Source: Pleurocapsales cyanobacterium LEGE 10410 (GTDB taxonomy: Bacteria; Cyanobacteriota; Cyanobacteriia; Cyanobacteriales; Xenococcaceae). Taken from it: 54,402 nt of DNA. Below are positions 1 to 54,402 of the stretch, piece by piece. Under the pieces are notes generated by a model. It had not been told where the DNA came from. It saw nothing but the letters and a program-made list of their open reading frames with translations, and ran no database searches. Position numbers and translations under genes: made by a program. Positions within the stretch are counted from its first letter, which is position 1. Every line of letters starts with the position of its first letter. The stretch lies in assembly GCA_015207195.1 (NCBI GenBank), contig JADEXJ010000022.1, forward strand, positions 1-54,402, given 5' to 3'.

Positions 1-18
1 TTCTTAAACAAAATAATC

Positions 19-822
19 ATGGCAAATAAGTTTATACGGCACCTGGTTACCCTGGGGGCTTGTTTACTAGTTTTGGCTACCTGCTTCACCGCACCAGCTT
101 TGGCAGTTAATAATCCTGAGCTATTGCCCGATGTAGAAACTCCCGTAGTGGATTTGGCTAACTTTTTACCCGAACTGCAAGAAAAGTCTTTGATCGAAAA
201 TTTGGAGACATTTGAGGCGGAAACGGGGTGGAAAATGCGTGTTCTAACTCAAGACGACCGCTCTCCTGGGCGTGCAGTCAAAAAATTCTGGGGTTTAGAC
301 GATAAAAGTATTCTACTCGTAGCCGATGGCAGGGGAGGAAACTTACTGGCTTTTAGTATTGGCGACGACGTTTATGAATTATTACCTCGTAACTTCTGGA
401 TTGAACTACAAACTCGCTTTGGCAATATGTACTATATCCGCGAACATGGTGAAAACAACGCCATTGTTGAGGCTTTAGAATCAGTCAAAGGTTGTCTACA
501 AAAAAACGGCTGTAATGCAGTGCCAGGACTACCTCAAGAGCAGTGGATTTTGACCCTTATTAGTTCGATCGTAGGAGGAATAATTTTAGGCGTTGCCGTC
601 ATCCCTCGTAACGAAAATCAGTTTATCGCTTGGCAATGGGGTCTAATTATGTCGCCTCTGTGGGGAATTCTCTTTATTGCCTTCGGTATGGGACCGGTGG
701 TAATTCGTACGCCCGATTTTTTGCCTCTGTTCCGTAACATAATTGGCTTTGCCTTGGGTGCAGTAGTGGCTTTCCTCTCCCCGACATTCATTGAAGCACC
801 TACCTCAGATTCAGAAACTTGA
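19..822 (+). CDS. TPM-domain protein, Psb32-like, secreted or lumenal with membrane anchor
   Basis: 267 residues. An N-terminal signal peptide is visible (basic start, hydrophobic stretch about residues 9-27, ending in APALA). A TPM-type domain covers roughly residues 40-165, with the typical ability to read as degradation-linked motifs such as DDKSILLVADGRGGNLLAF. The C-terminal third (about 180-260) contains two or three hydrophobic membrane segments. Cyanobacterial and plant TPM proteins of this layout (Psb32, TLP18.3) act in the thylakoid lumen in photosystem II repair; that role is transferred by family, not seen. The first ATG is used; the gene appears complete. Downstream spacing of over 140 bases filled with short repeats separates it from the next gene. 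Confidence 0.75.
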   Translation: MANKFIRHLVTLGACLLVLATCFTAPALAVNNPELLPDVETPVVDLANFLPELQEKSLIENLETFEAETGWKMRVLTQDDRSPGRAVKKFWGLDDKSILLVADGRGGNLLAFSIGDDVYELLPRNFWIELQTRFGNMYYIREHGENNAIVEALESVKGCLQKNGCNAVPGLPQEQWILTLISSIVGGIILGVAVIPRNENQFIAWQWGLIMSPLWGILFIAFGMGPVVIRTPDFLPLFRNIIGFALGAVVAFLSPTFIEAPTSDSET

Positions 823-845
823 GCGACTCTTAAAGAGAGAGCTGA

Positions 846-930
846 GGGGAGATGGGGAGATCGGGAGATCGGGAGATCGGGAGATGGGGAAGTAATAACC
901 TACTAACTACTAACTACTAACTACTAACTC
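846..930. repeat. Two adjacent short tandem repeats (STRR type)
   Basis: Positions 846-893 consist of about six copies of an 8-base unit close to GGGAGATC. Positions 903-930 hold four copies of the 7-base unit CTAACTA. Such short tandemly repeated repetitive sequences are frequent between cyanobacterial genes. A related GGGAGATA run lies near 12515. Confidence 0.85.
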
Positions 931-965
931 CCAACTTTTATAGCTATAATTCGAGCCTGGAAACG

Positions 966-1637
966 ATGACGGAAAACCAAAGTAAAGTACAAGAACTGGC
1001 TCAAAAATCCTTTGCGCGTAACGATCCTACGGGTTGGTTTGAAGAACTGTATTCAACCGCCCAAGGGAAGGAGTCGGCTATACCCTGGGCAAAGTTAAAG
1101 GTTAATCCTGATTTAGCTACTTGGATTGAGAAACAGAATCTACTAGGACAGGGGAAAAATGCCTTGGTGGTGGGGTGTGGTTTAGGAGATGATGCTGAAG
1201 CTCTGGCTAAATTGGGGTTTGGGGTGACTGGGTTTGATATTTCATCCACGGCGATCGCCTGGTGCCAGCAACGTTTTCCTAATTCTGAAGTAAATTATCT
1301 GGTTGACGATCTTTTGCAGCCAACAAAAGTTAATCAGCATAAGTTTGATTTTATTTTAGAATCCTATACCCTCCAGGCATTGCCTAGTTCGGTTAGACCC
1401 CAAGGCATGAAAACTATTAGTCAACTGATTGCTCCTGGGGGAAGGTTATTGGTGATCTGTCGCGGTCGAGATCTCGATGAGCCAGCAACCGAATTACCTT
1501 TTCCTCTAACCAAAGCAGAACTGGCTTACTTTGAAGCATTAGGCTTGAAGCAAATTGAATTTGAAGACTATCTTAAACAAGAAGAAACCTACACTAGACG
1601 CTTTCGGATTGAATACACCTTGGCTAACGAAAAATAA
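966..1637 (+). CDS. SAM-dependent methyltransferase, thiopurine methyltransferase-like
   Basis: 223 residues. A class I Rossmann methyltransferase fold is indicated by the glycine-rich SAM site ALVVGCGLGDDAEALAKLG (about residues 66-84), the acidic loop VTGFDISSTAI just after it, and a motif IV-like FDFILESYTLQALP near residue 130. The N-terminal part with WFEELY and IPWAKLKVNP resembles the TPMT-like family found in many bacteria. The methyl acceptor is unknown. It stands alone, with its own spacer on both sides, so context gives no help on substrate. Confidence 0.75.
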   Translation: MTENQSKVQELAQKSFARNDPTGWFEELYSTAQGKESAIPWAKLKVNPDLATWIEKQNLLGQGKNALVVGCGLGDDAEALAKLGFGVTGFDISSTAIAWCQQRFPNSEVNYLVDDLLQPTKVNQHKFDFILESYTLQALPSSVRPQGMKTISQLIAPGGRLLVICRGRDLDEPATELPFPLTKAELAYFEALGLKQIEFEDYLKQEETYTRRFRIEYTLANEK

Positions 1638-1765
1638 GCTGAGAATCAATTACGCTCTGCTCTCATAATAAAAATTTTTACAAAAGATTATTAATTATCT
1701 CAAGTAAAAAACTGATTTTAAGCCTACAATAACGCACATAAAAGTTCTTTTGAGCGTATTTTTTA

Positions 1766-2746
1766 ATGCTGAATTTCCAAATTCATTCAGATAGTGACGT
1801 ACCAGCCTCCAAACAACTATTTGCTCAGATTCAATTTGCGATCGCTTCTGGACAGTATCCACCCGCTCATCGTTTGCCCAGTACCAGACAACTGGCAATG
1901 ATCACAGGATTACACCGCAATACAATTAGTAAGGTATATCAGCAGTTAGAAGAAAGCGGATTAGTCGAATCGGTAGCTGGTTCGGGAATTTATGTCAAAC
2001 TTCACGAACGAGAAAACATAGTCAAATCTGACTCACCTGTAGCAGCTTCAGTTAAAGCCATTAAAGATGGTATCGATCGCGTCTTGGAATCGGGCTGTAC
2101 CATCGAGCAAATTAGAGAACTGTTCCTCGAAGAGATTAACTGGCGCATTAGCTGTTGCGATCGCGTTATTGTTACCGTTCCCCAAAGAGATATTAGTGCT
2201 GGGGAAATTATGCAGCTAGAGTTACAAAATTCGTTTCCGATTGAAATTGAATTAATTGAATTAGAAGAATTGCCCAAGATCCTAGAAAAAATCAATTTTG
2301 GCACCCTGGTAACCAATCGTTATTTTATTCAAGAAGTGCTGGCAATTGTACCGCCCAACTCTTTTCGGGTAATTCCTATTGATATGTATGATTTTAACAA
2401 GGAATTAGAGATCGTTAAATCTCTCCCTTCACAGGCTTGTTTGGGCGTTGTTAGTCACAGTGAAGGCACTTTAAGTATTGCTTCGAGTATTATTAATAGT
2501 CTGAGGGGAGACGATTTGCTGGTGTTGACCTCTTCAGTTGGCGATCGCGATCGTCTGCGGGCAGTTATTCGCGCAGCTCATACAATTATCGCAGGTTATA
2601 TGAGTTACGATCTGGTCAAAACCGAAATTGTTGCCATGCGAGAAGATTTGATTCGGATTCCCGATGTCATTCGTACTGATAGCTACATTGGCGATAAGTC
2701 GATTAATCTTTTAAAACGAGAATTAGGACTCAAAAACATTAAATAA
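1766..2746 (+). CDS. GntR-family transcriptional regulator
   Basis: 326 residues. The N-terminal 75 residues form a GntR winged helix: ASKQLFAQIQFAIASGQY, then LPSTRQLA and LHRNTISKVYQQLEESGL, then a wing GSGIYV. The remaining 250 residues do not show the aminotransferase fold of MocR proteins or an obvious FCD or UTRA domain; they resemble the ligand-binding part of a cyanobacterial GntR subfamily of unknown effector. The stop lies only 7 bases before the start of the next gene, so the two are almost certainly cotranscribed, and the regulator may control the LRAT-type gene behind it. HIP1 octamers occur inside the gene. Confidence 0.8.
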   Translation: MLNFQIHSDSDVPASKQLFAQIQFAIASGQYPPAHRLPSTRQLAMITGLHRNTISKVYQQLEESGLVESVAGSGIYVKLHERENIVKSDSPVAASVKAIKDGIDRVLESGCTIEQIRELFLEEINWRISCCDRVIVTVPQRDISAGEIMQLELQNSFPIEIELIELEELPKILEKINFGTLVTNRYFIQEVLAIVPPNSFRVIPIDMYDFNKELEIVKSLPSQACLGVVSHSEGTLSIASSIINSLRGDDLLVLTSSVGDRDRLRAVIRAAHTIIAGYMSYDLVKTEIVAMREDLIRIPDVIRTDSYIGDKSINLLKRELGLKNIK

Positions 2747-2753
2747 ATATCTC

Positions 2754-3446
2754 ATGGCAAAAGGTGATTGCATTTACGCCTACCGAAATTTAGGACAGAT
2801 CGACGGACTATACAAACATTACGGTATTGACTGTGGGGACGGCACGGTAATTCACTACCGCAAACCCAGCGAAACTATCGAACGAACTTCTTTAGCTACC
2901 TTTGCAAAAGGTGGTTCCATATATGTCGCCGAGTACGGTGATGGATTTGGCTATATTTCAGACGTGACAGTAGAAAGAGCCGAAAGTCGTCTGGGAGAAC
3001 AGGACTACAATTTGCTGTTTAATAACTGCGAACACTTTGCCAACTGGTGTAAGACAGGAATCAGCGATAGCAAACAAATTAGAGATTTTGTACCAGTTAT
3101 TACCAAACTCGATACATCCAAGCTATACGAACCGATCAAACAGGCACTAAAAGGTAAAGACAGCAGGACTACGAGTCAGCTATTAGCCGAATCATTAAGA
3201 GATATAAAATCGGTTTGGGAACAAATACAGCCCGACTATCAAAAAGCGATCGCCGAGGTAGCAGCCTGGGACAAAGTAGCTAAAGCAGCCCTCAAGCAAG
3301 ACCGCGAAGATTTGGCACGGGCAGCGATCGCCCGCAAGCTAAACTACCAGCAGCAGGCTACTAGATTGGAAATAGAACTCAGCGAACTAGCAGAAATGAC
3401 GGAAAACATTGTTCGCAACCAGCAGGAACTCAGCTACTCCTCTTAG
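2754..3446 (+). CDS. LRAT/NlpC-like thiol acyltransferase or hydrolase
   Basis: 230 residues. The first 115 residues match the lecithin:retinol acyltransferase (NC) domain: His22 and His34 in KHYGIDCGDGTVIHY and the nucleophile Cys92 in NNCEHFANWC, the hallmark NCEHF motif. LRAT-type enzymes are circularly permuted NlpC/P60 thiol enzymes that move acyl groups on lipids or proteins; the substrate here is unknown. Residues about 140-225 are charged, alpha-helical and likely coiled coil (repeated E, K, Q, A). No signal peptide or membrane segment is evident. It is translated directly after the GntR regulator (7-base gap), implying a regulator-enzyme pair. Confidence 0.8.
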   Translation: MAKGDCIYAYRNLGQIDGLYKHYGIDCGDGTVIHYRKPSETIERTSLATFAKGGSIYVAEYGDGFGYISDVTVERAESRLGEQDYNLLFNNCEHFANWCKTGISDSKQIRDFVPVITKLDTSKLYEPIKQALKGKDSRTTSQLLAESLRDIKSVWEQIQPDYQKAIAEVAAWDKVAKAALKQDREDLARAAIARKLNYQQQATRLEIELSELAEMTENIVRNQQELSYSS

Positions 3447-3449
3447 CTG

Positions 3450-4115
3450 CTAGCTGTTAATCGATTGCGCTGTAACGGTTGTTTCTGGTAACTGGGGTCG
3501 CACACACCAATAAGCCAACCCGCCAAATAAAGGCACTAGTGCTACTAGCCAAAACCACTTATCTGATGCAGCTCCTCGCCGTTGTAGGTCGTCTCTTAAA
3601 ATTGCGGGAAACAAAACACACAGTAGACAAAAATCGAGGCTCATTACGTGAACAAACTGATTAGTTTGCCATTGAGTAGCAAAATCCGTCCAATCTCCTT
3701 GAATTAACCCCCAGGTTAACAGCCCCACAATGGTCGTAGATGAGATGATTGCCATCAGACGAGAATCGAGAATTTTTAGCAACCAATTTTTTTGCCCATC
3801 CCAGGTAGTATCGGGTTGGCGCAAGGCAAAATAGGGTAATAAGGCAAATGCCCCGACTCCAAAGGAAACAGCAAAAAAAGCATAGGGGGAGATGTTTTGC
3901 TGGCGATCGAATAAAATTAAAGCACCGTAGACTAGAGGAAAAATCCCCATGATATAGAATATAGCGATAATTATCGGATTGATTCCCTCCCAGTTACCAA
4001 TAGAAAGATTAATGATTAGGTCTAAAACTCCCTGTTGTGTTCTGAAAAAAGAAGAGGCGATCGCATAGGCTACCAAAGCTAACCAAATTGAACCAAAAAA
4101 CAGTTTGCGTATCAT
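3450..4115 (-). CDS. Conserved cyanobacterial integral membrane protein, DUF2834-like C-terminus
   Basis: 221 residues with about six hydrophobic segments (around residues 3-20, 45-67, 75-95, 118-138, 152-172, 188-206). A short loop with PDTTWDGQKNWLLKILDSR lies in the middle. The C-terminal half resembles the DUF2834 group of small cyanobacterial and plastid membrane proteins, by memory of the family and not by search. Its stop lies 4 bases from the stop of the convergent LRAT-type gene. No function is assigned. Confidence 0.6.
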   Translation of the reverse strand: MIRKLFFGSIWLALVAYAIASSFFRTQQGVLDLIINLSIGNWEGINPIIIAIFYIMGIFPLVYGALILFDRQQNISPYAFFAVSFGVGAFALLPYFALRQPDTTWDGQKNWLLKILDSRLMAIISSTTIVGLLTWGLIQGDWTDFATQWQTNQFVHVMSLDFCLLCVLFPAILRDDLQRRGAASDKWFWLVALVPLFGGLAYWCVRPQLPETTVTAQSINS

Positions 4116-4737
4116 TTCAGGAGTGAATTGTTATTTGTATTGATCGATAATTTAATTTTAGGTTTAAAGCTTATTACATTACCAGCTCATAGGGATACAT
4201 CGGTAATGCCCAAGTCTTTATGTCCCTGTATGAGCAACCCGTCATCTATAGTCATTCCAAATAAGAACCATACGAAAGTATGTACTATCTTTGGCTCACT
4301 AATCCCTAATCCCCAATCCCTAATCCCTCGAACTAATAACTCAGGGAATACGGAAATTAATTAGAACGACTATAATTCCGTAACTGCACAAGCTGCGAAA
4401 TATAAATATAGTCGTTGTATTTTTAGCTAGCTATTGCAAGTATCGCTGCCAATTTTTCTGGTGCTTGCTAATAATTGTGCTGCGAAATAATTAATGCTGG
4501 CAGGGTTGCAAAAGTTCATCAAACATTCAAGTAAATACACTGAAATGTTTACAAAATCGGGGGCTGTGTCGTAGTACAATCTGTTTGGTTTAAAAGCCGT
4601 GTTACAAATTTAGTGGAACAAATTTTGTCTTATTTCATGTAGTAAATGCGCTGCTCGGCTTAAATCCTCTGCACAATTGCTGAGTTTTCTCTCATTGATT
4701 TCTGCAATATAAATCAAGTTAAGTATTGAACTAAATC
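4116..4737. other. Long non-coding spacer
   Basis: 622 bases with no convincing gene. It holds a short AATCCCTA-type tandem repeat near 4297-4330 and AT-rich sequence. The reading frame at 4128-4364 is low complexity, spans the repeat and has no ribosome binding site, so it is not called. The right half probably contains the promoter of the large exoprotein gene, but no clear box was found. Confidence 0.5.
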
Positions 4738-7700
4738 ATGGTTACTATTAATTTTAATCAAGCTGGCTCTTTCAATGGTATTGAAGGTGGGTCTAAAGTC
4801 CTTAACAACCCTACTTCCCTACAGTTTGGACCCGATGGACGGCTTTATGTTTCAGAGCAAAATGGACAAATCAATGCCTTTACAGTCGTTCTTCAGAATG
4901 GCGAATATATCGCTACAGACCACGAAGAGTTGCTGCTTCCTAGTGGTGCTGGAGTCGTGCAGTCGATTCAGAATCACAACGATGACGGTTCTCTAGGTAT
5001 CAATATCCAGAATGGTTCTCCAGTTACTAACCGACAGGTTACTGGAATCGTCGTTGCTGGGACGGCAGCAAATCCCGTACTCTATATTTCTTCAAGCGAT
5101 CCGCGGATCGCTAATAACGGCGAAGTCAACCTCGATACGAATTCGGGCGTTGTTACTCAAGTGACCTGGACTGGAACTGAGTGGGAGGCAATAGATATTA
5201 TTCGTGGTCTTCCCCGTTCGGAAGAAAATCATTCGGTTAACGGTATGGTACTTAGCCCCGATGGAAGTACCCTATATCTTGCAGTGGGCGGTAATACTAA
5301 CAACGGCGCACCTTCCCAATTTTTCTCATATACTGGTGAATATGCTCTTTCTGGTACGGTTCTAGAAATCGATTTAACAGATATTGCCAGTCGTCCAGTT
5401 CTAACCGATCCAGCAGGGGGACAAAATGGCTTGTCGCGACAATACGTTTATGATTTACCAACCTTAGACGATCCGACCACGTTTAACGGTGGCAGCCAAG
5501 AGGATGCTAATGGACTTGATGTTGCAGGTCCCTGGGGTGGTAATGATGGCTTAAATATGGCAATTTTGCCAGCCGATGCGCCGATAAGTATTTTCGCCGA
5601 TGGACTTCGCAATCACTACGATCTCGTCTTATCTCAGGCTGGTAACCTTTACACTGTTGATAATGGCTCCAATGGAAATTTGGGCGGTAATCCCCTAGAC
5701 TCTGCTGGGGTTCCAACTAACCAGCCAGGAGCAGGAGAGGCGACGAATCTGCCCAATGACGGCGGAACTGGAGATCCAGAACCATTGTTTTTACTCGAAG
5801 ACGGTGGCTATTACGGTCACCCCGCCCCCGCCCGCGCCAACCAAGACCTTGCCTGGACGGTTTACAACAACAACGGAAATCCCGATACATCTCTAACACC
5901 CAACAGCGTTCCCAATCTCGCCGACCTAGTACCCGATGCAGTGGCGATCGCCGATGGTTTTCTCATCGACCCCAGTAAGTTTACCGCCGACCCTAATCGT
6001 CTAGCTCAAAGCGGTATTCGTATCGAACGCGATAGCGCAGAAAGTAATGCTTTAGCAACCCTCGGCTCATCTAGTAACGGTCTCGTCGAATATTTAGGGG
6101 ATGCCTTCGATGGTGCCTTGCAAGGTGCCTTAATCGTGACTCAATTCAATGGTAACGTGACGCTGCTCAATCTCAGCGACGATGGAACAACCTTAGAGCC
6201 ATTGGTCGATCCTGGTGCTGATGGCATTCTCGGTACGGCAGATGATGAAGTTATCGATACTGACGGTATATTTCCCCTAGCTACTGGACAAACGCAGCCT
6301 CTTGATGTCACCAATGGACCTAGTGATACTATTTGGGTTGCTGAGTTGGGTTCCGACAACATTACTGTCTTAGCACCATCTAACCAGTTCATTCCAGATG
6401 ATTCAGATTTCGACGACGATGGAATTCTCAACGTTGACGATCCGTTTATCCGCGATGCTACCAACGGCGGAGCCGTTCCCCTATTTCCTGGTCAGACTTT
6501 GCTGTGGGATTTTGATGCCAATCAGGATGATAATCTACCAGGTTTAGACGGCTACGGTGGCGGTTTAACTGGGGTGATGATTGATGGCTCTACTGATTTC
6601 GAGGAGTTTTTCCAAGAACCTTCAGCCCTACCTGGTCAAATTGTCAAGCTCGATAACGTTAAATTTACCACCGCTGCGGGTGGAGGTACGACGGTGATTG
6701 AGAGCGTCTCTAACGGCGACCCATTTGAGGGAAATAATTCTGGCGAATATTTGTTCCACACGGGGATAACTATTGCCCCTACTGTCGATACTTTTACGAT
6801 TAATTGGAGTATATTCAATCCAGCTTCTGCTTTTACGGGAACTTTCCAGCAAATTGGCGGTTATATCGGAACTGGCGACCAGAGCAATTATCTCAAGATC
6901 GTTGCCATTCAAAATACTAATGGTGAAATTCAAGTATTGCTGGAAGACAATGATGTGGTTGTAGCTAATTCATTTATTCAGGCTGATGGTTTATTTGACG
7001 TACCCGACAATCAGCTAATTTTCTTTGAATTGGAGATCGACCCGACGGCTGCAACGGCAACTCCGACAATCACCTATCAGACTGGTAGTGGCAATACTTC
7101 TACCGTATCTGGGTCATCTATAGATCTTAGTGGGACGACCGTTCTCGATGCAATTCTCGGCAACTACACCGTCCAAGGACAAACCAGCGGTCTGGCGGTA
7201 GGTTTGTTTTCCAGTAACACTGGTGAACCAGAGGCAAATGCTTTCCAGGCAGTCTTTGATAATATTGAGATTACCGCCACGGGGGATTCTTTGGCGACCA
7301 CACTTTATCGGGTGAATGCAGGAGGAGCAGAGCTGGTGGCAAACGATGGTGGTCCCAACTGGACGGCAGATACGACTACCAACAACAGTCCTTTTCTCAT
7401 CGAACCAGGCAGTAATGATACAGCGGACTTCCCCGCAGTCGAGCCAGGTTCTACCGTACCGATATCTACTCCTGGTGCTATCTTCGATACCGAGCGATGG
7501 GATCAGCCTTCAGCACCAGAAATGCAGTGGGCTTTCGCTACCCCCGAAGCTGGTCTTTATGAAGTTCGACTGTATTTAGGCAATGGATTTAGTGGCACTA
7601 GTGCCTTGGAGCAGCGGGTGTTTGATGTCGCACTCGAAGGCAGCGTTCCCACTAGTTTTGACGATATCGATCTGGTGGAGTTGTTCGGTCATCAAGTTGG

Positions 7701-8622
7701 CGGAGTCATCAGCAACACGGTTTCAGTTACCGACGGTACTCTCAACCTTGAGTTTTTACACGGGGTTCAGAATCCTTTGGTCAACGGGATTGAAATTTTG
7801 CAGCTTGACAACGGAACTTCAACCCCGCCAACGGTTTCGATTAACGAACTGGCGATCGCTGCTGCACAAAACGCTGCTGAACCCGATATCGATGGACAGT
7901 TTAACATTACTCTCGGTGAGGTGGCAGACACCGACACGGTCGTCAGCTACACTGTATCTGGTACGGCAACTTCTAATGAAGATTACACTGCCCTGTCAGG
8001 TTCGGTTACGATTCCGCAAGGAAATCTTGCTGCGACCATTGATGTTATGACTATTGATGACTCGGAGCAAGAAGGCGAAGAAAGCGTGACCGTAACTCTA
8101 GATGAAATTACTGCTGGCGATAGTAATATCGTCTTCGGTGCAGTAGATACGACTACGTTATTCATTGCTGACGATGATGCACCCGCTGCGGAGACAATTC
8201 TCTTGGAAGCTGAGGCTGCCAATACCATTGTTAACTATCGTACAGAAAATATTGGTGTAGCTTCAGGAGGACAAATACTTACTTTTCTGGGTGGAGGTGC
8301 AAATGAAGTTGGAAGTGCTACCTTTAGCTTGACTGATGTTTCTGGAGTTTACGACATCGTTGTCGGAACATTTGACGAAAACGATGGTGTAGCTCAATTT
8401 ACGGTGGAACTCAATGATGTCGAGACAGGCACGACTATTGAAATCGGCACAATCGAGTTGAATCAAAGTCTTGGAAGTAATTTAGCTAACGCTCAGACTG
8501 CTATCAGCCCAATAGTTGCCTCCGCAGTCGATCTAACCCCTGGCGACAGTATCACTGTCAATGGTTTTGAGAATAGCTCCGAACACGCTCGACTTGATTT
8601 TCTTCAGCTAAACCCCGTGTAG
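4738..8622 (+). CDS. Large modular exoprotein: beta-propeller, lectin-like, malectin, Calx-beta and C-terminal carbohydrate-binding-like modules
   Basis: 1294 residues, acidic and rich in N, D, G and T. Residues about 1-545 look like an NHL/SGL or sorbosone-dehydrogenase-type beta-propeller (for example SLQFGPDGRLYVSEQNGQI and MVLSPDGSTLYLAVGG). Near 552 an Asp-rich calcium-binding stretch DDSDFDDDGILNVDDP appears. About 575-850 resembles a concanavalin-like lectin fold. About 857-1025 is a malectin module (YRVNAGG, ending in NPLVNGIEIL). About 1031-1145 is Calx-beta. From about 1151 a CBM6-like module opens (ILLEAEAAN) and closes with LDFLQLNPV. No N-terminal signal peptide is visible, as with type I secreted cyanobacterial exoproteins. 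A sheath, adhesion or sugar-binding role is inferred. Confidence 0.7.
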   Translation: MVTINFNQAGSFNGIEGGSKVLNNPTSLQFGPDGRLYVSEQNGQINAFTVVLQNGEYIATDHEELLLPSGAGVVQSIQNHNDDGSLGINIQNGSPVTNRQVTGIVVAGTAANPVLYISSSDPRIANNGEVNLDTNSGVVTQVTWTGTEWEAIDIIRGLPRSEENHSVNGMVLSPDGSTLYLAVGGNTNNGAPSQFFSYTGEYALSGTVLEIDLTDIASRPVLTDPAGGQNGLSRQYVYDLPTLDDPTTFNGGSQEDANGLDVAGPWGGNDGLNMAILPADAPISIFADGLRNHYDLVLSQAGNLYTVDNGSNGNLGGNPLDSAGVPTNQPGAGEATNLPNDGGTGDPEPLFLLEDGGYYGHPAPARANQDLAWTVYNNNGNPDTSLTPNSVPNLADLVPDAVAIADGFLIDPSKFTADPNRLAQSGIRIERDSAESNALATLGSSSNGLVEYLGDAFDGALQGALIVTQFNGNVTLLNLSDDGTTLEPLVDPGADGILGTADDEVIDTDGIFPLATGQTQPLDVTNGPSDTIWVAELGSDNITVLAPSNQFIPDDSDFDDDGILNVDDPFIRDATNGGAVPLFPGQTLLWDFDANQDDNLPGLDGYGGGLTGVMIDGSTDFEEFFQEPSALPGQIVKLDNVKFTTAAGGGTTVIESVSNGDPFEGNNSGEYLFHTGITIAPTVDTFTINWSIFNPASAFTGTFQQIGGYIGTGDQSNYLKIVAIQNTNGEIQVLLEDNDVVVANSFIQADGLFDVPDNQLIFFELEIDPTAATATPTITYQTGSGNTSTVSGSSIDLSGTTVLDAILGNYTVQGQTSGLAVGLFSSNTGEPEANAFQAVFDNIEITATGDSLATTLYRVNAGGAELVANDGGPNWTADTTTNNSPFLIEPGSNDTADFPAVEPGSTVPISTPGAIFDTERWDQPSAPEMQWAFATPEAGLYEVRLYLGNGFSGTSALEQRVFDVALEGSVPTSFDDIDLVELFGHQVGGVISNTVSVTDGTLNLEFLHGVQNPLVNGIEILQLDNGTSTPPTVSINELAIAAAQNAAEPDIDGQFNITLGEVADTDTVVSYTVSGTATSNEDYTALSGSVTIPQGNLAATIDVMTIDDSEQEGEESVTVTLDEITAGDSNIVFGAVDTTTLFIADDDAPAAETILLEAEAANTIVNYRTENIGVASGGQILTFLGGGANEVGSATFSLTDVSGVYDIVVGTFDENDGVAQFTVELNDVETGTTIEIGTIELNQSLGSNLANAQTAISPIVASAVDLTPGDSITVNGFENSSEHARLDFLQLNPV

Positions 8623-8645
8623 GCTCTTAGAAACCAGGTAATTCA

Positions 8646-8682
8646 TACTGCAAGGGAGAATTAGTTTTTTTCCTTTGCAGTA
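8646..8682 (+). terminator. Stem-loop after the large exoprotein gene
   Basis: TACTGCAAGGGA (8646-8657) pairs with TCCTTTGCAGTA (8671-8682) over 12 positions with one G-U, around a 13-base loop. It starts 24 bases after the stop codon. There is no T tract on the 3' side, so a classical intrinsic terminator is not certain; it may instead stabilise the mRNA end. Confidence 0.4.
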
Positions 8683-8822
8683 GTATTACAGCAATTGCAT
8701 CTTAAGGTAAGTTTTATTTATTTTTTTATAGTTATCGGGACTTAAACAATTTTAATAGTCAAAATGAGATAAAATGCTTTTGTTAGTTGACTTAAGCATT
8801 GATATTAATAGGGTTGGTCATC

Positions 8823-9523
8823 ATGAGAGAAACCACTCCTGCAGCCATGCCTCCCTGCTTTGATAGATGGTGTAACAAGTTTGATGATTTATTAAGAACC
8901 AAAGCTCAGAAAAGAGAGTTTAGGCACTATTTAGGTGGATTATTGGGAGAAAGTGGGAGAAAAAACCTATACCAGATGGCATCAGACTCTGTGGGAGTAA
9001 CTTACCACAAATTACACCACTGCCTTGATGCAGTCGCTGCACGACGCGAAGCGTCGAAGCGTCGCTAGACGCGACTTGAGCCTTCGGCTCTGCGGGGAAA
9101 CCCCCAAGACCGCGCGTGACCGAAGGGAATCCTTTAGGGCATCGCTTCTTAACTGAAGCAACTTGGTCGGCAGAGAACATAGTAGAGGTATTTTATCGTG
9201 AAGCCAAAGGATGGTTGGGATTAAAAGAATATCAAACCAGAGGAATTAAAAGTTTAAAAAGACATTTTATTCTGGTTTTTTGTGCATATACTTTTATGAG
9301 GACACGCATTCTGAGGTTTCCTCAGAATCGCGAGATGTCCGTCCTTTGGCATAAGTTAACGGGAGGGTTAAGAAGACGTTGGGCGAACCAACCAATTAAT
9401 ACTTTTCCTGAAGCATTAGAAGCGTTTCGGACAGCTATGTCTTATCGTTTTGTCCAGTGGCTCAATCATAATATAGACGTTTTTGCTGCTTACAAAGCTA
9501 GTTTGGGATTTGTTTGGGGTTGA
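8823..9523 (+). pseudogene. IS701-family transposase, internally deleted
   Basis: The N-terminal part (8823-9045) contains FRHYLGGLLGESGRKNLYQM and VTYHKLHHCL, typical of the start of IS701 transposases. The C-terminal part (about 9150-9523, another frame) contains ENIVEVFYREAKGWLGLKEY and ends YKASLGFVWG. The central region with the first catalytic Asp residues is missing, and about 100 bases of palindromic repeat fill the junction. ATG at 8823 is preferred to an upstream ATT-like start. It cannot encode an active enzyme. Confidence 0.8.
9041..9140. repeat. REP-like palindromic repeat inserted in the transposase
   Basis: A cluster of short inverted repeats, for example GACGCGAAGCGTC followed by GAAGCGTCGCTAGACGCGAC, then GAGCCTTCGGCTC and GGGGAAACCCCC. 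GC content is well above the flanks. Related palindromic sequence interrupts the other transposase at about 41215-41290, and a shorter relative with AGTCCTTTAGAGTAGC occurs at 24926-24965, matching AATCCTTTAGGGCATC here. Confidence 0.7.
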
Positions 9524-9540
9524 TTTTTGTTTAAGTCCCG

Positions 9541-9916
9541 TTATTTGAGAGCTACTTGCCTACTCGCTGCTTTTTTGAGATGAAATAAAACAAAAAGCAG
9601 AATAAAAACCAAGTTTTCTATCTGTTCAAAATTGACTCAACCTATTACAAGTGATTACGATTTTTCAGGTTTAATTATCTAGGAAGTTAATTTTATCATA
9701 ATATTAATAACTTGTTATTACCTAATTTGTACAAAAATCTAGGCGTTGCTTAATAATTTTTGGCTCTATTCACTCATTAGCCAAAAAAAAAGCTATAGGT
9801 TTGATTGATTGGGTAAATGCTAAAATAAAGACACTAAAACTATTAAGCAAATTGTTTGTTTTTCGATTGAAGTAGTGTCTTAGCCAAACAATAAAAATTC
9901 ACCTTGGGGTTGAGTT
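9541..9916. other. Intergenic region with one strong hairpin
   Basis: 376 AT-rich bases without a gene. TTTTTGGCT (9757-9765) pairs perfectly with AGCCAAAAA (9779-9787) around 13 bases. The stem is A/T-flanked on both sides, so it could act as a terminator in either direction, but no transcript clearly ends here. The promoter of the downstream EF-G-like gene should lie between 9790 and 9910; no clear box was found. Confidence 0.4.
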
Positions 9917-11947
9917 ATGAGTAATACCGTTAAAAACACTCGTAATGTGGCAATTGTCGGTCCATATTCTAGCGGAAAGACCACCTTATTAGAAAGCATT
10001 TTATCTGTTACCAAAGCAATTTCTCGCAAAGGCAATGCTAGAGACAAAAATATGGTTGGTGATAGTTCGATAGAAGCACGCGATCGCGCCATGAGCGTAG
10101 AACTATCAGTTGCCAGTACTAAGTACCAAAACATCGATTTTACCTTTCTAGATTGTCCTGGATCGATAGAATTTGCCCAGGAAACCTATAATGCTTTAGT
10201 CGGTGCGGGAGTTGTTGTAGTAGTTTGCGAACCAATAATTGAAAAAGTTTTAACCCTAGCACCCTTATTCAAATTTCTCGATGATTGGAAAATTCCTCAT
10301 CTAGTATTTATTAATAAAATCGACCGTAACTTCCACGATTATCGGGAAATTTTACAGGTTCTTCGCGAAGCTTCTCATCGTCCTCTAGTTCCGCAACAGT
10401 ACCCAATTTATCAGAAAGAGCAGTGTATTGGTTACATCGATCTGGTGAGCGAACAAGCTTATCACTATCATTCCCATAGTCCTGCCGATCCCGTGCCACT
10501 CCCCGAACACCTCGCAGAATCCGAACAAACCGCACGGATGGAAATGTTGGAAACTCTAGCTGATTTTGACGACCATTTATTAGAAGAACTGATCGAAGAA
10601 ATCGAACCACCTCAGGCAGAAATATTAAAAGACCTCAAACAAGAATTAAGTGCCGATCTGATCGTTCCAGTCTTTTTCGGTATGGCAGAAAATGATTATG
10701 GAGTACGTCCTCTGCTCGATGCTTTAGTTAAAGAAGCACCTTCTCCTGAAATTACGGCGCAAAGTCGTGGTTTAACGAGTCAAGCCCAAGGAACTACTAT
10801 CGCGCAAGTCTTAAAAACCTACTTTACTTCCCAGGGTGGACGCTTATCTCTAGTCCGAGTTTGGCAGGGAGAGCTTAATGACGGCATGACTCTTAATGGA
10901 GAAAGAATTGGCGGGATTTATCGGTTAATGGGTCAACAGCAAATACCAGTTCAGCAAGCATCTGTCGGAGAAATTGTGGCTCTGGGTCGTTTGGAGGCAA
11001 GCACAGGGGATACCCTAACCAATTCTACTAAGCCGATCGAGCCACTGCCCAAAGCAGATCCCATCGCCCCTGTATATGCTTTGGCGATCGCTCCCAAAAA
11101 CCGTAAAGATGAAGTAAAACTCAACGGTGCTTTAAGCAAACTATTAGCGGAAGATCCTTCACTGTATTGGGAACAGCATGGAGATACTCGCGAGGTGATT
11201 TTGTGGGGACAGGGAGAAGTACATCTGCAAGTTGCCTTAGACCGTTTGCGACGCAAGTATAGCCTGCCTATGAGTACCCATTTGCCTCAAATACCCTACA
11301 AAGAAACTATTCGTCGCTCTACTAATGCTCACGGTCGTTACAAACATCAAAGTGGTGGACACGGTGCATTTGGAGACGTTTACCTCGATATCAAACCCTT
11401 ACCCCGTGGTGAAGGCTTTCAATTCCATCAAACCATCGTTGGTGGCGTAGTTCCCAGACAGTACATTCCTGGAGTGGAAACTGGAGTCAGAGAATATTTG
11501 CAACATGGACCTTTGGGATATCCCGTAGTCGATATTGATGTTACTTTAACCAATGGTTCACATCATTCTGTAGACAGTTCGGAACAGGCGTTCAGACAGG
11601 CTGCACGCATTGCCATGAATGAAGGGATGAGTCAGTGCAACCCCGTATTACTCGAACCAGTGCTAGAAATTGCTGTTTCCGTACCCAATGAATTTACCTC
11701 TAAAGCTTTACAGCTGATTACAGGACGTAGAGGACAAATTTTGGGCTACGATCGCGTCGCTGACTGGAAAGGTTGGGATACAGTATCAGGATATCTACCT
11801 CAAGCGGAAATGCACGACTTTATTATCGAGTTGCGATCGCTTACTTTAGGAGTGGGCTTTTTCAACTGGGAAGTTCATCATCTGCAAGAAGTTCCCGACA
11901 GATTAGCCGATAATATTTTGGCTACTGCCGAAAGTAACGGTAAATAA
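9917..11947 (+). CDS. Elongation factor G-like GTPase (EF-G paralogue)
   Basis: 676 residues. The GTP-binding domain shows a P-loop GPYSSGKTTLLES (about 15-27), a G3 motif DCPG near 77 (the family consensus is DTPG), and a G4 motif NKIDR near 135. Domains II-V follow in EF-G order, with a domain IV-like GGHGAFGDVYLDIKPLPRGEG and a C-terminal domain V ITGRRGQILGYD. It lacks the SYRLEKA-type switch I of the housekeeping factor and has EARDRAMSVELSVA instead. It resembles the EF-G-like group of actinobacteria and cyanobacteria whose ribosomal role is uncertain. It stands alone, not in the str operon (no rpsL, rpsG or tufA nearby). Confidence 0.8.
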   Translation: MSNTVKNTRNVAIVGPYSSGKTTLLESILSVTKAISRKGNARDKNMVGDSSIEARDRAMSVELSVASTKYQNIDFTFLDCPGSIEFAQETYNALVGAGVVVVVCEPIIEKVLTLAPLFKFLDDWKIPHLVFINKIDRNFHDYREILQVLREASHRPLVPQQYPIYQKEQCIGYIDLVSEQAYHYHSHSPADPVPLPEHLAESEQTARMEMLETLADFDDHLLEELIEEIEPPQAEILKDLKQELSADLIVPVFFGMAENDYGVRPLLDALVKEAPSPEITAQSRGLTSQAQGTTIAQVLKTYFTSQGGRLSLVRVWQGELNDGMTLNGERIGGIYRLMGQQQIPVQQASVGEIVALGRLEASTGDTLTNSTKPIEPLPKADPIAPVYALAIAPKNRKDEVKLNGALSKLLAEDPSLYWEQHGDTREVILWGQGEVHLQVALDRLRRKYSLPMSTHLPQIPYKETIRRSTNAHGRYKHQSGGHGAFGDVYLDIKPLPRGEGFQFHQTIVGGVVPRQYIPGVETGVREYLQHGPLGYPVVDIDVTLTNGSHHSVDSSEQAFRQAARIAMNEGMSQCNPVLLEPVLEIAVSVPNEFTSKALQLITGRRGQILGYDRVADWKGWDTVSGYLPQAEMHDFIIELRSLTLGVGFFNWEVHHLQEVPDRLADNILATAESNGK

Positions 11948-12077
11948 CTTTAGCAACATTATCTAATTTGTGAGAAGCTAAATAGCTGGATGTTTTTTGT
12001 CATTCGTTCTTTGTCATTAGTTTGATTCTCACCTTTGATTCCTGATTGCTATTGTTTTAAGGCGATTGCCCGATTAG

Positions 12078-12422
12078 CTAAACAGAATCTGCCAGGCGAT
12101 CGCTTTTAGCTGCCATAATAAAATCATTTTGGTGCAGTCCGTTAATCGCATGAGTCCACCAGGTTACAGTTACCTTGCCCCACTCGGTAAGTAAGGCTGG
12201 ATGATGCCCTTCCTCTTCAGCAATTTCACCAACCGAATTAGTAAAAGCTAGTGCCGTTTTAAAATCATCAAACTTATAAACCCGTTGTAAACGTAGTTCC
12301 CCATCTTCGGTGATAACATCCCAATCGGGGATCTGAGTTTTGTAATTCTTGATTTCCTCTTCTGTGGCAGGAGGGACATCGCCACTACAGGGAACGCATT
12401 TTTGCTCTTTGAGTTCTGTCAT
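12078..12422 (-). CDS. phhB: Pterin-4a-carbinolamine dehydratase
   Basis: 114 residues, normal length. The family signature is clear: PDWDVI near the N-terminus, FKTALAFTNSVGEIAEEEGHHP with the catalytic His pair, and VTVTWWTHAINGLHQNDFIMA. The enzyme dehydrates 4a-hydroxy-tetrahydropterin; in cyanobacteria it is often present without phenylalanine hydroxylase and its physiological partner is unclear. It is transcribed leftward, alone. CVPCSGDVP in the N-terminal extension is a shared feature of many cyanobacterial members. Confidence 0.9.
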   Translation of the reverse strand: MTELKEQKCVPCSGDVPPATEEEIKNYKTQIPDWDVITEDGELRLQRVYKFDDFKTALAFTNSVGEIAEEEGHHPALLTEWGKVTVTWWTHAINGLHQNDFIMAAKSDRLADSV

Positions 12423-12514
12423 TCTTCTTGCTCCTTAGTTCGATGGTGGCTACGATGACGTGGGTGCAGATAAGTAGGTGGGAGTAAATTAAATAGAAGA
12501 TAATTGGTCAGCTT

Positions 12515-12541
12515 AGGGAGATAGGGAGATAGGGAGATGGG
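12515..12541. repeat. GGGAGATA short tandem repeat
   Basis: Three copies of the 8-base unit GGGAGATA or GGGAGATG between two leftward genes. It is the same family as the repeat at 846-893. Confidence 0.8.
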
Positions 12542-12641
12542 GTGTTTGGGTATTATAAATTATTGTGCCTACCTACTTATATCTATAATACTGCTATCTC
12601 AAACATTGCAGATACTTGGAATGGTTATCCTACAATTAAGC

Positions 12642-13568
12642 TTAATCTGAAGCGAACTGTTGTAATAAATAGGCATAAAACTCTGGCTTATCTACCTGAG
12701 TCATCACCTTGATCTTACGTCCACCAGCCTTAAGGATAGTTCTTCCTTGACTCGCACCAGTAGTAATAATATCTGTTTCTTGTTCTAAAGTTTGATACAG
12801 TTCTGGACGTGCTAAATATGCCGTGGCTAAAATATCCCAGCAGTAATAATCTTGAGGAATTGCCAGAGCATAACACAAACCTACCAAGTCTGATAAAAGA
12901 TATCTGCGTTGTTTGGCAAGGGTGCGAATAAACTCAGCAGTCACGGGAACATCATTGGTTAAATCGAGGGGACATAGTGTAATTGGAATCTTAGTGTCCC
13001 AAATTTGTTTGGCTGCGATCGCATCCCAGAAAACGTTCCATTCTGCCGTACCATCATGCTCTAGGGCAAACACCTTTTGAACGTTCCCCCCTACGGTTAA
13101 TGCTCCTCCCATCCAGACAATCTCAGCTATGCGGTCAGCTATTTCTGGTTTTAGGGCGATCGCCTGGGCTACGGTAGTCAGAGGTCCAGTAACCATCAAA
13201 GTTACAGGTTCGGGTGCAGTCTGTAGTTGCTCGACGATCAACTCTTGTCCCGATACTTCTACTAAAGGAGTTTTCAGGCGATCGCTTTCATTGAGAATCG
13301 GAAAATTGTCAATTATGGTGCAGTCACGACGGAAACCTGGCGGAAAGGGATTCAAACCCCTAACCGTACTTTTGGCAACGGGTATCTTGTTGCGTCCCAT
13401 CAAGTCTAAGATCTTACGACTGACACTAACCGCAGCATCTATATAGCAGTCAGCAGGGGTAACAACTACAGCCAACGGCTCTATTTCTGTCATGGTCATT
13501 AACAAAATTAGAGACAAAAAATCGTCGATCGCACCATCATGATCCATCAACACCAGTTTTTTAGACAT
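12642..13568 (-). CDS. Inosine/uridine-preferring nucleoside hydrolase
   Basis: 308 residues. The N-terminal metal site reads LMDHDGAIDD (Asp9, Asp11, Asp15, Asp16), a variant of the family DTDPGxDD. VTGPLTTVAQAI (the family GPLTNxA loop), IVWMGGAL and EWNVFWDA follow at the expected positions. The enzyme hydrolyses the N-glycosidic bond of ribonucleosides using bound calcium. The start codon lies 2 bases after the stop of the SmtB-type repressor, so it is the third gene of a metallothionein-repressor-hydrolase operon. That makes metal-dependent expression likely, which is unusual for this enzyme. Confidence 0.85.
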   Translation of the reverse strand: MSKKLVLMDHDGAIDDFLSLILLMTMTEIEPLAVVVTPADCYIDAAVSVSRKILDLMGRNKIPVAKSTVRGLNPFPPGFRRDCTIIDNFPILNESDRLKTPLVEVSGQELIVEQLQTAPEPVTLMVTGPLTTVAQAIALKPEIADRIAEIVWMGGALTVGGNVQKVFALEHDGTAEWNVFWDAIAAKQIWDTKIPITLCPLDLTNDVPVTAEFIRTLAKQRRYLLSDLVGLCYALAIPQDYYCWDILATAYLARPELYQTLEQETDIITTGASQGRTILKAGGRKIKVMTQVDKPEFYAYLLQQFASD

Positions 13569-13570
13569 AG

Positions 13571-13987
13571 TTATTCACTTTCTGGCTCGTCTAAATGTTC
13601 GGCTACCGACTGATATAGATCTAATACATGACGATCTAAAAGACGATAGTAAACCTTTCTACCTTGTTTCTGATAGCTTACCAGTCTTAGCGATCGCAAG
13701 GTACGCAGTTGATGAGATACCGCTGACTCGCTCATTTCTAGTAAAGCAGCTAAGTCGCAGACACATAAATCTCTTTCTGCCAACAAAGACAATATTCGTA
13801 GCCGATTGGCATCTCCTAGTAGCCGAAAAAACTCCGCCATCCGTTGCGCCTTAATTAATTCCAGAGCCTTTTGGCGGAGACTATTCAAATTTTGAACGTC
13901 AACAGAATGATTTGTAATACAGATAGGAATTTGAGACTTAGCTGTTGACATAAAAGATTTGCTAAAAAATTTTGGTTGCTCTTCCAA
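13571..13987 (-). CDS. smtB: ArsR/SmtB-family metal-sensing repressor
   Basis: 138 residues. The winged helix spans about 45-115 (ANRLRILSLLAERDLCVCDL, SESAVSHQLRTLRSLRLV, GRKVYYRL). The alpha5 zinc site is intact: Asp and His in LLDRHVLDLY and His and Glu in AEHLDE. The N-terminal Cys (PICITNH) and the CVCD cysteines match the alpha3N site of SmtB and BxmR sensors, so zinc and possibly copper, silver or cadmium may be sensed. It lies 20 bases after the metallothionein gene on the same strand, so it would be autoregulated from the operator at 14214-14233. In Synechococcus the equivalent genes are divergent. Confidence 0.88.
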   Translation of the reverse strand: MEEQPKFFSKSFMSTAKSQIPICITNHSVDVQNLNSLRQKALELIKAQRMAEFFRLLGDANRLRILSLLAERDLCVCDLAALLEMSESAVSHQLRTLRSLRLVSYQKQGRKVYYRLLDRHVLDLYQSVAEHLDEPESE

Positions 13988-14007
13988 CTTACTGCTTACC
14001 GTTCGAT

Positions 14008-14172
14008 CTAACTACAGTTACAGCCTGACATTTTACAGCTTTGGTCGTTTACGTGACCGTTAGCACAAGCTTCACAACAGTAATACTTACCATCTTTTTT
14101 GATTGCTTCTTCTAGAGAAACTTCGCAAGAGCAGCGATCGCAAGCGCATTTTACTAAACTAGCGTTAGCCAT
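14008..14172 (-). CDS. smtA: SmtA-type bacterial metallothionein
   Basis: 54 residues. Cysteines at 9, 11, 14, 16, 32, 33, 36, 46, 51 and 53 follow the SmtA arrangement (LVKCACDRCSC, YYCCEACANGH, SGCNCS), with His40 as in zinc-cluster metallothioneins. The protein binds zinc, cadmium or copper in the cytosol. The start at 14172 is chosen because AAGGA lies about 10 bases upstream and the family begins at this Met; a longer frame reaching 14244 would run through the promoter and operator. First gene of an operon with the repressor and nucleoside hydrolase. Confidence 0.92.
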   Translation of the reverse strand: MANASLVKCACDRCSCEVSLEEAIKKDGKYYCCEACANGHVNDQSCKMSGCNCS

Positions 14173-14208
14173 AATTATTGTCCTTATATTTTGTTTTTTA
14201 CTATATTT

Positions 14209-14233
14209 ATTATATCTGAACATATGTTCAGAT
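14209..14233 (-). promoter_or_regulatory. SmtB-type operator and -10 box of the metallothionein operon
   Basis: A perfect 20-base palindrome ATCTGAACATATGTTCAGAT (14214-14233) contains the TGAACATATGTTCA core known for SmtB, ZiaR and BxmR. On the minus strand it runs directly into TATAAT (14214-14209), so bound repressor would block RNA polymerase. The Shine-Dalgarno sequence and metallothionein start follow 37-42 bases downstream. Confidence 0.9.
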
Positions 14234-14312
14234 GTATAGGACAAAAACTTTTTTTATTTAAATGTTGCAAACCGAGCCTCAAATCTGCTAAATTAGTTGA
14301 GCGAAATAAAAA

Positions 14313-14385
14313 GCCAGGATAGCTCAGGTGGTAGAGCAGAGGACTGAAAATCCTCGTGTCGGCAGTTCAAGTCTGCCTCCCGGCA
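14313..14385 (+). tRNA. trnF: tRNA-Phe (GAA)
   Basis: 73 bases fold as a standard cloverleaf: acceptor GCCAGGA with TCCCGGC, D stem GCTC/GAGC, anticodon stem GAGGA/TCCTC with loop CTGAAAA (anticodon GAA), variable GTGTC, T stem GGCAG/CTGCC with loop TTCAAGT. Discriminator A; the CCA end is not encoded. The fourth acceptor pair is A-C, a mismatch. A weak hairpin (AGGC at 14463, GCCT at 14473) followed by T residues lies about 80 bases downstream and may terminate it. Confidence 0.95.
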
Positions 14386-14591
14386 CTGATTGTACATTAA
14401 AGAGTTATTTGTCAGATTTAAATAATTAATGTCAGAAAACTTCATGGCTTAAACGATTTTATAGGCGTTTGAGCCTTTTTTGGGTTTTTTTGGGTTTCAA
14501 ATGCCAAGATTTTTGCTCAAAAAACCAGATTTAATTGTCTTAATGTTTGTTTAAACTATAATTTTCTCTGCACCCCAATCACTTTCGCTTC

Positions 14592-15068
14592 TTAAGCTTG
14601 TTGTACTCGATAGCGAACCAAAGAAGCACAGCGATAGACCATTGCAGCACGACTATCGACCTCAAGCTTGATAAAAATGCGCCGTAAATGAGTAGATACT
14701 GTCCACTCGCTAATTTTTAACTTTTTTGCTATTTGTTTATTTGACTTACCATGAGCAACCAAATCGACAATCTGTAGTTCTCTTTCGCTCAATAGATCTT
14801 GAGGATCTAAGACTACATTTTTCAAAGTATCTTTGGGCTGAACGACCAAACAGTCTTTACTGTCAATGTTAATTTGTCCAAAAACTGTATAGTAAGAATT
14901 TTCTTGAAAAATAGTTACGGGATTGCTATTATCGCTAGACTGAGCAAAATGTGGCTGAATTATTAAAAATAAGGAATTACTAAACCAAACCTCACCCATA
15001 ATTAGGAATTTGAGTGAGACAGTTTCTTTCCCCCGATCTGTTTTGCGATAAATTGAGATACTTCTCAT
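14592..15068 (-). CDS. LuxR-type HTH transcriptional regulator with unusual N-terminal domain
   Basis: 158 residues. The C-terminal 65 residues are a LuxR/FixJ helix-turn-helix: LSERELQIVDLVAHGKSNKQ, IAKKLKISEWTVSTHLRRIF and the expected end with KLEVDSRAAMVYR. The N-terminal 90 residues do not form a receiver domain (no Asp pocket) and look like a small beta-rich, PAS-like sensor, which is not certain. It is transcribed away from the lipid-synthesis island but is the nearest regulator to it. It may share a transcript with the unknown gene upstream, 115 bases away. Confidence 0.75.
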   Translation of the reverse strand: MRSISIYRKTDRGKETVSLKFLIMGEVWFSNSLFLIIQPHFAQSSDNSNPVTIFQENSYYTVFGQINIDSKDCLVVQPKDTLKNVVLDPQDLLSERELQIVDLVAHGKSNKQIAKKLKISEWTVSTHLRRIFIKLEVDSRAAMVYRCASLVRYRVQQA

Positions 15069-15182
15069 AGCCTTGAAAAATACTAAAAAGTGAATTGGTT
15101 AATTTTCGTTTTTTATCAGAACTTAGTCACTGTAAAGCTGCATAGGTTGTGTTGTGTGGCTAGATCGAGAAAGAAAATTGAA

Positions 15183-16115
15183 TTATAAATAGTACCCAAC
15201 TCCCTTTACGTTATTCCAGAAATAACTTTCCTGTTCCAAGTTGGTTGACTCTGAATCAGTTTGTATTGGGTTAGTAGAAGTATTATTACTAGGTATTACT
15301 AAATGAAAAACTACCAAATTTACTCCCGCAATTAGCAGCTTACTCAGACCCGCACGAACAATTAACTGGCGTAGATATTGACGTTCCATTGCTATCACTG
15401 GATTACGTCTATTGAGCATTTGGCAGGGAATTCCCCAATTTTCTAACACTCCAAAAATGCTAGGAAAAGGATCGCGATCAAGGTTTTTCGGTAATTGATA
15501 AGTTAAAACAAAGGCAGATTTTAAACTAGCAAGCAAAGCTACCGTATCGCGGAAAGCCAGGCTTAGAATATTATCTCGATCTCTATTGAGCTGCTCGTTA
15601 CGCCGATCTAATGCCCTTGCCATAGACTCCCATTGTCCAAAAAATTCTGCGGGTTTGTTATTAGGTAATAGGGATTCTTGCAGGCTGTCTCCCAACCAAT
15701 ACAATCCCAGTTTGGCTAGATCTTTTTGCTGTTTTTCTTTTTCCCATTCTCTTAAAGACCAAATTGTTTCTGCTGTCATAGCGTTATTTTGACCATTAAT
15801 GCTTTGAGGAGTAATAAGCTCTGGTCGCTGGGAATAAAAATCGGCATTATTAACAATATTCCATAGTTCTCTTACGACCCACAATTCTATTTCGTTTCCC
15901 ATATTTTCGGCGATGAGAACTCCGTGATGAGATAGGGCGATCGCGGGATCGAGGACGCAGCTCCAATTATGATATCGATCTTGCATTAAGCTAGGCAATT
16001 GCTTCTTTGAGGAATAATAGGGAACTAATTTATTATTTATTCCTTGTCTTTTTAACAACAGTTTTTTGCTAGTTTTCATTTTCGATAAGATATATCTTAA
16101 TAAGCTTAAAACCAA
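15183..16115 (-). CDS. Protein of unknown function
   Basis: 310 residues; no family recognised. It is soluble and rich in aromatic residues, with ELWVVRELWNIVNNADFY in the first third, SMARALDRRNEQLNRDRDNI in the middle and a region about 185-275 that looks like a PIN- or nuclease-like alpha/beta fold only in a loose sense (FAFRDTVALL-type helices, LIVRAGLSKLLIAGVNLVVF). The N-terminus may begin at the later Met of SKMKTSKKLLL, because the first ten residues are poorly supported. The Ser/Asn/Thr-rich tail is probably disordered. It is upstream of the LuxR-type gene on the same strand. Confidence 0.5.
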   Translation of the reverse strand: MVLSLLRYILSKMKTSKKLLLKRQGINNKLVPYYSSKKQLPSLMQDRYHNWSCVLDPAIALSHHGVLIAENMGNEIELWVVRELWNIVNNADFYSQRPELITPQSINGQNNAMTAETIWSLREWEKEKQQKDLAKLGLYWLGDSLQESLLPNNKPAEFFGQWESMARALDRRNEQLNRDRDNILSLAFRDTVALLASLKSAFVLTYQLPKNLDRDPFPSIFGVLENWGIPCQMLNRRNPVIAMERQYLRQLIVRAGLSKLLIAGVNLVVFHLVIPSNNTSTNPIQTDSESTNLEQESYFWNNVKGVGYYL

Positions 16116-17081
16116 AATTCTCTAAAGAGCAGGTCGCAATTGAAGCAGAATGAAAACTGTCATCGTGCTATTACACTATCACCTACAATCTTCTGGACAG
16201 TTGCTAATTATTTAAATGGATTCAGTAACTCGATTTAAACAAACAGGATAAAAAAAGGATTGAAATGCAGTCTATATCGCCTGGTTTAGAAAATCGCTCT
16301 CAATTTCAAAACTTAGGTTGTGGATGCTTTCTACAAACCAAATACCAGTTTCTAGAAACGACCTTCCTAATACTTGCTACTGATAATAGATACTTACAGC
16401 GTTTTTCAGTTTATTGAGGTACATCTAACTTCTGCCTTCTGCCTACATGCGGGGAGTACCCCTTTGTGCCTCCTGCCTCAAGACGATTTTTCTGTACCTG
16501 ACTTAGATGAAAACTGCTGTATTTTTTAAACCACTTCACTTTAAGTATATTCACTTAAAAACAAAGTAACTGTCAAGTAATTAACACTTTGATATTTAAC
16601 AAGAAGTTTTTAAATTTAACCCATTCGTCTAGCCCTGAGTTGCTTATTTAGATGTAATAATCCTTGGCAACTGCTTGTACCATGTAAGACTCCTTTAAGC
16701 AGCTCAACTGACTATATATAGACTACTCACACACTATATAAAAACCAAATTTCTAATGCAAGTCACACAAACTAGGTAACTACTTAACATTACCTAAATC
16801 GAGGGACATTAATTTAAATTACTTGAAATGTGTGACTAGTAATTATTTGGTGCAGCGTTTATCACTAAAAGTAGTCAGATTTATTGATGACTCAACCGAC
16901 TGCAATATTAGCTTGTTTTGAGAAAATTAAGTATTAAGAAAACGTAAAAGAATTCAAGCCTCCAAACAGCTGGAAGAGGATATATTCACGATTTTTTTAC
17001 TATTTCTAACGAACTATCGACTTGATAGCGATTCGCTCAAATCAAACATAAGTAGGTGATTCGTAGCATAATCGAATTAAT
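16116..17081. other. 966-base non-coding region upstream of the lipid synthase
   Basis: No gene is supported. Around 16425-16490 there is a dispersed-repeat-like segment with repeated CTTCTGCCT and TCCTGCCT words around GCGGGGAGTACCCC. The rest is AT-rich (runs of TTTAA, TATATAGAC). It separates divergent transcripts (the unknown gene leftward, the synthase rightward), so it must hold both promoters. Its length suggests a regulated promoter with a long leader. No riboswitch or specific operator was recognised. Confidence 0.5.
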
Positions 17082-20000
17082 ATGACCAAATCTTCTAAAC
17101 ACAGCAGTATTTTAGTGGAGCTTCAAAGCGAAGTTGACCACCTGGAAAAGACTCTTATCGAGCATATACGGAGTAAGACGAACATGACTTCTAAGGTATC
17201 AGCCAAGACCGAGCCTGCAAACAGTCAACTGCAACAGATTCCGATCGCAATAGTGGGAATGGCTTCAATTTTTCCGCGATCGCATAACCTACAGGAATAT
17301 TGGCAGACAATTATCGGGAAAGAAGACTGCATTACCGATATTCCTCCTTCTCGCTGGAGCATAGATGATTACTACGACCCCGACCCAACAGCCCCTGATA
17401 AAACCTACTGTAAGAGAGGGGGATTTATTCCAGAGATTGATTTTAATCCGATGGAGTTCGGGCTTCCTCCCAACCAGCTTGAGGCAACAGACATTTCCCA
17501 ATTACTAGCCTTGGTAGTGGCAAAAGAAGCTTTTAAGGATGCAGGGTATGAGGATAAATCTTATAATCGCGAGCGCACTGGAGTAGTTTTAGGCGTAGCT
17601 TTAGCTCGACAGTTAACCATGCCTTTAGCTGCCAGACTACAATATCCAGTCTGGGAAAAAGCTTTGAAAAGCAGTGGTTTATCCGCTGCCGATACAGAAA
17701 AAATTATTAATAAGATTAAAGATGCTTATATAAACTGGACACCTAATGCTTTCCCTGGAATGTTAGCCAACGTGGTAGCGGGAAGAATTGCCAATCGTTT
17801 CGATCTAGGAGGAATGAACTGTGTTGTAGATGCTGCTTGTGCTAGCTCTTTTGGCGCGCTATCGATGGCGATCGCGGAATTGACTTCTGGTCGGGCGGAC
17901 ATGATGCTGACGGGGGGTGTGGATACCGATAATTCGATTACCGCCTATATGTGCTTTAGTAAGACCCCTGCGGTTTCTCGCGGTGAGAAACCCAAGCCTT
18001 TTGATGCCGATTCCGACGGGATGATGTTAGGAGAAGGGATTGGCATGTTAGTCTTAAAGCGTCTTGCTGATGCTGAACGAGATAAAGATCGTATTTATGC
18101 TGTAATCAAAGGAATCGGTACTTCTAGCGATGGTCGTCACAAGAGCATCTATGCACCACGTCCCGAAGGACAGATGAGAGCTTTGCGTCGTGCCTACCAA
18201 GAAGCTGGTTTTGAGCCAACTACGGTAGGAGCGATCGAGGCACACGGTACGGGAACGATGGCTGGAGATCCAGCAGAATTTGCTGCACTCAAAACAGTGT
18301 TTGGCGAGAATAATGATGGTAAACAGCAGATTGCTTTAGGTAGCGTTAAGTCACAGATCGGGCATACCAAAGCAGCAGCAGGGGCAGCCAGCCTGATCAA
18401 AACAGCCTTGGCACTGCATCATAAAATCTTACCGCCGACGATTAACGTGACCAAACCCCATCCCAAGCTAGGAATTGAAGATTCTCCCTTTTATCTCAAT
18501 ACCGAAACCAGACCTTGGTTAAAGTCTCCAGGGGAAAACCCACGACGAGCGGGAGTAAGTTCTTTTGGCTTTGGCGGAACAAACTATCATATCGTTTTAG
18601 AAGAACATCAGCCAGAACACCAAGCTGTGTATCGTTTGCACAACACTCCCCAAGCCATACTGATAGATGCGCCTACCCCCGAAAAATTATTAGATAGGTG
18701 CAAAGAAATATTACAACAGCTTCGAGCGGATACGGGGGAAGATTATCTTGTCAAACTGATTGAAGAAAGCAAAACCAAAGAAATTGCTGTCGAGGCTGCA
18801 CGTTTGGGCTTGGTCGCTGCATCCGTAACCGAGGCGACTGAGAAACTACAAAAGGCGATTAACACTTTACAAAAATCTCAAACCCCTTGGGAACATCCAT
18901 TAGGAATCTTTTACCGTCAAACTGGAATGGAAACCGCAGGTAAAGTAGTGGCTCTATTTTCGGGACAGGGTTCTCAGTATCTGGAAATGGGTAGAGAATT
19001 AACGATGAACTTTCCTGCTTTGCGCGAGAGTTATCGCCAGCTCGATCGCCTGTTAGAGCGAGACGGTTTAGAACCCATATCCCAAACTGTATTCCCCCCA
19101 CCAATATTCGACCCCAAGCAGCAACAGCAACAGAGAGCAACTTTACAGCAGACAGAAATCGCCCAAAGCGCGATCGCAGCTTTCAGTACTGGCTTATACA
19201 AGATTCTGCGACGGGCAGGATTCAAACCAGATTTTGTCGCAGGACATAGTTTTGGCGAATTTACCGCACTTTGGGCAGCAGGAGTACTGAACGATCGAGA
19301 TTATTACTTCTTGGTCAAAGAAAGAGGACAGGCGATGGCTACGCCCACTACAGAAGCAGGGGCAATGCTGGCAGTGCGAGGAGACGCGAACCAGATTAGA
19401 ACTCTAATCGCCGATTTTGAAGAAGTGGCGATCGCCAACTGGAATTCTCCCCAACAGGTAGTTATAGCAGGGAATAAAGCAGAAATAGATCTGGTTAAAG
19501 TAAAATTGGAGCAGCAGGGCTATTCTGCCGTTATCTTGCCCGTTTCCGCAGCTTTTCACACATCTCTGGTAGGTCATGCCCAAGCACCCTTTGCCAAAGC
19601 AGTAGAGTCTGTCACCTTTAATCCACCTCAGATTCCCATTTTTACTAATGTATCAGGCAATCCCTATCCCAATAATCCCCAAGACTGCCAGAAGATTCTC
19701 AAAAAACACTTGCTCTCTCAGGTATTATTTCAAGAAGAAATTGAAAATATCTATGCTGCTGGGGGTACTTGCTTTGTGGAGTTTGGACCGCGAAGTATTC
19801 TAACTCATCTAGTTAAAGAAATTCTCAGCGATCGCCCCCACCTAGCCGTGGCGTTAAATCCCAGTCGTCAAAAAGATAGCGATCAACAACTAAGAGAAGC
19901 GGTAGTGCAGTTGCGGGTTGCCGGTTTGAGCTTGTCTAATCTCGACCCTTATCAGGTAATGCAGACCAAACAACAAGAGAAACATCCTCTAAACGTCAGC

Positions 20001-21464
20001 TTAACTAGCGTCAACTATGTCTCGGAAAAAACCAAACAAACTTTTAAACGAGCATTACAGGATGATACGGCAGTACGTATAGTGGGAACCAAGGGATGCA
20101 AAGACATGGGGACGCGGAGACAAGACGTGAAGAAACCTCAAATAATATTAGATCGAAGCAATTTTACTGTCACTAACACAAATTCTGCCAGCAATAACGT
20201 AATTACCGCCAAACCAAATGGGCATTCAAAACAACTAGCCACTATGAACGATCTATCTATGACTCCATCTTCTACTAAGAATCCTCAAAAGCAAGTAACA
20301 CTGACTCACGAACGTATCTTAAGTAGTTTGGAATATAGTCTGACGCAGTTTCATCTCTCACAACAGGAAACTTTACAGGTTCATCGACAATATCTCGACT
20401 ATCAATCTCAATACGCACAGACTTTCTTCGGGTTAATGCAGCAGCAAAATCAGTTGTGGACAAACTTGCCAACCTCGACCCAGGAGATTCAGGTAAAAAC
20501 TGCGGTTATCGAAAGTGCGGAACGCAGCATGATGAAGTTTCAAGAACATCAAGCTAATACTTTGCGAGTTCACGAACAGTATTTAACTCACCAGGCAAAT
20601 TATGCTAAAAACTTTTTCTTACTAACCCAGCAAAGTTACGCTCAGTTTTTGGCGGGTGACTATATAGATAATAGCAAAGATGTGACTCCGTCAATATATA
20701 GTGAAGAGCGAGAAATTACAGCCTGGCAGATCGCTACTCTACCAGAGGAGACAGCTAACGGTAACGGACATCATCCCCGATCCCAGGTAGTCGAGGAGAC
20801 AGCTAACGGTAACGGACATCATCCCCGATCTCAGGTAGTCGAAGAAGATATCCCATCAGAATCATCCAATGTAGCTACAGCAGCCCCTTCCGTTCCAGAA
20901 ATAGATTTTACTACCCTGCGCGAAACTTTGCTCGATGTGGTTAGCGAAAAAACAGGCTATCCCGCAGAAATGCTGGAACTAGATATGGATCTGGAGGCAG
21001 ATTTAGGGATTGATTCCATCAAACGAGTGGAAATCTTGGGCGCATTGCAAGAAGAAATGTCCGATCTACCCCAACCCAACCTAGAAGACTTGGGGGATTT
21101 ACGTACTCTCGGTCAAATTATCGAATACTTGCGCTCTTTCGATCGCCATACGGAAGTAAAATCAGAGGAAGCCAAGTCGCAGCCTGAGTCTATAGAAACA
21201 ACTTTCCTCAATATTGTCAGTGAAACAACAGGTTATCCCATCTCCAGCCTCAATCTAGAGATGAATCTCAAAGCAGATTTAGGTATCGATCTGGTAAAAC
21301 AGCAGGCGATCTTTAATGCTCTACAACAGCAAATGCCCGATGTCTTGCAGACTAAAGAATTGTCCGAGATACAAGCATTAGACACCATTGGTGAAGTCCT
21401 AGACTATCTAGACCCCAGTCAGGCTGAAAAAAAAACTCTGAACCAAGTGGGAGCGATCGCTTAA
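17082..21464 (+). CDS. hglE: HglE/PfaA-like polyketide synthase: KS-AT-coiled coil-ACP-ACP
   Basis: 1460 residues. The ketosynthase spans about 53-510 with Cys253 in VDAACASS, His388 in EAHGTGT and His428 in GHTKAAAG, so it is active by motif. The acyltransferase spans about 625-965 with Ser723 in GHSFGE. A helical Gln-rich region follows (about 1100-1200), characteristic of HglE/PfaA proteins. ACP1 has the phosphopantetheine Ser1312 in GIDSIKR. ACP2 has Leu1404 in its place (GIDLVK) and cannot be loaded. The frame ends just after a nine-A run at 21427-21435, where the -1 frame opens into KR sequence. It starts an island for a heterocyst-glycolipid-like or polyunsaturated-type acyl chain. No strong Shine-Dalgarno is seen at the ATG. 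Confidence 0.85.
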   Translation: MTKSSKHSSILVELQSEVDHLEKTLIEHIRSKTNMTSKVSAKTEPANSQLQQIPIAIVGMASIFPRSHNLQEYWQTIIGKEDCITDIPPSRWSIDDYYDPDPTAPDKTYCKRGGFIPEIDFNPMEFGLPPNQLEATDISQLLALVVAKEAFKDAGYEDKSYNRERTGVVLGVALARQLTMPLAARLQYPVWEKALKSSGLSAADTEKIINKIKDAYINWTPNAFPGMLANVVAGRIANRFDLGGMNCVVDAACASSFGALSMAIAELTSGRADMMLTGGVDTDNSITAYMCFSKTPAVSRGEKPKPFDADSDGMMLGEGIGMLVLKRLADAERDKDRIYAVIKGIGTSSDGRHKSIYAPRPEGQMRALRRAYQEAGFEPTTVGAIEAHGTGTMAGDPAEFAALKTVFGENNDGKQQIALGSVKSQIGHTKAAAGAASLIKTALALHHKILPPTINVTKPHPKLGIEDSPFYLNTETRPWLKSPGENPRRAGVSSFGFGGTNYHIVLEEHQPEHQAVYRLHNTPQAILIDAPTPEKLLDRCKEILQQLRADTGEDYLVKLIEESKTKEIAVEAARLGLVAASVTEATEKLQKAINTLQKSQTPWEHPLGIFYRQTGMETAGKVVALFSGQGSQYLEMGRELTMNFPALRESYRQLDRLLERDGLEPISQTVFPPPIFDPKQQQQQRATLQQTEIAQSAIAAFSTGLYKILRRAGFKPDFVAGHSFGEFTALWAAGVLNDRDYYFLVKERGQAMATPTTEAGAMLAVRGDANQIRTLIADFEEVAIANWNSPQQVVIAGNKAEIDLVKVKLEQQGYSAVILPVSAAFHTSLVGHAQAPFAKAVESVTFNPPQIPIFTNVSGNPYPNNPQDCQKILKKHLLSQVLFQEEIENIYAAGGTCFVEFGPRSILTHLVKEILSDRPHLAVALNPSRQKDSDQQLREAVVQLRVAGLSLSNLDPYQVMQTKQQEKHPLNVSLTSVNYVSEKTKQTFKRALQDDTAVRIVGTKGCKDMGTRRQDVKKPQIILDRSNFTVTNTNSASNNVITAKPNGHSKQLATMNDLSMTPSSTKNPQKQVTLTHERILSSLEYSLTQFHLSQQETLQVHRQYLDYQSQYAQTFFGLMQQQNQLWTNLPTSTQEIQVKTAVIESAERSMMKFQEHQANTLRVHEQYLTHQANYAKNFFLLTQQSYAQFLAGDYIDNSKDVTPSIYSEEREITAWQIATLPEETANGNGHHPRSQVVEETANGNGHHPRSQVVEEDIPSESSNVATAAPSVPEIDFTTLRETLLDVVSEKTGYPAEMLELDMDLEADLGIDSIKRVEILGALQEEMSDLPQPNLEDLGDLRTLGQIIEYLRSFDRHTEVKSEEAKSQPESIETTFLNIVSETTGYPISSLNLEMNLKADLGIDLVKQQAIFNALQQQMPDVLQTKELSEIQALDTIGEVLDYLDPSQAEKKTLNQVGAIA
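20745..20840 (+). repeat. Perfect-unit 48-base tandem duplication inside the synthase gene
   Basis: Two copies of 48 bases (20745-20792 and 20793-20840) differ at one position (CCC versus TCT codon end). Each encodes the 16 residues EETANGNGHHPRSQVV in the flexible linker before ACP1. In-frame, and recent by its near identity. Confidence 0.9.
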
Positions 21465-22219
21465 AGCTCCAACCCATTCAGCAATCAAACACCGCTACGG
21501 ATTTTGACCCACAGCTTGTTACCAGCTTTGAAGGGATCGAAAGAATTCCCGTTCGACTTCAATATCTGTCCGAACCAGACTGGATCGATTTCCAGCTACC
21601 AGCAGGACAGATCTGCATTCTAACCGATGATGGTTCTCCTCTAACGGGACAACTGGCTCGATCGCTTACCCAACGGGGTTTGCCAGTAGTAGTTATCAGT
21701 TTCCTTCAGTTCCTAACTCCCGAAGCATCCTTCCCCCCAGAGATAAATCGGGTTGTTCTCGATGATTCTGACGAAGCACGGCTACAACAACAGCTAGAGG
21801 CGATCTCCTCAAAATATGGTTCGATTGCAGCCACGATCCACCTCCATCCCCAATTACCCAACCCAGATAAAGAACATCAAATGCTCGAACGAGTCTTCTT
21901 AATAGCAAAACACCTCAAAACCTCTCTCAATGAAGCAGCAAAACAGGGAAACAGTTGTTTCTTTACCGTTGCCCGTTTAGACGGTCAATTAGGTACGGGC
22001 GGTGTCACAGAATTTAGTGCAGTTACAGGGGGACTATTTGGACTAACCAAAGCCCTGCGGTGGGAATGGCAATCGGTATTTTGTCGGGCGATAGACCTCA
22101 GTACGGACTTAGATCCAGCAGCCTCAATCGAGTATCTCCTAGCAGAGTTACACGACCCCAATCGCCTAATTGCTGAAGTTGGTTATAGCAGCCAGGGGAG
22201 AACTACTTTGGTTTGTTAA
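21428..22219 (+). CDS. KR structural subdomain, out-of-frame continuation of the HglE-like synthase
   Basis: 264 codons open in the -1 frame relative to the synthase. The preceding in-frame stop (21425-21427) touches the A9 run, so the frame is open exactly from that run. The peptide reads as the non-catalytic Rossmann half of a PfaA/HglE ketoreductase: GQICILTDDGSPLTGQLARS, then CFFTVARLDGQLGTGG and SAVTGGLFGLTKALRWEW, closing with EVGYSSQGRTTLV. There is no independent ATG near the left end; a TTG at 21680 would truncate the fold. Best read as one protein with the synthase through slippage or a one-base deletion. It ends at TAA, 70 bases before the catalytic KR half. Confidence 0.7.
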   Translation, partial: KKNSEPSGSDRLKLQPIQQSNTATDFDPQLVTSFEGIERIPVRLQYLSEPDWIDFQLPAGQICILTDDGSPLTGQLARSLTQRGLPVVVISFLQFLTPEASFPPEINRVVLDDSDEARLQQQLEAISSKYGSIAATIHLHPQLPNPDKEHQMLERVFLIAKHLKTSLNEAAKQGNSCFFTVARLDGQLGTGGVTEFSAVTGGLFGLTKALRWEWQSVFCRAIDLSTDLDPAASIEYLLAELHDPNRLIAEVGYSSQGRTTLVC

Positions 22220-22289
22220 ACCTATAGGACTGTATAACTTCTGACCCTATTGAACGCTAAATTCATCACGATTAAAACACCAAAGAATT

Positions 22290-23987
22290 ATGGCACAAAT
22301 CGATCGAAATTCCGTATGTCTTGTCAGTGGCGGTGGTAGAGGAATTACCGCCCAGGCTGCGATCGCCCTCTCCCGACAATATCAGTGTAAGTTCATCTTA
22401 TTAGGTCGTTCGACCATCACCCAACCCGAACCAGAATGGGCGCGAGACTGTGACGGTGAAATGGAGTTGAAAAAGCGAATCTTAGAACATCTCCTGCAAC
22501 AAGCTGAAAAACCAACCCCAAAAATGGTGCAGCGAGAATATAAATCGATTGCAGCTAAAAGGGAAGTCGAGCAAACTTTAATGCAAATTAGCCAAGCAGG
22601 AGGACGAGCAGAATATCTTAGTGTAGATATTACAGACACCAACGCCGTCGCACGACAGGTAGCTGCTGTCGAAGAAAGACTGGGTAAAGTTAAAGCGATC
22701 GTTCACGGTGCGGGAAATCTAGCGGATAAACCAATTGAAAAAAAAACCCAGCAGGATTTCGATCTCGTTTACGCGCCCAAAGTTAAGGGGTTGGAAAATC
22801 TGCTTAACTGTATCAGTCCTAGTCAGTTAGATTGTTTAGTATTATTCTCTTCGGTAGTTGGTTTCTATGGCAATGCGGGTCAGACCGATTATGCGATCGC
22901 TAACGACATACTTAACAAGACTGCCCATTTAATTAAACAAAAACATCCTCAGTGTCATACGGTAGCAATAAACTGGGGTCCTTGGGATAGCGGGATGGTT
23001 AGCCCCGAACTAAAACGAGCTTTTGCCGAACGTAACATTCAAACTATTCCCGTTGCTGTGGGAACGCAAATGTTAACTAGAGAACTTGCCTCAGATAACG
23101 GTCGGGTGCAGGTCGTAATAGGTAGCCCCCTAAAACCCCCTGTAATTTCCGTCCCTACCGAACCAAAAACCTACCAAATACATCGACGTTTATCTCTAGC
23201 AGCCAATCCCTTCCTACACGATCATGTAATTATGGATCGTCCCGTATTACCTGCCACTTGCGCGATTAACTGGATTGCTAATACTTGCGAACAAATTTAT
23301 CCTGGCTATACATTTATCGGCTGTAGTAATTTTAAAGTTTTAAAAGGTATTGTATTTGACAAAAACTTAGCCGACAAATATGTTTTAGATCTAGAAAAAC
23401 AAGCAACCAAAGATTCGCAAAAAATCAAACTTTATGCTAAAATTTGGAGTAATAGCAAGAACAAAATTCGCTATCACTTCAGCACAAAATTAGAATTAGT
23501 TAGAAAAGTTGATGATGTTTGTAGCTACAAATCATTAGATTTGTCTCAAGACAAAACAGATGTCGGTCGAGAAAACTTATATCAGAACGGCGATAAAAGT
23601 TTGTTTCACGGTGCTTCTTTTCAAGGAGTAAACAGAGTTTTAAATATTAGTTCAAACAAGCTGACGGCGGAATGTTTTCTGCCAGAACTAAGCAAGACCC
23701 AACAGGGACAGTTTCCCGTTCAAACTTTTAATCCTTATCTGGTAGACGTACAGGTTCATGCTTTGTGGCTATGGCTACAGCACAATCATCAAGAGATTTG
23801 TTTACCGTCAGAAATAGTTAGATACGAACAGTTGGCAGCTATAGCCTTTGAGCGAACATTTTACGTTTCTTGTGAGATAAAAAACAAAACCAAAACTGCC
23901 GTGGTAGCCGATATAATTGCCCACGACAAACAAGGAAAAATCTATTCAAGAATGCAAAGGGCAAAAGGAACAATAATATCTTTCTAG
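22290..23987 (+). CDS. Ketoreductase-dehydratase protein, C-terminal part of a PfaA/HglE-type synthase
   Basis: 565 residues. Residues 1-275 are a SDR ketoreductase: NADPH loop VSGGGRGITAQAA (about 13-25), an HGAGNLAD motif, catalytic SSVVGFYGNAGQTDYAIAND (Ser and Tyr) and NWGPWDSGM. About 290-565 resembles a polyketide dehydratase double hotdog, with HDHVIMDRPVLPATCAINW carrying the catalytic-type His and downstream Pro. The residues fit reduction of the beta-ketoacyl-ACP to the hydroxy- and then the enoyl-ACP. In intact PfaA-like proteins this sequence follows the structural KR half directly; here a 70-base spacer with stops divides them. The start Met has only a weak AAAGAA upstream. Confidence 0.82.
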   Translation: MAQIDRNSVCLVSGGGRGITAQAAIALSRQYQCKFILLGRSTITQPEPEWARDCDGEMELKKRILEHLLQQAEKPTPKMVQREYKSIAAKREVEQTLMQISQAGGRAEYLSVDITDTNAVARQVAAVEERLGKVKAIVHGAGNLADKPIEKKTQQDFDLVYAPKVKGLENLLNCISPSQLDCLVLFSSVVGFYGNAGQTDYAIANDILNKTAHLIKQKHPQCHTVAINWGPWDSGMVSPELKRAFAERNIQTIPVAVGTQMLTRELASDNGRVQVVIGSPLKPPVISVPTEPKTYQIHRRLSLAANPFLHDHVIMDRPVLPATCAINWIANTCEQIYPGYTFIGCSNFKVLKGIVFDKNLADKYVLDLEKQATKDSQKIKLYAKIWSNSKNKIRYHFSTKLELVRKVDDVCSYKSLDLSQDKTDVGRENLYQNGDKSLFHGASFQGVNRVLNISSNKLTAECFLPELSKTQQGQFPVQTFNPYLVDVQVHALWLWLQHNHQEICLPSEIVRYEQLAAIAFERTFYVSCEIKNKTKTAVVADIIAHDKQGKIYSRMQRAKGTIISF

Positions 23988-24029
23988 CTTTTTAAAAATA
24001 GCCTAAATAACTACAATTATTCAAAAAAC

Positions 24030-24902
24030 ATGAACGTCATTGATAAATTAATCGCTCGACCAAATAACTTCCCTTTTAGAAGATTAATCTGGAAGTATTG
24101 GTACAACCATTTAGCCAGTAAATACGAAAACATCAATATTAGATTAATGAACTATGGTTATGTAGAACAAACCAACGCTCAGGAATTAAAATTAGATATT
24201 TGTGATGAAGCAGAGCGTTATTGTATACAGCTTTATCATCATGTTGCTAATGCAATTTTACTGACGGAATCAGAGGTTTTAGAAGTAGGCTGTGGTAGAG
24301 GCGGTGGAGCTTATTACGTTAAAAGCTACTTAAATCCGCGATCGCTTACAGGAATAGATTTTTCTCGAAGTAATATTGATTTTTGTCGGCAAAAATATCA
24401 GCTACCAGGTTTAAACTTTGAATTGGGAGATGCTGAAGCATTGCAGTTTGCCGATAATACCTTTGATACTGTTATCAATGTTGAATCCTCTCATTGCTAC
24501 CAACAAACAGAAAGATTCTTTACCGAAGTCTACCGAGTGCTGCGTCGCGATGGTAAGTTTTTATTTACTGATTTTCGTCCCAAAGAAGCTGTAGCAGCCA
24601 CCAGAAAGCAATTACAGAATGCAGGATTTTCGATCTTAAAAGAAGAAAACATTACCGCCAATGTTTGCGCTTCGATGGAATTAGAACATCAAAGAAAAAT
24701 AGGAATCATAGATCGACAAGTTCCTTACATATTTCGGGGACTTGCAGGTTATTTTGCTGCTGCCAAAGGTACGCCAATGTATGAAGGTCTAAAAACTGGA
24801 GAATTAGAATATCTCTGCTATGTCCTAAAGAAACAGCCAAGTTCGATATCTAACAATATGCGTCAACACAGATCCCGCCTCCCCGAAACTGCTGAAGTAT
24901 AA
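24030..24902 (+). CDS. SAM-dependent methyltransferase, phthiotriol-methyltransferase-like
   Basis: 290 residues. SAM motif I is VLEVGCGRGGGAYYVKSYL (about 89-107), with LTGIDFSRSNIDFC next, then GDAEALQF and FDTVINVESSHCY, and YRVLRRDGKFLFTDFR. The overall layout resembles mycobacterial phthiotriol/phenolphthiotriol methyltransferases, which O-methylate long-chain polyketide lipids. Placed between the KR-DH gene and the PfaB-like gene on the same strand, it probably methylates the lipid made here; O- versus C-methylation cannot be told. It is not a normal member of known heterocyst glycolipid clusters as I recall them. Confidence 0.8.
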   Translation: MNVIDKLIARPNNFPFRRLIWKYWYNHLASKYENINIRLMNYGYVEQTNAQELKLDICDEAERYCIQLYHHVANAILLTESEVLEVGCGRGGGAYYVKSYLNPRSLTGIDFSRSNIDFCRQKYQLPGLNFELGDAEALQFADNTFDTVINVESSHCYQQTERFFTEVYRVLRRDGKFLFTDFRPKEAVAATRKQLQNAGFSILKEENITANVCASMELEHQRKIGIIDRQVPYIFRGLAGYFAAAKGTPMYEGLKTGELEYLCYVLKKQPSSISNNMRQHRSRLPETAEV

Positions 24903-24925
24903 ATAGTAATAATCTACAAAATAAT

Positions 24926-25036
24926 ACTGTTCGCGACGCGGAGCTAGTCCTTTAGAGTAGCTTTTAGCTTTTAAAAGTTTCATATTTTCAGTTGGTAAAC
25001 AGACAAACCATCTGTGTTCATCTGTGTTCATCTGTG
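24926..25036. repeat. REP-like fragment and direct repeat between genes
   Basis: 24926-24965 carries CTGTTCGCGACGCGGAGC and AGTCCTTTAGAGTAGC, similar in wording to the palindromic insert near 9041-9140. Positions 25008-25036 repeat TCTGTGTTCA two to three times, a dispersed repeat common in front of cyanobacterial genes. Because this repeat fills it, the 5' extension of the next reading frame is not counted as coding. Confidence 0.6.
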
Positions 25037-25063
25037 GACTCCAATACATCAAATAATCAGACA

Positions 25064-27754
25064 ATGCAAACATCAAAATCGACACCCACGCCAAAAATAG
25101 CGATCGCGGGTATAGATGCTTACTTCAGTTCCTATAGCACCCTTGATGCTTTTGAACGCAGTATCTATGAAGGACATTTACCTAGTTCGGCTAAGAGCGA
25201 ACTATCTGCATCAGAAATAGTAGAGAAGTTCGAGCGTGTTGCTGGTGTTGCTCTTCAGGATGCAGCCATTACTTCAGATATAAATATAGCTGTCGTTGTT
25301 GCCAACAATAGCAAGCAGAAGCTGGCTGATAATATTATTGAAGTCGAGTCTGTGCTTGATGCTCTATCAGTAGCACGAGAACTATTAAGTAAACCACAAG
25401 TAGAAGCAGTGCTGGTGGGGGGAATCGATCTTAATTCGGCAAATCAGGCTGTGGGTGTAGTAGTGTTGAAGCGTTATGAAACCGCTAAAGGCGATCGCAT
25501 TTATGCCATTATTGATGCTCTTACCGCAGTTGAAGCCAAAGACATTACCTATTTAGAAATTCTTAGCGATCGAAGGCTGGAAGAAGTAGAAATCGAGCGG
25601 GAAATTACCAATTATCTCCCTACTACTGTTAATAGCTGTGCCGTCTCTAGCGTAGCCAATTCGGGTTATTTCGGTATTGCTGGGGAGATTGCCAGCTTAC
25701 TCAAAACCATACTCTGTATCTATTATCGCTATCTTCCCTCCGTTCCTCGATGGCAACAGCCAGCAAATTTAGAGCTTTGGCAAAAAAGTCCTTGTTATGT
25801 GGCATCCTGTTCTAAACCCTGGTTTCTCGAAGCAGGCGTGCGTCAAAGAGTTGCTGCGATTAACAATATTGATCGCGACTCCCAGATAATTTTAGCCGAA
25901 GAAGTAGAGACACAACAGCGCGGTAATGCTTATTTAGAACAAATCCCTAGTTACCTTTTTCCCGTAGCAGCAGCCGACTCTGCTACCTTATTAGAACGGC
26001 TTCGCACCCTGCAACAAACTATAGAAGCTATAGAAGCTATAGAAGCTATAGAAGCTGGCGAGCTATCCCAAGTTGCCCGCCAAACCTTGATAGATTATCA
26101 ACATAGCCAAGCAAACTATGCCCTGGCAATCGTTGGCAAAAACAAACAGGAAATACTTAAAGAATGCGATCGCGCTTTAGCTGGTGTCGTCAAAGCCTTT
26201 GAAACTGGTAAAGACTGGCAAACCCCTGGAGGTAGCTACTTTACCCCCAATCCTCAAGGTAAAAAAGGCAAGGTGGCTTATGTCTATCCTGGTGCTTACA
26301 ACGCCCATCTAGGGATAGGTAGAACTCTGTTTCGCTTATTTCCCAATCTAATAGACGATCCTGTAATTAAGAGTACCTGTAACCGCATTGCTAAGCTTGA
26401 AAAGCTGCTCTATCCCCGAAGCATCAAAAAACTTTCGCCTAGAGAACTGGAAGCTAAAGAGCGAGAGTTGATGAACGATGCTCTAGCCATGCTCGAATCA
26501 GAAACTGGCTTTGCAGGGTTGATTACCACCATTTTACGAAATTGTTTTCAAGTCAAACCTCAAGCTGCTTTTGGCTATAGTCTGGGTGAGATTAGCATGA
26601 TGTACGCTCAGGGAATTTGGGGGGATATCGATCGCAGCAGTAATGTTCTCAACACCTCTCCGTTGTTTAAAAATCGTCTGGCTGGTACAAAAGAGGCTGT
26701 TAGAGAATATTGGCAACTTCCTGGGGAACACCAAGGAGAACTGTGGCGTACTTATGTGGTAATGGCAAATAGCGATCGCGTTAGAGAAACAATACAGCGA
26801 GAAGATCGCGTCTATCTAACTCAGATTAGTACCCCCAAAGAAACCGTTATTGCGGGCGTTCCTCAAGGCTGTGAGAGGGTAATTGCAAGTCTTGGCTGTG
26901 ATGCTTTTCGCGCTCCTTTCAACCATGTCATCCACTGCGAAGCGATAAAAAGCGAATATGATGAGCTAATGAAGCTGAATACTCTACCATTACGAGAGAG
27001 TTCGGGAATTACTTTTTATTCTGCTGCTAAGTATCAACCAATCGAGCTTAATAGTCAGGAAATTGCCCACAGCCTGACGCAAACTCTGATTCATCAGCTA
27101 GATTTTCCCCGTTTAGTCGAGCGAGTTTACCAAGATAACTACCGCATTTTTATTGAAGTTGGCGCGGGAAGCAATTGTTCTCGCTGGATTAAAGATATTC
27201 TCCAATCAAAAGAACATACAACTATCTCGCTGCATCGCCGAAACACAGATGATTATTCTTCTTTGATTAAAGCCTTGGCTAGATTAGTCAGTCATCGAGT
27301 AGAACTAAATCTATCTCCTTTGTATGAAGAGATATCGCGATCGCACCCAGACAAATTAACAGTTAAAACTCCGATTGAAAATAGTAAATCAATAGATTTA
27401 TGGCAAGAAAAATCTACAGCAGTATTTTCTTCTTTTTCAAAGAATGTGGTTGATAATCGATCCAAAGAAACCGTATATGGCGTAAAAGATACTATTGATA
27501 ATTTGAGACCTTCTTATATTTTAAATAAGCAACATAGACCCTTAACTACACGAGATATCTTAAAAAATGAGAACAATAAACTTATATTATGGCAACATAA
27601 TCACAATTCATTAAAACAAAAGTCGCTCAATAACTATGCTTTATCTAAAGCACATTCTTTGTTTATCGAACAAGACACAAAAAACTTAGATGGTTCGGAA
27701 AAAATGATTAGAACCAAAATAAAGTTTTTACAACAAATACTAGATAACTATTAG
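25064..27754 (+). CDS. PfaB-like protein: degenerate ketosynthase plus acyltransferase
   Basis: 896 residues from the ATG at 25064. Residues about 10-300 are a shortened KS-like domain (KIAIAGIDAYFSSYSTLDAF, VEAVLVGGIDLNSANQAVG, SSVANSGYFGIAGEIASLL) without a DxxCSS active Cys and without the His of EAHGTGT, so it is non-catalytic. About 400-770 is an acyltransferase with Ser506 in FGYSLGEISMMYAQG. The basic C-terminal tail (about 780-896) has no recognised domain. PfaB family proteins occur in all PUFA synthase loci and in heterocyst glycolipid clusters (HglC/HglD type), where they influence chain product. An EAI repeat sits at about 320-332. The upstream extension to 24992 is repeat sequence. 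Confidence 0.82.
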   Translation: MQTSKSTPTPKIAIAGIDAYFSSYSTLDAFERSIYEGHLPSSAKSELSASEIVEKFERVAGVALQDAAITSDINIAVVVANNSKQKLADNIIEVESVLDALSVARELLSKPQVEAVLVGGIDLNSANQAVGVVVLKRYETAKGDRIYAIIDALTAVEAKDITYLEILSDRRLEEVEIEREITNYLPTTVNSCAVSSVANSGYFGIAGEIASLLKTILCIYYRYLPSVPRWQQPANLELWQKSPCYVASCSKPWFLEAGVRQRVAAINNIDRDSQIILAEEVETQQRGNAYLEQIPSYLFPVAAADSATLLERLRTLQQTIEAIEAIEAIEAGELSQVARQTLIDYQHSQANYALAIVGKNKQEILKECDRALAGVVKAFETGKDWQTPGGSYFTPNPQGKKGKVAYVYPGAYNAHLGIGRTLFRLFPNLIDDPVIKSTCNRIAKLEKLLYPRSIKKLSPRELEAKERELMNDALAMLESETGFAGLITTILRNCFQVKPQAAFGYSLGEISMMYAQGIWGDIDRSSNVLNTSPLFKNRLAGTKEAVREYWQLPGEHQGELWRTYVVMANSDRVRETIQREDRVYLTQISTPKETVIAGVPQGCERVIASLGCDAFRAPFNHVIHCEAIKSEYDELMKLNTLPLRESSGITFYSAAKYQPIELNSQEIAHSLTQTLIHQLDFPRLVERVYQDNYRIFIEVGAGSNCSRWIKDILQSKEHTTISLHRRNTDDYSSLIKALARLVSHRVELNLSPLYEEISRSHPDKLTVKTPIENSKSIDLWQEKSTAVFSSFSKNVVDNRSKETVYGVKDTIDNLRPSYILNKQHRPLTTRDILKNENNKLILWQHNHNSLKQKSLNNYALSKAHSLFIEQDTKNLDGSEKMIRTKIKFLQQILDNY
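26021..26056 (+). repeat. Four 9-base repeats inside the PfaB-like gene
   Basis: ATAGAAGCT is repeated four times without change, giving IEAIEAIEAIEA in a helical linker between the KS-like and AT domains. Length variation here would stay in frame. Confidence 0.9.
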
Positions 27755-27793
27755 TTATTAACTATCGTGCATACAAAACTATCTAGAGGAATC

Positions 27794-29404
27794 ATGATTA
27801 GTAGCGATATATTACCAAGAACCAAAGCGATCGCCCATCCACCCTTAGCTTTTGAGCCAGTAGAAATAAAAACCAGACTACTAAATTTAGAGCAACCTTG
27901 TTATGTCGTACAACACCAGGGAAAAATTGGCATTACCAACGAAGATTGGTGGGATGAAGCAGAATACAATAAAGACACAGAACTACTCATGGCTGCCCCT
28001 CCTCTATCCTGCGTTGGGTTGGGCGATCGCGCTTTTCTCGACTTTCATGGGGTAAAGTATGCTTACATGACGGGAGCAATGGCGGGGGGAATTGCTTCGG
28101 AGGAATTAGTTATTGCTTTGGGTAGACAAGGCGTTTTAGCGAGCTTTGGTGCGGGTGGCTTGGGTCAAACCAGGGTCGAAGCTGCAATTAAACGGATCCA
28201 GCAGGCTTTACCCAACGCTACTTATGCTTTTAATCTGCTTCACAGTCCGAATGAACCAGAACTAGAACGTAATTCTGTAGAGCTTTATCTTAAATACGGT
28301 GTTAAGACTGTAGAAGCCTCGGCTTTTCTCGACCTTACTCCCAATATCGTATACTATCGCGCTGCGGGACTGGGATTAAATACTGCCAACCAAATCGAGA
28401 TTAAGCATAAAGTCATCGCCAAAATTTCCCGACGGGAAGTAGCTACTAAGTTTCTGCAACCCGCACCGCTCAAAATCCTTGAAGAATTAGTCTATTTAGG
28501 AAAAATCACCCAGTTGCAAGCAGATTTAGCCCAAAAAGTGCCGATGGCTGACGATCTTACCGTAGAAGCTGATTCTGGCGGACATACCGATAATCGTCCT
28601 TTAGTATGCTTGTTTCCTTCCATTGTCGAACTAAGGGATGAAATTCAAAACCAGTACAACTATCAAAACCCCGTAAGAATTGGCGTAGCGGGGGGGATCT
28701 CCACTCCCCATGCAGCTTTAGCAGCCTATATTATGGGAGCAGCTTATGTGGTTACTGGCTCGGTAAATCAATCCTGTGTCGAGGCGGGAACTTCTCAACA
28801 CGCCAAAAAGCTACTCGCCGAAGCCCAAATGCACGATGTGATGATGGCACCTGCTGCGGATATGTTCGAGATGGGAGTCAAGCTACAGGTTCTCAAACGG
28901 GGGACGATGTTTGCCTTGCGCGCTCAAAAACTCTACGAGCTTTATAAAACTTACGACTCTATTGCAGACATCCCGACTCAGGAACAAACCAAAATCGAAA
29001 AACAAATCTTCCGCATGAGCTTAGATGAAGTTTGGCAACGTACCGTTAACTACCTATCCCAACGCAACCCCGATAAACTAGCCAAAGCCAACAGCAAACC
29101 TAAATTAAAAATGGCTCTAATCTTTCGTTGGTATTTGGGTTTATCTTCCCGATGGTCGAATACTGGCGAAGCAGGAAGAGAAATTGATTACCAAATCTGG
29201 TGTGGTCCAGCGATGGGTGCATTTAACAACTGGGTTGAAGGCTCTTATTTAGAACCAGTCAGCAGTCGCCATGTCTATGATGTAGCGTACCACATTCTTA
29301 CTGGTGCAACATATTTATACCGAATACAGAATCTAAAACTACAGGGATTAGATCTGAGCGATCGCTATAGCCAGTATCAACCAACAAAAATTACCAACCA
29401 CTAA
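27794..29404 (+). CDS. PfaD-like FMN-dependent enoyl reductase
   Basis: 536 residues from the ATG at 27794, which is preceded by AGAGGA at 6 bases. The 2-nitropropane-dioxygenase-type TIM barrel is indicated by YAYMTGAMAGGIASEELVIA, VLASFGAGGL, ADDLTVEADSGGHTDNRP with the catalytic His, and RIGVAGGISTPHAALAAYIM and GAAYVVTGSVNQ binding flavin phosphate. PfaD (HglG-type in heterocyst clusters) reduces the enoyl-ACP double bond for the PUFA-type synthase. It lies 39 bases after the PfaB-like gene and 3 bases before the next, in one transcript. Length is typical of PfaD (about 540). Confidence 0.9.
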   Translation: MISSDILPRTKAIAHPPLAFEPVEIKTRLLNLEQPCYVVQHQGKIGITNEDWWDEAEYNKDTELLMAAPPLSCVGLGDRAFLDFHGVKYAYMTGAMAGGIASEELVIALGRQGVLASFGAGGLGQTRVEAAIKRIQQALPNATYAFNLLHSPNEPELERNSVELYLKYGVKTVEASAFLDLTPNIVYYRAAGLGLNTANQIEIKHKVIAKISRREVATKFLQPAPLKILEELVYLGKITQLQADLAQKVPMADDLTVEADSGGHTDNRPLVCLFPSIVELRDEIQNQYNYQNPVRIGVAGGISTPHAALAAYIMGAAYVVTGSVNQSCVEAGTSQHAKKLLAEAQMHDVMMAPAADMFEMGVKLQVLKRGTMFALRAQKLYELYKTYDSIADIPTQEQTKIEKQIFRMSLDEVWQRTVNYLSQRNPDKLAKANSKPKLKMALIFRWYLGLSSRWSNTGEAGREIDYQIWCGPAMGAFNNWVEGSYLEPVSSRHVYDVAYHILTGATYLYRIQNLKLQGLDLSDRYSQYQPTKITNH

Positions 29405-29407
29405 CCA

Positions 29408-30886
29408 ATGAACCAAAATCAGATCGACGCGGATACCATCGCCACTTGGCTAACAAACAATATAGCCGAACAGTTAGAAGTCGAACCCAATGAAATAGAT
29501 CGGTACGAACCTATCGAAAACTACGGCTTAGATTCAGCCCAGGGAATGATCGTCGTCAGTCGGGCGGAAAAACAATTTGGCTTGGAGATCTCGCCGATGC
29601 TTCTCTGGCACTATCCGACAATTGCAGCACTATCCGAGCGTCTAGCCGAAGAACCAGCAGCAGAAACTCCAACCGAGCCTTCTTTCCCCGTTCTCGATTT
29701 AGCAGCAGAAGCAGTTCTCGATCCTGCTATTGTTCCCGATGAAATATGGGATTTCTCCCAGCCACAACGCATCTTTTTAACTGGTGCGACGGGGTTTTTA
29801 GGAGTTTATATTCTTCGAGAACTATTAGATAAAACCAACGCAGACATCTACTGTTTGGTTCGAGCGAGCGATCGCACTAGTGCCAGCCAAAGGCTACAAA
29901 ATAATCTCAAACGTTATGCTTTGTGGGATGAAACGATTGGTTTTGGTTCTCGAATTATTCCCGTAGTAGGAGACCTGGCAAAGCCGATGTTGGGGTTAGA
30001 TGCCGATTTATTTGAGAGTTTAGCAGGGGCGCTCGATACGATCTATCACAGTGCAGCCATGCTGAACTACGTCTATCCCTATTCAGCCATGAAAGCTGCT
30101 AATGTTTTGGGGACGCAAGAAGTTCTCCGATTAGCCTGTTGGAGGAAAACCAAACCCGTTCATTATGTTTCCAGCGTGGCAGTGTTTGAAGCTGCTGCTT
30201 ATGCGGGTAAACTTGTTAGGGAAAGCGATTCTTTTGACCATTGGCAGGGTATCGATCTGGGTTACTCTCAAACCAAGTGGGTAGCGGAAAAACTAGTTAA
30301 AATTGCTAAAACCAGGGGACTTCCTGTGGCGATCTATCGACCACCGTTGATTGCGGGACATAGTAAAACGGGACTCTCCAACACCGATGACTTTATTAGT
30401 CTGATGCTCAAAGGCTGCATCCAAATGGGTAGCTTTCCCGATCTCGACTATCTGTTAGATATGTCTCCTGTAGACTACGTAAGTCAGAGTATTGTCTATT
30501 TATCCCAGCAGCCGGAATCTATCGGACGAGCCTTTCACCTGCAACATCCCCAGCCAGTTCATCTGAGTAAGATAGTTAAACTATTGAGCTTTGTGGGCTA
30601 CAAAATCGATCGCCTTCCCGATCGACAATGGCAAGCAGAGCTAAAGAATACAGTAGAGCCAGACAATCCCCTGTTTACCCTGCAACCCTTCTTGTTAGAA
30701 AAACGGACAGAGGCACAATTAACAATTTTAGAGCTTTATTTACAGTCAAACAGACCCACGATTAGCTGTCAGGACACTTTAAAAGCCCTTAAAGGATCGG
30801 GAATTTCTTGTCCTCCCATCAACCATAAATTACTGCTCAATTACTTCCGAAGTTTTCTCGATAGCGGATTTTTACAGGCTGCCTGA
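29408..30886 (+). CDS. hglB: ACP-thioester reductase, HglB-like
   Basis: 492 residues. An ACP occupies 1-85 with the phosphopantetheine Ser43 in [11 protein letters not shown] thioester-reductase (SDR-e type) domain follows, with the NADPH loop [18 protein letters not shown] near 124 and the [12 protein letters not shown] catalytic Tyr/Lys near 286. Such proteins release an acyl chain from its ACP reductively as aldehyde or alcohol. In Anabaena HglB has this architecture and gives the fatty alcohol of heterocyst glycolipids. Start codon only 3 bases after the PfaD-like stop. The ACP is nearly a duplicate of the separate ACP encoded just downstream. Confidence 0.88.
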
Positions 30887-30939
30887 TCTTGTTCCCAAAA
30901 CAGGGGTACAGAGTACTAATAAACACTGACTAGCAAAAC

Positions 30940-31230
30940 ATGAATCAGCCAAACCCAGAAATTAATGCCGAAGTAATTGCTACTTGGTTAACCAACAATA
31001 TTGCCGAACAGTTAGAAGTCGAACCCGACGTAATAGATAAGGGCGAACCCATTGAAAACTACGGCTTAGATTCTGCACGGGGAGCGATCCTGATGAGTCG
31101 AGCGGAAAAACAATTTGATTTAAAGATTTCGCCTATGCTGCTGTGGTATTACCCTACCATCGAAGGACTTTCCGAACGTTTAGCAGAAGATTTTGCCGAG
31201 TCCGAACCTGAAGTATTTGAAATTTTATAA
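30940..31230 (+). CDS. Discrete acyl carrier protein
   Basis: 96 residues with Ser45 in [10 protein letters not shown] as the phosphopantetheine site. It is strikingly similar over about 80 residues to the ACP domain of the preceding reductase (shared [26 protein letters not shown]), pointing to a local duplication. The stop is 31 bases before the start of the docking-domain protein. It may carry the nascent chain or hand it to the unknown downstream protein; inference from context. Confidence 0.85.
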   Translation: MNQPNPEINAEVIATWLTNNIAEQLEVEPDVIDKGEPIENYGLDSARGAILMSRAEKQFDLKISPMLLWYYPTIEGLSERLAEDFAESEPEVFEIL

Positions 31231-31261
31231 CAAACCTTTTTCAATCGCTTGGGAGAAAAAT

Positions 31262-33145
31262 ATGAATGTATCCGAACTTGTAGATAATCTGATCCAGCAG
31301 GGGGTCGAGTTGTGGGTAGACGAAAACAACTTGGAGATTCGCTCCCCCGCCAAAGTGCTAACACCACAACTTAGATCCGAACTTACTACTTACAAAACTA
31401 AGATCGTTGACTATCTTCAACGAAGGGATGATGCAACCGATATGAGCGATCGCTCTGGATTTTGTAGCCAGGGGGTAAGCATAGCCACCATCGGTCGTTT
31501 GGTTGGTGGTTATGATCGATCGCTAACCGAGTTCAAATCCCCCATCGTCGATCCCCAGTTGATGGCTCGACAACTGACGGTGACTTTTAGACCCCTCCCA
31601 ACGGGATATCGGAATGACACTGTTGCTAAATTTAGGAGCGAATTGCAAGATAAATTGGAACAATATGGTGTTACCGTAATCTCCTGGCAACGGGCAACTA
31701 AAGACTTTCATTATCAACTCACGATTCCCTGGCTCGACTGGAAATCCAAAATTAAAACCAGAGTAGTCAAATCGGGAGTTCATGCCGTTGTCGATGTCGA
31801 GCGATCGCCCTCGATAGTGACCAAAGCTAAAAACACCCTCGCCGAAGGCATCTATCAATTTTATTCTCGTGTGGTTGCCAGGGGTCAAAAATTATCTATT
31901 TCTAAAATTGCTCGGCTGATTGGTTGGGCGGAAGAGTCGGTAGCCAAGTATATTGAGGATCCCTCCAACACCCAGGCGATCGTTCTAACCGACCTAGATC
32001 GAGACTTTATCAATCCTCAAATCTCCTATCAAGAAAAAATTGACATCGGTATTAACACCCTGATTAGAACCTTCTCGGAAATTGTTATTGGAGTTAGCGA
32101 TCGCTCCATTTCCATTCTCAATATGAATCTTTCTGATTCTCTCTTTGCCAAACAAGAACTCGACAAGTTTGTCTGTAAATCCTTAATTCCCAAAATATTT
32201 GTTCCCATCGCACCTCTGTTGATGAGTCGATTTGAATTAGGAGAATATCAGCCAACAAAATCCGCTTATGCACCAAAATTAGTTGAATTAGGTCGCGCCC
32301 TCGTCGATACGGGCTTGTTTCCCCCAGGCTTTAAACTCTCTCAGGCGATCTCCAGGAAGTCCTATCGCGATATTGTCGATGTCATCGTTAACGGTAGAAC
32401 TGGTGTATCCTATGGCTTTGTTGCCTATGCAGAACCCCCGCAATACCTGGGCGATCGCGAAATAGATGCCACGGAATGGATGAATCTATCATCTGTAGCA
32501 GGATTTAGTAACGATGAGGTACGTCAAAATCGTCTTGGCAGACGCTACCTCAAAACTCAGGTCAAAGCTCGAACCGTATACAAACAGATCCCCGATATTT
32601 GGCTGGTTAGTTCTCGTTCGGGTTCAAACAAAACCAATCTCAATTTAGCCACCGACGTTCTCAGGATCGGTCTAACCGACAGATTATTGCTTCAGTTACC
32701 CCAAGATAGCGACACTAATCGAACCGATCTCAAACCTTCCTATGATATTTACGTCATGCTGGCGATCGCCTTAGCAACTGCCCTGTATACCCCCGAACTT
32801 GTCGAGAACGGTGCGCCGATAGTTCATTTTCACGGTTATCCCTCCCTAGATTGGTTTGGCGAACATGAATACTATTTCGGGGTAGAACATCCTTCTGTTC
32901 CCTGCGGTACTTATGAATCGGGAGTATTTAATTATATCGGCATCGGCAAAATTGGCGATCGCGCCTCGGAAAAAATTACTCTAGCCAGCCTAATCGAACC
33001 AGATCACGGAACTAACATCATTGCTTCCAACATGAATTATCTCATTGAGAGATTAACAGCGGGATCTCAACAACAACAAATCGAACTGGGCGGAAAATAC
33101 TTTAGTTCTTTAGAAAAATCCCAACCGATCCCATCGAGGTATTGA
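31262..33145 (+). CDS. Unrecognised protein with N-terminal TubC-type docking domain
   Basis: 627 residues from ATG 31262, with GGGAG 7-11 bases upstream; a longer frame from 31193 would overlap the ACP gene. Residues 1-55 look like the TubC_N docking domain of NRPS/PKS subunits (VSELVDNLIQQGVELWVDEN, LTPQLRSELTTYKTKIVDYL). The remaining 570 residues match no family I know. About 95-205 is mixed alpha/beta (LTVTFRPLPTGYRNDTVAKF, DFHYQLTIPWLDWK). Later come SKIARLIGWAEESVAKYI, resembling a HTH-like helix pair, and a His/Asp-rich segment HFHGYPSLDWFGEHEYYFG near 540. No signal peptide. Placement inside the synthesis genes with a docking domain suggests it acts on ACP-bound intermediates; inference only. 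Confidence 0.6.
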   Translation: MNVSELVDNLIQQGVELWVDENNLEIRSPAKVLTPQLRSELTTYKTKIVDYLQRRDDATDMSDRSGFCSQGVSIATIGRLVGGYDRSLTEFKSPIVDPQLMARQLTVTFRPLPTGYRNDTVAKFRSELQDKLEQYGVTVISWQRATKDFHYQLTIPWLDWKSKIKTRVVKSGVHAVVDVERSPSIVTKAKNTLAEGIYQFYSRVVARGQKLSISKIARLIGWAEESVAKYIEDPSNTQAIVLTDLDRDFINPQISYQEKIDIGINTLIRTFSEIVIGVSDRSISILNMNLSDSLFAKQELDKFVCKSLIPKIFVPIAPLLMSRFELGEYQPTKSAYAPKLVELGRALVDTGLFPPGFKLSQAISRKSYRDIVDVIVNGRTGVSYGFVAYAEPPQYLGDREIDATEWMNLSSVAGFSNDEVRQNRLGRRYLKTQVKARTVYKQIPDIWLVSSRSGSNKTNLNLATDVLRIGLTDRLLLQLPQDSDTNRTDLKPSYDIYVMLAIALATALYTPELVENGAPIVHFHGYPSLDWFGEHEYYFGVEHPSVPCGTYESGVFNYIGIGKIGDRASEKITLASLIEPDHGTNIIASNMNYLIERLTAGSQQQQIELGGKYFSSLEKSQPIPSRY

Positions 33146-33277
33146 CAGTTGTTTGGTTCGTTGTCGATGGGGAATGGCGATCAACGTAAAATCTCGCTTT
33201 AGTTATGCCTGGGATGAACCTACTAAAGCCACATCCCAACTTCAATACCCCAAATAAAAATTGCTATCACGAGAAAA

Positions 33278-33748
33278 ATGACGCTCCTCAGTCTTACACA
33301 TTTTTTAAATAGCACCCTGATTGCTACCGCGTCGAGTGCGCTCCTAGTTGCAGGCGAAAACTCCGCTTCTACCTTAACCGTCACGGTTTCAGGATTACAA
33401 CATCAAAACAGCCAAATCTGCTTGAGAGTTTTTGCCAACGAACGAGGTTTTCCTCTCGACGATCGCGGTGAAGTTCACAGTGAATGTACTGAAACAACCA
33501 AAAACTCCGTCACGATGAAAATTCCCAACCTCCAACCAGGTACTTATGCCGTAGCAGTGGTGGACGATCTTAATCGAGATTATCAGCTAAATCGGAACTC
33601 ACTAGGAATTCCTCAAGAGGGATTCGGCATCTCCAATAACCCTCAAGTATCGATAGCCACGGGATTACCTAAGTTTGACGATGCTAGTTTTCTACTCCAA
33701 GAGAACCAAGCGATCGAGATCGCGATGAAATATGCTCTCGATTTTTAA
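33278..33748 (+). CDS. DUF2141 secreted protein
   Basis: 156 residues. An N-terminal hydrophobic stretch (about 13-27) serves as signal peptide. The rest is a DUF2141 beta-sandwich: LTVTVSGLQHQNSQICLRVF, then LQPGTYAVAVVDDLNRDYQL and PQEGFGISNNPQ. Family members are periplasmic or envelope proteins of unknown function that are often found beside carotenoid or lipid glycosyl-transfer genes. It precedes the glycosyltransferase by 44 bases, so a role linked to the exported glycolipid is possible. Confidence 0.8.
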   Translation: MTLLSLTHFLNSTLIATASSALLVAGENSASTLTVTVSGLQHQNSQICLRVFANERGFPLDDRGEVHSECTETTKNSVTMKIPNLQPGTYAVAVVDDLNRDYQLNRNSLGIPQEGFGISNNPQVSIATGLPKFDDASFLLQENQAIEIAMKYALDF

Positions 33749-33792
33749 AAAATTATTTGTCTGTAACTTCCCTCTACCCGAAATCAACTCGA

Positions 33793-35046
33793 ATGAATAC
33801 ATTAACCTTAATCATAGTATTCGGTCTACTCGGACTAGTGCTTTTTGAGTCATACTTCACCTCAGTCTTTATCAAGTCGTTTAGCCAGAATAAACGCGAG
33901 CTATATGAGGAAAACGAATTGCCAAAAGTGGCGATTGCCTTATGTTTGCGAGGTGCAGATCCGTTTTTGTCCGACTGTTTGCAAGCGTTATTAAATCAAA
34001 ACTATCCCCAGTATGAATTAAAAATTGTCGTTGATAGCGAACGAGATCCCGCTTGGAAAATTGCCATGGAAAACCTTCAGCATCAAACAGCTATACCAGT
34101 TCAGATTAGTCCCTTACGAGTTCGGCGGGAAACTTGCAGTCTTAAATGCAGTGCTTTAATTCAGGCTATCTCGGAATTGGATGCAGACTGTGAAATAATT
34201 GCCTTAATAGATGCCGATACTATTCCCCATGTCAACTGGCTGCGAGAATTAGTCAGTCCCCTAAAAGACCCTAAAATCGGACTCACCACTGGCAATCGCT
34301 GGTATGTTCCAGGGAAGCAATGGGGAACTTTATGCCGTTATCTGTGGAATATCGCTGCTGTCGGACAAATGAATCTTTATCGCATCCCCTGGGGCGGTAC
34401 TCTGGCGATTAAAACCGAAATAGTTCGTCAAGCACGACTGCTAGAGAAGTGGAAACAGGCGTTTGGTGAAGACACCATGTTGTGTCGTGTTTTGCAAGAA
34501 GAAGGAATACAGATCGAGTCCGTCGCTGCTTTGATGATGGTCAATCGCGAAGAGTGTACCTTACCTAATTTCAGACGGTGGGTTAGCCGTCAACTGTTAA
34601 CTGCCAAACTCTATCATCCAGGCTGGCGGGCAATTCTGATTTATGGCACGATAACCTGCTTGATTCCCGCTACGACTGCTCTATCAACCCTAATTGCTTT
34701 GTTTGCGGGGCAAGGGTTCTCTGCTGTCGTACTTACCACCAGTTTATTTATCTACATTATAGTCTTACTTGGATTGATTAGCGTCTATGAACGAGCGATC
34801 CGACAAAAACTTGCACTGCGAAACGAAAGATTACCAGACTATAGTGCGCGGGACTTATTGAGATTCATGTTGGCTATTCCCTTGACTCAATTAGTCTGCG
34901 CGATCGCCCTCTGGCAAGCTATGTTGACTCAACAGGTAGAGTGGCGCGGGATTACCTATCAAATCAAAGGTCCTTGGGATATTAAACTGCTAGAATATTT
35001 CCCCTATCAATATCTCAACCGAACTAACCCTAAGACTTCTTTGTAG
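33793..35046 (+). CDS. Membrane family-2 glycosyltransferase, ceramide-glucosyltransferase-like
   Basis: 417 residues from ATG 33793 (a TTG at 33757 would add 12 poorly supported residues). One N-terminal transmembrane helix (about 2-24) and two or three C-terminal ones (about 290-330 and 360-385) flank a cytosolic GT-A domain. Visible motifs: VVDSERDP, the metal-binding DADT in ALIDADTIPH, EDTMLC as the catalytic base region, and NFRRWVSRQL, a variant of the (Q/R)xxRW motif of processive and lipid glycosyltransferases. It would add a sugar to a membrane lipid, by context the long-chain alcohol from the synthase. In Anabaena the analogous step uses HglT, a different family. Confidence 0.8.
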   Translation: MNTLTLIIVFGLLGLVLFESYFTSVFIKSFSQNKRELYEENELPKVAIALCLRGADPFLSDCLQALLNQNYPQYELKIVVDSERDPAWKIAMENLQHQTAIPVQISPLRVRRETCSLKCSALIQAISELDADCEIIALIDADTIPHVNWLRELVSPLKDPKIGLTTGNRWYVPGKQWGTLCRYLWNIAAVGQMNLYRIPWGGTLAIKTEIVRQARLLEKWKQAFGEDTMLCRVLQEEGIQIESVAALMMVNREECTLPNFRRWVSRQLLTAKLYHPGWRAILIYGTITCLIPATTALSTLIALFAGQGFSAVVLTTSLFIYIIVLLGLISVYERAIRQKLALRNERLPDYSARDLLRFMLAIPLTQLVCAIALWQAMLTQQVEWRGITYQIKGPWDIKLLEYFPYQYLNRTNPKTSL

Positions 35047-35251
35047 TAGAAAGTTAAGAGCGACAGTAGGGTATTACCCGATAGATAGATGAGTGAAGCC
35101 GATCGCTCAAACCGTAATATCTTATGCGTCAGATTGGGATTAGCAACTCAAATAAAGATTTGATTATAATTCTACGCCAGATCCGTTCGTTTCTTACCCT
35201 TCGGCGAACCATACCAACAATCTTCAACTAGAGAAAGGTTCTTAATAAATC

Positions 35252-37033
35252 ATGATGACGCAAAACGGTTCTCAAAATACACGCTTAAACTTTAACTCTG
35301 ATTCCAGAGAATTGAATCAAGATAAAATTCAAATTTTAATTGTTGATGATTCCGAAGCAATTCGCGAAGGTTTCAAAGTCATGCTACAGCAGGAAGCAGA
35401 CTTGAAAATTACAGGATTGGCACGTAATGGCAGGGAAGCAATTGAACTGATAAAAGCCCGAAAGCCCGATGTAGTCCTGATGGATCTGGAAATGCCAGAA
35501 TTGAATGGCATCAGCAGTACTCAAATTATCTCCGAGCAGTTTTCCACAACTAAGGTTTTGATTATTAGCGACCAGGTACAGAATAGCTACATCAGCCAAT
35601 CACTAGAAGCAGGAGCGAAAGGCTATTTCCTCAAGCAAACTCCAACCGCAGAAGTTGCCCAAGGAATTAGAAATGTTTATCAAGGCTTCTGTCAGTTTAG
35701 TCCTGGGTTACTAGAAAATTATATTACTCATACTGCTCATTTAACAGCACAAACCGACGATTCCCTGTTGCCAGAAAGCGAACTTAATTACGATCTGGTT
35801 AATAGTTCGCCCGATCCTATAGCTGTACCTCTCGAACCAGTCTCCCCCAAAGGCAAACCGTGGCTGCGGTGGATCGCAATTGGGGCAACATTAGTCATAA
35901 CCGCCTTAGCAATTACTACCTGGGCGATCGCCAAACTACAGCCTGATTTCTACAATCGAATCGTTGGCAATCCTCAAGCACCAACGCCAGTTACTCCACC
36001 CGTACCCACACCGACGGCGATATCTGCTTTAGGAAAGATCGAACCCGAAGGAGAAATTATTCAACTGTCAGTATCTGCTGCTGCTGAAGGTTCTAGAGTT
36101 GACCAATTACTAGTCGAGCGTGGGGAGAGAGTCAAGCAAGGGCAGGTAGTTGCGGTTCTCGATAGTTACGATCGCGCTGCTGCTGCCTTAGATCGAGCGA
36201 AAACTAATGTAAGCATAGCGCAAGCTAATTTAGAGCGAGTCCAAGCAGGGGCAAAACAGGGAGATATTGACGCGCAAAAGTCGGCTATTAATCGTTTAGA
36301 AGCCGAATTGAGGGGTCAAACAGCCAGTCAAGAAGCAGATATTTCTCGCCTTAAAGCTGAATTAGACAATGCCCAAGGAGAATATGATCGCTATCAGCAG
36401 TTGTTTAATGAGGGTGCTATTTCGGCACAAGAACGAGATACCAGACGTTTACGAGTCGATACGGTTCGACAGCAGCTAGAGCAAGCCAGTGAAAATTTAA
36501 ATCGCACGATTGAAACTACCCAAGTACAGAGAAATGAAGCTCAAGCCAGACTAGAAAGTATTGCCGAAGTTCGCCCCGTAGACGTGGGAGTAGCACAAGC
36601 GGAATTAGAACAAGCCAACGCTGCGGTCAAACAGGCTCAAGCAGATTTAGCTTTAACCGAAGTGCGATCGCCTATCGACGGTCGAGTATTAAAGGTTGAT
36701 GTTCGTCCTGGTGAAGTTGTGGACGAGCGAGGAATTATTTCTATCGGGCAAACCGAGCGCATGTACGTAGTTGCTGAAGTCTACGAAACTGACATAGATC
36801 GAGTTCGGCTAAGACAAAAAGCGATAATTACGGGGGCAGCTTTTTCCGAAGAACTTGAAGGTGAAGTGGTTCAGGTGGGGTTGGAAGTTAAGCAGCAAAA
36901 TGTTTTTGAGTCCGATCCTTTGGTTAATACCGATAACAAAGTAGTAGAAGTGAAAATTCGTCTTGCTCCTGAGTCAAGTAAAAGAGTTACTGCCCTAAGC
37001 AACTTGCAGGTACAGGTAGTGATTGTCCTTTAA
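35252..37033 (+). CDS. devB: Response-regulator receiver fused to a DevB-type membrane fusion protein
   Basis: 593 residues. Residues 26-140 are a CheY-like receiver: Asp32/Asp33 in ILIVDDSEA, phosphoacceptor Asp78 in VVLMDLEMPELNG and the conserved Lys in YFLKQT. A linker leads to one transmembrane helix (about 206-226). About 250-593 is a HlyD/DevB periplasmic adaptor: lipoyl-like VDQLLVERGERVKQGQVVAV, a long coiled coil (about 290-440), then DVRPGEVVDERGIISIGQ and a beta-barrel. It should link the inner-membrane DevC-DevA ABC exporter to an outer-membrane channel. The receiver is on the cytosolic side, so phosphorylation could gate export. The next gene is devC, 37 bases away. Confidence 0.9.
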   Translation: MMTQNGSQNTRLNFNSDSRELNQDKIQILIVDDSEAIREGFKVMLQQEADLKITGLARNGREAIELIKARKPDVVLMDLEMPELNGISSTQIISEQFSTTKVLIISDQVQNSYISQSLEAGAKGYFLKQTPTAEVAQGIRNVYQGFCQFSPGLLENYITHTAHLTAQTDDSLLPESELNYDLVNSSPDPIAVPLEPVSPKGKPWLRWIAIGATLVITALAITTWAIAKLQPDFYNRIVGNPQAPTPVTPPVPTPTAISALGKIEPEGEIIQLSVSAAAEGSRVDQLLVERGERVKQGQVVAVLDSYDRAAAALDRAKTNVSIAQANLERVQAGAKQGDIDAQKSAINRLEAELRGQTASQEADISRLKAELDNAQGEYDRYQQLFNEGAISAQERDTRRLRVDTVRQQLEQASENLNRTIETTQVQRNEAQARLESIAEVRPVDVGVAQAELEQANAAVKQAQADLALTEVRSPIDGRVLKVDVRPGEVVDERGIISIGQTERMYVVAEVYETDIDRVRLRQKAIITGAAFSEELEGEVVQVGLEVKQQNVFESDPLVNTDNKVVEVKIRLAPESSKRVTALSNLQVQVVIVL

Positions 37034-37070
37034 TTTCTATATTTCTATAACTAAACGAATTTTTTAATTT

Positions 37071-38246
37071 ATGATTTTATCTATCCCTTTAGCCTGGCTG
37101 CAATTAGTTCATCGCAAGATTAAATTTATCGCTACCATAGCAGGAATTGCCTTCGTAGTCGTACTCTTATTTATGCAGTTAGGATTTCAAGATGCTTTGT
37201 TTGAAAGTGCGGTTAGAGTACATCAAGTTTTAGAAGGAGACTTATTTTTAACCAGTTCTCAATATAAAGCTTTGACTTCGCAACAAAGTTTTCCTCGAAC
37301 ACGTTTATATCAAACTCTAGCTTTTGAAGGGATAGAATCAGTCAGTCCTTTATACTTCCAATTTGGTAAATTAAAAAACATTCTCGATGGTCAAAAATAT
37401 TCAATCTTTGTATTGGGAGTCGATCCCAGCAAGTTAAACTTCAGCCTCGAAGAGATCGAGCGAAATATCAACAAGTTAAAACTTCCCGATACTGCTCTTT
37501 TCGATCTTAGTTCTCGACCTGAATTTGGTCCTATAGCCCAAAAATTCACGACGGATAATGATACAAAAATTGAAATTTCTCCTTTTAATCAAATAACTAA
37601 AGCCAAAAAATTTACAATCGAAGGTTTGTTTAGCATCGGTCCTTCCTTTGGCATTGATGGTAATTTAATTACTAATTATTCGAGTTTTCTGCAGGCTTTT
37701 CCCGATCGCAATATAGAAAATATAGATTTAGGGCTAATAACCCTCGAACCATACCGAGATCCAGAGAAGATTCGTGACTATCTAGTTGCTAGTTTGCCCG
37801 AAGATGTAAATGTTTTAACTTTTGACGAATTCGTTCAATTGGAAAAAAGCTATTGGGATTTGCGAACGCCTATTGGCTTCGTATTTAAAATCATGGTTTT
37901 TATGGGGTTTATCGTCGGTATCGGTATTACTTACCAAATACTTTATAGTAATATTTCTAATCATCTAGTTGCTTATGCCACTTTAAAAGCAATTGGATTT
38001 ACCAATAGATATTTATTAACTGCTGTATTTCAACAGGCTCTCCTACTAGCGTTACTGGGTTTTGTTCCAGGAATAATTGTTTCCCTAGGCTTATACGACT
38101 TAGCTAAAAATGTAACTCATCTACCAGTAATCATGGATTTAGAAAAAGGGTTAGTCGTATTTTTGTCTATTATTTCTATGTGTTCTATTTCTGGTTTTAT
38201 GGCAGTTCAAAAATTGCGGTCTGTAGACCCTGCGGATATTTTTTAA
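37071..38246 (+). CDS. devC: DevC-type ABC exporter permease
   Basis: 391 residues. Four transmembrane segments (about 15-40, 270-295, 318-345, 355-375) flank a large extracytoplasmic domain (about 45-265), the FtsX/MacB-like layout of DevC. Conserved pieces include the start IPLAWLQLVHRKIKFIATIA, VFKIMVFMGFIVGIGITYQI and the end KLRSVDPADIF. DevC works with DevA and DevB to export heterocyst glycolipids in Anabaena; here the substrate is inferred to be the lipid of this island. Overall length and ends look intact. Confidence 0.9.
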   Translation: MILSIPLAWLQLVHRKIKFIATIAGIAFVVVLLFMQLGFQDALFESAVRVHQVLEGDLFLTSSQYKALTSQQSFPRTRLYQTLAFEGIESVSPLYFQFGKLKNILDGQKYSIFVLGVDPSKLNFSLEEIERNINKLKLPDTALFDLSSRPEFGPIAQKFTTDNDTKIEISPFNQITKAKKFTIEGLFSIGPSFGIDGNLITNYSSFLQAFPDRNIENIDLGLITLEPYRDPEKIRDYLVASLPEDVNVLTFDEFVQLEKSYWDLRTPIGFVFKIMVFMGFIVGIGITYQILYSNISNHLVAYATLKAIGFTNRYLLTAVFQQALLLALLGFVPGIIVSLGLYDLAKNVTHLPVIMDLEKGLVVFLSIISMCSISGFMAVQKLRSVDPADIF

Positions 38247-38374
38247 CAACAGATTATTAGCTATTTTATGGAGCAAATATTTTTTAATAAAAAGGAGATG
38301 AAAATGTTTTAGATCGCTAGAGATTTTAGTTCATTTTGTCTTCTTAATTAGCAAACAAAAAATGGAGTGAAAAG

Positions 38375-38818
38375 ATGTTGAATACTATTTTAAGTTTATT
38401 TGGTGTAGGTTTATCAGTCGATCCCCTTACGGGACTTGAAATTGATAGCAGTTTAGCAGAAACACGGGTAGATCCCCTTACGGGTAGCACGACCGTAACT
38501 CTGTCAGCTATTGACGTGGTAGGGGTCGATCTAACTCAAAGAGTCACCGCGGATGTTCTAGGTAGTGATGTAGTCAGCGTCGATCCTTCTGAAGGAGTTA
38601 CCGTCAATGTCGCTGACGAAGTTATAGATGTTGACGTAATCGAAGGTGCTGCATCTGTTGAGGTTGGTACGACCTTAGTAGGTGTTGACCTAACCGAGGG
38701 GATTGTTTTTGGTGTTGGCGAAGAACTATTTTATGCTGACTTGACAGAAGGGGTAGCGATCGCTACTGAAGATCTGCTCGAATTTGGTATTACTCTTCCT
38801 GCTACTTTAGATATTTAA
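38375..38818 (+). CDS. Small acidic repetitive protein of unknown function
   Basis: 147 residues, preceded by a good GGAGTG ribosome site. It is built from degenerate units of about 10-20 residues, with VDPLTG twice, VDPSEG, VGVDLTQ, VGVDLTEG and YADLTEGV, that is, a regular V-D-x-T/S-E-G pattern suggestive of a beta-helical or repeat fold. It has no Cys, almost no Lys or Arg and a net acidic charge. Only the first residues (MLNTILSLFGVGLSV) are hydrophobic, too short for a clear signal peptide. Located between devC and devA in the same direction, so probably linked to the exporter or lipid layer. No family recognised. Confidence 0.65.
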   Translation: MLNTILSLFGVGLSVDPLTGLEIDSSLAETRVDPLTGSTTVTLSAIDVVGVDLTQRVTADVLGSDVVSVDPSEGVTVNVADEVIDVDVIEGAASVEVGTTLVGVDLTEGIVFGVGEELFYADLTEGVAIATEDLLEFGITLPATLDI

Positions 38819-39113
38819 CGTCTAAAACCCAATTGTTTTTTTATTGTTGCGATCGAGAATGACAAAACAAATGATGTCACGTACTAACTAATTTATCAAG
38901 ATGGGGAAAAGAGCTTATATAACTATTTCCCTATCTTATTAAAACTATCAATTCCTTCCTAAGCGTAAATCGGTAAACGAATTTATAACAAAAAAAATGA
39001 AAACAAACTTAATTTACTATAAATCTGTAACAACAATAGTCACGAGTTTGTTCGACCGTATCGATCGCAAATAGCAGACTATAAAAGCTGTAGATTAATA
39101 TTAATAAATAATA

Positions 39114-39851
39114 ATGAAATCGACATATTTAAATCAAAAATCTATTGTTGAAATTAATAATCTCTATCACTATTTTGGTGCTAAATCATTATGTAAACCT
39201 ATACTACTAAACATCAACTTAGACCTTAAACCTAAAGAAACTGTCATATTAACTGGTCCATCAGGATCGGGAAAAACCACCTTACTTACCTTAATCGGTG
39301 GTTTGCGTTCGGTTCAAGCAGGCAGTCTGAGATTCTTAGGTCAAGAACTACTCGGTGCTAATCAAAACCAACTGGTAAACATACGTCGTCAAATTGGCTA
39401 TATTTTTCAAGGACACAATTTGCTAGAGTTTTTGACGGTCAGACAAAATGTCCAGATGTCTCTAGAACTAGATAAAACTATCTCCGAACGAACCGCCAAA
39501 CTCATGGCAGAAGAAATGCTACACGCCGTTAAGCTCGGCAGTCATATTAATTACTATCCCCAACAACTGTCGGGGGGTCAAAAACAACGAGTAGCGATCG
39601 CACGCGCCTTAGTAAGCCGTCCTCAACTGTTTTTGGCTGATGAACCGACAGCAGCCTTAGATGGTAAAACAGGACGTGATGTCATTTTGCTGATGCGTAA
39701 ATTAGCCCTAGAACGAGGGGCAGCTATTCTAATAGTCACTCACGATCGGCGTATTTTAGATAGTTACAATGACCGAGGTAGAAGTACAAACGGTATAAAC
39801 TACCATCGCACTATTCGTATTGAAGACGGACGACTATACAATCAAAGATAA
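39114..39851 (+). CDS. devA: DevA-type ABC transporter ATP-binding protein
   Basis: 245 residues. Walker A GPSGSGKTTLL (about 44-54), Q-loop FQGHNLLEFL, signature LSGGQKQRVAIARAL, Walker B LFLADEPTAAL and H-loop VTHDRR are all present. The start ATG follows 295 non-coding AT-rich bases after the repetitive protein gene, so it may have its own promoter, unlike most devBCA operons. It energises DevC. The C-terminal residues NGINYHRTIRIEDGRLY match the DevA family end. Confidence 0.9.
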   Translation: MKSTYLNQKSIVEINNLYHYFGAKSLCKPILLNINLDLKPKETVILTGPSGSGKTTLLTLIGGLRSVQAGSLRFLGQELLGANQNQLVNIRRQIGYIFQGHNLLEFLTVRQNVQMSLELDKTISERTAKLMAEEMLHAVKLGSHINYYPQQLSGGQKQRVAIARALVSRPQLFLADEPTAALDGKTGRDVILLMRKLALERGAAILIVTHDRRILDSYNDRGRSTNGINYHRTIRIEDGRLYNQR

Positions 39852-39880
39852 TTGTCATCAATATCATTACTTCTACATGA

Positions 39881-40242
39881 CTACCCCCAGTTTTTACTCG
39901 CATCGCTTATTAATACCTGTGCTGAGACAATTAAAATCTTCTGAGTTAAATTCCAGGCATTAATTAGAGCTTGCCTGCGCTCTGCTAGATTCTCAATAAC
40001 GTTAATGACATAACCGACATCAACTACATCAGCCGACTTTAAGGAATTATCTAGGAAATAATGAGGATCCCATCTCGCAGTTTCAATTCCTTGACTAGCA
40101 AGCCTGCTAACATCTCCCCCATGACCGCAACCATAGTCAAAAAAACTTACTCGATCCGATAGCAAATTAGCTTCCAAAGCCAGTTTTATGGGACGAGATA
40201 ATCGTTACGAACAATTGCTGCTTTACGACGATCAATGTCCAA
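39881..40242 (-). pseudogene. Fragment of DNA-phosphorothioation-associated methyltransferase
   Basis: The translated fragment LLDIDRRKAAIVRND, then with a frameshift near 40190 KLALEANLLSDRVSFFDYG, then CGHGGDVSRLASQGIETARW and NVIENLAERRQALINAWNLT, resembles the N-terminal part of methyltransferases associated with dnd (phosphorothioate) loci. Only about 115 residues remain of a much longer family, ending at an early stop near 39881. No dndA-E genes lie in the window. It is a relic. Confidence 0.65.
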
Positions 40243-40750
40243 AAGCTTATTTTGGCTTGAAACCTTAGAATCTTGAAGAGATTCATACAATAATTGCTCC
40301 GCTTCAGTAACTCGGTAACGGACTTCTCTTCTAGCAACACCATTAGTTTGCAATTCGGAAGCGTTTTGCTGAATTTTTTTCAAGGCTGCATATTACCTAG
40401 CCTGTATCCGTAACGATTCTAGTTCGGCAGCACATAGAATCATTAAAGGCTTACCATCGGCAGTTGAATTTGGAACTAATTTTGGTTTTGCATCGTTCAC
40501 CCAGTAACCAATAAGTCCATCACTATCGGTAGCAGAACAAGATAGCTTCTCTATATTAATCGAACTATCTAGATAACAACGCTCAAAATAACGTAATGTA
40601 TTTGATAGCTGTGGCGTTGAGCTACGAAAGGTTTCAAAGGTCGAATCGACAACAATAGTTTGAATAATGGCTCGCGATTCTCTTCTCAATATCGGATTAA
40701 CTTGTGGTCTACATTAAAGTCAGAACCTTGCCAAATACGGAGTTCGTCTA
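40243..40750 (-). pseudogene. Frameshifted relic of an unknown gene, possibly a defence-locus ATPase
   Basis: On the minus strand one gene can be pieced together over several frames: LDELRIWQGSDFNVDHKLIR, an in-frame TGA, EENREPLFKLLLSIRPLKPF, a frameshift near 40610, NTLRYFERCYLDSSI and LMILCAAELESLRIQAR, an in-frame TAA near 40393, then ALKKIQQNASELQTNG and VTEAEQLLYESLQ. At least two stops and one frameshift make it non-functional. I do not know the family; the context (phosphorothioation-linked methyltransferase next door) suggests a defence locus. Confidence 0.5.
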
Positions 40751-40753
40751 ACG

Positions 40754-40830
40754 GGACTTAAACAAAAACTAAGCCCAAACAAACCCTAAACTTGCTTTAT
40801 AAGAAGCAAACACGTCTTGATTGTAGTTCT
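40754..40830 (-). mobile_element. 3' tail of an IS701-like element
   Basis: Starts with the inverted repeat CGGGACTTAAACAA that also bounds the element at 8736-9540, and on the minus strand encodes QDVFASYKASLGFVWA plus stop, matching the C-terminus IDVFAAYKASLGFVWG of that element. Only the last ~25 codons remain; IS4-like sequence begins just beyond. Confidence 0.8.
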
Positions 40831-40835
40831 ATGCT

Positions 40836-41856
40836 TTACCCATAAGTCTCTAAATTCTGACTAGAAGAGAAATGCAATAACTTCCAAGTTGAAGCAATGT
40901 CATGTAATCGTTGTAGTCCTCTCCAGAGTGTCTTAACTCCAGGAAAACCGTCATGACGGCGAGCCAAAAAACCTCCAAGTTGAGCTATCCAAATCACAGC
41001 TTGTTTGATTGAAGGAGGCTCTAAGCTTAGAGGAAAACCTTGAAAATGGCAGTAAAGAGATTGCCATTCGTATTGCTCTAAGATAGTATCGCAGGGAAGG
41101 TTAGGATTTTGTCTGGATTGATAAGTTAGCCACAGTAATCCTAAAGGATACCGCTCCGCATATCGCCAAGCAACAATACTGTAAGTAGCTAAAGCTTTTT
41201 CAATTCGTTTGGCACTTTTTAACGCAGGCGCATTCGCGTCAGATCGTCGCGCTAGCGCACGACTAGAAGGCTTTGCCTTCGCGCTGCTCGATTCGACAAC
41301 CACTCTTGAGAACATAATGATAACGTTCAATGAGCCAACGGTAAGTATACCAACGAATATAACAGATGGCTTGCTCAAAGTTATTGACTTCTAAGGTAGT
41401 CAGCAAAAGCCATTTAATAGGTTTCACCTCTGGGTTAGGATTATCCTCTAATGCAGAAATTACATTTAAAGTCACAGACTGGTGTGAAAAACTTTTGGCA
41501 CGATTAATCGGCGGTGGAAAGTCGAAACTAGCATAACGAATGTTTAAACTGGCACTCCGCGATTTTTGCTCGTCTTGACGGGGAACTACAATTTCCAATT
41601 GACCAGCAGCAGGAATTTGAGTCATTGTCTTTGGGCTGTTTGTTTACGATGTGCTTCAATTATGTCTTCTGCTTCTATTCGTGCCGATTTCCATAAATTG
41701 TAAGTAGCTTTGGTATTTGCGAATAGCACCGCTTGCTTGGGGAATGCTAGCATAAGGCTGCCTGGCTAAATTTTCGACTACCTTGATTAATCTTTGATTT
41801 AATCGTTTGTCTGGTAGAGCAGCATACTTGAGTTCTTCAGTTGCCCACGATCGCAT
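40836..41856 (-). pseudogene. IS4-family (Tn5-like) transposase, fragmented
   Basis: Three pieces in different frames: an N-terminal part (41656-41856, WATEELKYAALPDKRLNQRL, SIPQASG), a middle part (about 41280-41625) ending in YTYRWLIERYHYVLK with the Y-x2-R-x3-E-x6-K catalytic signature of IS4 transposases, and a C-terminal part (40836-41215, RIEKALATYSIVAWR, WIAQLGGFLARRHDGFPGVK, WRGLQRLHDI). Catalytic Asp regions between the first two pieces are deleted, and palindromic repeat sequence (about 41215-41290) interrupts the last two. Not functional. Confidence 0.8.
41215..41290. repeat. REP-like palindromic insert in the IS4-type transposase
   Basis: GC-rich inverted repeats such as GTCGCGCTAGCGCACGAC and GAAGGCTTTGCCTTC lie exactly where the reading frames of the transposase break. 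Same style as the insert at 9041-9140. Confidence 0.65.
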
Positions 41857-42051
41857 TGATTTATTTCCTCTGGCACTTCTTTAGCTACAATACCTGCTTT
41901 TGCTAATGTTTCGGCACTTATGGGTAAGGCATAGTTTTTAAAACAAATAGCTAATAGTTTTGAATATGGTTTCTAATTTAGACTCATTGCATTCTATTGT
42001 TGTTAATCTGGCGGTAAAAGATAATAGAAAGATCTTATCTGGTTTAATTTG

Positions 42052-42336
42052 ATGGAAGAATTTAGACCTCTAGTAGCCGATAGTTTGGTTATCTCCATGA
42101 TTAACAATCGCGAAATCAAACCAGAAGAATTTACCGAAAGTCTTGGTGCATATCGTTTATCCGATGAAGGTCGTAAGCAATTTCTCCAGGCTTTTGAACG
42201 CAAAATAAACGATGAATTTAAACATCCTGTCTTTGGCTATCGCTGTTCCTATCGTCGGGCAATTGAATTACAGGCTCGTTTTCTTAGTCGTCATTTACAA
42301 GAAAAAGTGGCTTATAAACCATTGATGTTACGATGA
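42052..42336 (+). pseudogene. cas1: C-terminal fragment of CRISPR integrase Cas1
   Basis: About 95 residues: MEEFRPLVADSLVISMINNR, then YRLSDEGRKQFLQAFERKIN and GYRCSYRRAIELQARFLSRH, the conserved Cas1 C-terminal half with the (E)EFRPLVAD metal-site region. In-frame stops (TAA, TAG near 42020) lie immediately upstream, and the first ~230 residues are absent, so the integrase is dead. The last codons overlap cas2 by 4 bases, the usual cas1-cas2 arrangement. Confidence 0.85.
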
Positions 42337-42626
42337 GTCAGTTACTATATTTAATTATTTACGATCTGCCAAATACTAAGCCTGGAAATAAAAGACGAAC
42401 GAGGTTACACGATTTGCTTTGTGGCTATGGTAAATGGACACAATACAGTGTTTTTGAGTGTTTTCTAACTAAGATGCAGTTTGTCAAGTTGCAGTATCAA
42501 ATTGAGAATCTGATTAAACCTGAAACTGATTCGGTAAGAATTTATGTTTTAGATGCTACTGCTATCAAAAAAGCGATCGCCTATGGTTCTCAAAAACCAG
42601 AGCATGAGGATACAATTATTTTGTAA
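42333..42626 (+). CDS. cas2: CRISPR-associated Cas2
   Basis: 97 residues, full length. It opens LLYLIIYDLPNTKPGNKRRT with the metal-binding Asp of the ferredoxin-fold beta1, continues with YGKWTQYSVFECFLTKMQF, and ends with IRIYVLDATAIKKAIAYG-like strands. Overlaps the cas1 stop (ATGA). Without an intact Cas1 it cannot support spacer acquisition from this locus; it may be carried along as a relic. Confidence 0.9.
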   Translation: MSQLLYLIIYDLPNTKPGNKRRTRLHDLLCGYGKWTQYSVFECFLTKMQFVKLQYQIENLIKPETDSVRIYVLDATAIKKAIAYGSQKPEHEDTIIL

Positions 42627-42865
42627 TCAGATTATTTTTCTGTCGAACTTAAGCGTGGGCGTAATCCGTGGGAGGTTCGACAAAACTTTAGAACCTTGAT
42701 AATCAAATACTTTTCGAGGTTTTAATTTTGTATTATGCGTATTTCATTTAGTGATTGGAAGCGAATTTTTGGAGGTTCGACATTTTTGATTGTCAAAGGT
42801 GTTGATTATAATGGTTTCGGGTGGCGGAGTCGCTAACCTATTAATCCCAATTGCGGGACTGAAAC
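42627..42865 (+). CRISPR. CRISPR leader relic with a single repeat-like unit
   Basis: Downstream of cas2 an AT-rich leader contains GGAGGTTCGACA twice (near 42671 and 42771). A 37-base repeat-like unit at 42829-42865 follows, with the internal inverted pair TCCC/GGGA and the typical 3' end GGGACTGAAAC. No second copy or spacer is seen, so this is an emptied or collapsed array. The single unit makes the call tentative. Confidence 0.55.
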
Positions 42866-42934
42866 AACACATAAACTATCACTCCCTTCGTTCTAACGGT
42901 TCATCCGAACCTGATATAAGGTCGTGTTTCTGCC

Positions 42935-44131
42935 TTACCAGTTGCTCTGCTGAATTTGATTGTTAAAATATTCGACTCGGTAATTTAAGGATTTTGCCAA
43001 CTCTAAACCCTGCTGAAAAGATTGTCGAGCTTTCGTTGGTTGACCCGATTTTAAATATAGTTTCCCTATTGTATCGTAAGTATTTATTAAACCATAGTAG
43101 TTCAGGGATTGTTGCTGTACTTGAAGTAACTTAATATAGCTGGCGATCGCCTCATCGATCCGTTCGCTCTCTCGATATAGTTTTCCTAATTCAGATAAAG
43201 CATCGCTGGCAGTGGCTAACCTTTTAGTTTGAGATGCCGTTTTAAATGCTCGATTATAAGCTGCTATAGCTCGCTCGGTTTGGTTTGAGGTTTGATAGTC
43301 GCGGGCGATCGCTATTTCTAAATCTGCTATTTTATTTAATTGAGTATCATCATATTGCTGAATTAAACGCTGTCTGACTGCTATAGCTCGCTCGGTTTGA
43401 GCAGTGCGATCGTAGATATTGACCAAAGTATTGAGGTAAATAGTTTGCTTCTCAGATTGGCGATCGCTTAAAGCCAACAACTCCTGATAGATCGCAGCAG
43501 CTTGTCGATAATCAAAACGAGCTAGATAAAGTTTTCCCAAAGCAACTAAATCTTCTTCAATTGCTGCTAAATCGTCTTTTCTTCTGCTGTTACGCAAAAG
43601 TTGCTGGTAAATCTCTGTTGCTTTATCCAGATACCGTACCTGCTGATAGGCTGTAGCCAACCTTTCGAGTAGCTCGTAGGATAAAGATTTTTCAGCCGTT
43701 CCCTCTTGGATCATAATTAAACGTTCGGCAATATTGCGAACATCTCTGCCACGGTTTTCTTGCCAAGCGATCGCGCCAATCTTTCCTAAAGACTCAATTT
43801 CCTTGACAGGATCTAAAACACGGCTCAACCTTAACTGGCGATACCACAGTTCAAAGGCAACCTCGGTATTTCCTTGTTCTAGTTCGGCTTTGGCAGTGCG
43901 ATCGAGTTCTAAGATAGTCTGTCCAATCCGATATTTTTCCAATGAAGTTAGTTCCCGTTTGCTAGGGCGATCGGGAATTAAAGGATCGTTTTTTACTTCT
44001 ACCTCTAGAGGATTAACTGGTTGCGTTTGAGACAGAACAAAATTTTGACTGAGCGCAAAATAAAACATACTCAAAGACAAAAATATTTTGCCTATTTTGC
44101 CACTGCCAATAGAGAAATTTGAAATATTCAC
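42935..44131 (-). CDS. Secreted TPR-repeat protein
   Basis: 398 residues. Signal-peptide-like N-terminus (hydrophobic about 12-33, then SQTQPVNP). From about 70 to 390 it is a string of tetratricopeptide units: YLDKATEIYQQLLRN, DYRQAAAIYQELLALS, QTERAIAVRQRLIQQ, ERIDEAIASYIKLLQVQQQS, QPTKARQSFQQGLELAKSL. TPR arrays mediate protein-protein contact; partner unknown, probably periplasmic or thylakoid-lumenal. It is a single gene, convergent with the CRISPR relic. Confidence 0.8.
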   Translation of the reverse strand: MNISNFSIGSGKIGKIFLSLSMFYFALSQNFVLSQTQPVNPLEVEVKNDPLIPDRPSKRELTSLEKYRIGQTILELDRTAKAELEQGNTEVAFELWYRQLRLSRVLDPVKEIESLGKIGAIAWQENRGRDVRNIAERLIMIQEGTAEKSLSYELLERLATAYQQVRYLDKATEIYQQLLRNSRRKDDLAAIEEDLVALGKLYLARFDYRQAAAIYQELLALSDRQSEKQTIYLNTLVNIYDRTAQTERAIAVRQRLIQQYDDTQLNKIADLEIAIARDYQTSNQTERAIAAYNRAFKTASQTKRLATASDALSELGKLYRESERIDEAIASYIKLLQVQQQSLNYYGLINTYDTIGKLYLKSGQPTKARQSFQQGLELAKSLNYRVEYFNNQIQQSNW

Positions 44132-44150
44132 CTATAGAACTTCCGATTCA

Positions 44151-44164
44151 AAAACTATAGTTTT
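44151..44164. promoter_or_regulatory. 14-base palindrome upstream of the TPR gene
   Basis: AAAACTATAGTTTT is perfectly self-complementary and lies 20 bases before the start of the TPR protein gene, between divergent genes. It could be an operator; no known regulator site matches. Confidence 0.3.
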
Positions 44165-44283
44165 CTATGTAGACGAGGTTTAGCTATTGTCCATAGTAGT
44201 GTGAGAAATTATAAACCTTTAGATGGAAGCGATCGCACCCCGATTTAATCTAATTTCTATTTATAGTTAATAGAATCGGCAAC

Positions 44284-44727
44284 ATGACCCATACTGAAGC
44301 ACAAACAGAACATCATATATTTATTGAAGGAATAGCAGAATCAGTTATTGTTAATTACTTCGCCACGATTAACCGAGAAGAATTTGCAGCCACAGCAGCT
44401 TTATTTGAACCAGCAGGGGAAATGTTGGCACCTTTTGAAAAACCAATTGTCGGTAGAGAAGCGATCGCTACTTATTTAGATCAGGAAGCTAGAGGGATGA
44501 AGCTGCTACCAAGCCAGGGAATTTGTGAAACAACGGAAGACGGTATAGCCAGGATTAGGGTGTCGGGAAAGGTAAAAACTTCTTTGTTTAGCGTTAATGT
44601 AGCCTGGTTTTTTCACCTCAATGCAGACAGACAGTTAACTAAAGCCAGAATTAAATTGCTAGCCTCTCCTCAAGAACTATTAGGCTTGCAGTCTAAAACG
44701 GAGAAGCAACAAGCAAAAGATACCTAG
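44284..44727 (+). CDS. OCP C-terminal-domain homologue (carotenoid-binding CTDH)
   Basis: 147 residues with an NTF2-like fold: VIVNYFATINREEFAATAAL, PFEKPIVGREAIATYLDQEA, VSGKVKTSLFSVNVAWFF and IKLLASPQELL. Tyr25 and Trp108 correspond to the two residues that hydrogen-bond the ketocarotenoid in the orange carotenoid protein. Cys81 may be the redox Cys of the CTDH group that controls dimer formation. These proteins bind canthaxanthin or echinenone and pass it to helical carotenoid proteins. No N-terminal-domain partner (HCP) is in the window. Confidence 0.85.
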   Translation: MTHTEAQTEHHIFIEGIAESVIVNYFATINREEFAATAALFEPAGEMLAPFEKPIVGREAIATYLDQEARGMKLLPSQGICETTEDGIARIRVSGKVKTSLFSVNVAWFFHLNADRQLTKARIKLLASPQELLGLQSKTEKQQAKDT

Positions 44728-44757
44728 ACTTTTAGCGCACCGATTTATACTCGAAAT

Positions 44758-45498
44758 TTACGTTTGATCTGCTTGAAAAACCAATTCCCTCGTAGATAAA
44801 GTCTCTTTTACTTCGCGATCGTGAAAGATGCCAACTAAAGCAGATCCCTGTTGCTTTTTCTCGGTTAACAACTCAACTACAACCTGACGATTTTTAGCAT
44901 CCAAAGCTGATGTCGGTTCATCTAACAAAAAGATAGGATAATCGACGGCTAAGGCGCGAACGAGATTAACCCGTTGTTTCTCTCCTCCAGAAAAGGTTGT
45001 GGGAGATAGTTGCCATAGCCTTTCTGGTAGATTTAATCGGCTAAAGAGTTCTTTTATCTTCTGGTAAGCAACCTCGGTATCGCATCCTAACTCTAATAAG
45101 GGTTCGGCTGCAACATCTAAAGCTGGTACGCGAGGAATCACCCGCAAAAACTGACTGACATAACCGATAGTTTTCTGTCTGACTTCAATTACTTCGTGGG
45201 GTTGCAATTGCGCCAGATCCACCCAATGATTATTATGCTTGAGCCAAATTTCTCCAGCATCAATGCCATAGTTGCCATACAGAGACTTCATTAGAGTAGA
45301 TTTACCCGAACCAGACACCCCAGTTAAAGCAACGCATTCTTCTGTTTTTACTTCCAGACTGACATCACTCAATACTGGTAATTTAATTCCTCCCTGGTTG
45401 TGTAGGGTAAACCTTTTATGTATACCCGTGGCATATAAAAGAGTGTCGGGAGAAAGTGCTGTTTTAGGCGGATTCAGAGTATTGTTGGCAGTAAACAT
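44758..45498 (-). CDS. phnL: Phosphonate C-P lyase subunit, ABC-type ATPase PhnL
   Basis: 246 residues. Walker A GVSGSGKSTLMKS, signature SGGEKQRVNLVRALA, Walker B IFLLDEPTSALD and the PhnL-typical VGIFHDREVKE end. PhnL is an ABC-like ATPase of the C-P lyase machinery, associating with the PhnGHIJ core after PhnK. It is separated from phnK by a 218-base spacer with a 10-base repeat. Last phn gene of the cluster in this window; phnM does not follow. Confidence 0.9.
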   Translation of the reverse strand: MFTANNTLNPPKTALSPDTLLYATGIHKRFTLHNQGGIKLPVLSDVSLEVKTEECVALTGVSGSGKSTLMKSLYGNYGIDAGEIWLKHNNHWVDLAQLQPHEVIEVRQKTIGYVSQFLRVIPRVPALDVAAEPLLELGCDTEVAYQKIKELFSRLNLPERLWQLSPTTFSGGEKQRVNLVRALAVDYPIFLLDEPTSALDAKNRQVVVELLTEKKQQGSALVGIFHDREVKETLSTRELVFQADQT

Positions 45499-45665
45499 AA
45501 TAAGCAGCTTATGTATTTAGTTTCTGGTTTAAAATCTCTTTAGCAGCTTCAAAATCGGCATTTACCAAATAGGAAAAATGATAATAGTTAGCCAGATAAA
45601 AATTACAGTTGAATTTTTGATATCGATCGGCGATCGCTAAAAAACCATATCTAGCGTCAGACTTT

Positions 45666-45702
45666 TAAACTTTTTTAAACTTTTTTAAACTTTTTTAAAC
45701 TT
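45666..45702. repeat. 10-base tandem repeat between phnK and phnL
   Basis: CTTTTTTAAA is repeated three to four times right after the phnK stop. Poly-T stretches on the plus strand correspond to poly-A on the coding strand, so it is not an intrinsic terminator for phnK. Confidence 0.85.
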
Positions 45703-45716
45703 AGTTAGTAGTTGAA

Positions 45717-46487
45717 CTATGGTACTAAAGTTGCACTAACTAACTGCTGGGTATAAAAATGTTGTGGATCGTCTAACACCCTGTCGGTTAAACCTGATTC
45801 AACTATACTGCCATTTTTCATCACTAATAAACGGTGTGCCAATAGTCTGACAACGCCGAGATCGTGGGTAACTAAAATAACGCTGAGATTTAAATTTCTG
45901 ACTAGGGAACGTAACAAATCCAATAGCCTCGCCTGTACGGAAACATCTAATCCTCCTGTCGGTTCATCCATAAAAATCAAACGGGGTTTAGTGACTAATA
46001 CTCTGGCTAACTGTAAGCGTTGCTGCATTCCTCCCGAAAAAGTATGAGGAAAGTCGTCCATTCTATTAGTATCGATCTCTACTTGTTCCAGCCAATATGC
46101 TGCTTCTTGGCGAATGTTTCCGTAGTGACGCACCCCCACATCTAACAATCTTTCCGCTATATTTGCCCCTGCGGTAACGTTCATTCTTAAACCATCGCGA
46201 GGATTTTGTCGGACAAAACCCCATTCAGTTTTAGTTAGTTTTCGGTGTTGCGATTCGGGTATTTGTTTGATATTCAAAACCTGATTTTTCTGGTTGACAT
46301 AAATAACTTCTCCTGAATCGATTAATAAGTTATTACCAATACTATTCAATAAAGTAGACTTTCCCGATCCAGATTCACCAACGATACCTAAAACCTGTCC
46401 AGGATAAAGCTCGAAGGTAATATTATTACAAGCTTTAATATTGCCATAAGTTTTGGTTAGTTTGGTCACATTTAATAATGATTTCAT
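45717..46487 (-). CDS. phnK: Phosphonate C-P lyase subunit, ABC-type ATPase PhnK
   Basis: 256 residues. Walker A GESGSGKSTLL, PhnK-characteristic VRQNPRDGLRMNVTAGANIA, signature TFSGGMQQRLQLARVL, Walker B RLIFMDEPTGGLD and VTHDLGVVRLLAHRL. PhnK binds the PhnGHIJ core and is needed for C-P bond cleavage in vivo. It lies 58 bases after phnJ on the same strand. Confidence 0.93.
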   Translation of the reverse strand: MKSLLNVTKLTKTYGNIKACNNITFELYPGQVLGIVGESGSGKSTLLNSIGNNLLIDSGEVIYVNQKNQVLNIKQIPESQHRKLTKTEWGFVRQNPRDGLRMNVTAGANIAERLLDVGVRHYGNIRQEAAYWLEQVEIDTNRMDDFPHTFSGGMQQRLQLARVLVTKPRLIFMDEPTGGLDVSVQARLLDLLRSLVRNLNLSVILVTHDLGVVRLLAHRLLVMKNGSIVESGLTDRVLDDPQHFYTQQLVSATLVP

Positions 46488-46545
46488 TAGCTGTAATCGA
46501 TAATTTTGGTTGTTCGTTGTTGATGGCGATCGCTTGGAAATAATT

Positions 46546-47433
46546 CTACGAGTCTATTCCTGATTTCTGTTGATGATGACAATAATCTGTATCAGAACAA
46601 ATCCACATTCTTGTTCCTTGGTTGTCAGTCACAACCTCATCTAAATAACTATCAGTAGAACCGCAAAACTTACAGGCTTTGTTGTCCCATTTTTCTATAT
46701 TAAATGGATAGTCTTGAAAGTCTAAGCTTTTGACTTTTGTATAGGGCGGAACTGCATAAATCCGCTTTTCTCTTCCCGCACCAAATAACTGCAAGGCAGG
46801 ATTATTATTCATTTTTGGATTATCAAACCGAGGAATTGGACTGGGTTTCATTAAATATCTTTCATTGACCATTACGGGATAATCATAAGCCGTAGCAATA
46901 TGTCCAAAGTTCGTAATATCTTCATACAATTTTACATACATCGAGCCATATTCTTCTAGGGCGTGCATCTTTGCTGCTTCGGTTCTCGATGGTTCAATAA
47001 CAAACAAAGGTTCGGGCATAGGAACTTGATAGACGATAGTTTGCCCTTCTTTTAGTGGTGTTTCGGGGATGCGGTGACGAGTTTGAATTAAGGTTGCCTC
47101 GCTGGTTTTTTCGGTAGTATTTATGCCACAAACCTTTGCAAAAAATCGCCTGATGTTTACTGCATTAGTCGTGTCGTCTGCACCCTGATCGATTACTTTT
47201 AAAGTATCTGGTTTACCTATTACCGAAGCTGTTACTTGAATTCCCCCCGTTCCCCAACCATAAGACATGGGCATTTCACGGGAAGAAAAGGGTATTTGAT
47301 GTCCAGGTATAGCGACGGCTTTAAGAATAGCACGACGGAGCGATCGCTTGGTTTGTTCGTCGAGATAGGCAAAGTTGAAGCCTGATTCTGTTGATGCATT
47401 AGGTTGATTGTTAGTCGATTTTGTTTGAGTCAT
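46546..47433 (-). CDS. phnJ: Alpha-D-ribose 1-methylphosphonate 5-phosphate C-P lyase PhnJ
   Basis: 295 residues. The radical-SAM-type cluster cysteines appear as Cys254, Cys257, Cys279 and Cys285 (CKFC, then WICSDTDYC), with the same C-x2-C-x21-C-x5-C spacing as E. coli Cys241/244/266/272. Conserved MPMSYGWGTGGIQVTASVIG lies near 60. The enzyme cleaves the carbon-phosphorus bond. Length is normal and all motifs are intact. The region upstream of the start is shared with the divergent HigA-like pseudogene. Confidence 0.95.
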   Translation of the reverse strand: MTQTKSTNNQPNASTESGFNFAYLDEQTKRSLRRAILKAVAIPGHQIPFSSREMPMSYGWGTGGIQVTASVIGKPDTLKVIDQGADDTTNAVNIRRFFAKVCGINTTEKTSEATLIQTRHRIPETPLKEGQTIVYQVPMPEPLFVIEPSRTEAAKMHALEEYGSMYVKLYEDITNFGHIATAYDYPVMVNERYLMKPSPIPRFDNPKMNNNPALQLFGAGREKRIYAVPPYTKVKSLDFQDYPFNIEKWDNKACKFCGSTDSYLDEVVTDNQGTRMWICSDTDYCHHQQKSGIDS

Positions 47434-47556
47434 CAGCTAGTAAGATGAATTATAATTGACTTAACGATTTGATACTAAATATTAACTATAAAAAACAACT
47501 AATATTTTTTAAATATTTTCTAACTCACGCAGAATACAGTAAGGATAAATGGAAAA

Positions 47557-47961
47557 ATGACCCTCACTATCAATCCTGAGAATTATGGTAAATTGTCGTC
47601 TAAATATTTACCAAAAGTAATTTCCAACGAAGCCGAAAATGAGAGAGCTTTGAATATTGCCGAAACTTTATCTAATAAACATGATTTAACTCCAGAAGAA
47701 GAACAGATTTTAGATTTATTAGTAACACTAATTGAGAATTTTGAAGGTAAATAATATACTTTTGAAAACAACTCTACACCTTTATCTAGATTGCATCTTT
47801 TGGTTGAAGCTAATAATTTGAAGCAAGCCGATTTACTAAATATTTTTGGCTCTAAAGGAATTACATCTGAGATATTTAATGGTAAGCGTCAAATCAGTAA
47901 AACTCATGCTGTTAAATTAGGTGAAAAATTCAATGTCGATCCTGCTTTGTTTTTGATTTAG
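47557..47961 (+). pseudogene. HigA-like HTH antitoxin interrupted by one in-frame stop
   Basis: A single frame of 134 codons is open except for TAA at 47752-47754. The first 65 codons give the N-terminal part ending LTPEEEQILDLLVTLIENF; after the stop come STPLSRLHLLVEANNLKQAD, IFGSKGITSEIFNGKRQISK and VKLGEKFNVDPALFLI, the Xre-type HTH of COG5499 antitoxins. The tail is otherwise undamaged, so the nonsense mutation looks recent. No toxin gene lies upstream. It is opposite to all surrounding phn genes and abuts the FosA-like stop. Confidence 0.75.
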
Positions 47962-48372
47962 CTAGTCGAAAAATATCAGGTCTTGATATGGTTGATGTTT
48001 GATTGCTGCTAGGCGGGTTTGCCAGTTTCCGACATGAAGTTCTAGCTTATAATTGTCTGGATCGAGAATATATAAAGAGTCGCCTTCACTGGTGTTATCT
48101 TGCCAAAGTTTAAGTTCTAATTGTTCGAGATTTTGAGAGTAATATTCAAAGTTTTCTGGAGACAAACTAAAAGCATAATGAGTATATTTTGAGGATACTT
48201 GACCCTCTCCGTTTGCATTTAAAGATAGACATAGCCATAAATCTCCTGCTAATAAATATGCACCACGTTTCCATTTAGCCAGCGGTTTACAGCCCAGGAT
48301 ATCTTTATAGAAATTGAAAGATATTTCTAGGTCAGAAACTGATAGAGTTAAATGGTTTAATCCCGTAATCAT
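47962..48372 (-). CDS. FosA-like VOC metalloenzyme (glutathione transferase type)
   Basis: 136 residues. The vicinal-oxygen-chelate fold carries the FosA metal ligands at near-identical positions: His7 (GLNHLTLSV), His65 (YTHYAFSL) and Glu111 (KLELHVGNW), plus Thr9 and the potassium loop TSEGDSLYILDPD. FosA opens the epoxide of the phosphonate fosfomycin with glutathione. Here it lies inside the C-P lyase cluster, so an epoxy- or other phosphonate may be the natural substrate. The start is 35 bases after the preceding GNAT gene stop. Confidence 0.82.
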   Translation of the reverse strand: MITGLNHLTLSVSDLEISFNFYKDILGCKPLAKWKRGAYLLAGDLWLCLSLNANGEGQVSSKYTHYAFSLSPENFEYYSQNLEQLELKLWQDNTSEGDSLYILDPDNYKLELHVGNWQTRLAAIKHQPYQDLIFFD

Positions 48373-48407
48373 AGTGTTAATTTTGCTGAATGAAAAACTA
48401 CGATAAA

Positions 48408-48860
48408 TTATTCCGCTACATTCAATTGCTTGCGTAAAACTAACTGAGTTTTGTAAGGTTCATAACCTACATCTTGATAAAAAGTATGGGCTTGCTGGCG
48501 TGTAGTTCGCGATCGCACCTGAATTAAATTACATCCCTGTTGCTGCGCCCAGGTTTCTCCCCGTTGCAACAATAAACGTCCAATTCCATAGCCTCTAAAA
48601 TTTCGATCTACAATCAAACCACCAATTTCAGCTTGACGATCTGCTAATATTCCGTGAGTTAAATAAATATTAATCCAACCCAAGATAGATTCAGACTTGC
48701 AGGCAATATATACGATCCATTCTTGAGGTGTTGCTAAAGACTTTAAATACTTTTGAATTGCTTTTTCTGATATTGAATATCCAAGTTGTTCGGCTAGCAA
48801 GCCGATCGATCTAGCATCTTTAGCTGTTGCCTGGCGTATTTGCAAATTATTGCGTTCCAT
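48408..48860 (-). CDS. GNAT acetyltransferase, PhnO-like
   Basis: 150 residues. N-acetyltransferase fold with IRQATAKDARSIGLLAEQLG, the acetyl-CoA loop VDRNFRGYGIGRLLLQRGE and the C-terminal RQQAHTFYQDVGYE, close in layout to E. coli PhnO, which acetylates aminoalkylphosphonates. Located between phnI and the FosA-like gene on the same strand, supporting a PhnO-like role. The gap to phnI is 71 bases. Confidence 0.75.
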   Translation of the reverse strand: MERNNLQIRQATAKDARSIGLLAEQLGYSISEKAIQKYLKSLATPQEWIVYIACKSESILGWINIYLTHGILADRQAEIGGLIVDRNFRGYGIGRLLLQRGETWAQQQGCNLIQVRSRTTRQQAHTFYQDVGYEPYKTQLVLRKQLNVAE

Positions 48861-48931
48861 TTTGATTTAATTCTGCGATCGCCTTGATTTATTTTTCCTT
48901 AAACCAAAACTCTATGACGAAAGTGTCTTGC

Positions 48932-50092
48932 TCAAATCTTGCTGCATGAACTTGATGGGGGTGAGAATTGTTTTACAGCTTGATCATGATTATTCCGATC
49001 CACTTGTTCTTGTCTCATCTGCCTAACTAAATTTAATTCCGCCTGAAAATCAATGTAGTGAGGTAACTTTAAATGCTGGACAAAACCCTGCGCCTCAACG
49101 TTATCAGAATGATATAAAACAAACTCCTCATCTTGTGCCACCCCTTCAATAGTTTCACCAAATTCTTTTGCCCGTAATGCCCGATCTACCAACGCCATCG
49201 ACATCGCTTTGCGCTCGTTATAGCCAAAGGTTAAACCATAGCCTCTTGTAAACTGAGGCGGTAATTTTTTGCTACCTTTAAACTGATTGACCATCTGTAC
49301 TTCCGTTACCTGAATATCGGCGATCGCAATTTCAAACCCTAATTCTTCTGGTTCGATAATCACCTCAAGATCACCGACTCTAATTTCCCCCGCAAAAGGA
49401 TGATTTGTACCATATCCTCGTTGAGTAGAATAAGCCAATCCTAGTAAGAACCCCTCGTCAGCGCGGGCTAAATTTTGTAGTCTGGCATCTCTATTTGTCG
49501 GCGTAGTTAATGATTGACGGGTAATGTCAAATGGTTCATCGGTTGGGGCAAACGAGCGATCGCCCGTACTAGTTGTTTCTGGCTGAATCAATCCTTCTTC
49601 GCCCAAAGTATCGATCGCCCGTGAAGATGAATGACCATTCGCCCTGACATTATCGGTTTCTGGGGCAACATATTCACCATCTTCCGCAGCCAATTTGAAA
49701 TCTAGCAAACGATGAATATAGTCGTAAGTTGCCCCCAGTTTTTGCCCCCCTGGGACATCTTTAAAAATCGAGGAAATACGCCGTTGTAGCTGCATCTGGG
49801 CTGTGTCCAAAGGCTTACTATAATAGAGTCTCGGTAAAGTAGTTCGATATGCCCGTAAGAGAAAAATCGCTTCCACCAGATCGCCCCATGATTGTTTGAT
49901 GGCTAAGGCTGCCAAATCGCGATCGTACAAACTTCCTTCCGCCATTACTCGATTCACCGCCAAACTCAACTGCTGTTTGATTTGTTCGAGAGATAGTTCG
50001 GGGATATTGTTATCTCCCCGACGCATTGCCTGTAATAACGCCTCTGCATTTTGAATTGCTCGTTCGCCACCTTTTACTGCTACGTAAGCCAT
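48932..50092 (-). CDS. phnI: Phosphonate C-P lyase core subunit PhnI
   Basis: 386 residues, usual length. N-terminus MAYVAVKGGERAIQNAEALL is the PhnI hallmark; LAFAYSTQRGYGTNHPFAGE-like sequence (seen as GLAYSTQRGYGTNHPFAGEI), TEVQMVNQFKG, QFTRGYGLTFGYNERKAMSM and VLYHSDNVEAQGFVQHLKLP follow. With PhnG, H and L it transfers the phosphonate to the C1 of ribose of a nucleotide triphosphate. Its start is 33 bases after phnH. Confidence 0.95.
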   Translation of the reverse strand: MAYVAVKGGERAIQNAEALLQAMRRGDNNIPELSLEQIKQQLSLAVNRVMAEGSLYDRDLAALAIKQSWGDLVEAIFLLRAYRTTLPRLYYSKPLDTAQMQLQRRISSIFKDVPGGQKLGATYDYIHRLLDFKLAAEDGEYVAPETDNVRANGHSSSRAIDTLGEEGLIQPETTSTGDRSFAPTDEPFDITRQSLTTPTNRDARLQNLARADEGFLLGLAYSTQRGYGTNHPFAGEIRVGDLEVIIEPEELGFEIAIADIQVTEVQMVNQFKGSKKLPPQFTRGYGLTFGYNERKAMSMALVDRALRAKEFGETIEGVAQDEEFVLYHSDNVEAQGFVQHLKLPHYIDFQAELNLVRQMRQEQVDRNNHDQAVKQFSPPSSSCSKI

Positions 50093-50124
50093 ATTTTTAA
50101 AGGATAAGGGATGAATAAAGTTGC

Positions 50125-50709
50125 TTAGATCGGGTTAGATGTTCTTGGTAAGCCGACTACTTTGTCATGAGCAAAGAAATAAATATCTACTCCTAAAGGA
50201 TAGGAATCATGGTTTTTTTGCCACTGTTGCCAAAATGAATCTGCTAAATCAATTGGCATGGTGATTTGTCCGTTGATTCCCGCACCTGATAACGTCGGCT
50301 GTTGTAGGGAGGATTCGCTAATCGCTTCTGTTTGAACTAACAATATAGTAGAATCTTCGGGATCTACTGGCTTTCCCTGTTTGAATTGAGATAAAGGGGG
50401 CATATGATTTATATCCCAAATGACGGCAAAGTCAGCTTGGCTAGGATCTTTGGTGAAGCGACAACCAGTATGAAACAACAGCCAGTTTTTTACCTTTTCA
50501 TCTAACCCTGGTTGTAACCAGACAAGGGTTTCTAAATCTAATAAAGTCAAGCAAGCAGCAGCGCAGCCTGTATTAAATCCTGCTGGTGGGGTTAGTCGTG
50601 GGGTAATTTGATGTATCGTACCTGGTCTAGATAAAGCATCTAGTAAAGTTCTAAAGGTACTCTGAGAATCATGTATTAAATCCTGAAAGCCTGGCAGTTC
50701 AACAATCAT
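50125..50709 (-). CDS. phnH: Phosphonate C-P lyase core subunit PhnH
   Basis: 194 residues. PhnH features: GFQDLIHDSQSTFRTLLDAL, SRPGTIHQI, AACLTLLDLETLVWLQPGLD and PGVDIYFFAHDKVVGLPRT-like end (LGVDIYFFAHDKVVGLPRTS). The ATG overlaps the TGA of the upstream GNAT gene by one base shared frame (ATGA), so translation is coupled. Structural subunit of the PhnGHIJ complex. Confidence 0.93.
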   Translation of the reverse strand: MIVELPGFQDLIHDSQSTFRTLLDALSRPGTIHQITPRLTPPAGFNTGCAAACLTLLDLETLVWLQPGLDEKVKNWLLFHTGCRFTKDPSQADFAVIWDINHMPPLSQFKQGKPVDPEDSTILLVQTEAISESSLQQPTLSGAGINGQITMPIDLADSFWQQWQKNHDSYPLGVDIYFFAHDKVVGLPRTSNPI

Positions 50710-51146
50710 TGGTTTGGTGCTTTATAAAAGTAAACCTCATCCGATCCATCATCGTTTAATCCAGACAAAGAACCCGATCGCTTATATTTTCTGTTTCTAA
50801 TTAGATCGAGCATGATTGGATTATTGCTTTCTGTGGAAATAAATAATTGGCGATCGCTATACTCTTGTTCTATTTCTGACAGCAAAGCTGAAGCTATTCC
50901 TTGACGGCGATATTGAGGATGGACGCATAAAAAAGATATTAGAGGATGACCGAATAAACAACTTTCCTCTATAGTAGTTATATAACCGACAACTGTATTG
51001 TCTGAGATATAAACCTGTAAGCGTTTTTCTGCTATTTCCCGTTCTCTGTCTCCTCCAAATTTATCAAAAACATTGATTTGAATTAAATCTTGTTGTTTGC
51101 CTAGTCGAATCATAGTTTTCAAAGCTAGAACGCTGTCAATTATCAA
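50706..51146 (-). CDS. GNAT acetyltransferase in the phn operon
   Basis: 146 residues. GNAT fold with the acetyl-CoA loop VHPQYRRQGIASALLSEIEQ and a C-terminal EVYFYK strand. A later Met (MIRLGKQQD) is an alternative start. It sits 12 bases after phnG and overlaps phnH, so it belongs to the phn operon. It differs in sequence from the PhnO-like gene downstream; substrate unknown, possibly an aminophosphonate or ribosyl intermediate (inference). Confidence 0.7.
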   Translation of the reverse strand: MIIDSVLALKTMIRLGKQQDLIQINVFDKFGGDREREIAEKRLQVYISDNTVVGYITTIEESCLFGHPLISFLCVHPQYRRQGIASALLSEIEQEYSDRQLFISTESNNPIMLDLIRNRKYKRSGSLSGLNDDGSDEVYFYKAPNQ

Positions 51147-51158
51147 TTATCCATTGAG

Positions 51159-51599
51159 TTATTCCCCGCGCAGCATGGTAAAAAAGTCTACTTTGGTTGC
51201 TTCGGTTTGACGCTGTTGTTTTGCTTGTTGTTGCTGCAAGATAGTTTGCAAAGGTTGAATAATTTGGCTGTATATTTTGGGTTTCCAAGCTTCGGTTTGT
51301 AACAAGCCATCGCATACAGCAGCTAGTTCTGCATGACGCTTAGATCGCCCTCCGACATAGCCAAAACCAGTAAAGTCTTCAATCCTGACAACGCAGCGAG
51401 TAATCGTCATTTCACCCAAGTTAAATGCTTCTCCCGTACCGCCAGCCCTCCCTCTAACCATGGTTAACCCGATTTCTGGCGATCGCAAAAACGTATATTG
51501 AGGTAATTCCCCCAATGTCTCGATCCGTTGTTCTAGATGACTTAGGGAGGATTTAGCCAGAATTGCCATACTTGTTTGCCTTTCTGTTCGCTGTTCCAT
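51159..51599 (-). CDS. phnG: Phosphonate C-P lyase core subunit PhnG
   Basis: 146 residues as called. PhnG motifs: FLRSPEIGLTMVRGRAGGTG, FNLGEMTITRCVVRI, GFGYVGGRSKRHAELAAVCD and a C-terminal KVDFFTMLRGE. The start is uncertain: the ATG at 51599 lies only 4 bases from a candidate Pho box, whereas the ATG at 51569 (MAILAKSSL) has AAAGG upstream and would leave room for a -10. First gene of the leftward C-P lyase cluster. Confidence 0.92.
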   Translation of the reverse strand: MEQRTERQTSMAILAKSSLSHLEQRIETLGELPQYTFLRSPEIGLTMVRGRAGGTGEAFNLGEMTITRCVVRIEDFTGFGYVGGRSKRHAELAAVCDGLLQTEAWKPKIYSQIIQPLQTILQQQQAKQQRQTEATKVDFFTMLRGE

Positions 51600-51602
51600 G
51601 TT

Positions 51603-51643
51603 TTTAACCTGGCGTTAAATTTTACTTTAACTATTGTTAAACT
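51603..51643. promoter_or_regulatory. Candidate Pho box between phnG and the nuclease gene
   Basis: Four TTAA-centred units at 51604, 51615, 51627 and 51637: TTTAACCT, GTTAAATT, TTTAACTA-like and GTTAAACT, spaced 10-12 bases. Cyanobacterial PhoB (SphR) boxes are 8-base repeats of PyTTAAPyPy(T/A) separated by about 3 bases, and the first unit fits exactly. Placed between divergent genes at the head of the phosphonate cluster, it would give phosphate-starvation control. Confidence 0.45.
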
Positions 51644-51777
51644 TGTCTAGACATCTAGATTTAAATTAATTATTAAAATACCTCAAACCGAAGCAACTAA
51701 CAAGTCTGCTCTGACTCTGGCAAATAAATTATGCTAGATAATAGTACGATCGCACTTACCACGATTAACAATGTCCA

Positions 51778-52428
51778 ATGTTTACTTATATTCCTGCCAA
51801 GTATATAACCATCGATCGCCAACGCAGACTAAGTTTTGAGGGGAAAGCTTATCCTTCCGTCAGTACGATCTTATCCGCTACCAAACCAGAACAAGATCGT
51901 CTGGCTTTACAAAGATGGCGTAAACGAGTTGGTATTAAGCAGGCTCAAAAAATCAGTACCCAAGCCTGTCGTCGGGGTACTTCAGTACACACGGCAATTA
52001 ACTATTATCTAGGCGGTCGAGATTTACCCGATGATGTAGAAGATAATCTTTACTGGCATTCAATCAAACCAGTTTTAGAATCCGTGGACGAGGTTCATCT
52101 AATCGAGTCGGCGGTTTATCATGCCGAACAACAGTACGCAGGGCGTTTTGACTGCTTGGGAGAGTGGTCGGGAAACCTTTGTGTCTTTGACTGGAAAACT
52201 GCTGCCAAACCAAAAAAGCTCGAATGGATTACCGACTATTGTTTGCAGGTTACTGCCTATACTGCTGCCCTCAACCATCTATACAACGTGCAGATAGATC
52301 GGGCGATAATTGCGATCGCCCTAGAAAACCAACCCGCCCAGATTTTTCAGCTTAACTCCGACGAACTTAATGACTATTGGCAACAGTTTCTGGTTAGGTT
52401 GAGACAATGGAGACAGCAACAGCGTTAA
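51778..52428 (+). CDS. PD-(D/E)XK nuclease, MGME1-like
   Basis: 216 residues. SVSTILSATKPEQDRLALQR near the N-terminus, RRGTSVHTAINYYL, a catalytic YAGRFDCLGEW (Asp) and VFDWKTA (D-x-K) pair with IESAVYH before them, and YCLQVTAYTAAL with the Gln, all as in PD-(D/E)XK exonucleases of the MGME1/phage type. It probably degrades single-stranded DNA ends; cellular role in cyanobacteria unknown. The ATG lacks a strong ribosome site, and the gene is divergent from phnG. Confidence 0.78.
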   Translation: MFTYIPAKYITIDRQRRLSFEGKAYPSVSTILSATKPEQDRLALQRWRKRVGIKQAQKISTQACRRGTSVHTAINYYLGGRDLPDDVEDNLYWHSIKPVLESVDEVHLIESAVYHAEQQYAGRFDCLGEWSGNLCVFDWKTAAKPKKLEWITDYCLQVTAYTAALNHLYNVQIDRAIIAIALENQPAQIFQLNSDELNDYWQQFLVRLRQWRQQQR

Positions 52429-52517
52429 GTTTTTGAATGCTGACGCGATCGATGTCCTGACGAGAATAATTCATTAAAATATAAACAACTAGCTACACAC
52501 AGACAATAATTTATTTA

Positions 52518-53273
52518 ATGAATTTTTTTACTAGTATTCTCAACACCATCGGTTCGGGTGCGACAGCATATATTTTGGCAAGCAGACTCCGAGATCCCCA
52601 AACTCGTCCCAATACCTTAGCAGGTTTTCAAATGGCTGAATCTGGTGCAGTACCTTTTCTGACCAAATTAGCCGAACGAGCCACAGCAGAAGGAGATACT
52701 TGGCTGGCAGAAAAACTTACTATTCATGCTGCCGACGAGCAACGTCACGGTCAGATATTTGCCCACGGACTAAAGGAGTTAGGCAAACAGGTTAAGACAA
52801 TGGCAGAGATGAAGCAAGAACAATCTCAGCAGAAAGAGAAAAAATCTAGTCCTTTCTTTGCCAAATTCTACCGCGACTACGATCCAGAATCCTTAAAAGC
52901 GGAAAACATCGACTGGCTAGTTTTTATGGCAAGTACCTATATTTTAGAGCTTGATGCTAGTAAAGATTTTGCTCGCATGGCAACAGCTTTACCCGACAAC
53001 GAGCCAAAGAGCCGTAACCTACAGCAGAGCATTCTCAGCGTGGCACAAGATGAAACCAGACACGCAGCATATCTTTATGAAGCGATGCAAAGAAGATTAC
53101 CTCAAATAGAAGTGGATGAGCTGGTTGCCGAATGGAGAAAGCGCAAAATAGATGCCATGTTCACCATGGTTGGAGAGATGATCGGTGGTGGCGGTAATTC
53201 TCGCTCCTTAGTCAAAGATGGTGCGCCAACAGAAATCAACGAACAGCCCGTACCAGAGTTGGTAGAGGCATAG
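52518..53273 (+). CDS. Ferritin-like di-iron domain protein
   Basis: 251 residues. The helical core shows Glu and His iron ligands: MAESGAVPFL (Glu), AADEQRHGQIF (E-x2-H), YILELDASKDF (Glu) and VAQDETRHAAYLYEA (E-x2-H), consistent with a four-helix di-iron site. The N-terminal 20 residues (FFTSILNTIGSGATAYILAS) are amphipathic and may touch membrane. The last 35 residues are flexible. Family function unknown; may be an oxidase/peroxidase or hydroxylase. Gap of 89 bases from the nuclease gene. Confidence 0.75.
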   Translation: MNFFTSILNTIGSGATAYILASRLRDPQTRPNTLAGFQMAESGAVPFLTKLAERATAEGDTWLAEKLTIHAADEQRHGQIFAHGLKELGKQVKTMAEMKQEQSQQKEKKSSPFFAKFYRDYDPESLKAENIDWLVFMASTYILELDASKDFARMATALPDNEPKSRNLQQSILSVAQDETRHAAYLYEAMQRRLPQIEVDELVAEWRKRKIDAMFTMVGEMIGGGGNSRSLVKDGAPTEINEQPVPELVEA

Positions 53274-53450
53274 AAACTCCTTTATCAAGAACTTTAGAGT
53301 TGTTTTTACCGTTTCAATTGCTCCAAATATTGGCAGTTGAAGCGGTTTTTTCGTGCATCAGGCTTAAGATTTAGATTCCGCTCTCTCGCCACATTAAAAA
53401 ATCTGTATTATTCTGAGCCTAAAAAGCATCTAAAAAGAACTGGCAATCTT

Positions 53451-53861
53451 ATGGAAGACCCTTCAATACTAATATTTATCCTAATTTTGTTGTTCGTAGC
53501 TGCGGTCTGGGGATTTCTCATCTATGCGATCGTTAAATCTCACCATAGAAGTTTAGATATTGAAAAGGGCAAACATCCCCTATACACCTCAACATCTGGA
53601 GGGATTATTGGTTGGATCAGATACAAAGGTCCATTCATCAATCTAAGAATATATGATGAGTTTATTGTTATTTCCTGTACCAAAATAATACTTTTCAAGT
53701 ATGGCGAGATCGACGGTGTTGAAATAAAAAAATGGATGGGATTAGTTCCCGATAGTGTTCGGCTCGTTCACCACAAATCCGATGCACCTGGCAGAATCAT
53801 TCTCGGCACGACCAATCCCATTCGGGTCAAGGAAATAATTGATTCTAGACTGCATCCATAA
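53451..53861 (+). CDS. Small protein with one transmembrane helix, unknown function
   Basis: 136 residues from ATG 53451; an in-frame TTG at 53337 would add 38 basic residues and is less likely. Residues about 5-30 form a transmembrane helix (SILIFILILLFVAAVWGFLI). The soluble part resembles a PH-like or bacterial PH-type beta fold (GPFINLRIYDEFIVISCTKI, LFKYGEIDGVEIKKWMG, RIILGTTNPIRVKEII) in its strand pattern. The function is not recognised. No neighbour partner evident. Confidence 0.6.
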   Translation: MEDPSILIFILILLFVAAVWGFLIYAIVKSHHRSLDIEKGKHPLYTSTSGGIIGWIRYKGPFINLRIYDEFIVISCTKIILFKYGEIDGVEIKKWMGLVPDSVRLVHHKSDAPGRIILGTTNPIRVKEIIDSRLHP

Positions 53862-54002
53862 ACTGCAAACCTTGGGACATAATTACCTCTGTGTCTTAAA
53901 CGAAAAGCGATCGCCGTGATTTTGACAACGTCGGTTCGACAAAAAAAGTAAGCAAGAAGTAATTGCAAGAGATTGACTAGTTGTTAGAACGAAAACTCAG
54001 GT

Positions 54003-54402
54003 TTAATAGTGCGTCCCCGATTTACGGTGATGAACTGCGGTTACGCCTTCAGAATCGAATACTTTACCCTGTTGGGCAACGGCATAAACCAACCAGTGAT
54101 CGCCACACTCCATGCGATTACCCACCTGACATTCTACATAAGCTAGAGCATCATTCAAGATCGGCGAGCCATTATCAGCTTCTTCTGTCGTCACTCCTGC
54201 AAAACGATCTTCTCCTGGGGCAAAAGGCTTGAGAAAGTGCTTCATCAAGGGAATATGTTTACCTTCTGGCAACATGTTTAACACGAAATTATCACCCTTA
54301 AACAATAAAGATTCGATCGCCCGATCTTTAGCCACGGCAACGGTCAAACCAGGGGGATTAAAGGTTGCTTGAGATACCCAGGAAGCCATCATCCCCCCCG
54401 AC
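54003..54402 (-). CDS. Flavodiiron-type protein, C-terminal flavin reductase domain (partial)
   Basis: The last 133 residues of a longer protein; the 5' part lies beyond the window edge. The domain begins SGGMMASWVSQATFNPPGLT and continues VAVAKDRAIESLLFKGDNFV, MKHFLKPFAPGEDRFAGV, and ends with HHRKSGTHY. This matches the NAD(P)H:flavin oxidoreductase-like C-terminal module fused to cyanobacterial A-type flavodiiron proteins (Flv1-4), which reduce oxygen with photosynthetic electrons. Which Flv it is cannot be told from this part. Confidence 0.85.
   Translation of the reverse strand, partial: SGGMMASWVSQATFNPPGLTVAVAKDRAIESLLFKGDNFVLNMLPEGKHIPLMKHFLKPFAPGEDRFAGVTTEEADNGSPILNDALAYVECQVGNRMECGDHWLVYAVAQQGKVFDSEGVTAVHHRKSGTHY

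Follow-up and report, generated by a model that had tools for sequence, protein, structure and literature searches.

A response-regulator receiver built into a DevB export adaptor of a cyanobacterial lipid island, and related receiver fusions on other envelope proteins of the same family

One reading frame of Pleurocapsales cyanobacterium LEGE 10410 joins a complete response-regulator receiver, a single predicted membrane helix and a DevB-type periplasmic adaptor. The gene lies in the window, the 54,402-nucleotide stretch of contig JADEXJ010000022.1 (assembly GCA_015207195.1) that was analysed here, and its features and neighbours are listed in Table 1. Judged from its sequence, the protein is somewhat more probably than otherwise a transmembrane response regulator, which would have an export machine as its output and would be switched after translation.

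Table 1. Features of the fusion gene and of the surrounding lipid island (window coordinates)
Feature	Coordinates	Strand	Remarks
PfaA-type KS-AT-ACP synthase	17082..21464	+	lipid island
KR-DH protein, PfaA C-terminal part	22290..23987	+	lipid island
PfaB-like protein	24992..27754	+	
PfaD	27767..29404	+	NCBIfam
ACP-thioester reductase	29408..30886	+	Pfam, NCBIfam
Family-2 glycosyltransferase, directly upstream of fusion gene	33757..35046	+	Pfam, NCBIfam
Receiver-TM-DevB fusion gene	35252..37033	+	593 aa, ATG to stop in a single frame, stop within coordinates
Receiver domain, NarL/MctR-like	35333..35662	+	Pfam Response_reg, residues 28-137, E 1.7e-25
Acidic pair D32, D33	35345..35350	+	
Phospho-acceptor D78 (by position)	35483..35485	+	
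Switch residue S106, S/T position	35567..35569	+	
Conserved K128 in YFLKQT	35633..35635	+	
Linker, residues 161-207	35732..35872	+	
Single predicted membrane helix, residues 208-226	35873..35929	+	hydropathy 2.06 over 19 residues
DevB periplasmic adaptor part, residues 257-591	36020..37024	+	TIGR02971
devC, ABC permease	37071..38246	+	TIGR01185, 426 bits, cut-off 290
147-aa frame between devC and devA	38375..38818	+	no Pfam family; G019 counterpart 50% identical
devA, ABC ATPase	39114..39851	+	TIGR02982, 315 bits, cut-off 296

The single-frame order given in a preliminary description of this gene, a receiver followed by one helix and a DevB adaptor, was recovered by domain searches and hydropathy. 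The adaptor part scores 337.9 bits against TIGR02971 (NCBIfam cut-off 129) and covers the profile from position 1 to 327 of 327, which places it in the DevB family. The receiver finds its top NCBIfam profiles among the MctR/NarL/GacA types, and its best solved relatives in a PDB sequence search are VraR, DesR and NarL; none among the best 60 of the 196 PDB matches spans both halves of the fusion. D32, D33, D78 and the Lys of YFLKQT had been named correctly, and S106 completes the site, so the domain has the acidic pair, acceptor Asp, S/T and Lys expected of a response regulator. Like the receivers of NarL/FixJ-type regulators, it carries the full site; different from these regulators, the protein contains no LuxR-type HTH in the Pfam scan and is not a transcription factor of that kind, its output being the helix and the periplasmic adaptor.

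A hidden stop or frameshift between about residues 140 and 200, joining two genes artificially, had been named as the finding that would undo the fusion. Residues 141–260 contain no run of at least seven A/T or at least six G/C, the frame is free of N, and each of the five other frames carries 6–10 stops at the joint. Because the joint is clean and full-length fusions are present in a second and a third assembly (G019 and G197), an assembly artefact or hidden stop in the window was excluded. Adaptors of the DevB kind have an N-in topology. Within 15 residues of the helix there are three K/R before it and two after it, a weak charge bias. Provided that DevB retains the N-in topology, the receiver would be cytosolic, in line with the preliminary description. 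The two-sequence structure model of the fusion is poor (mean pLDDT 43.5).

The fusion gene, devC and devA form the end of a lipid synthase island of the hgl/pfa type, which also holds a methyltransferase gene; the island genes were typed by Pfam and NCBIfam. Permease and ATPase adjoin the fusion and both score over their cut-offs, so the genes constitute a DevBCA set in the export and lipid setting proposed earlier, and the arrangement is kept in G019 and G197. Between the KS-AT-ACP and KR-DH genes lies a 179-aa frame (21680–22219) that corresponds to an internal piece of PfaA (profile positions 1792–1976), so the PfaA-type synthase is split over separate genes. Beside the island, on the minus strand, are genes for a 158-aa LuxR-type HTH protein without receiver (14592–15068) and for a 310-aa protein of no assigned kind (15183–16115); both also flank the island in G019, where they are 80% and 73% identical, respectively. 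Elsewhere the window encodes a 1294-aa protein with malectin and Calx-beta domains (4738–8622) and, on the minus strand, the phosphonate (C-P lyase) genes PhnJ and PhnI and two ABC ATPases (44758–50092). A promoter scan gave 12 sites, with 12.3 expected.

Like DevB/HgdB of Anabaena sp. PCC 7120 (DevBCA-HgdD, HgdBC), the window protein has a TIGR02971 part, devC and devA beside its gene and an hgl/pfa-type island. HgdB interacts with HgdD (TolC) in vitro, and its membrane helix is given as residues 13–42 (PMC6161253). With the helix already at that position, HgdB as described there leaves no room for an N-terminal receiver, whereas the window fusion has 207 residues, including the receiver, before its helix. 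The Pleurocapsales strain LEGE 10410 has been reported to contain an hgl island with hgdBC homologues and to make C24 heterocyte-glycolipid analogues, an hgl island being defined as a cluster with homologues of at least 7 of 19 Anabaena genes (PMC11804610). Judged by Pfam and NCBIfam types, the window island is alike in content to the hgl islands of non-heterocystous cyanobacteria in that paper, whose main text does not contain the terms 'response regulator', 'receiver' or 'two-component'. In that work the heterocyte-glycolipid analogues of a Pleurocapsales strain occurred under every growth condition examined (PMC11804610), which gives no hint of switched export and counts against it. Two-component systems are known to regulate tripartite exporters, as described through gene expression (PMC8277102); different from the control described there, the receiver in the window is built into the adaptor. 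In searches of an open-access library we found no description of receiver-adaptor fusions, nor the phrase 'transmembrane response regulator'; as far as these searches reach, the architecture of receiver and export adaptor is undescribed.

The orthologue in G019, of the window's genus, is a full-length fusion, 66% identical over residues 7–593, in the same island (KS-AT 71%, DevC 80% and fusion 65–66% identical). In G197, of the window's family, receiver and DevB are encoded in one 625-aa frame and the island is kept (KS-AT 62%, DevC 69%). G191 and G058, of family f33, have the same island with devC and devA (KS-AT 58–59%, PfaD 71–72%), but their DevB has no receiver. The DevB tree unites the proteins of the window, G019 and G197, together with a fragment of the interrupted G205 copy, in one clade (support 100/100), and the sister of this clade comprises nine unfused DevBs, all from f33. 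Homologues are not always encoded as two genes, the other outcome that had been named as a refutation: eight DevB copies with receiver are uninterrupted and two are interrupted. The interrupted copies are L081 (G205 contig 121), with the receiver and DevB parts in separate overlapping frames, and L083 (G207 contig 27), where a TAA stop interrupts the frame directly behind the receiver. L084 (G207 contig 653), which frame length had suggested as a fusion, contains no receiver and was rejected.

When 195 genomes of the order were searched with the full protein, 22 matches reached E<=1e-105, two fused (G000, G019) and 20 unfused; the latter were opened (L019–L038) and all lack a receiver. Nor was a separate receiver gene present in the ∼1.5-kb flanks of L019–L038 and L052–L069, except at L060, with a weak receiver match ∼0.8 kb from the adaptor. 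A peptide-pattern search of genome contigs, with patterns that were poorly chosen, returned a single locus (L039), whose 479-aa DevB has no receiver, and of the 1320 plasmid records with a match, none covered 80% of the query.

The idea that the fusion is unique to the window's lipid island was rejected. We opened 78 uninterrupted fusions (L116 among them runs off its contig end), 74 in the window's family and four in family f31 (L118–L121), and each of the 27 genomes of the family survey, Stanieria cyanosphaera PCC 7437 included, has at least one. The earlier view of a single exporter was too narrow, since across the family many adaptors, and Wzz-like proteins too, carry a graft of this kind. 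By output, the 78 comprise 63 HlyD-type adaptors, 12 Wzz-like proteins, one Wzc-like kinase and two BON proteins. By similarity, the adaptors divide into 8 DevB, 26 HlyDa (type I HlyD-like, ∼760 aa), 4 HlyDb, 10 HlyDc, 7 HlyDd, 1 HlyD3, 4 NHLM-type and 3 RND-like members. Pfam or NCBIfam support comes from a sample of 25 fusion proteins, and the Pfam scans of these 25 contain no DNA-binding part. In 46 of 50 fusions a hydrophobic segment lies 32–139 residues behind the receiver.

The Wzz/GNVR-like fusions (L090, L093, L123, L184–L186, L188, L191, L194, L196, L197 and L202) point, by their sequences, to polysaccharide chain-length machinery. Their label 'Wzz-like' is based on mutual similarity to L093 and on the two-helix layout; three of the four scanned are without a Pfam output family, and L093 has only a sub-cut-off GNVR match. 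L127 (5340–8093, G046) is a 918-aa frame with receiver, Wzz, GNVR and a ParA/AAA_31-type kinase part, as in a Wzc-like tyrosine kinase. The BON fusions, L128 (7058–8128, G000 contig 25) and L130 (6423–7532, G046), contain receiver, coiled region, membrane helix and BON in a single frame. The fusions of Stanieria cyanosphaera PCC 7437 (G086) include L102, L124, L125 and L126.

With a receiver profile built from 17 fusions, frames of at least 550 aa were found in 27 of 27 family genomes among the matches listed. Across 100 genomes of the order (E<=1e-42, 42 candidates per genome scored) such frames occurred only in five genomes of the window's own family and four of f31, and across 194 genomes of the phylum (E<=1e-46, 21 candidates per genome scored) only in G000 and G019; as these searches were sampled and strictly thresholded and weaker fusions could be missed, the true spread is perhaps wider. 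We opened HlyDa fusions in 26 of the 27 family genomes; in the remaining one, G197, a receiver match lies near the end of a contig. Among 44 matched genomes of other families none has an HlyDa fusion, as judged from 21 opened loci and from the frame length of the other 23 (462–636 aa). The HlyDa homologues L098 (7424–9784), L099 and L100 of family f28 have a PG_binding_1-like domain, identified by Pfam in L098, and an extra hydrophobic segment at the place of the receiver. For the NHLM type, the window's family has six frames of 660–722 aa (all four opened contain the receiver), one of 556 aa with a stop, and three more distant members that are also short (481–496 aa); the 17 full-length matches in other families, compared by frame length, are 476–524 aa. 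For HlyDc, the ten frames of the window's family are 657–739 aa (five of five opened have a receiver, the rest are judged by length), and full-length matches elsewhere with at least 43% identity are 486–627 aa, except for one of 684 aa in f31, known by its length.

The catalytic site is largely intact across the fusions. D33 and K128 are invariant in all 78 receivers; the D32 position is D in 75 and E in L191, L196 and L197; the S106 position is S or T in 77 and A in L127; and the D78 position is D in 75, G in L198 and N in L128 and L130. The full site (D, D, D, S/T, K) is therefore present in 71 of 78 fusions. With Asn as acceptor in both, the BON fusions look like pseudo-receivers.

In HlyDa, mean amino-acid identity (210 pairs, 21 sequences) is 0.78 for the receiver, 0.46 for the linker and 0.63 for the adaptor. 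Restricted to pairs with dS<2, the receiver has a median pairwise dN/dS of 0.096 (129 pairs), against 0.118 in the adaptor (41 pairs) and 0.384 in the linker (127 pairs); these values are rough because synonymous sites are near saturation, and the contrast with the linker is what counts. In HlyDa, constraint on the receiver matches that on the adaptor, whereas the linker is drifting, and the low receiver dN/dS therefore indicates selection on the receiver as a domain. For DevB-I, with 1–3 usable pairs, dN/dS is 0.150 for the receiver and 0.152 for the adaptor, and the gapped linkers have a mean identity of 27%.

A single origin, with 50 fusion receivers as one clade, was rejected (p-AU 2e-6, long branches being present), as was one clade of the eight fused DevB parts (p-AU 0.0067, run without the interrupted copies L072 (G205) and L083); the eight DevB receivers alone as one clade were not rejected (p 0.061). 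In the receiver tree, 28 of 40 non-fusion receivers form a 100/99 clade holding no fusion. Grafting thus occurred more than once, or once with later losses, and the trees do not separate gains from losses.

No kinase gene is present among the 13 of 13 window frames of at least 350 aa that were scanned, nor on contig C273 (4.2 kb). Of the 91 HATPase_c places in the genome, two lie on C259, some 10–12 kb from the C259 fusion, while C152 and C273 have none; the fusion receivers are orphans by position. HisKA_3 places number seven in G000 and zero in G019; since the orthologue is present in G019 all the same, a partner of the usual NarL type cannot be taken for granted.

For the window protein, we propose that a histidine kinase encoded outside the window would phosphorylate D78 in the cytosol. 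The oligomeric adaptor would bring receivers together, and phosphorylation would alter how they pack next to DevC/DevA at the mouth on the cytosolic side. The altered packing may change ATPase coupling or the recruitment of a TolC-type channel, and export of the island's hgl-like lipid would thereby be switched post-translationally by signalling. The intact site, the low receiver dN/dS in HlyDa, the hydrophobic segment behind most receivers, the lack of a DNA-binding part in the 25 scanned proteins, the contrast in HlyDa fusions between this family and others, the occurrence of the receiver on unrelated output types and the same island with an unfused DevB in f33 are in favour of such a switch; the lost site residues in some fusions, the interrupted G205 and G207 DevB copies, the lack of a HisKA_3 match in G019 and the absence of a kinase from the scanned frames of the window are against it. 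Some of these observations would suit a receiver that serves for docking, oligomerisation or positioning, binding a partner or placing the exporter, with phosphorylation of little weight. L198 and the two BON fusions have kept open frames without the acceptor, so some grafted receivers manage without it, and neither gene position nor the HisKA_3/HATPase_c survey yielded a kinase partner. However, 62 of the 63 adaptor receivers retain acidic pair, acceptor Asp, S/T and Lys, which mere docking need not preserve, and we regard such a role as rather unlikely. Direct control is preferred to docking mainly because of what the outputs have in common: they are oligomeric proteins that span the envelope and have their N-terminal end in the cytosol.

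Stand-alone and sink receivers exist, and the scanned fusions are devoid of any nucleic-acid-binding output, as would fit a phosphate sink or a feedback sensor in which the state of the exporter sets phosphoryl uptake and information passes from the envelope to the cytosol. A sink needs no membrane anchor, though, and attachment to so many export and polymer machines better fits control of the machines, which makes a sink or sensor improbable. That a receiver gene simply ran into an adaptor gene and persisted neutrally, or that assembly erred at the joint, could be read from the two DevB copies interrupted at or near it and from the varied origin of the receiver parts. Against such an accident stand the full-length orthologue at 66% identity, the number of uninterrupted fusions, the low receiver dN/dS and the presence of the HlyDa fusion in 26 of the 27 family genomes; by these counts it is largely refuted, and we give it very little credence. 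Returning to direct switching, we tentatively extend it to a possible new class of transmembrane response regulators, though we would stop just short of calling this probable: NarL-like receivers would have been grafted repeatedly, in one cyanobacterial family, onto the cytosolic ends of DevB, type I HlyD, NHLM HlyD, RND-like and Wzz-like proteins and a Wzc-like kinase, and phosphorelays would switch lipid, protein and polysaccharide export directly, as a second output layer beside transcription.

Genes of this kind may be filed as response regulators or as HlyD proteins, a caution for annotation. The family provides a natural experiment, since both the lipid island and the adaptor family occur with the receiver and without it. 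Rapid control of ABC and type I exporters can thereby be tested directly in strains that grow in culture, for example Stanieria cyanosphaera PCC 7437. If the proposal is true, a two-component system would reach through the membrane to act on the export machine, with no transcriptional step. The recurrence of the receiver on many envelope machines suggests that export in this family may be switched directly by signalling proteins, and not only via genes.
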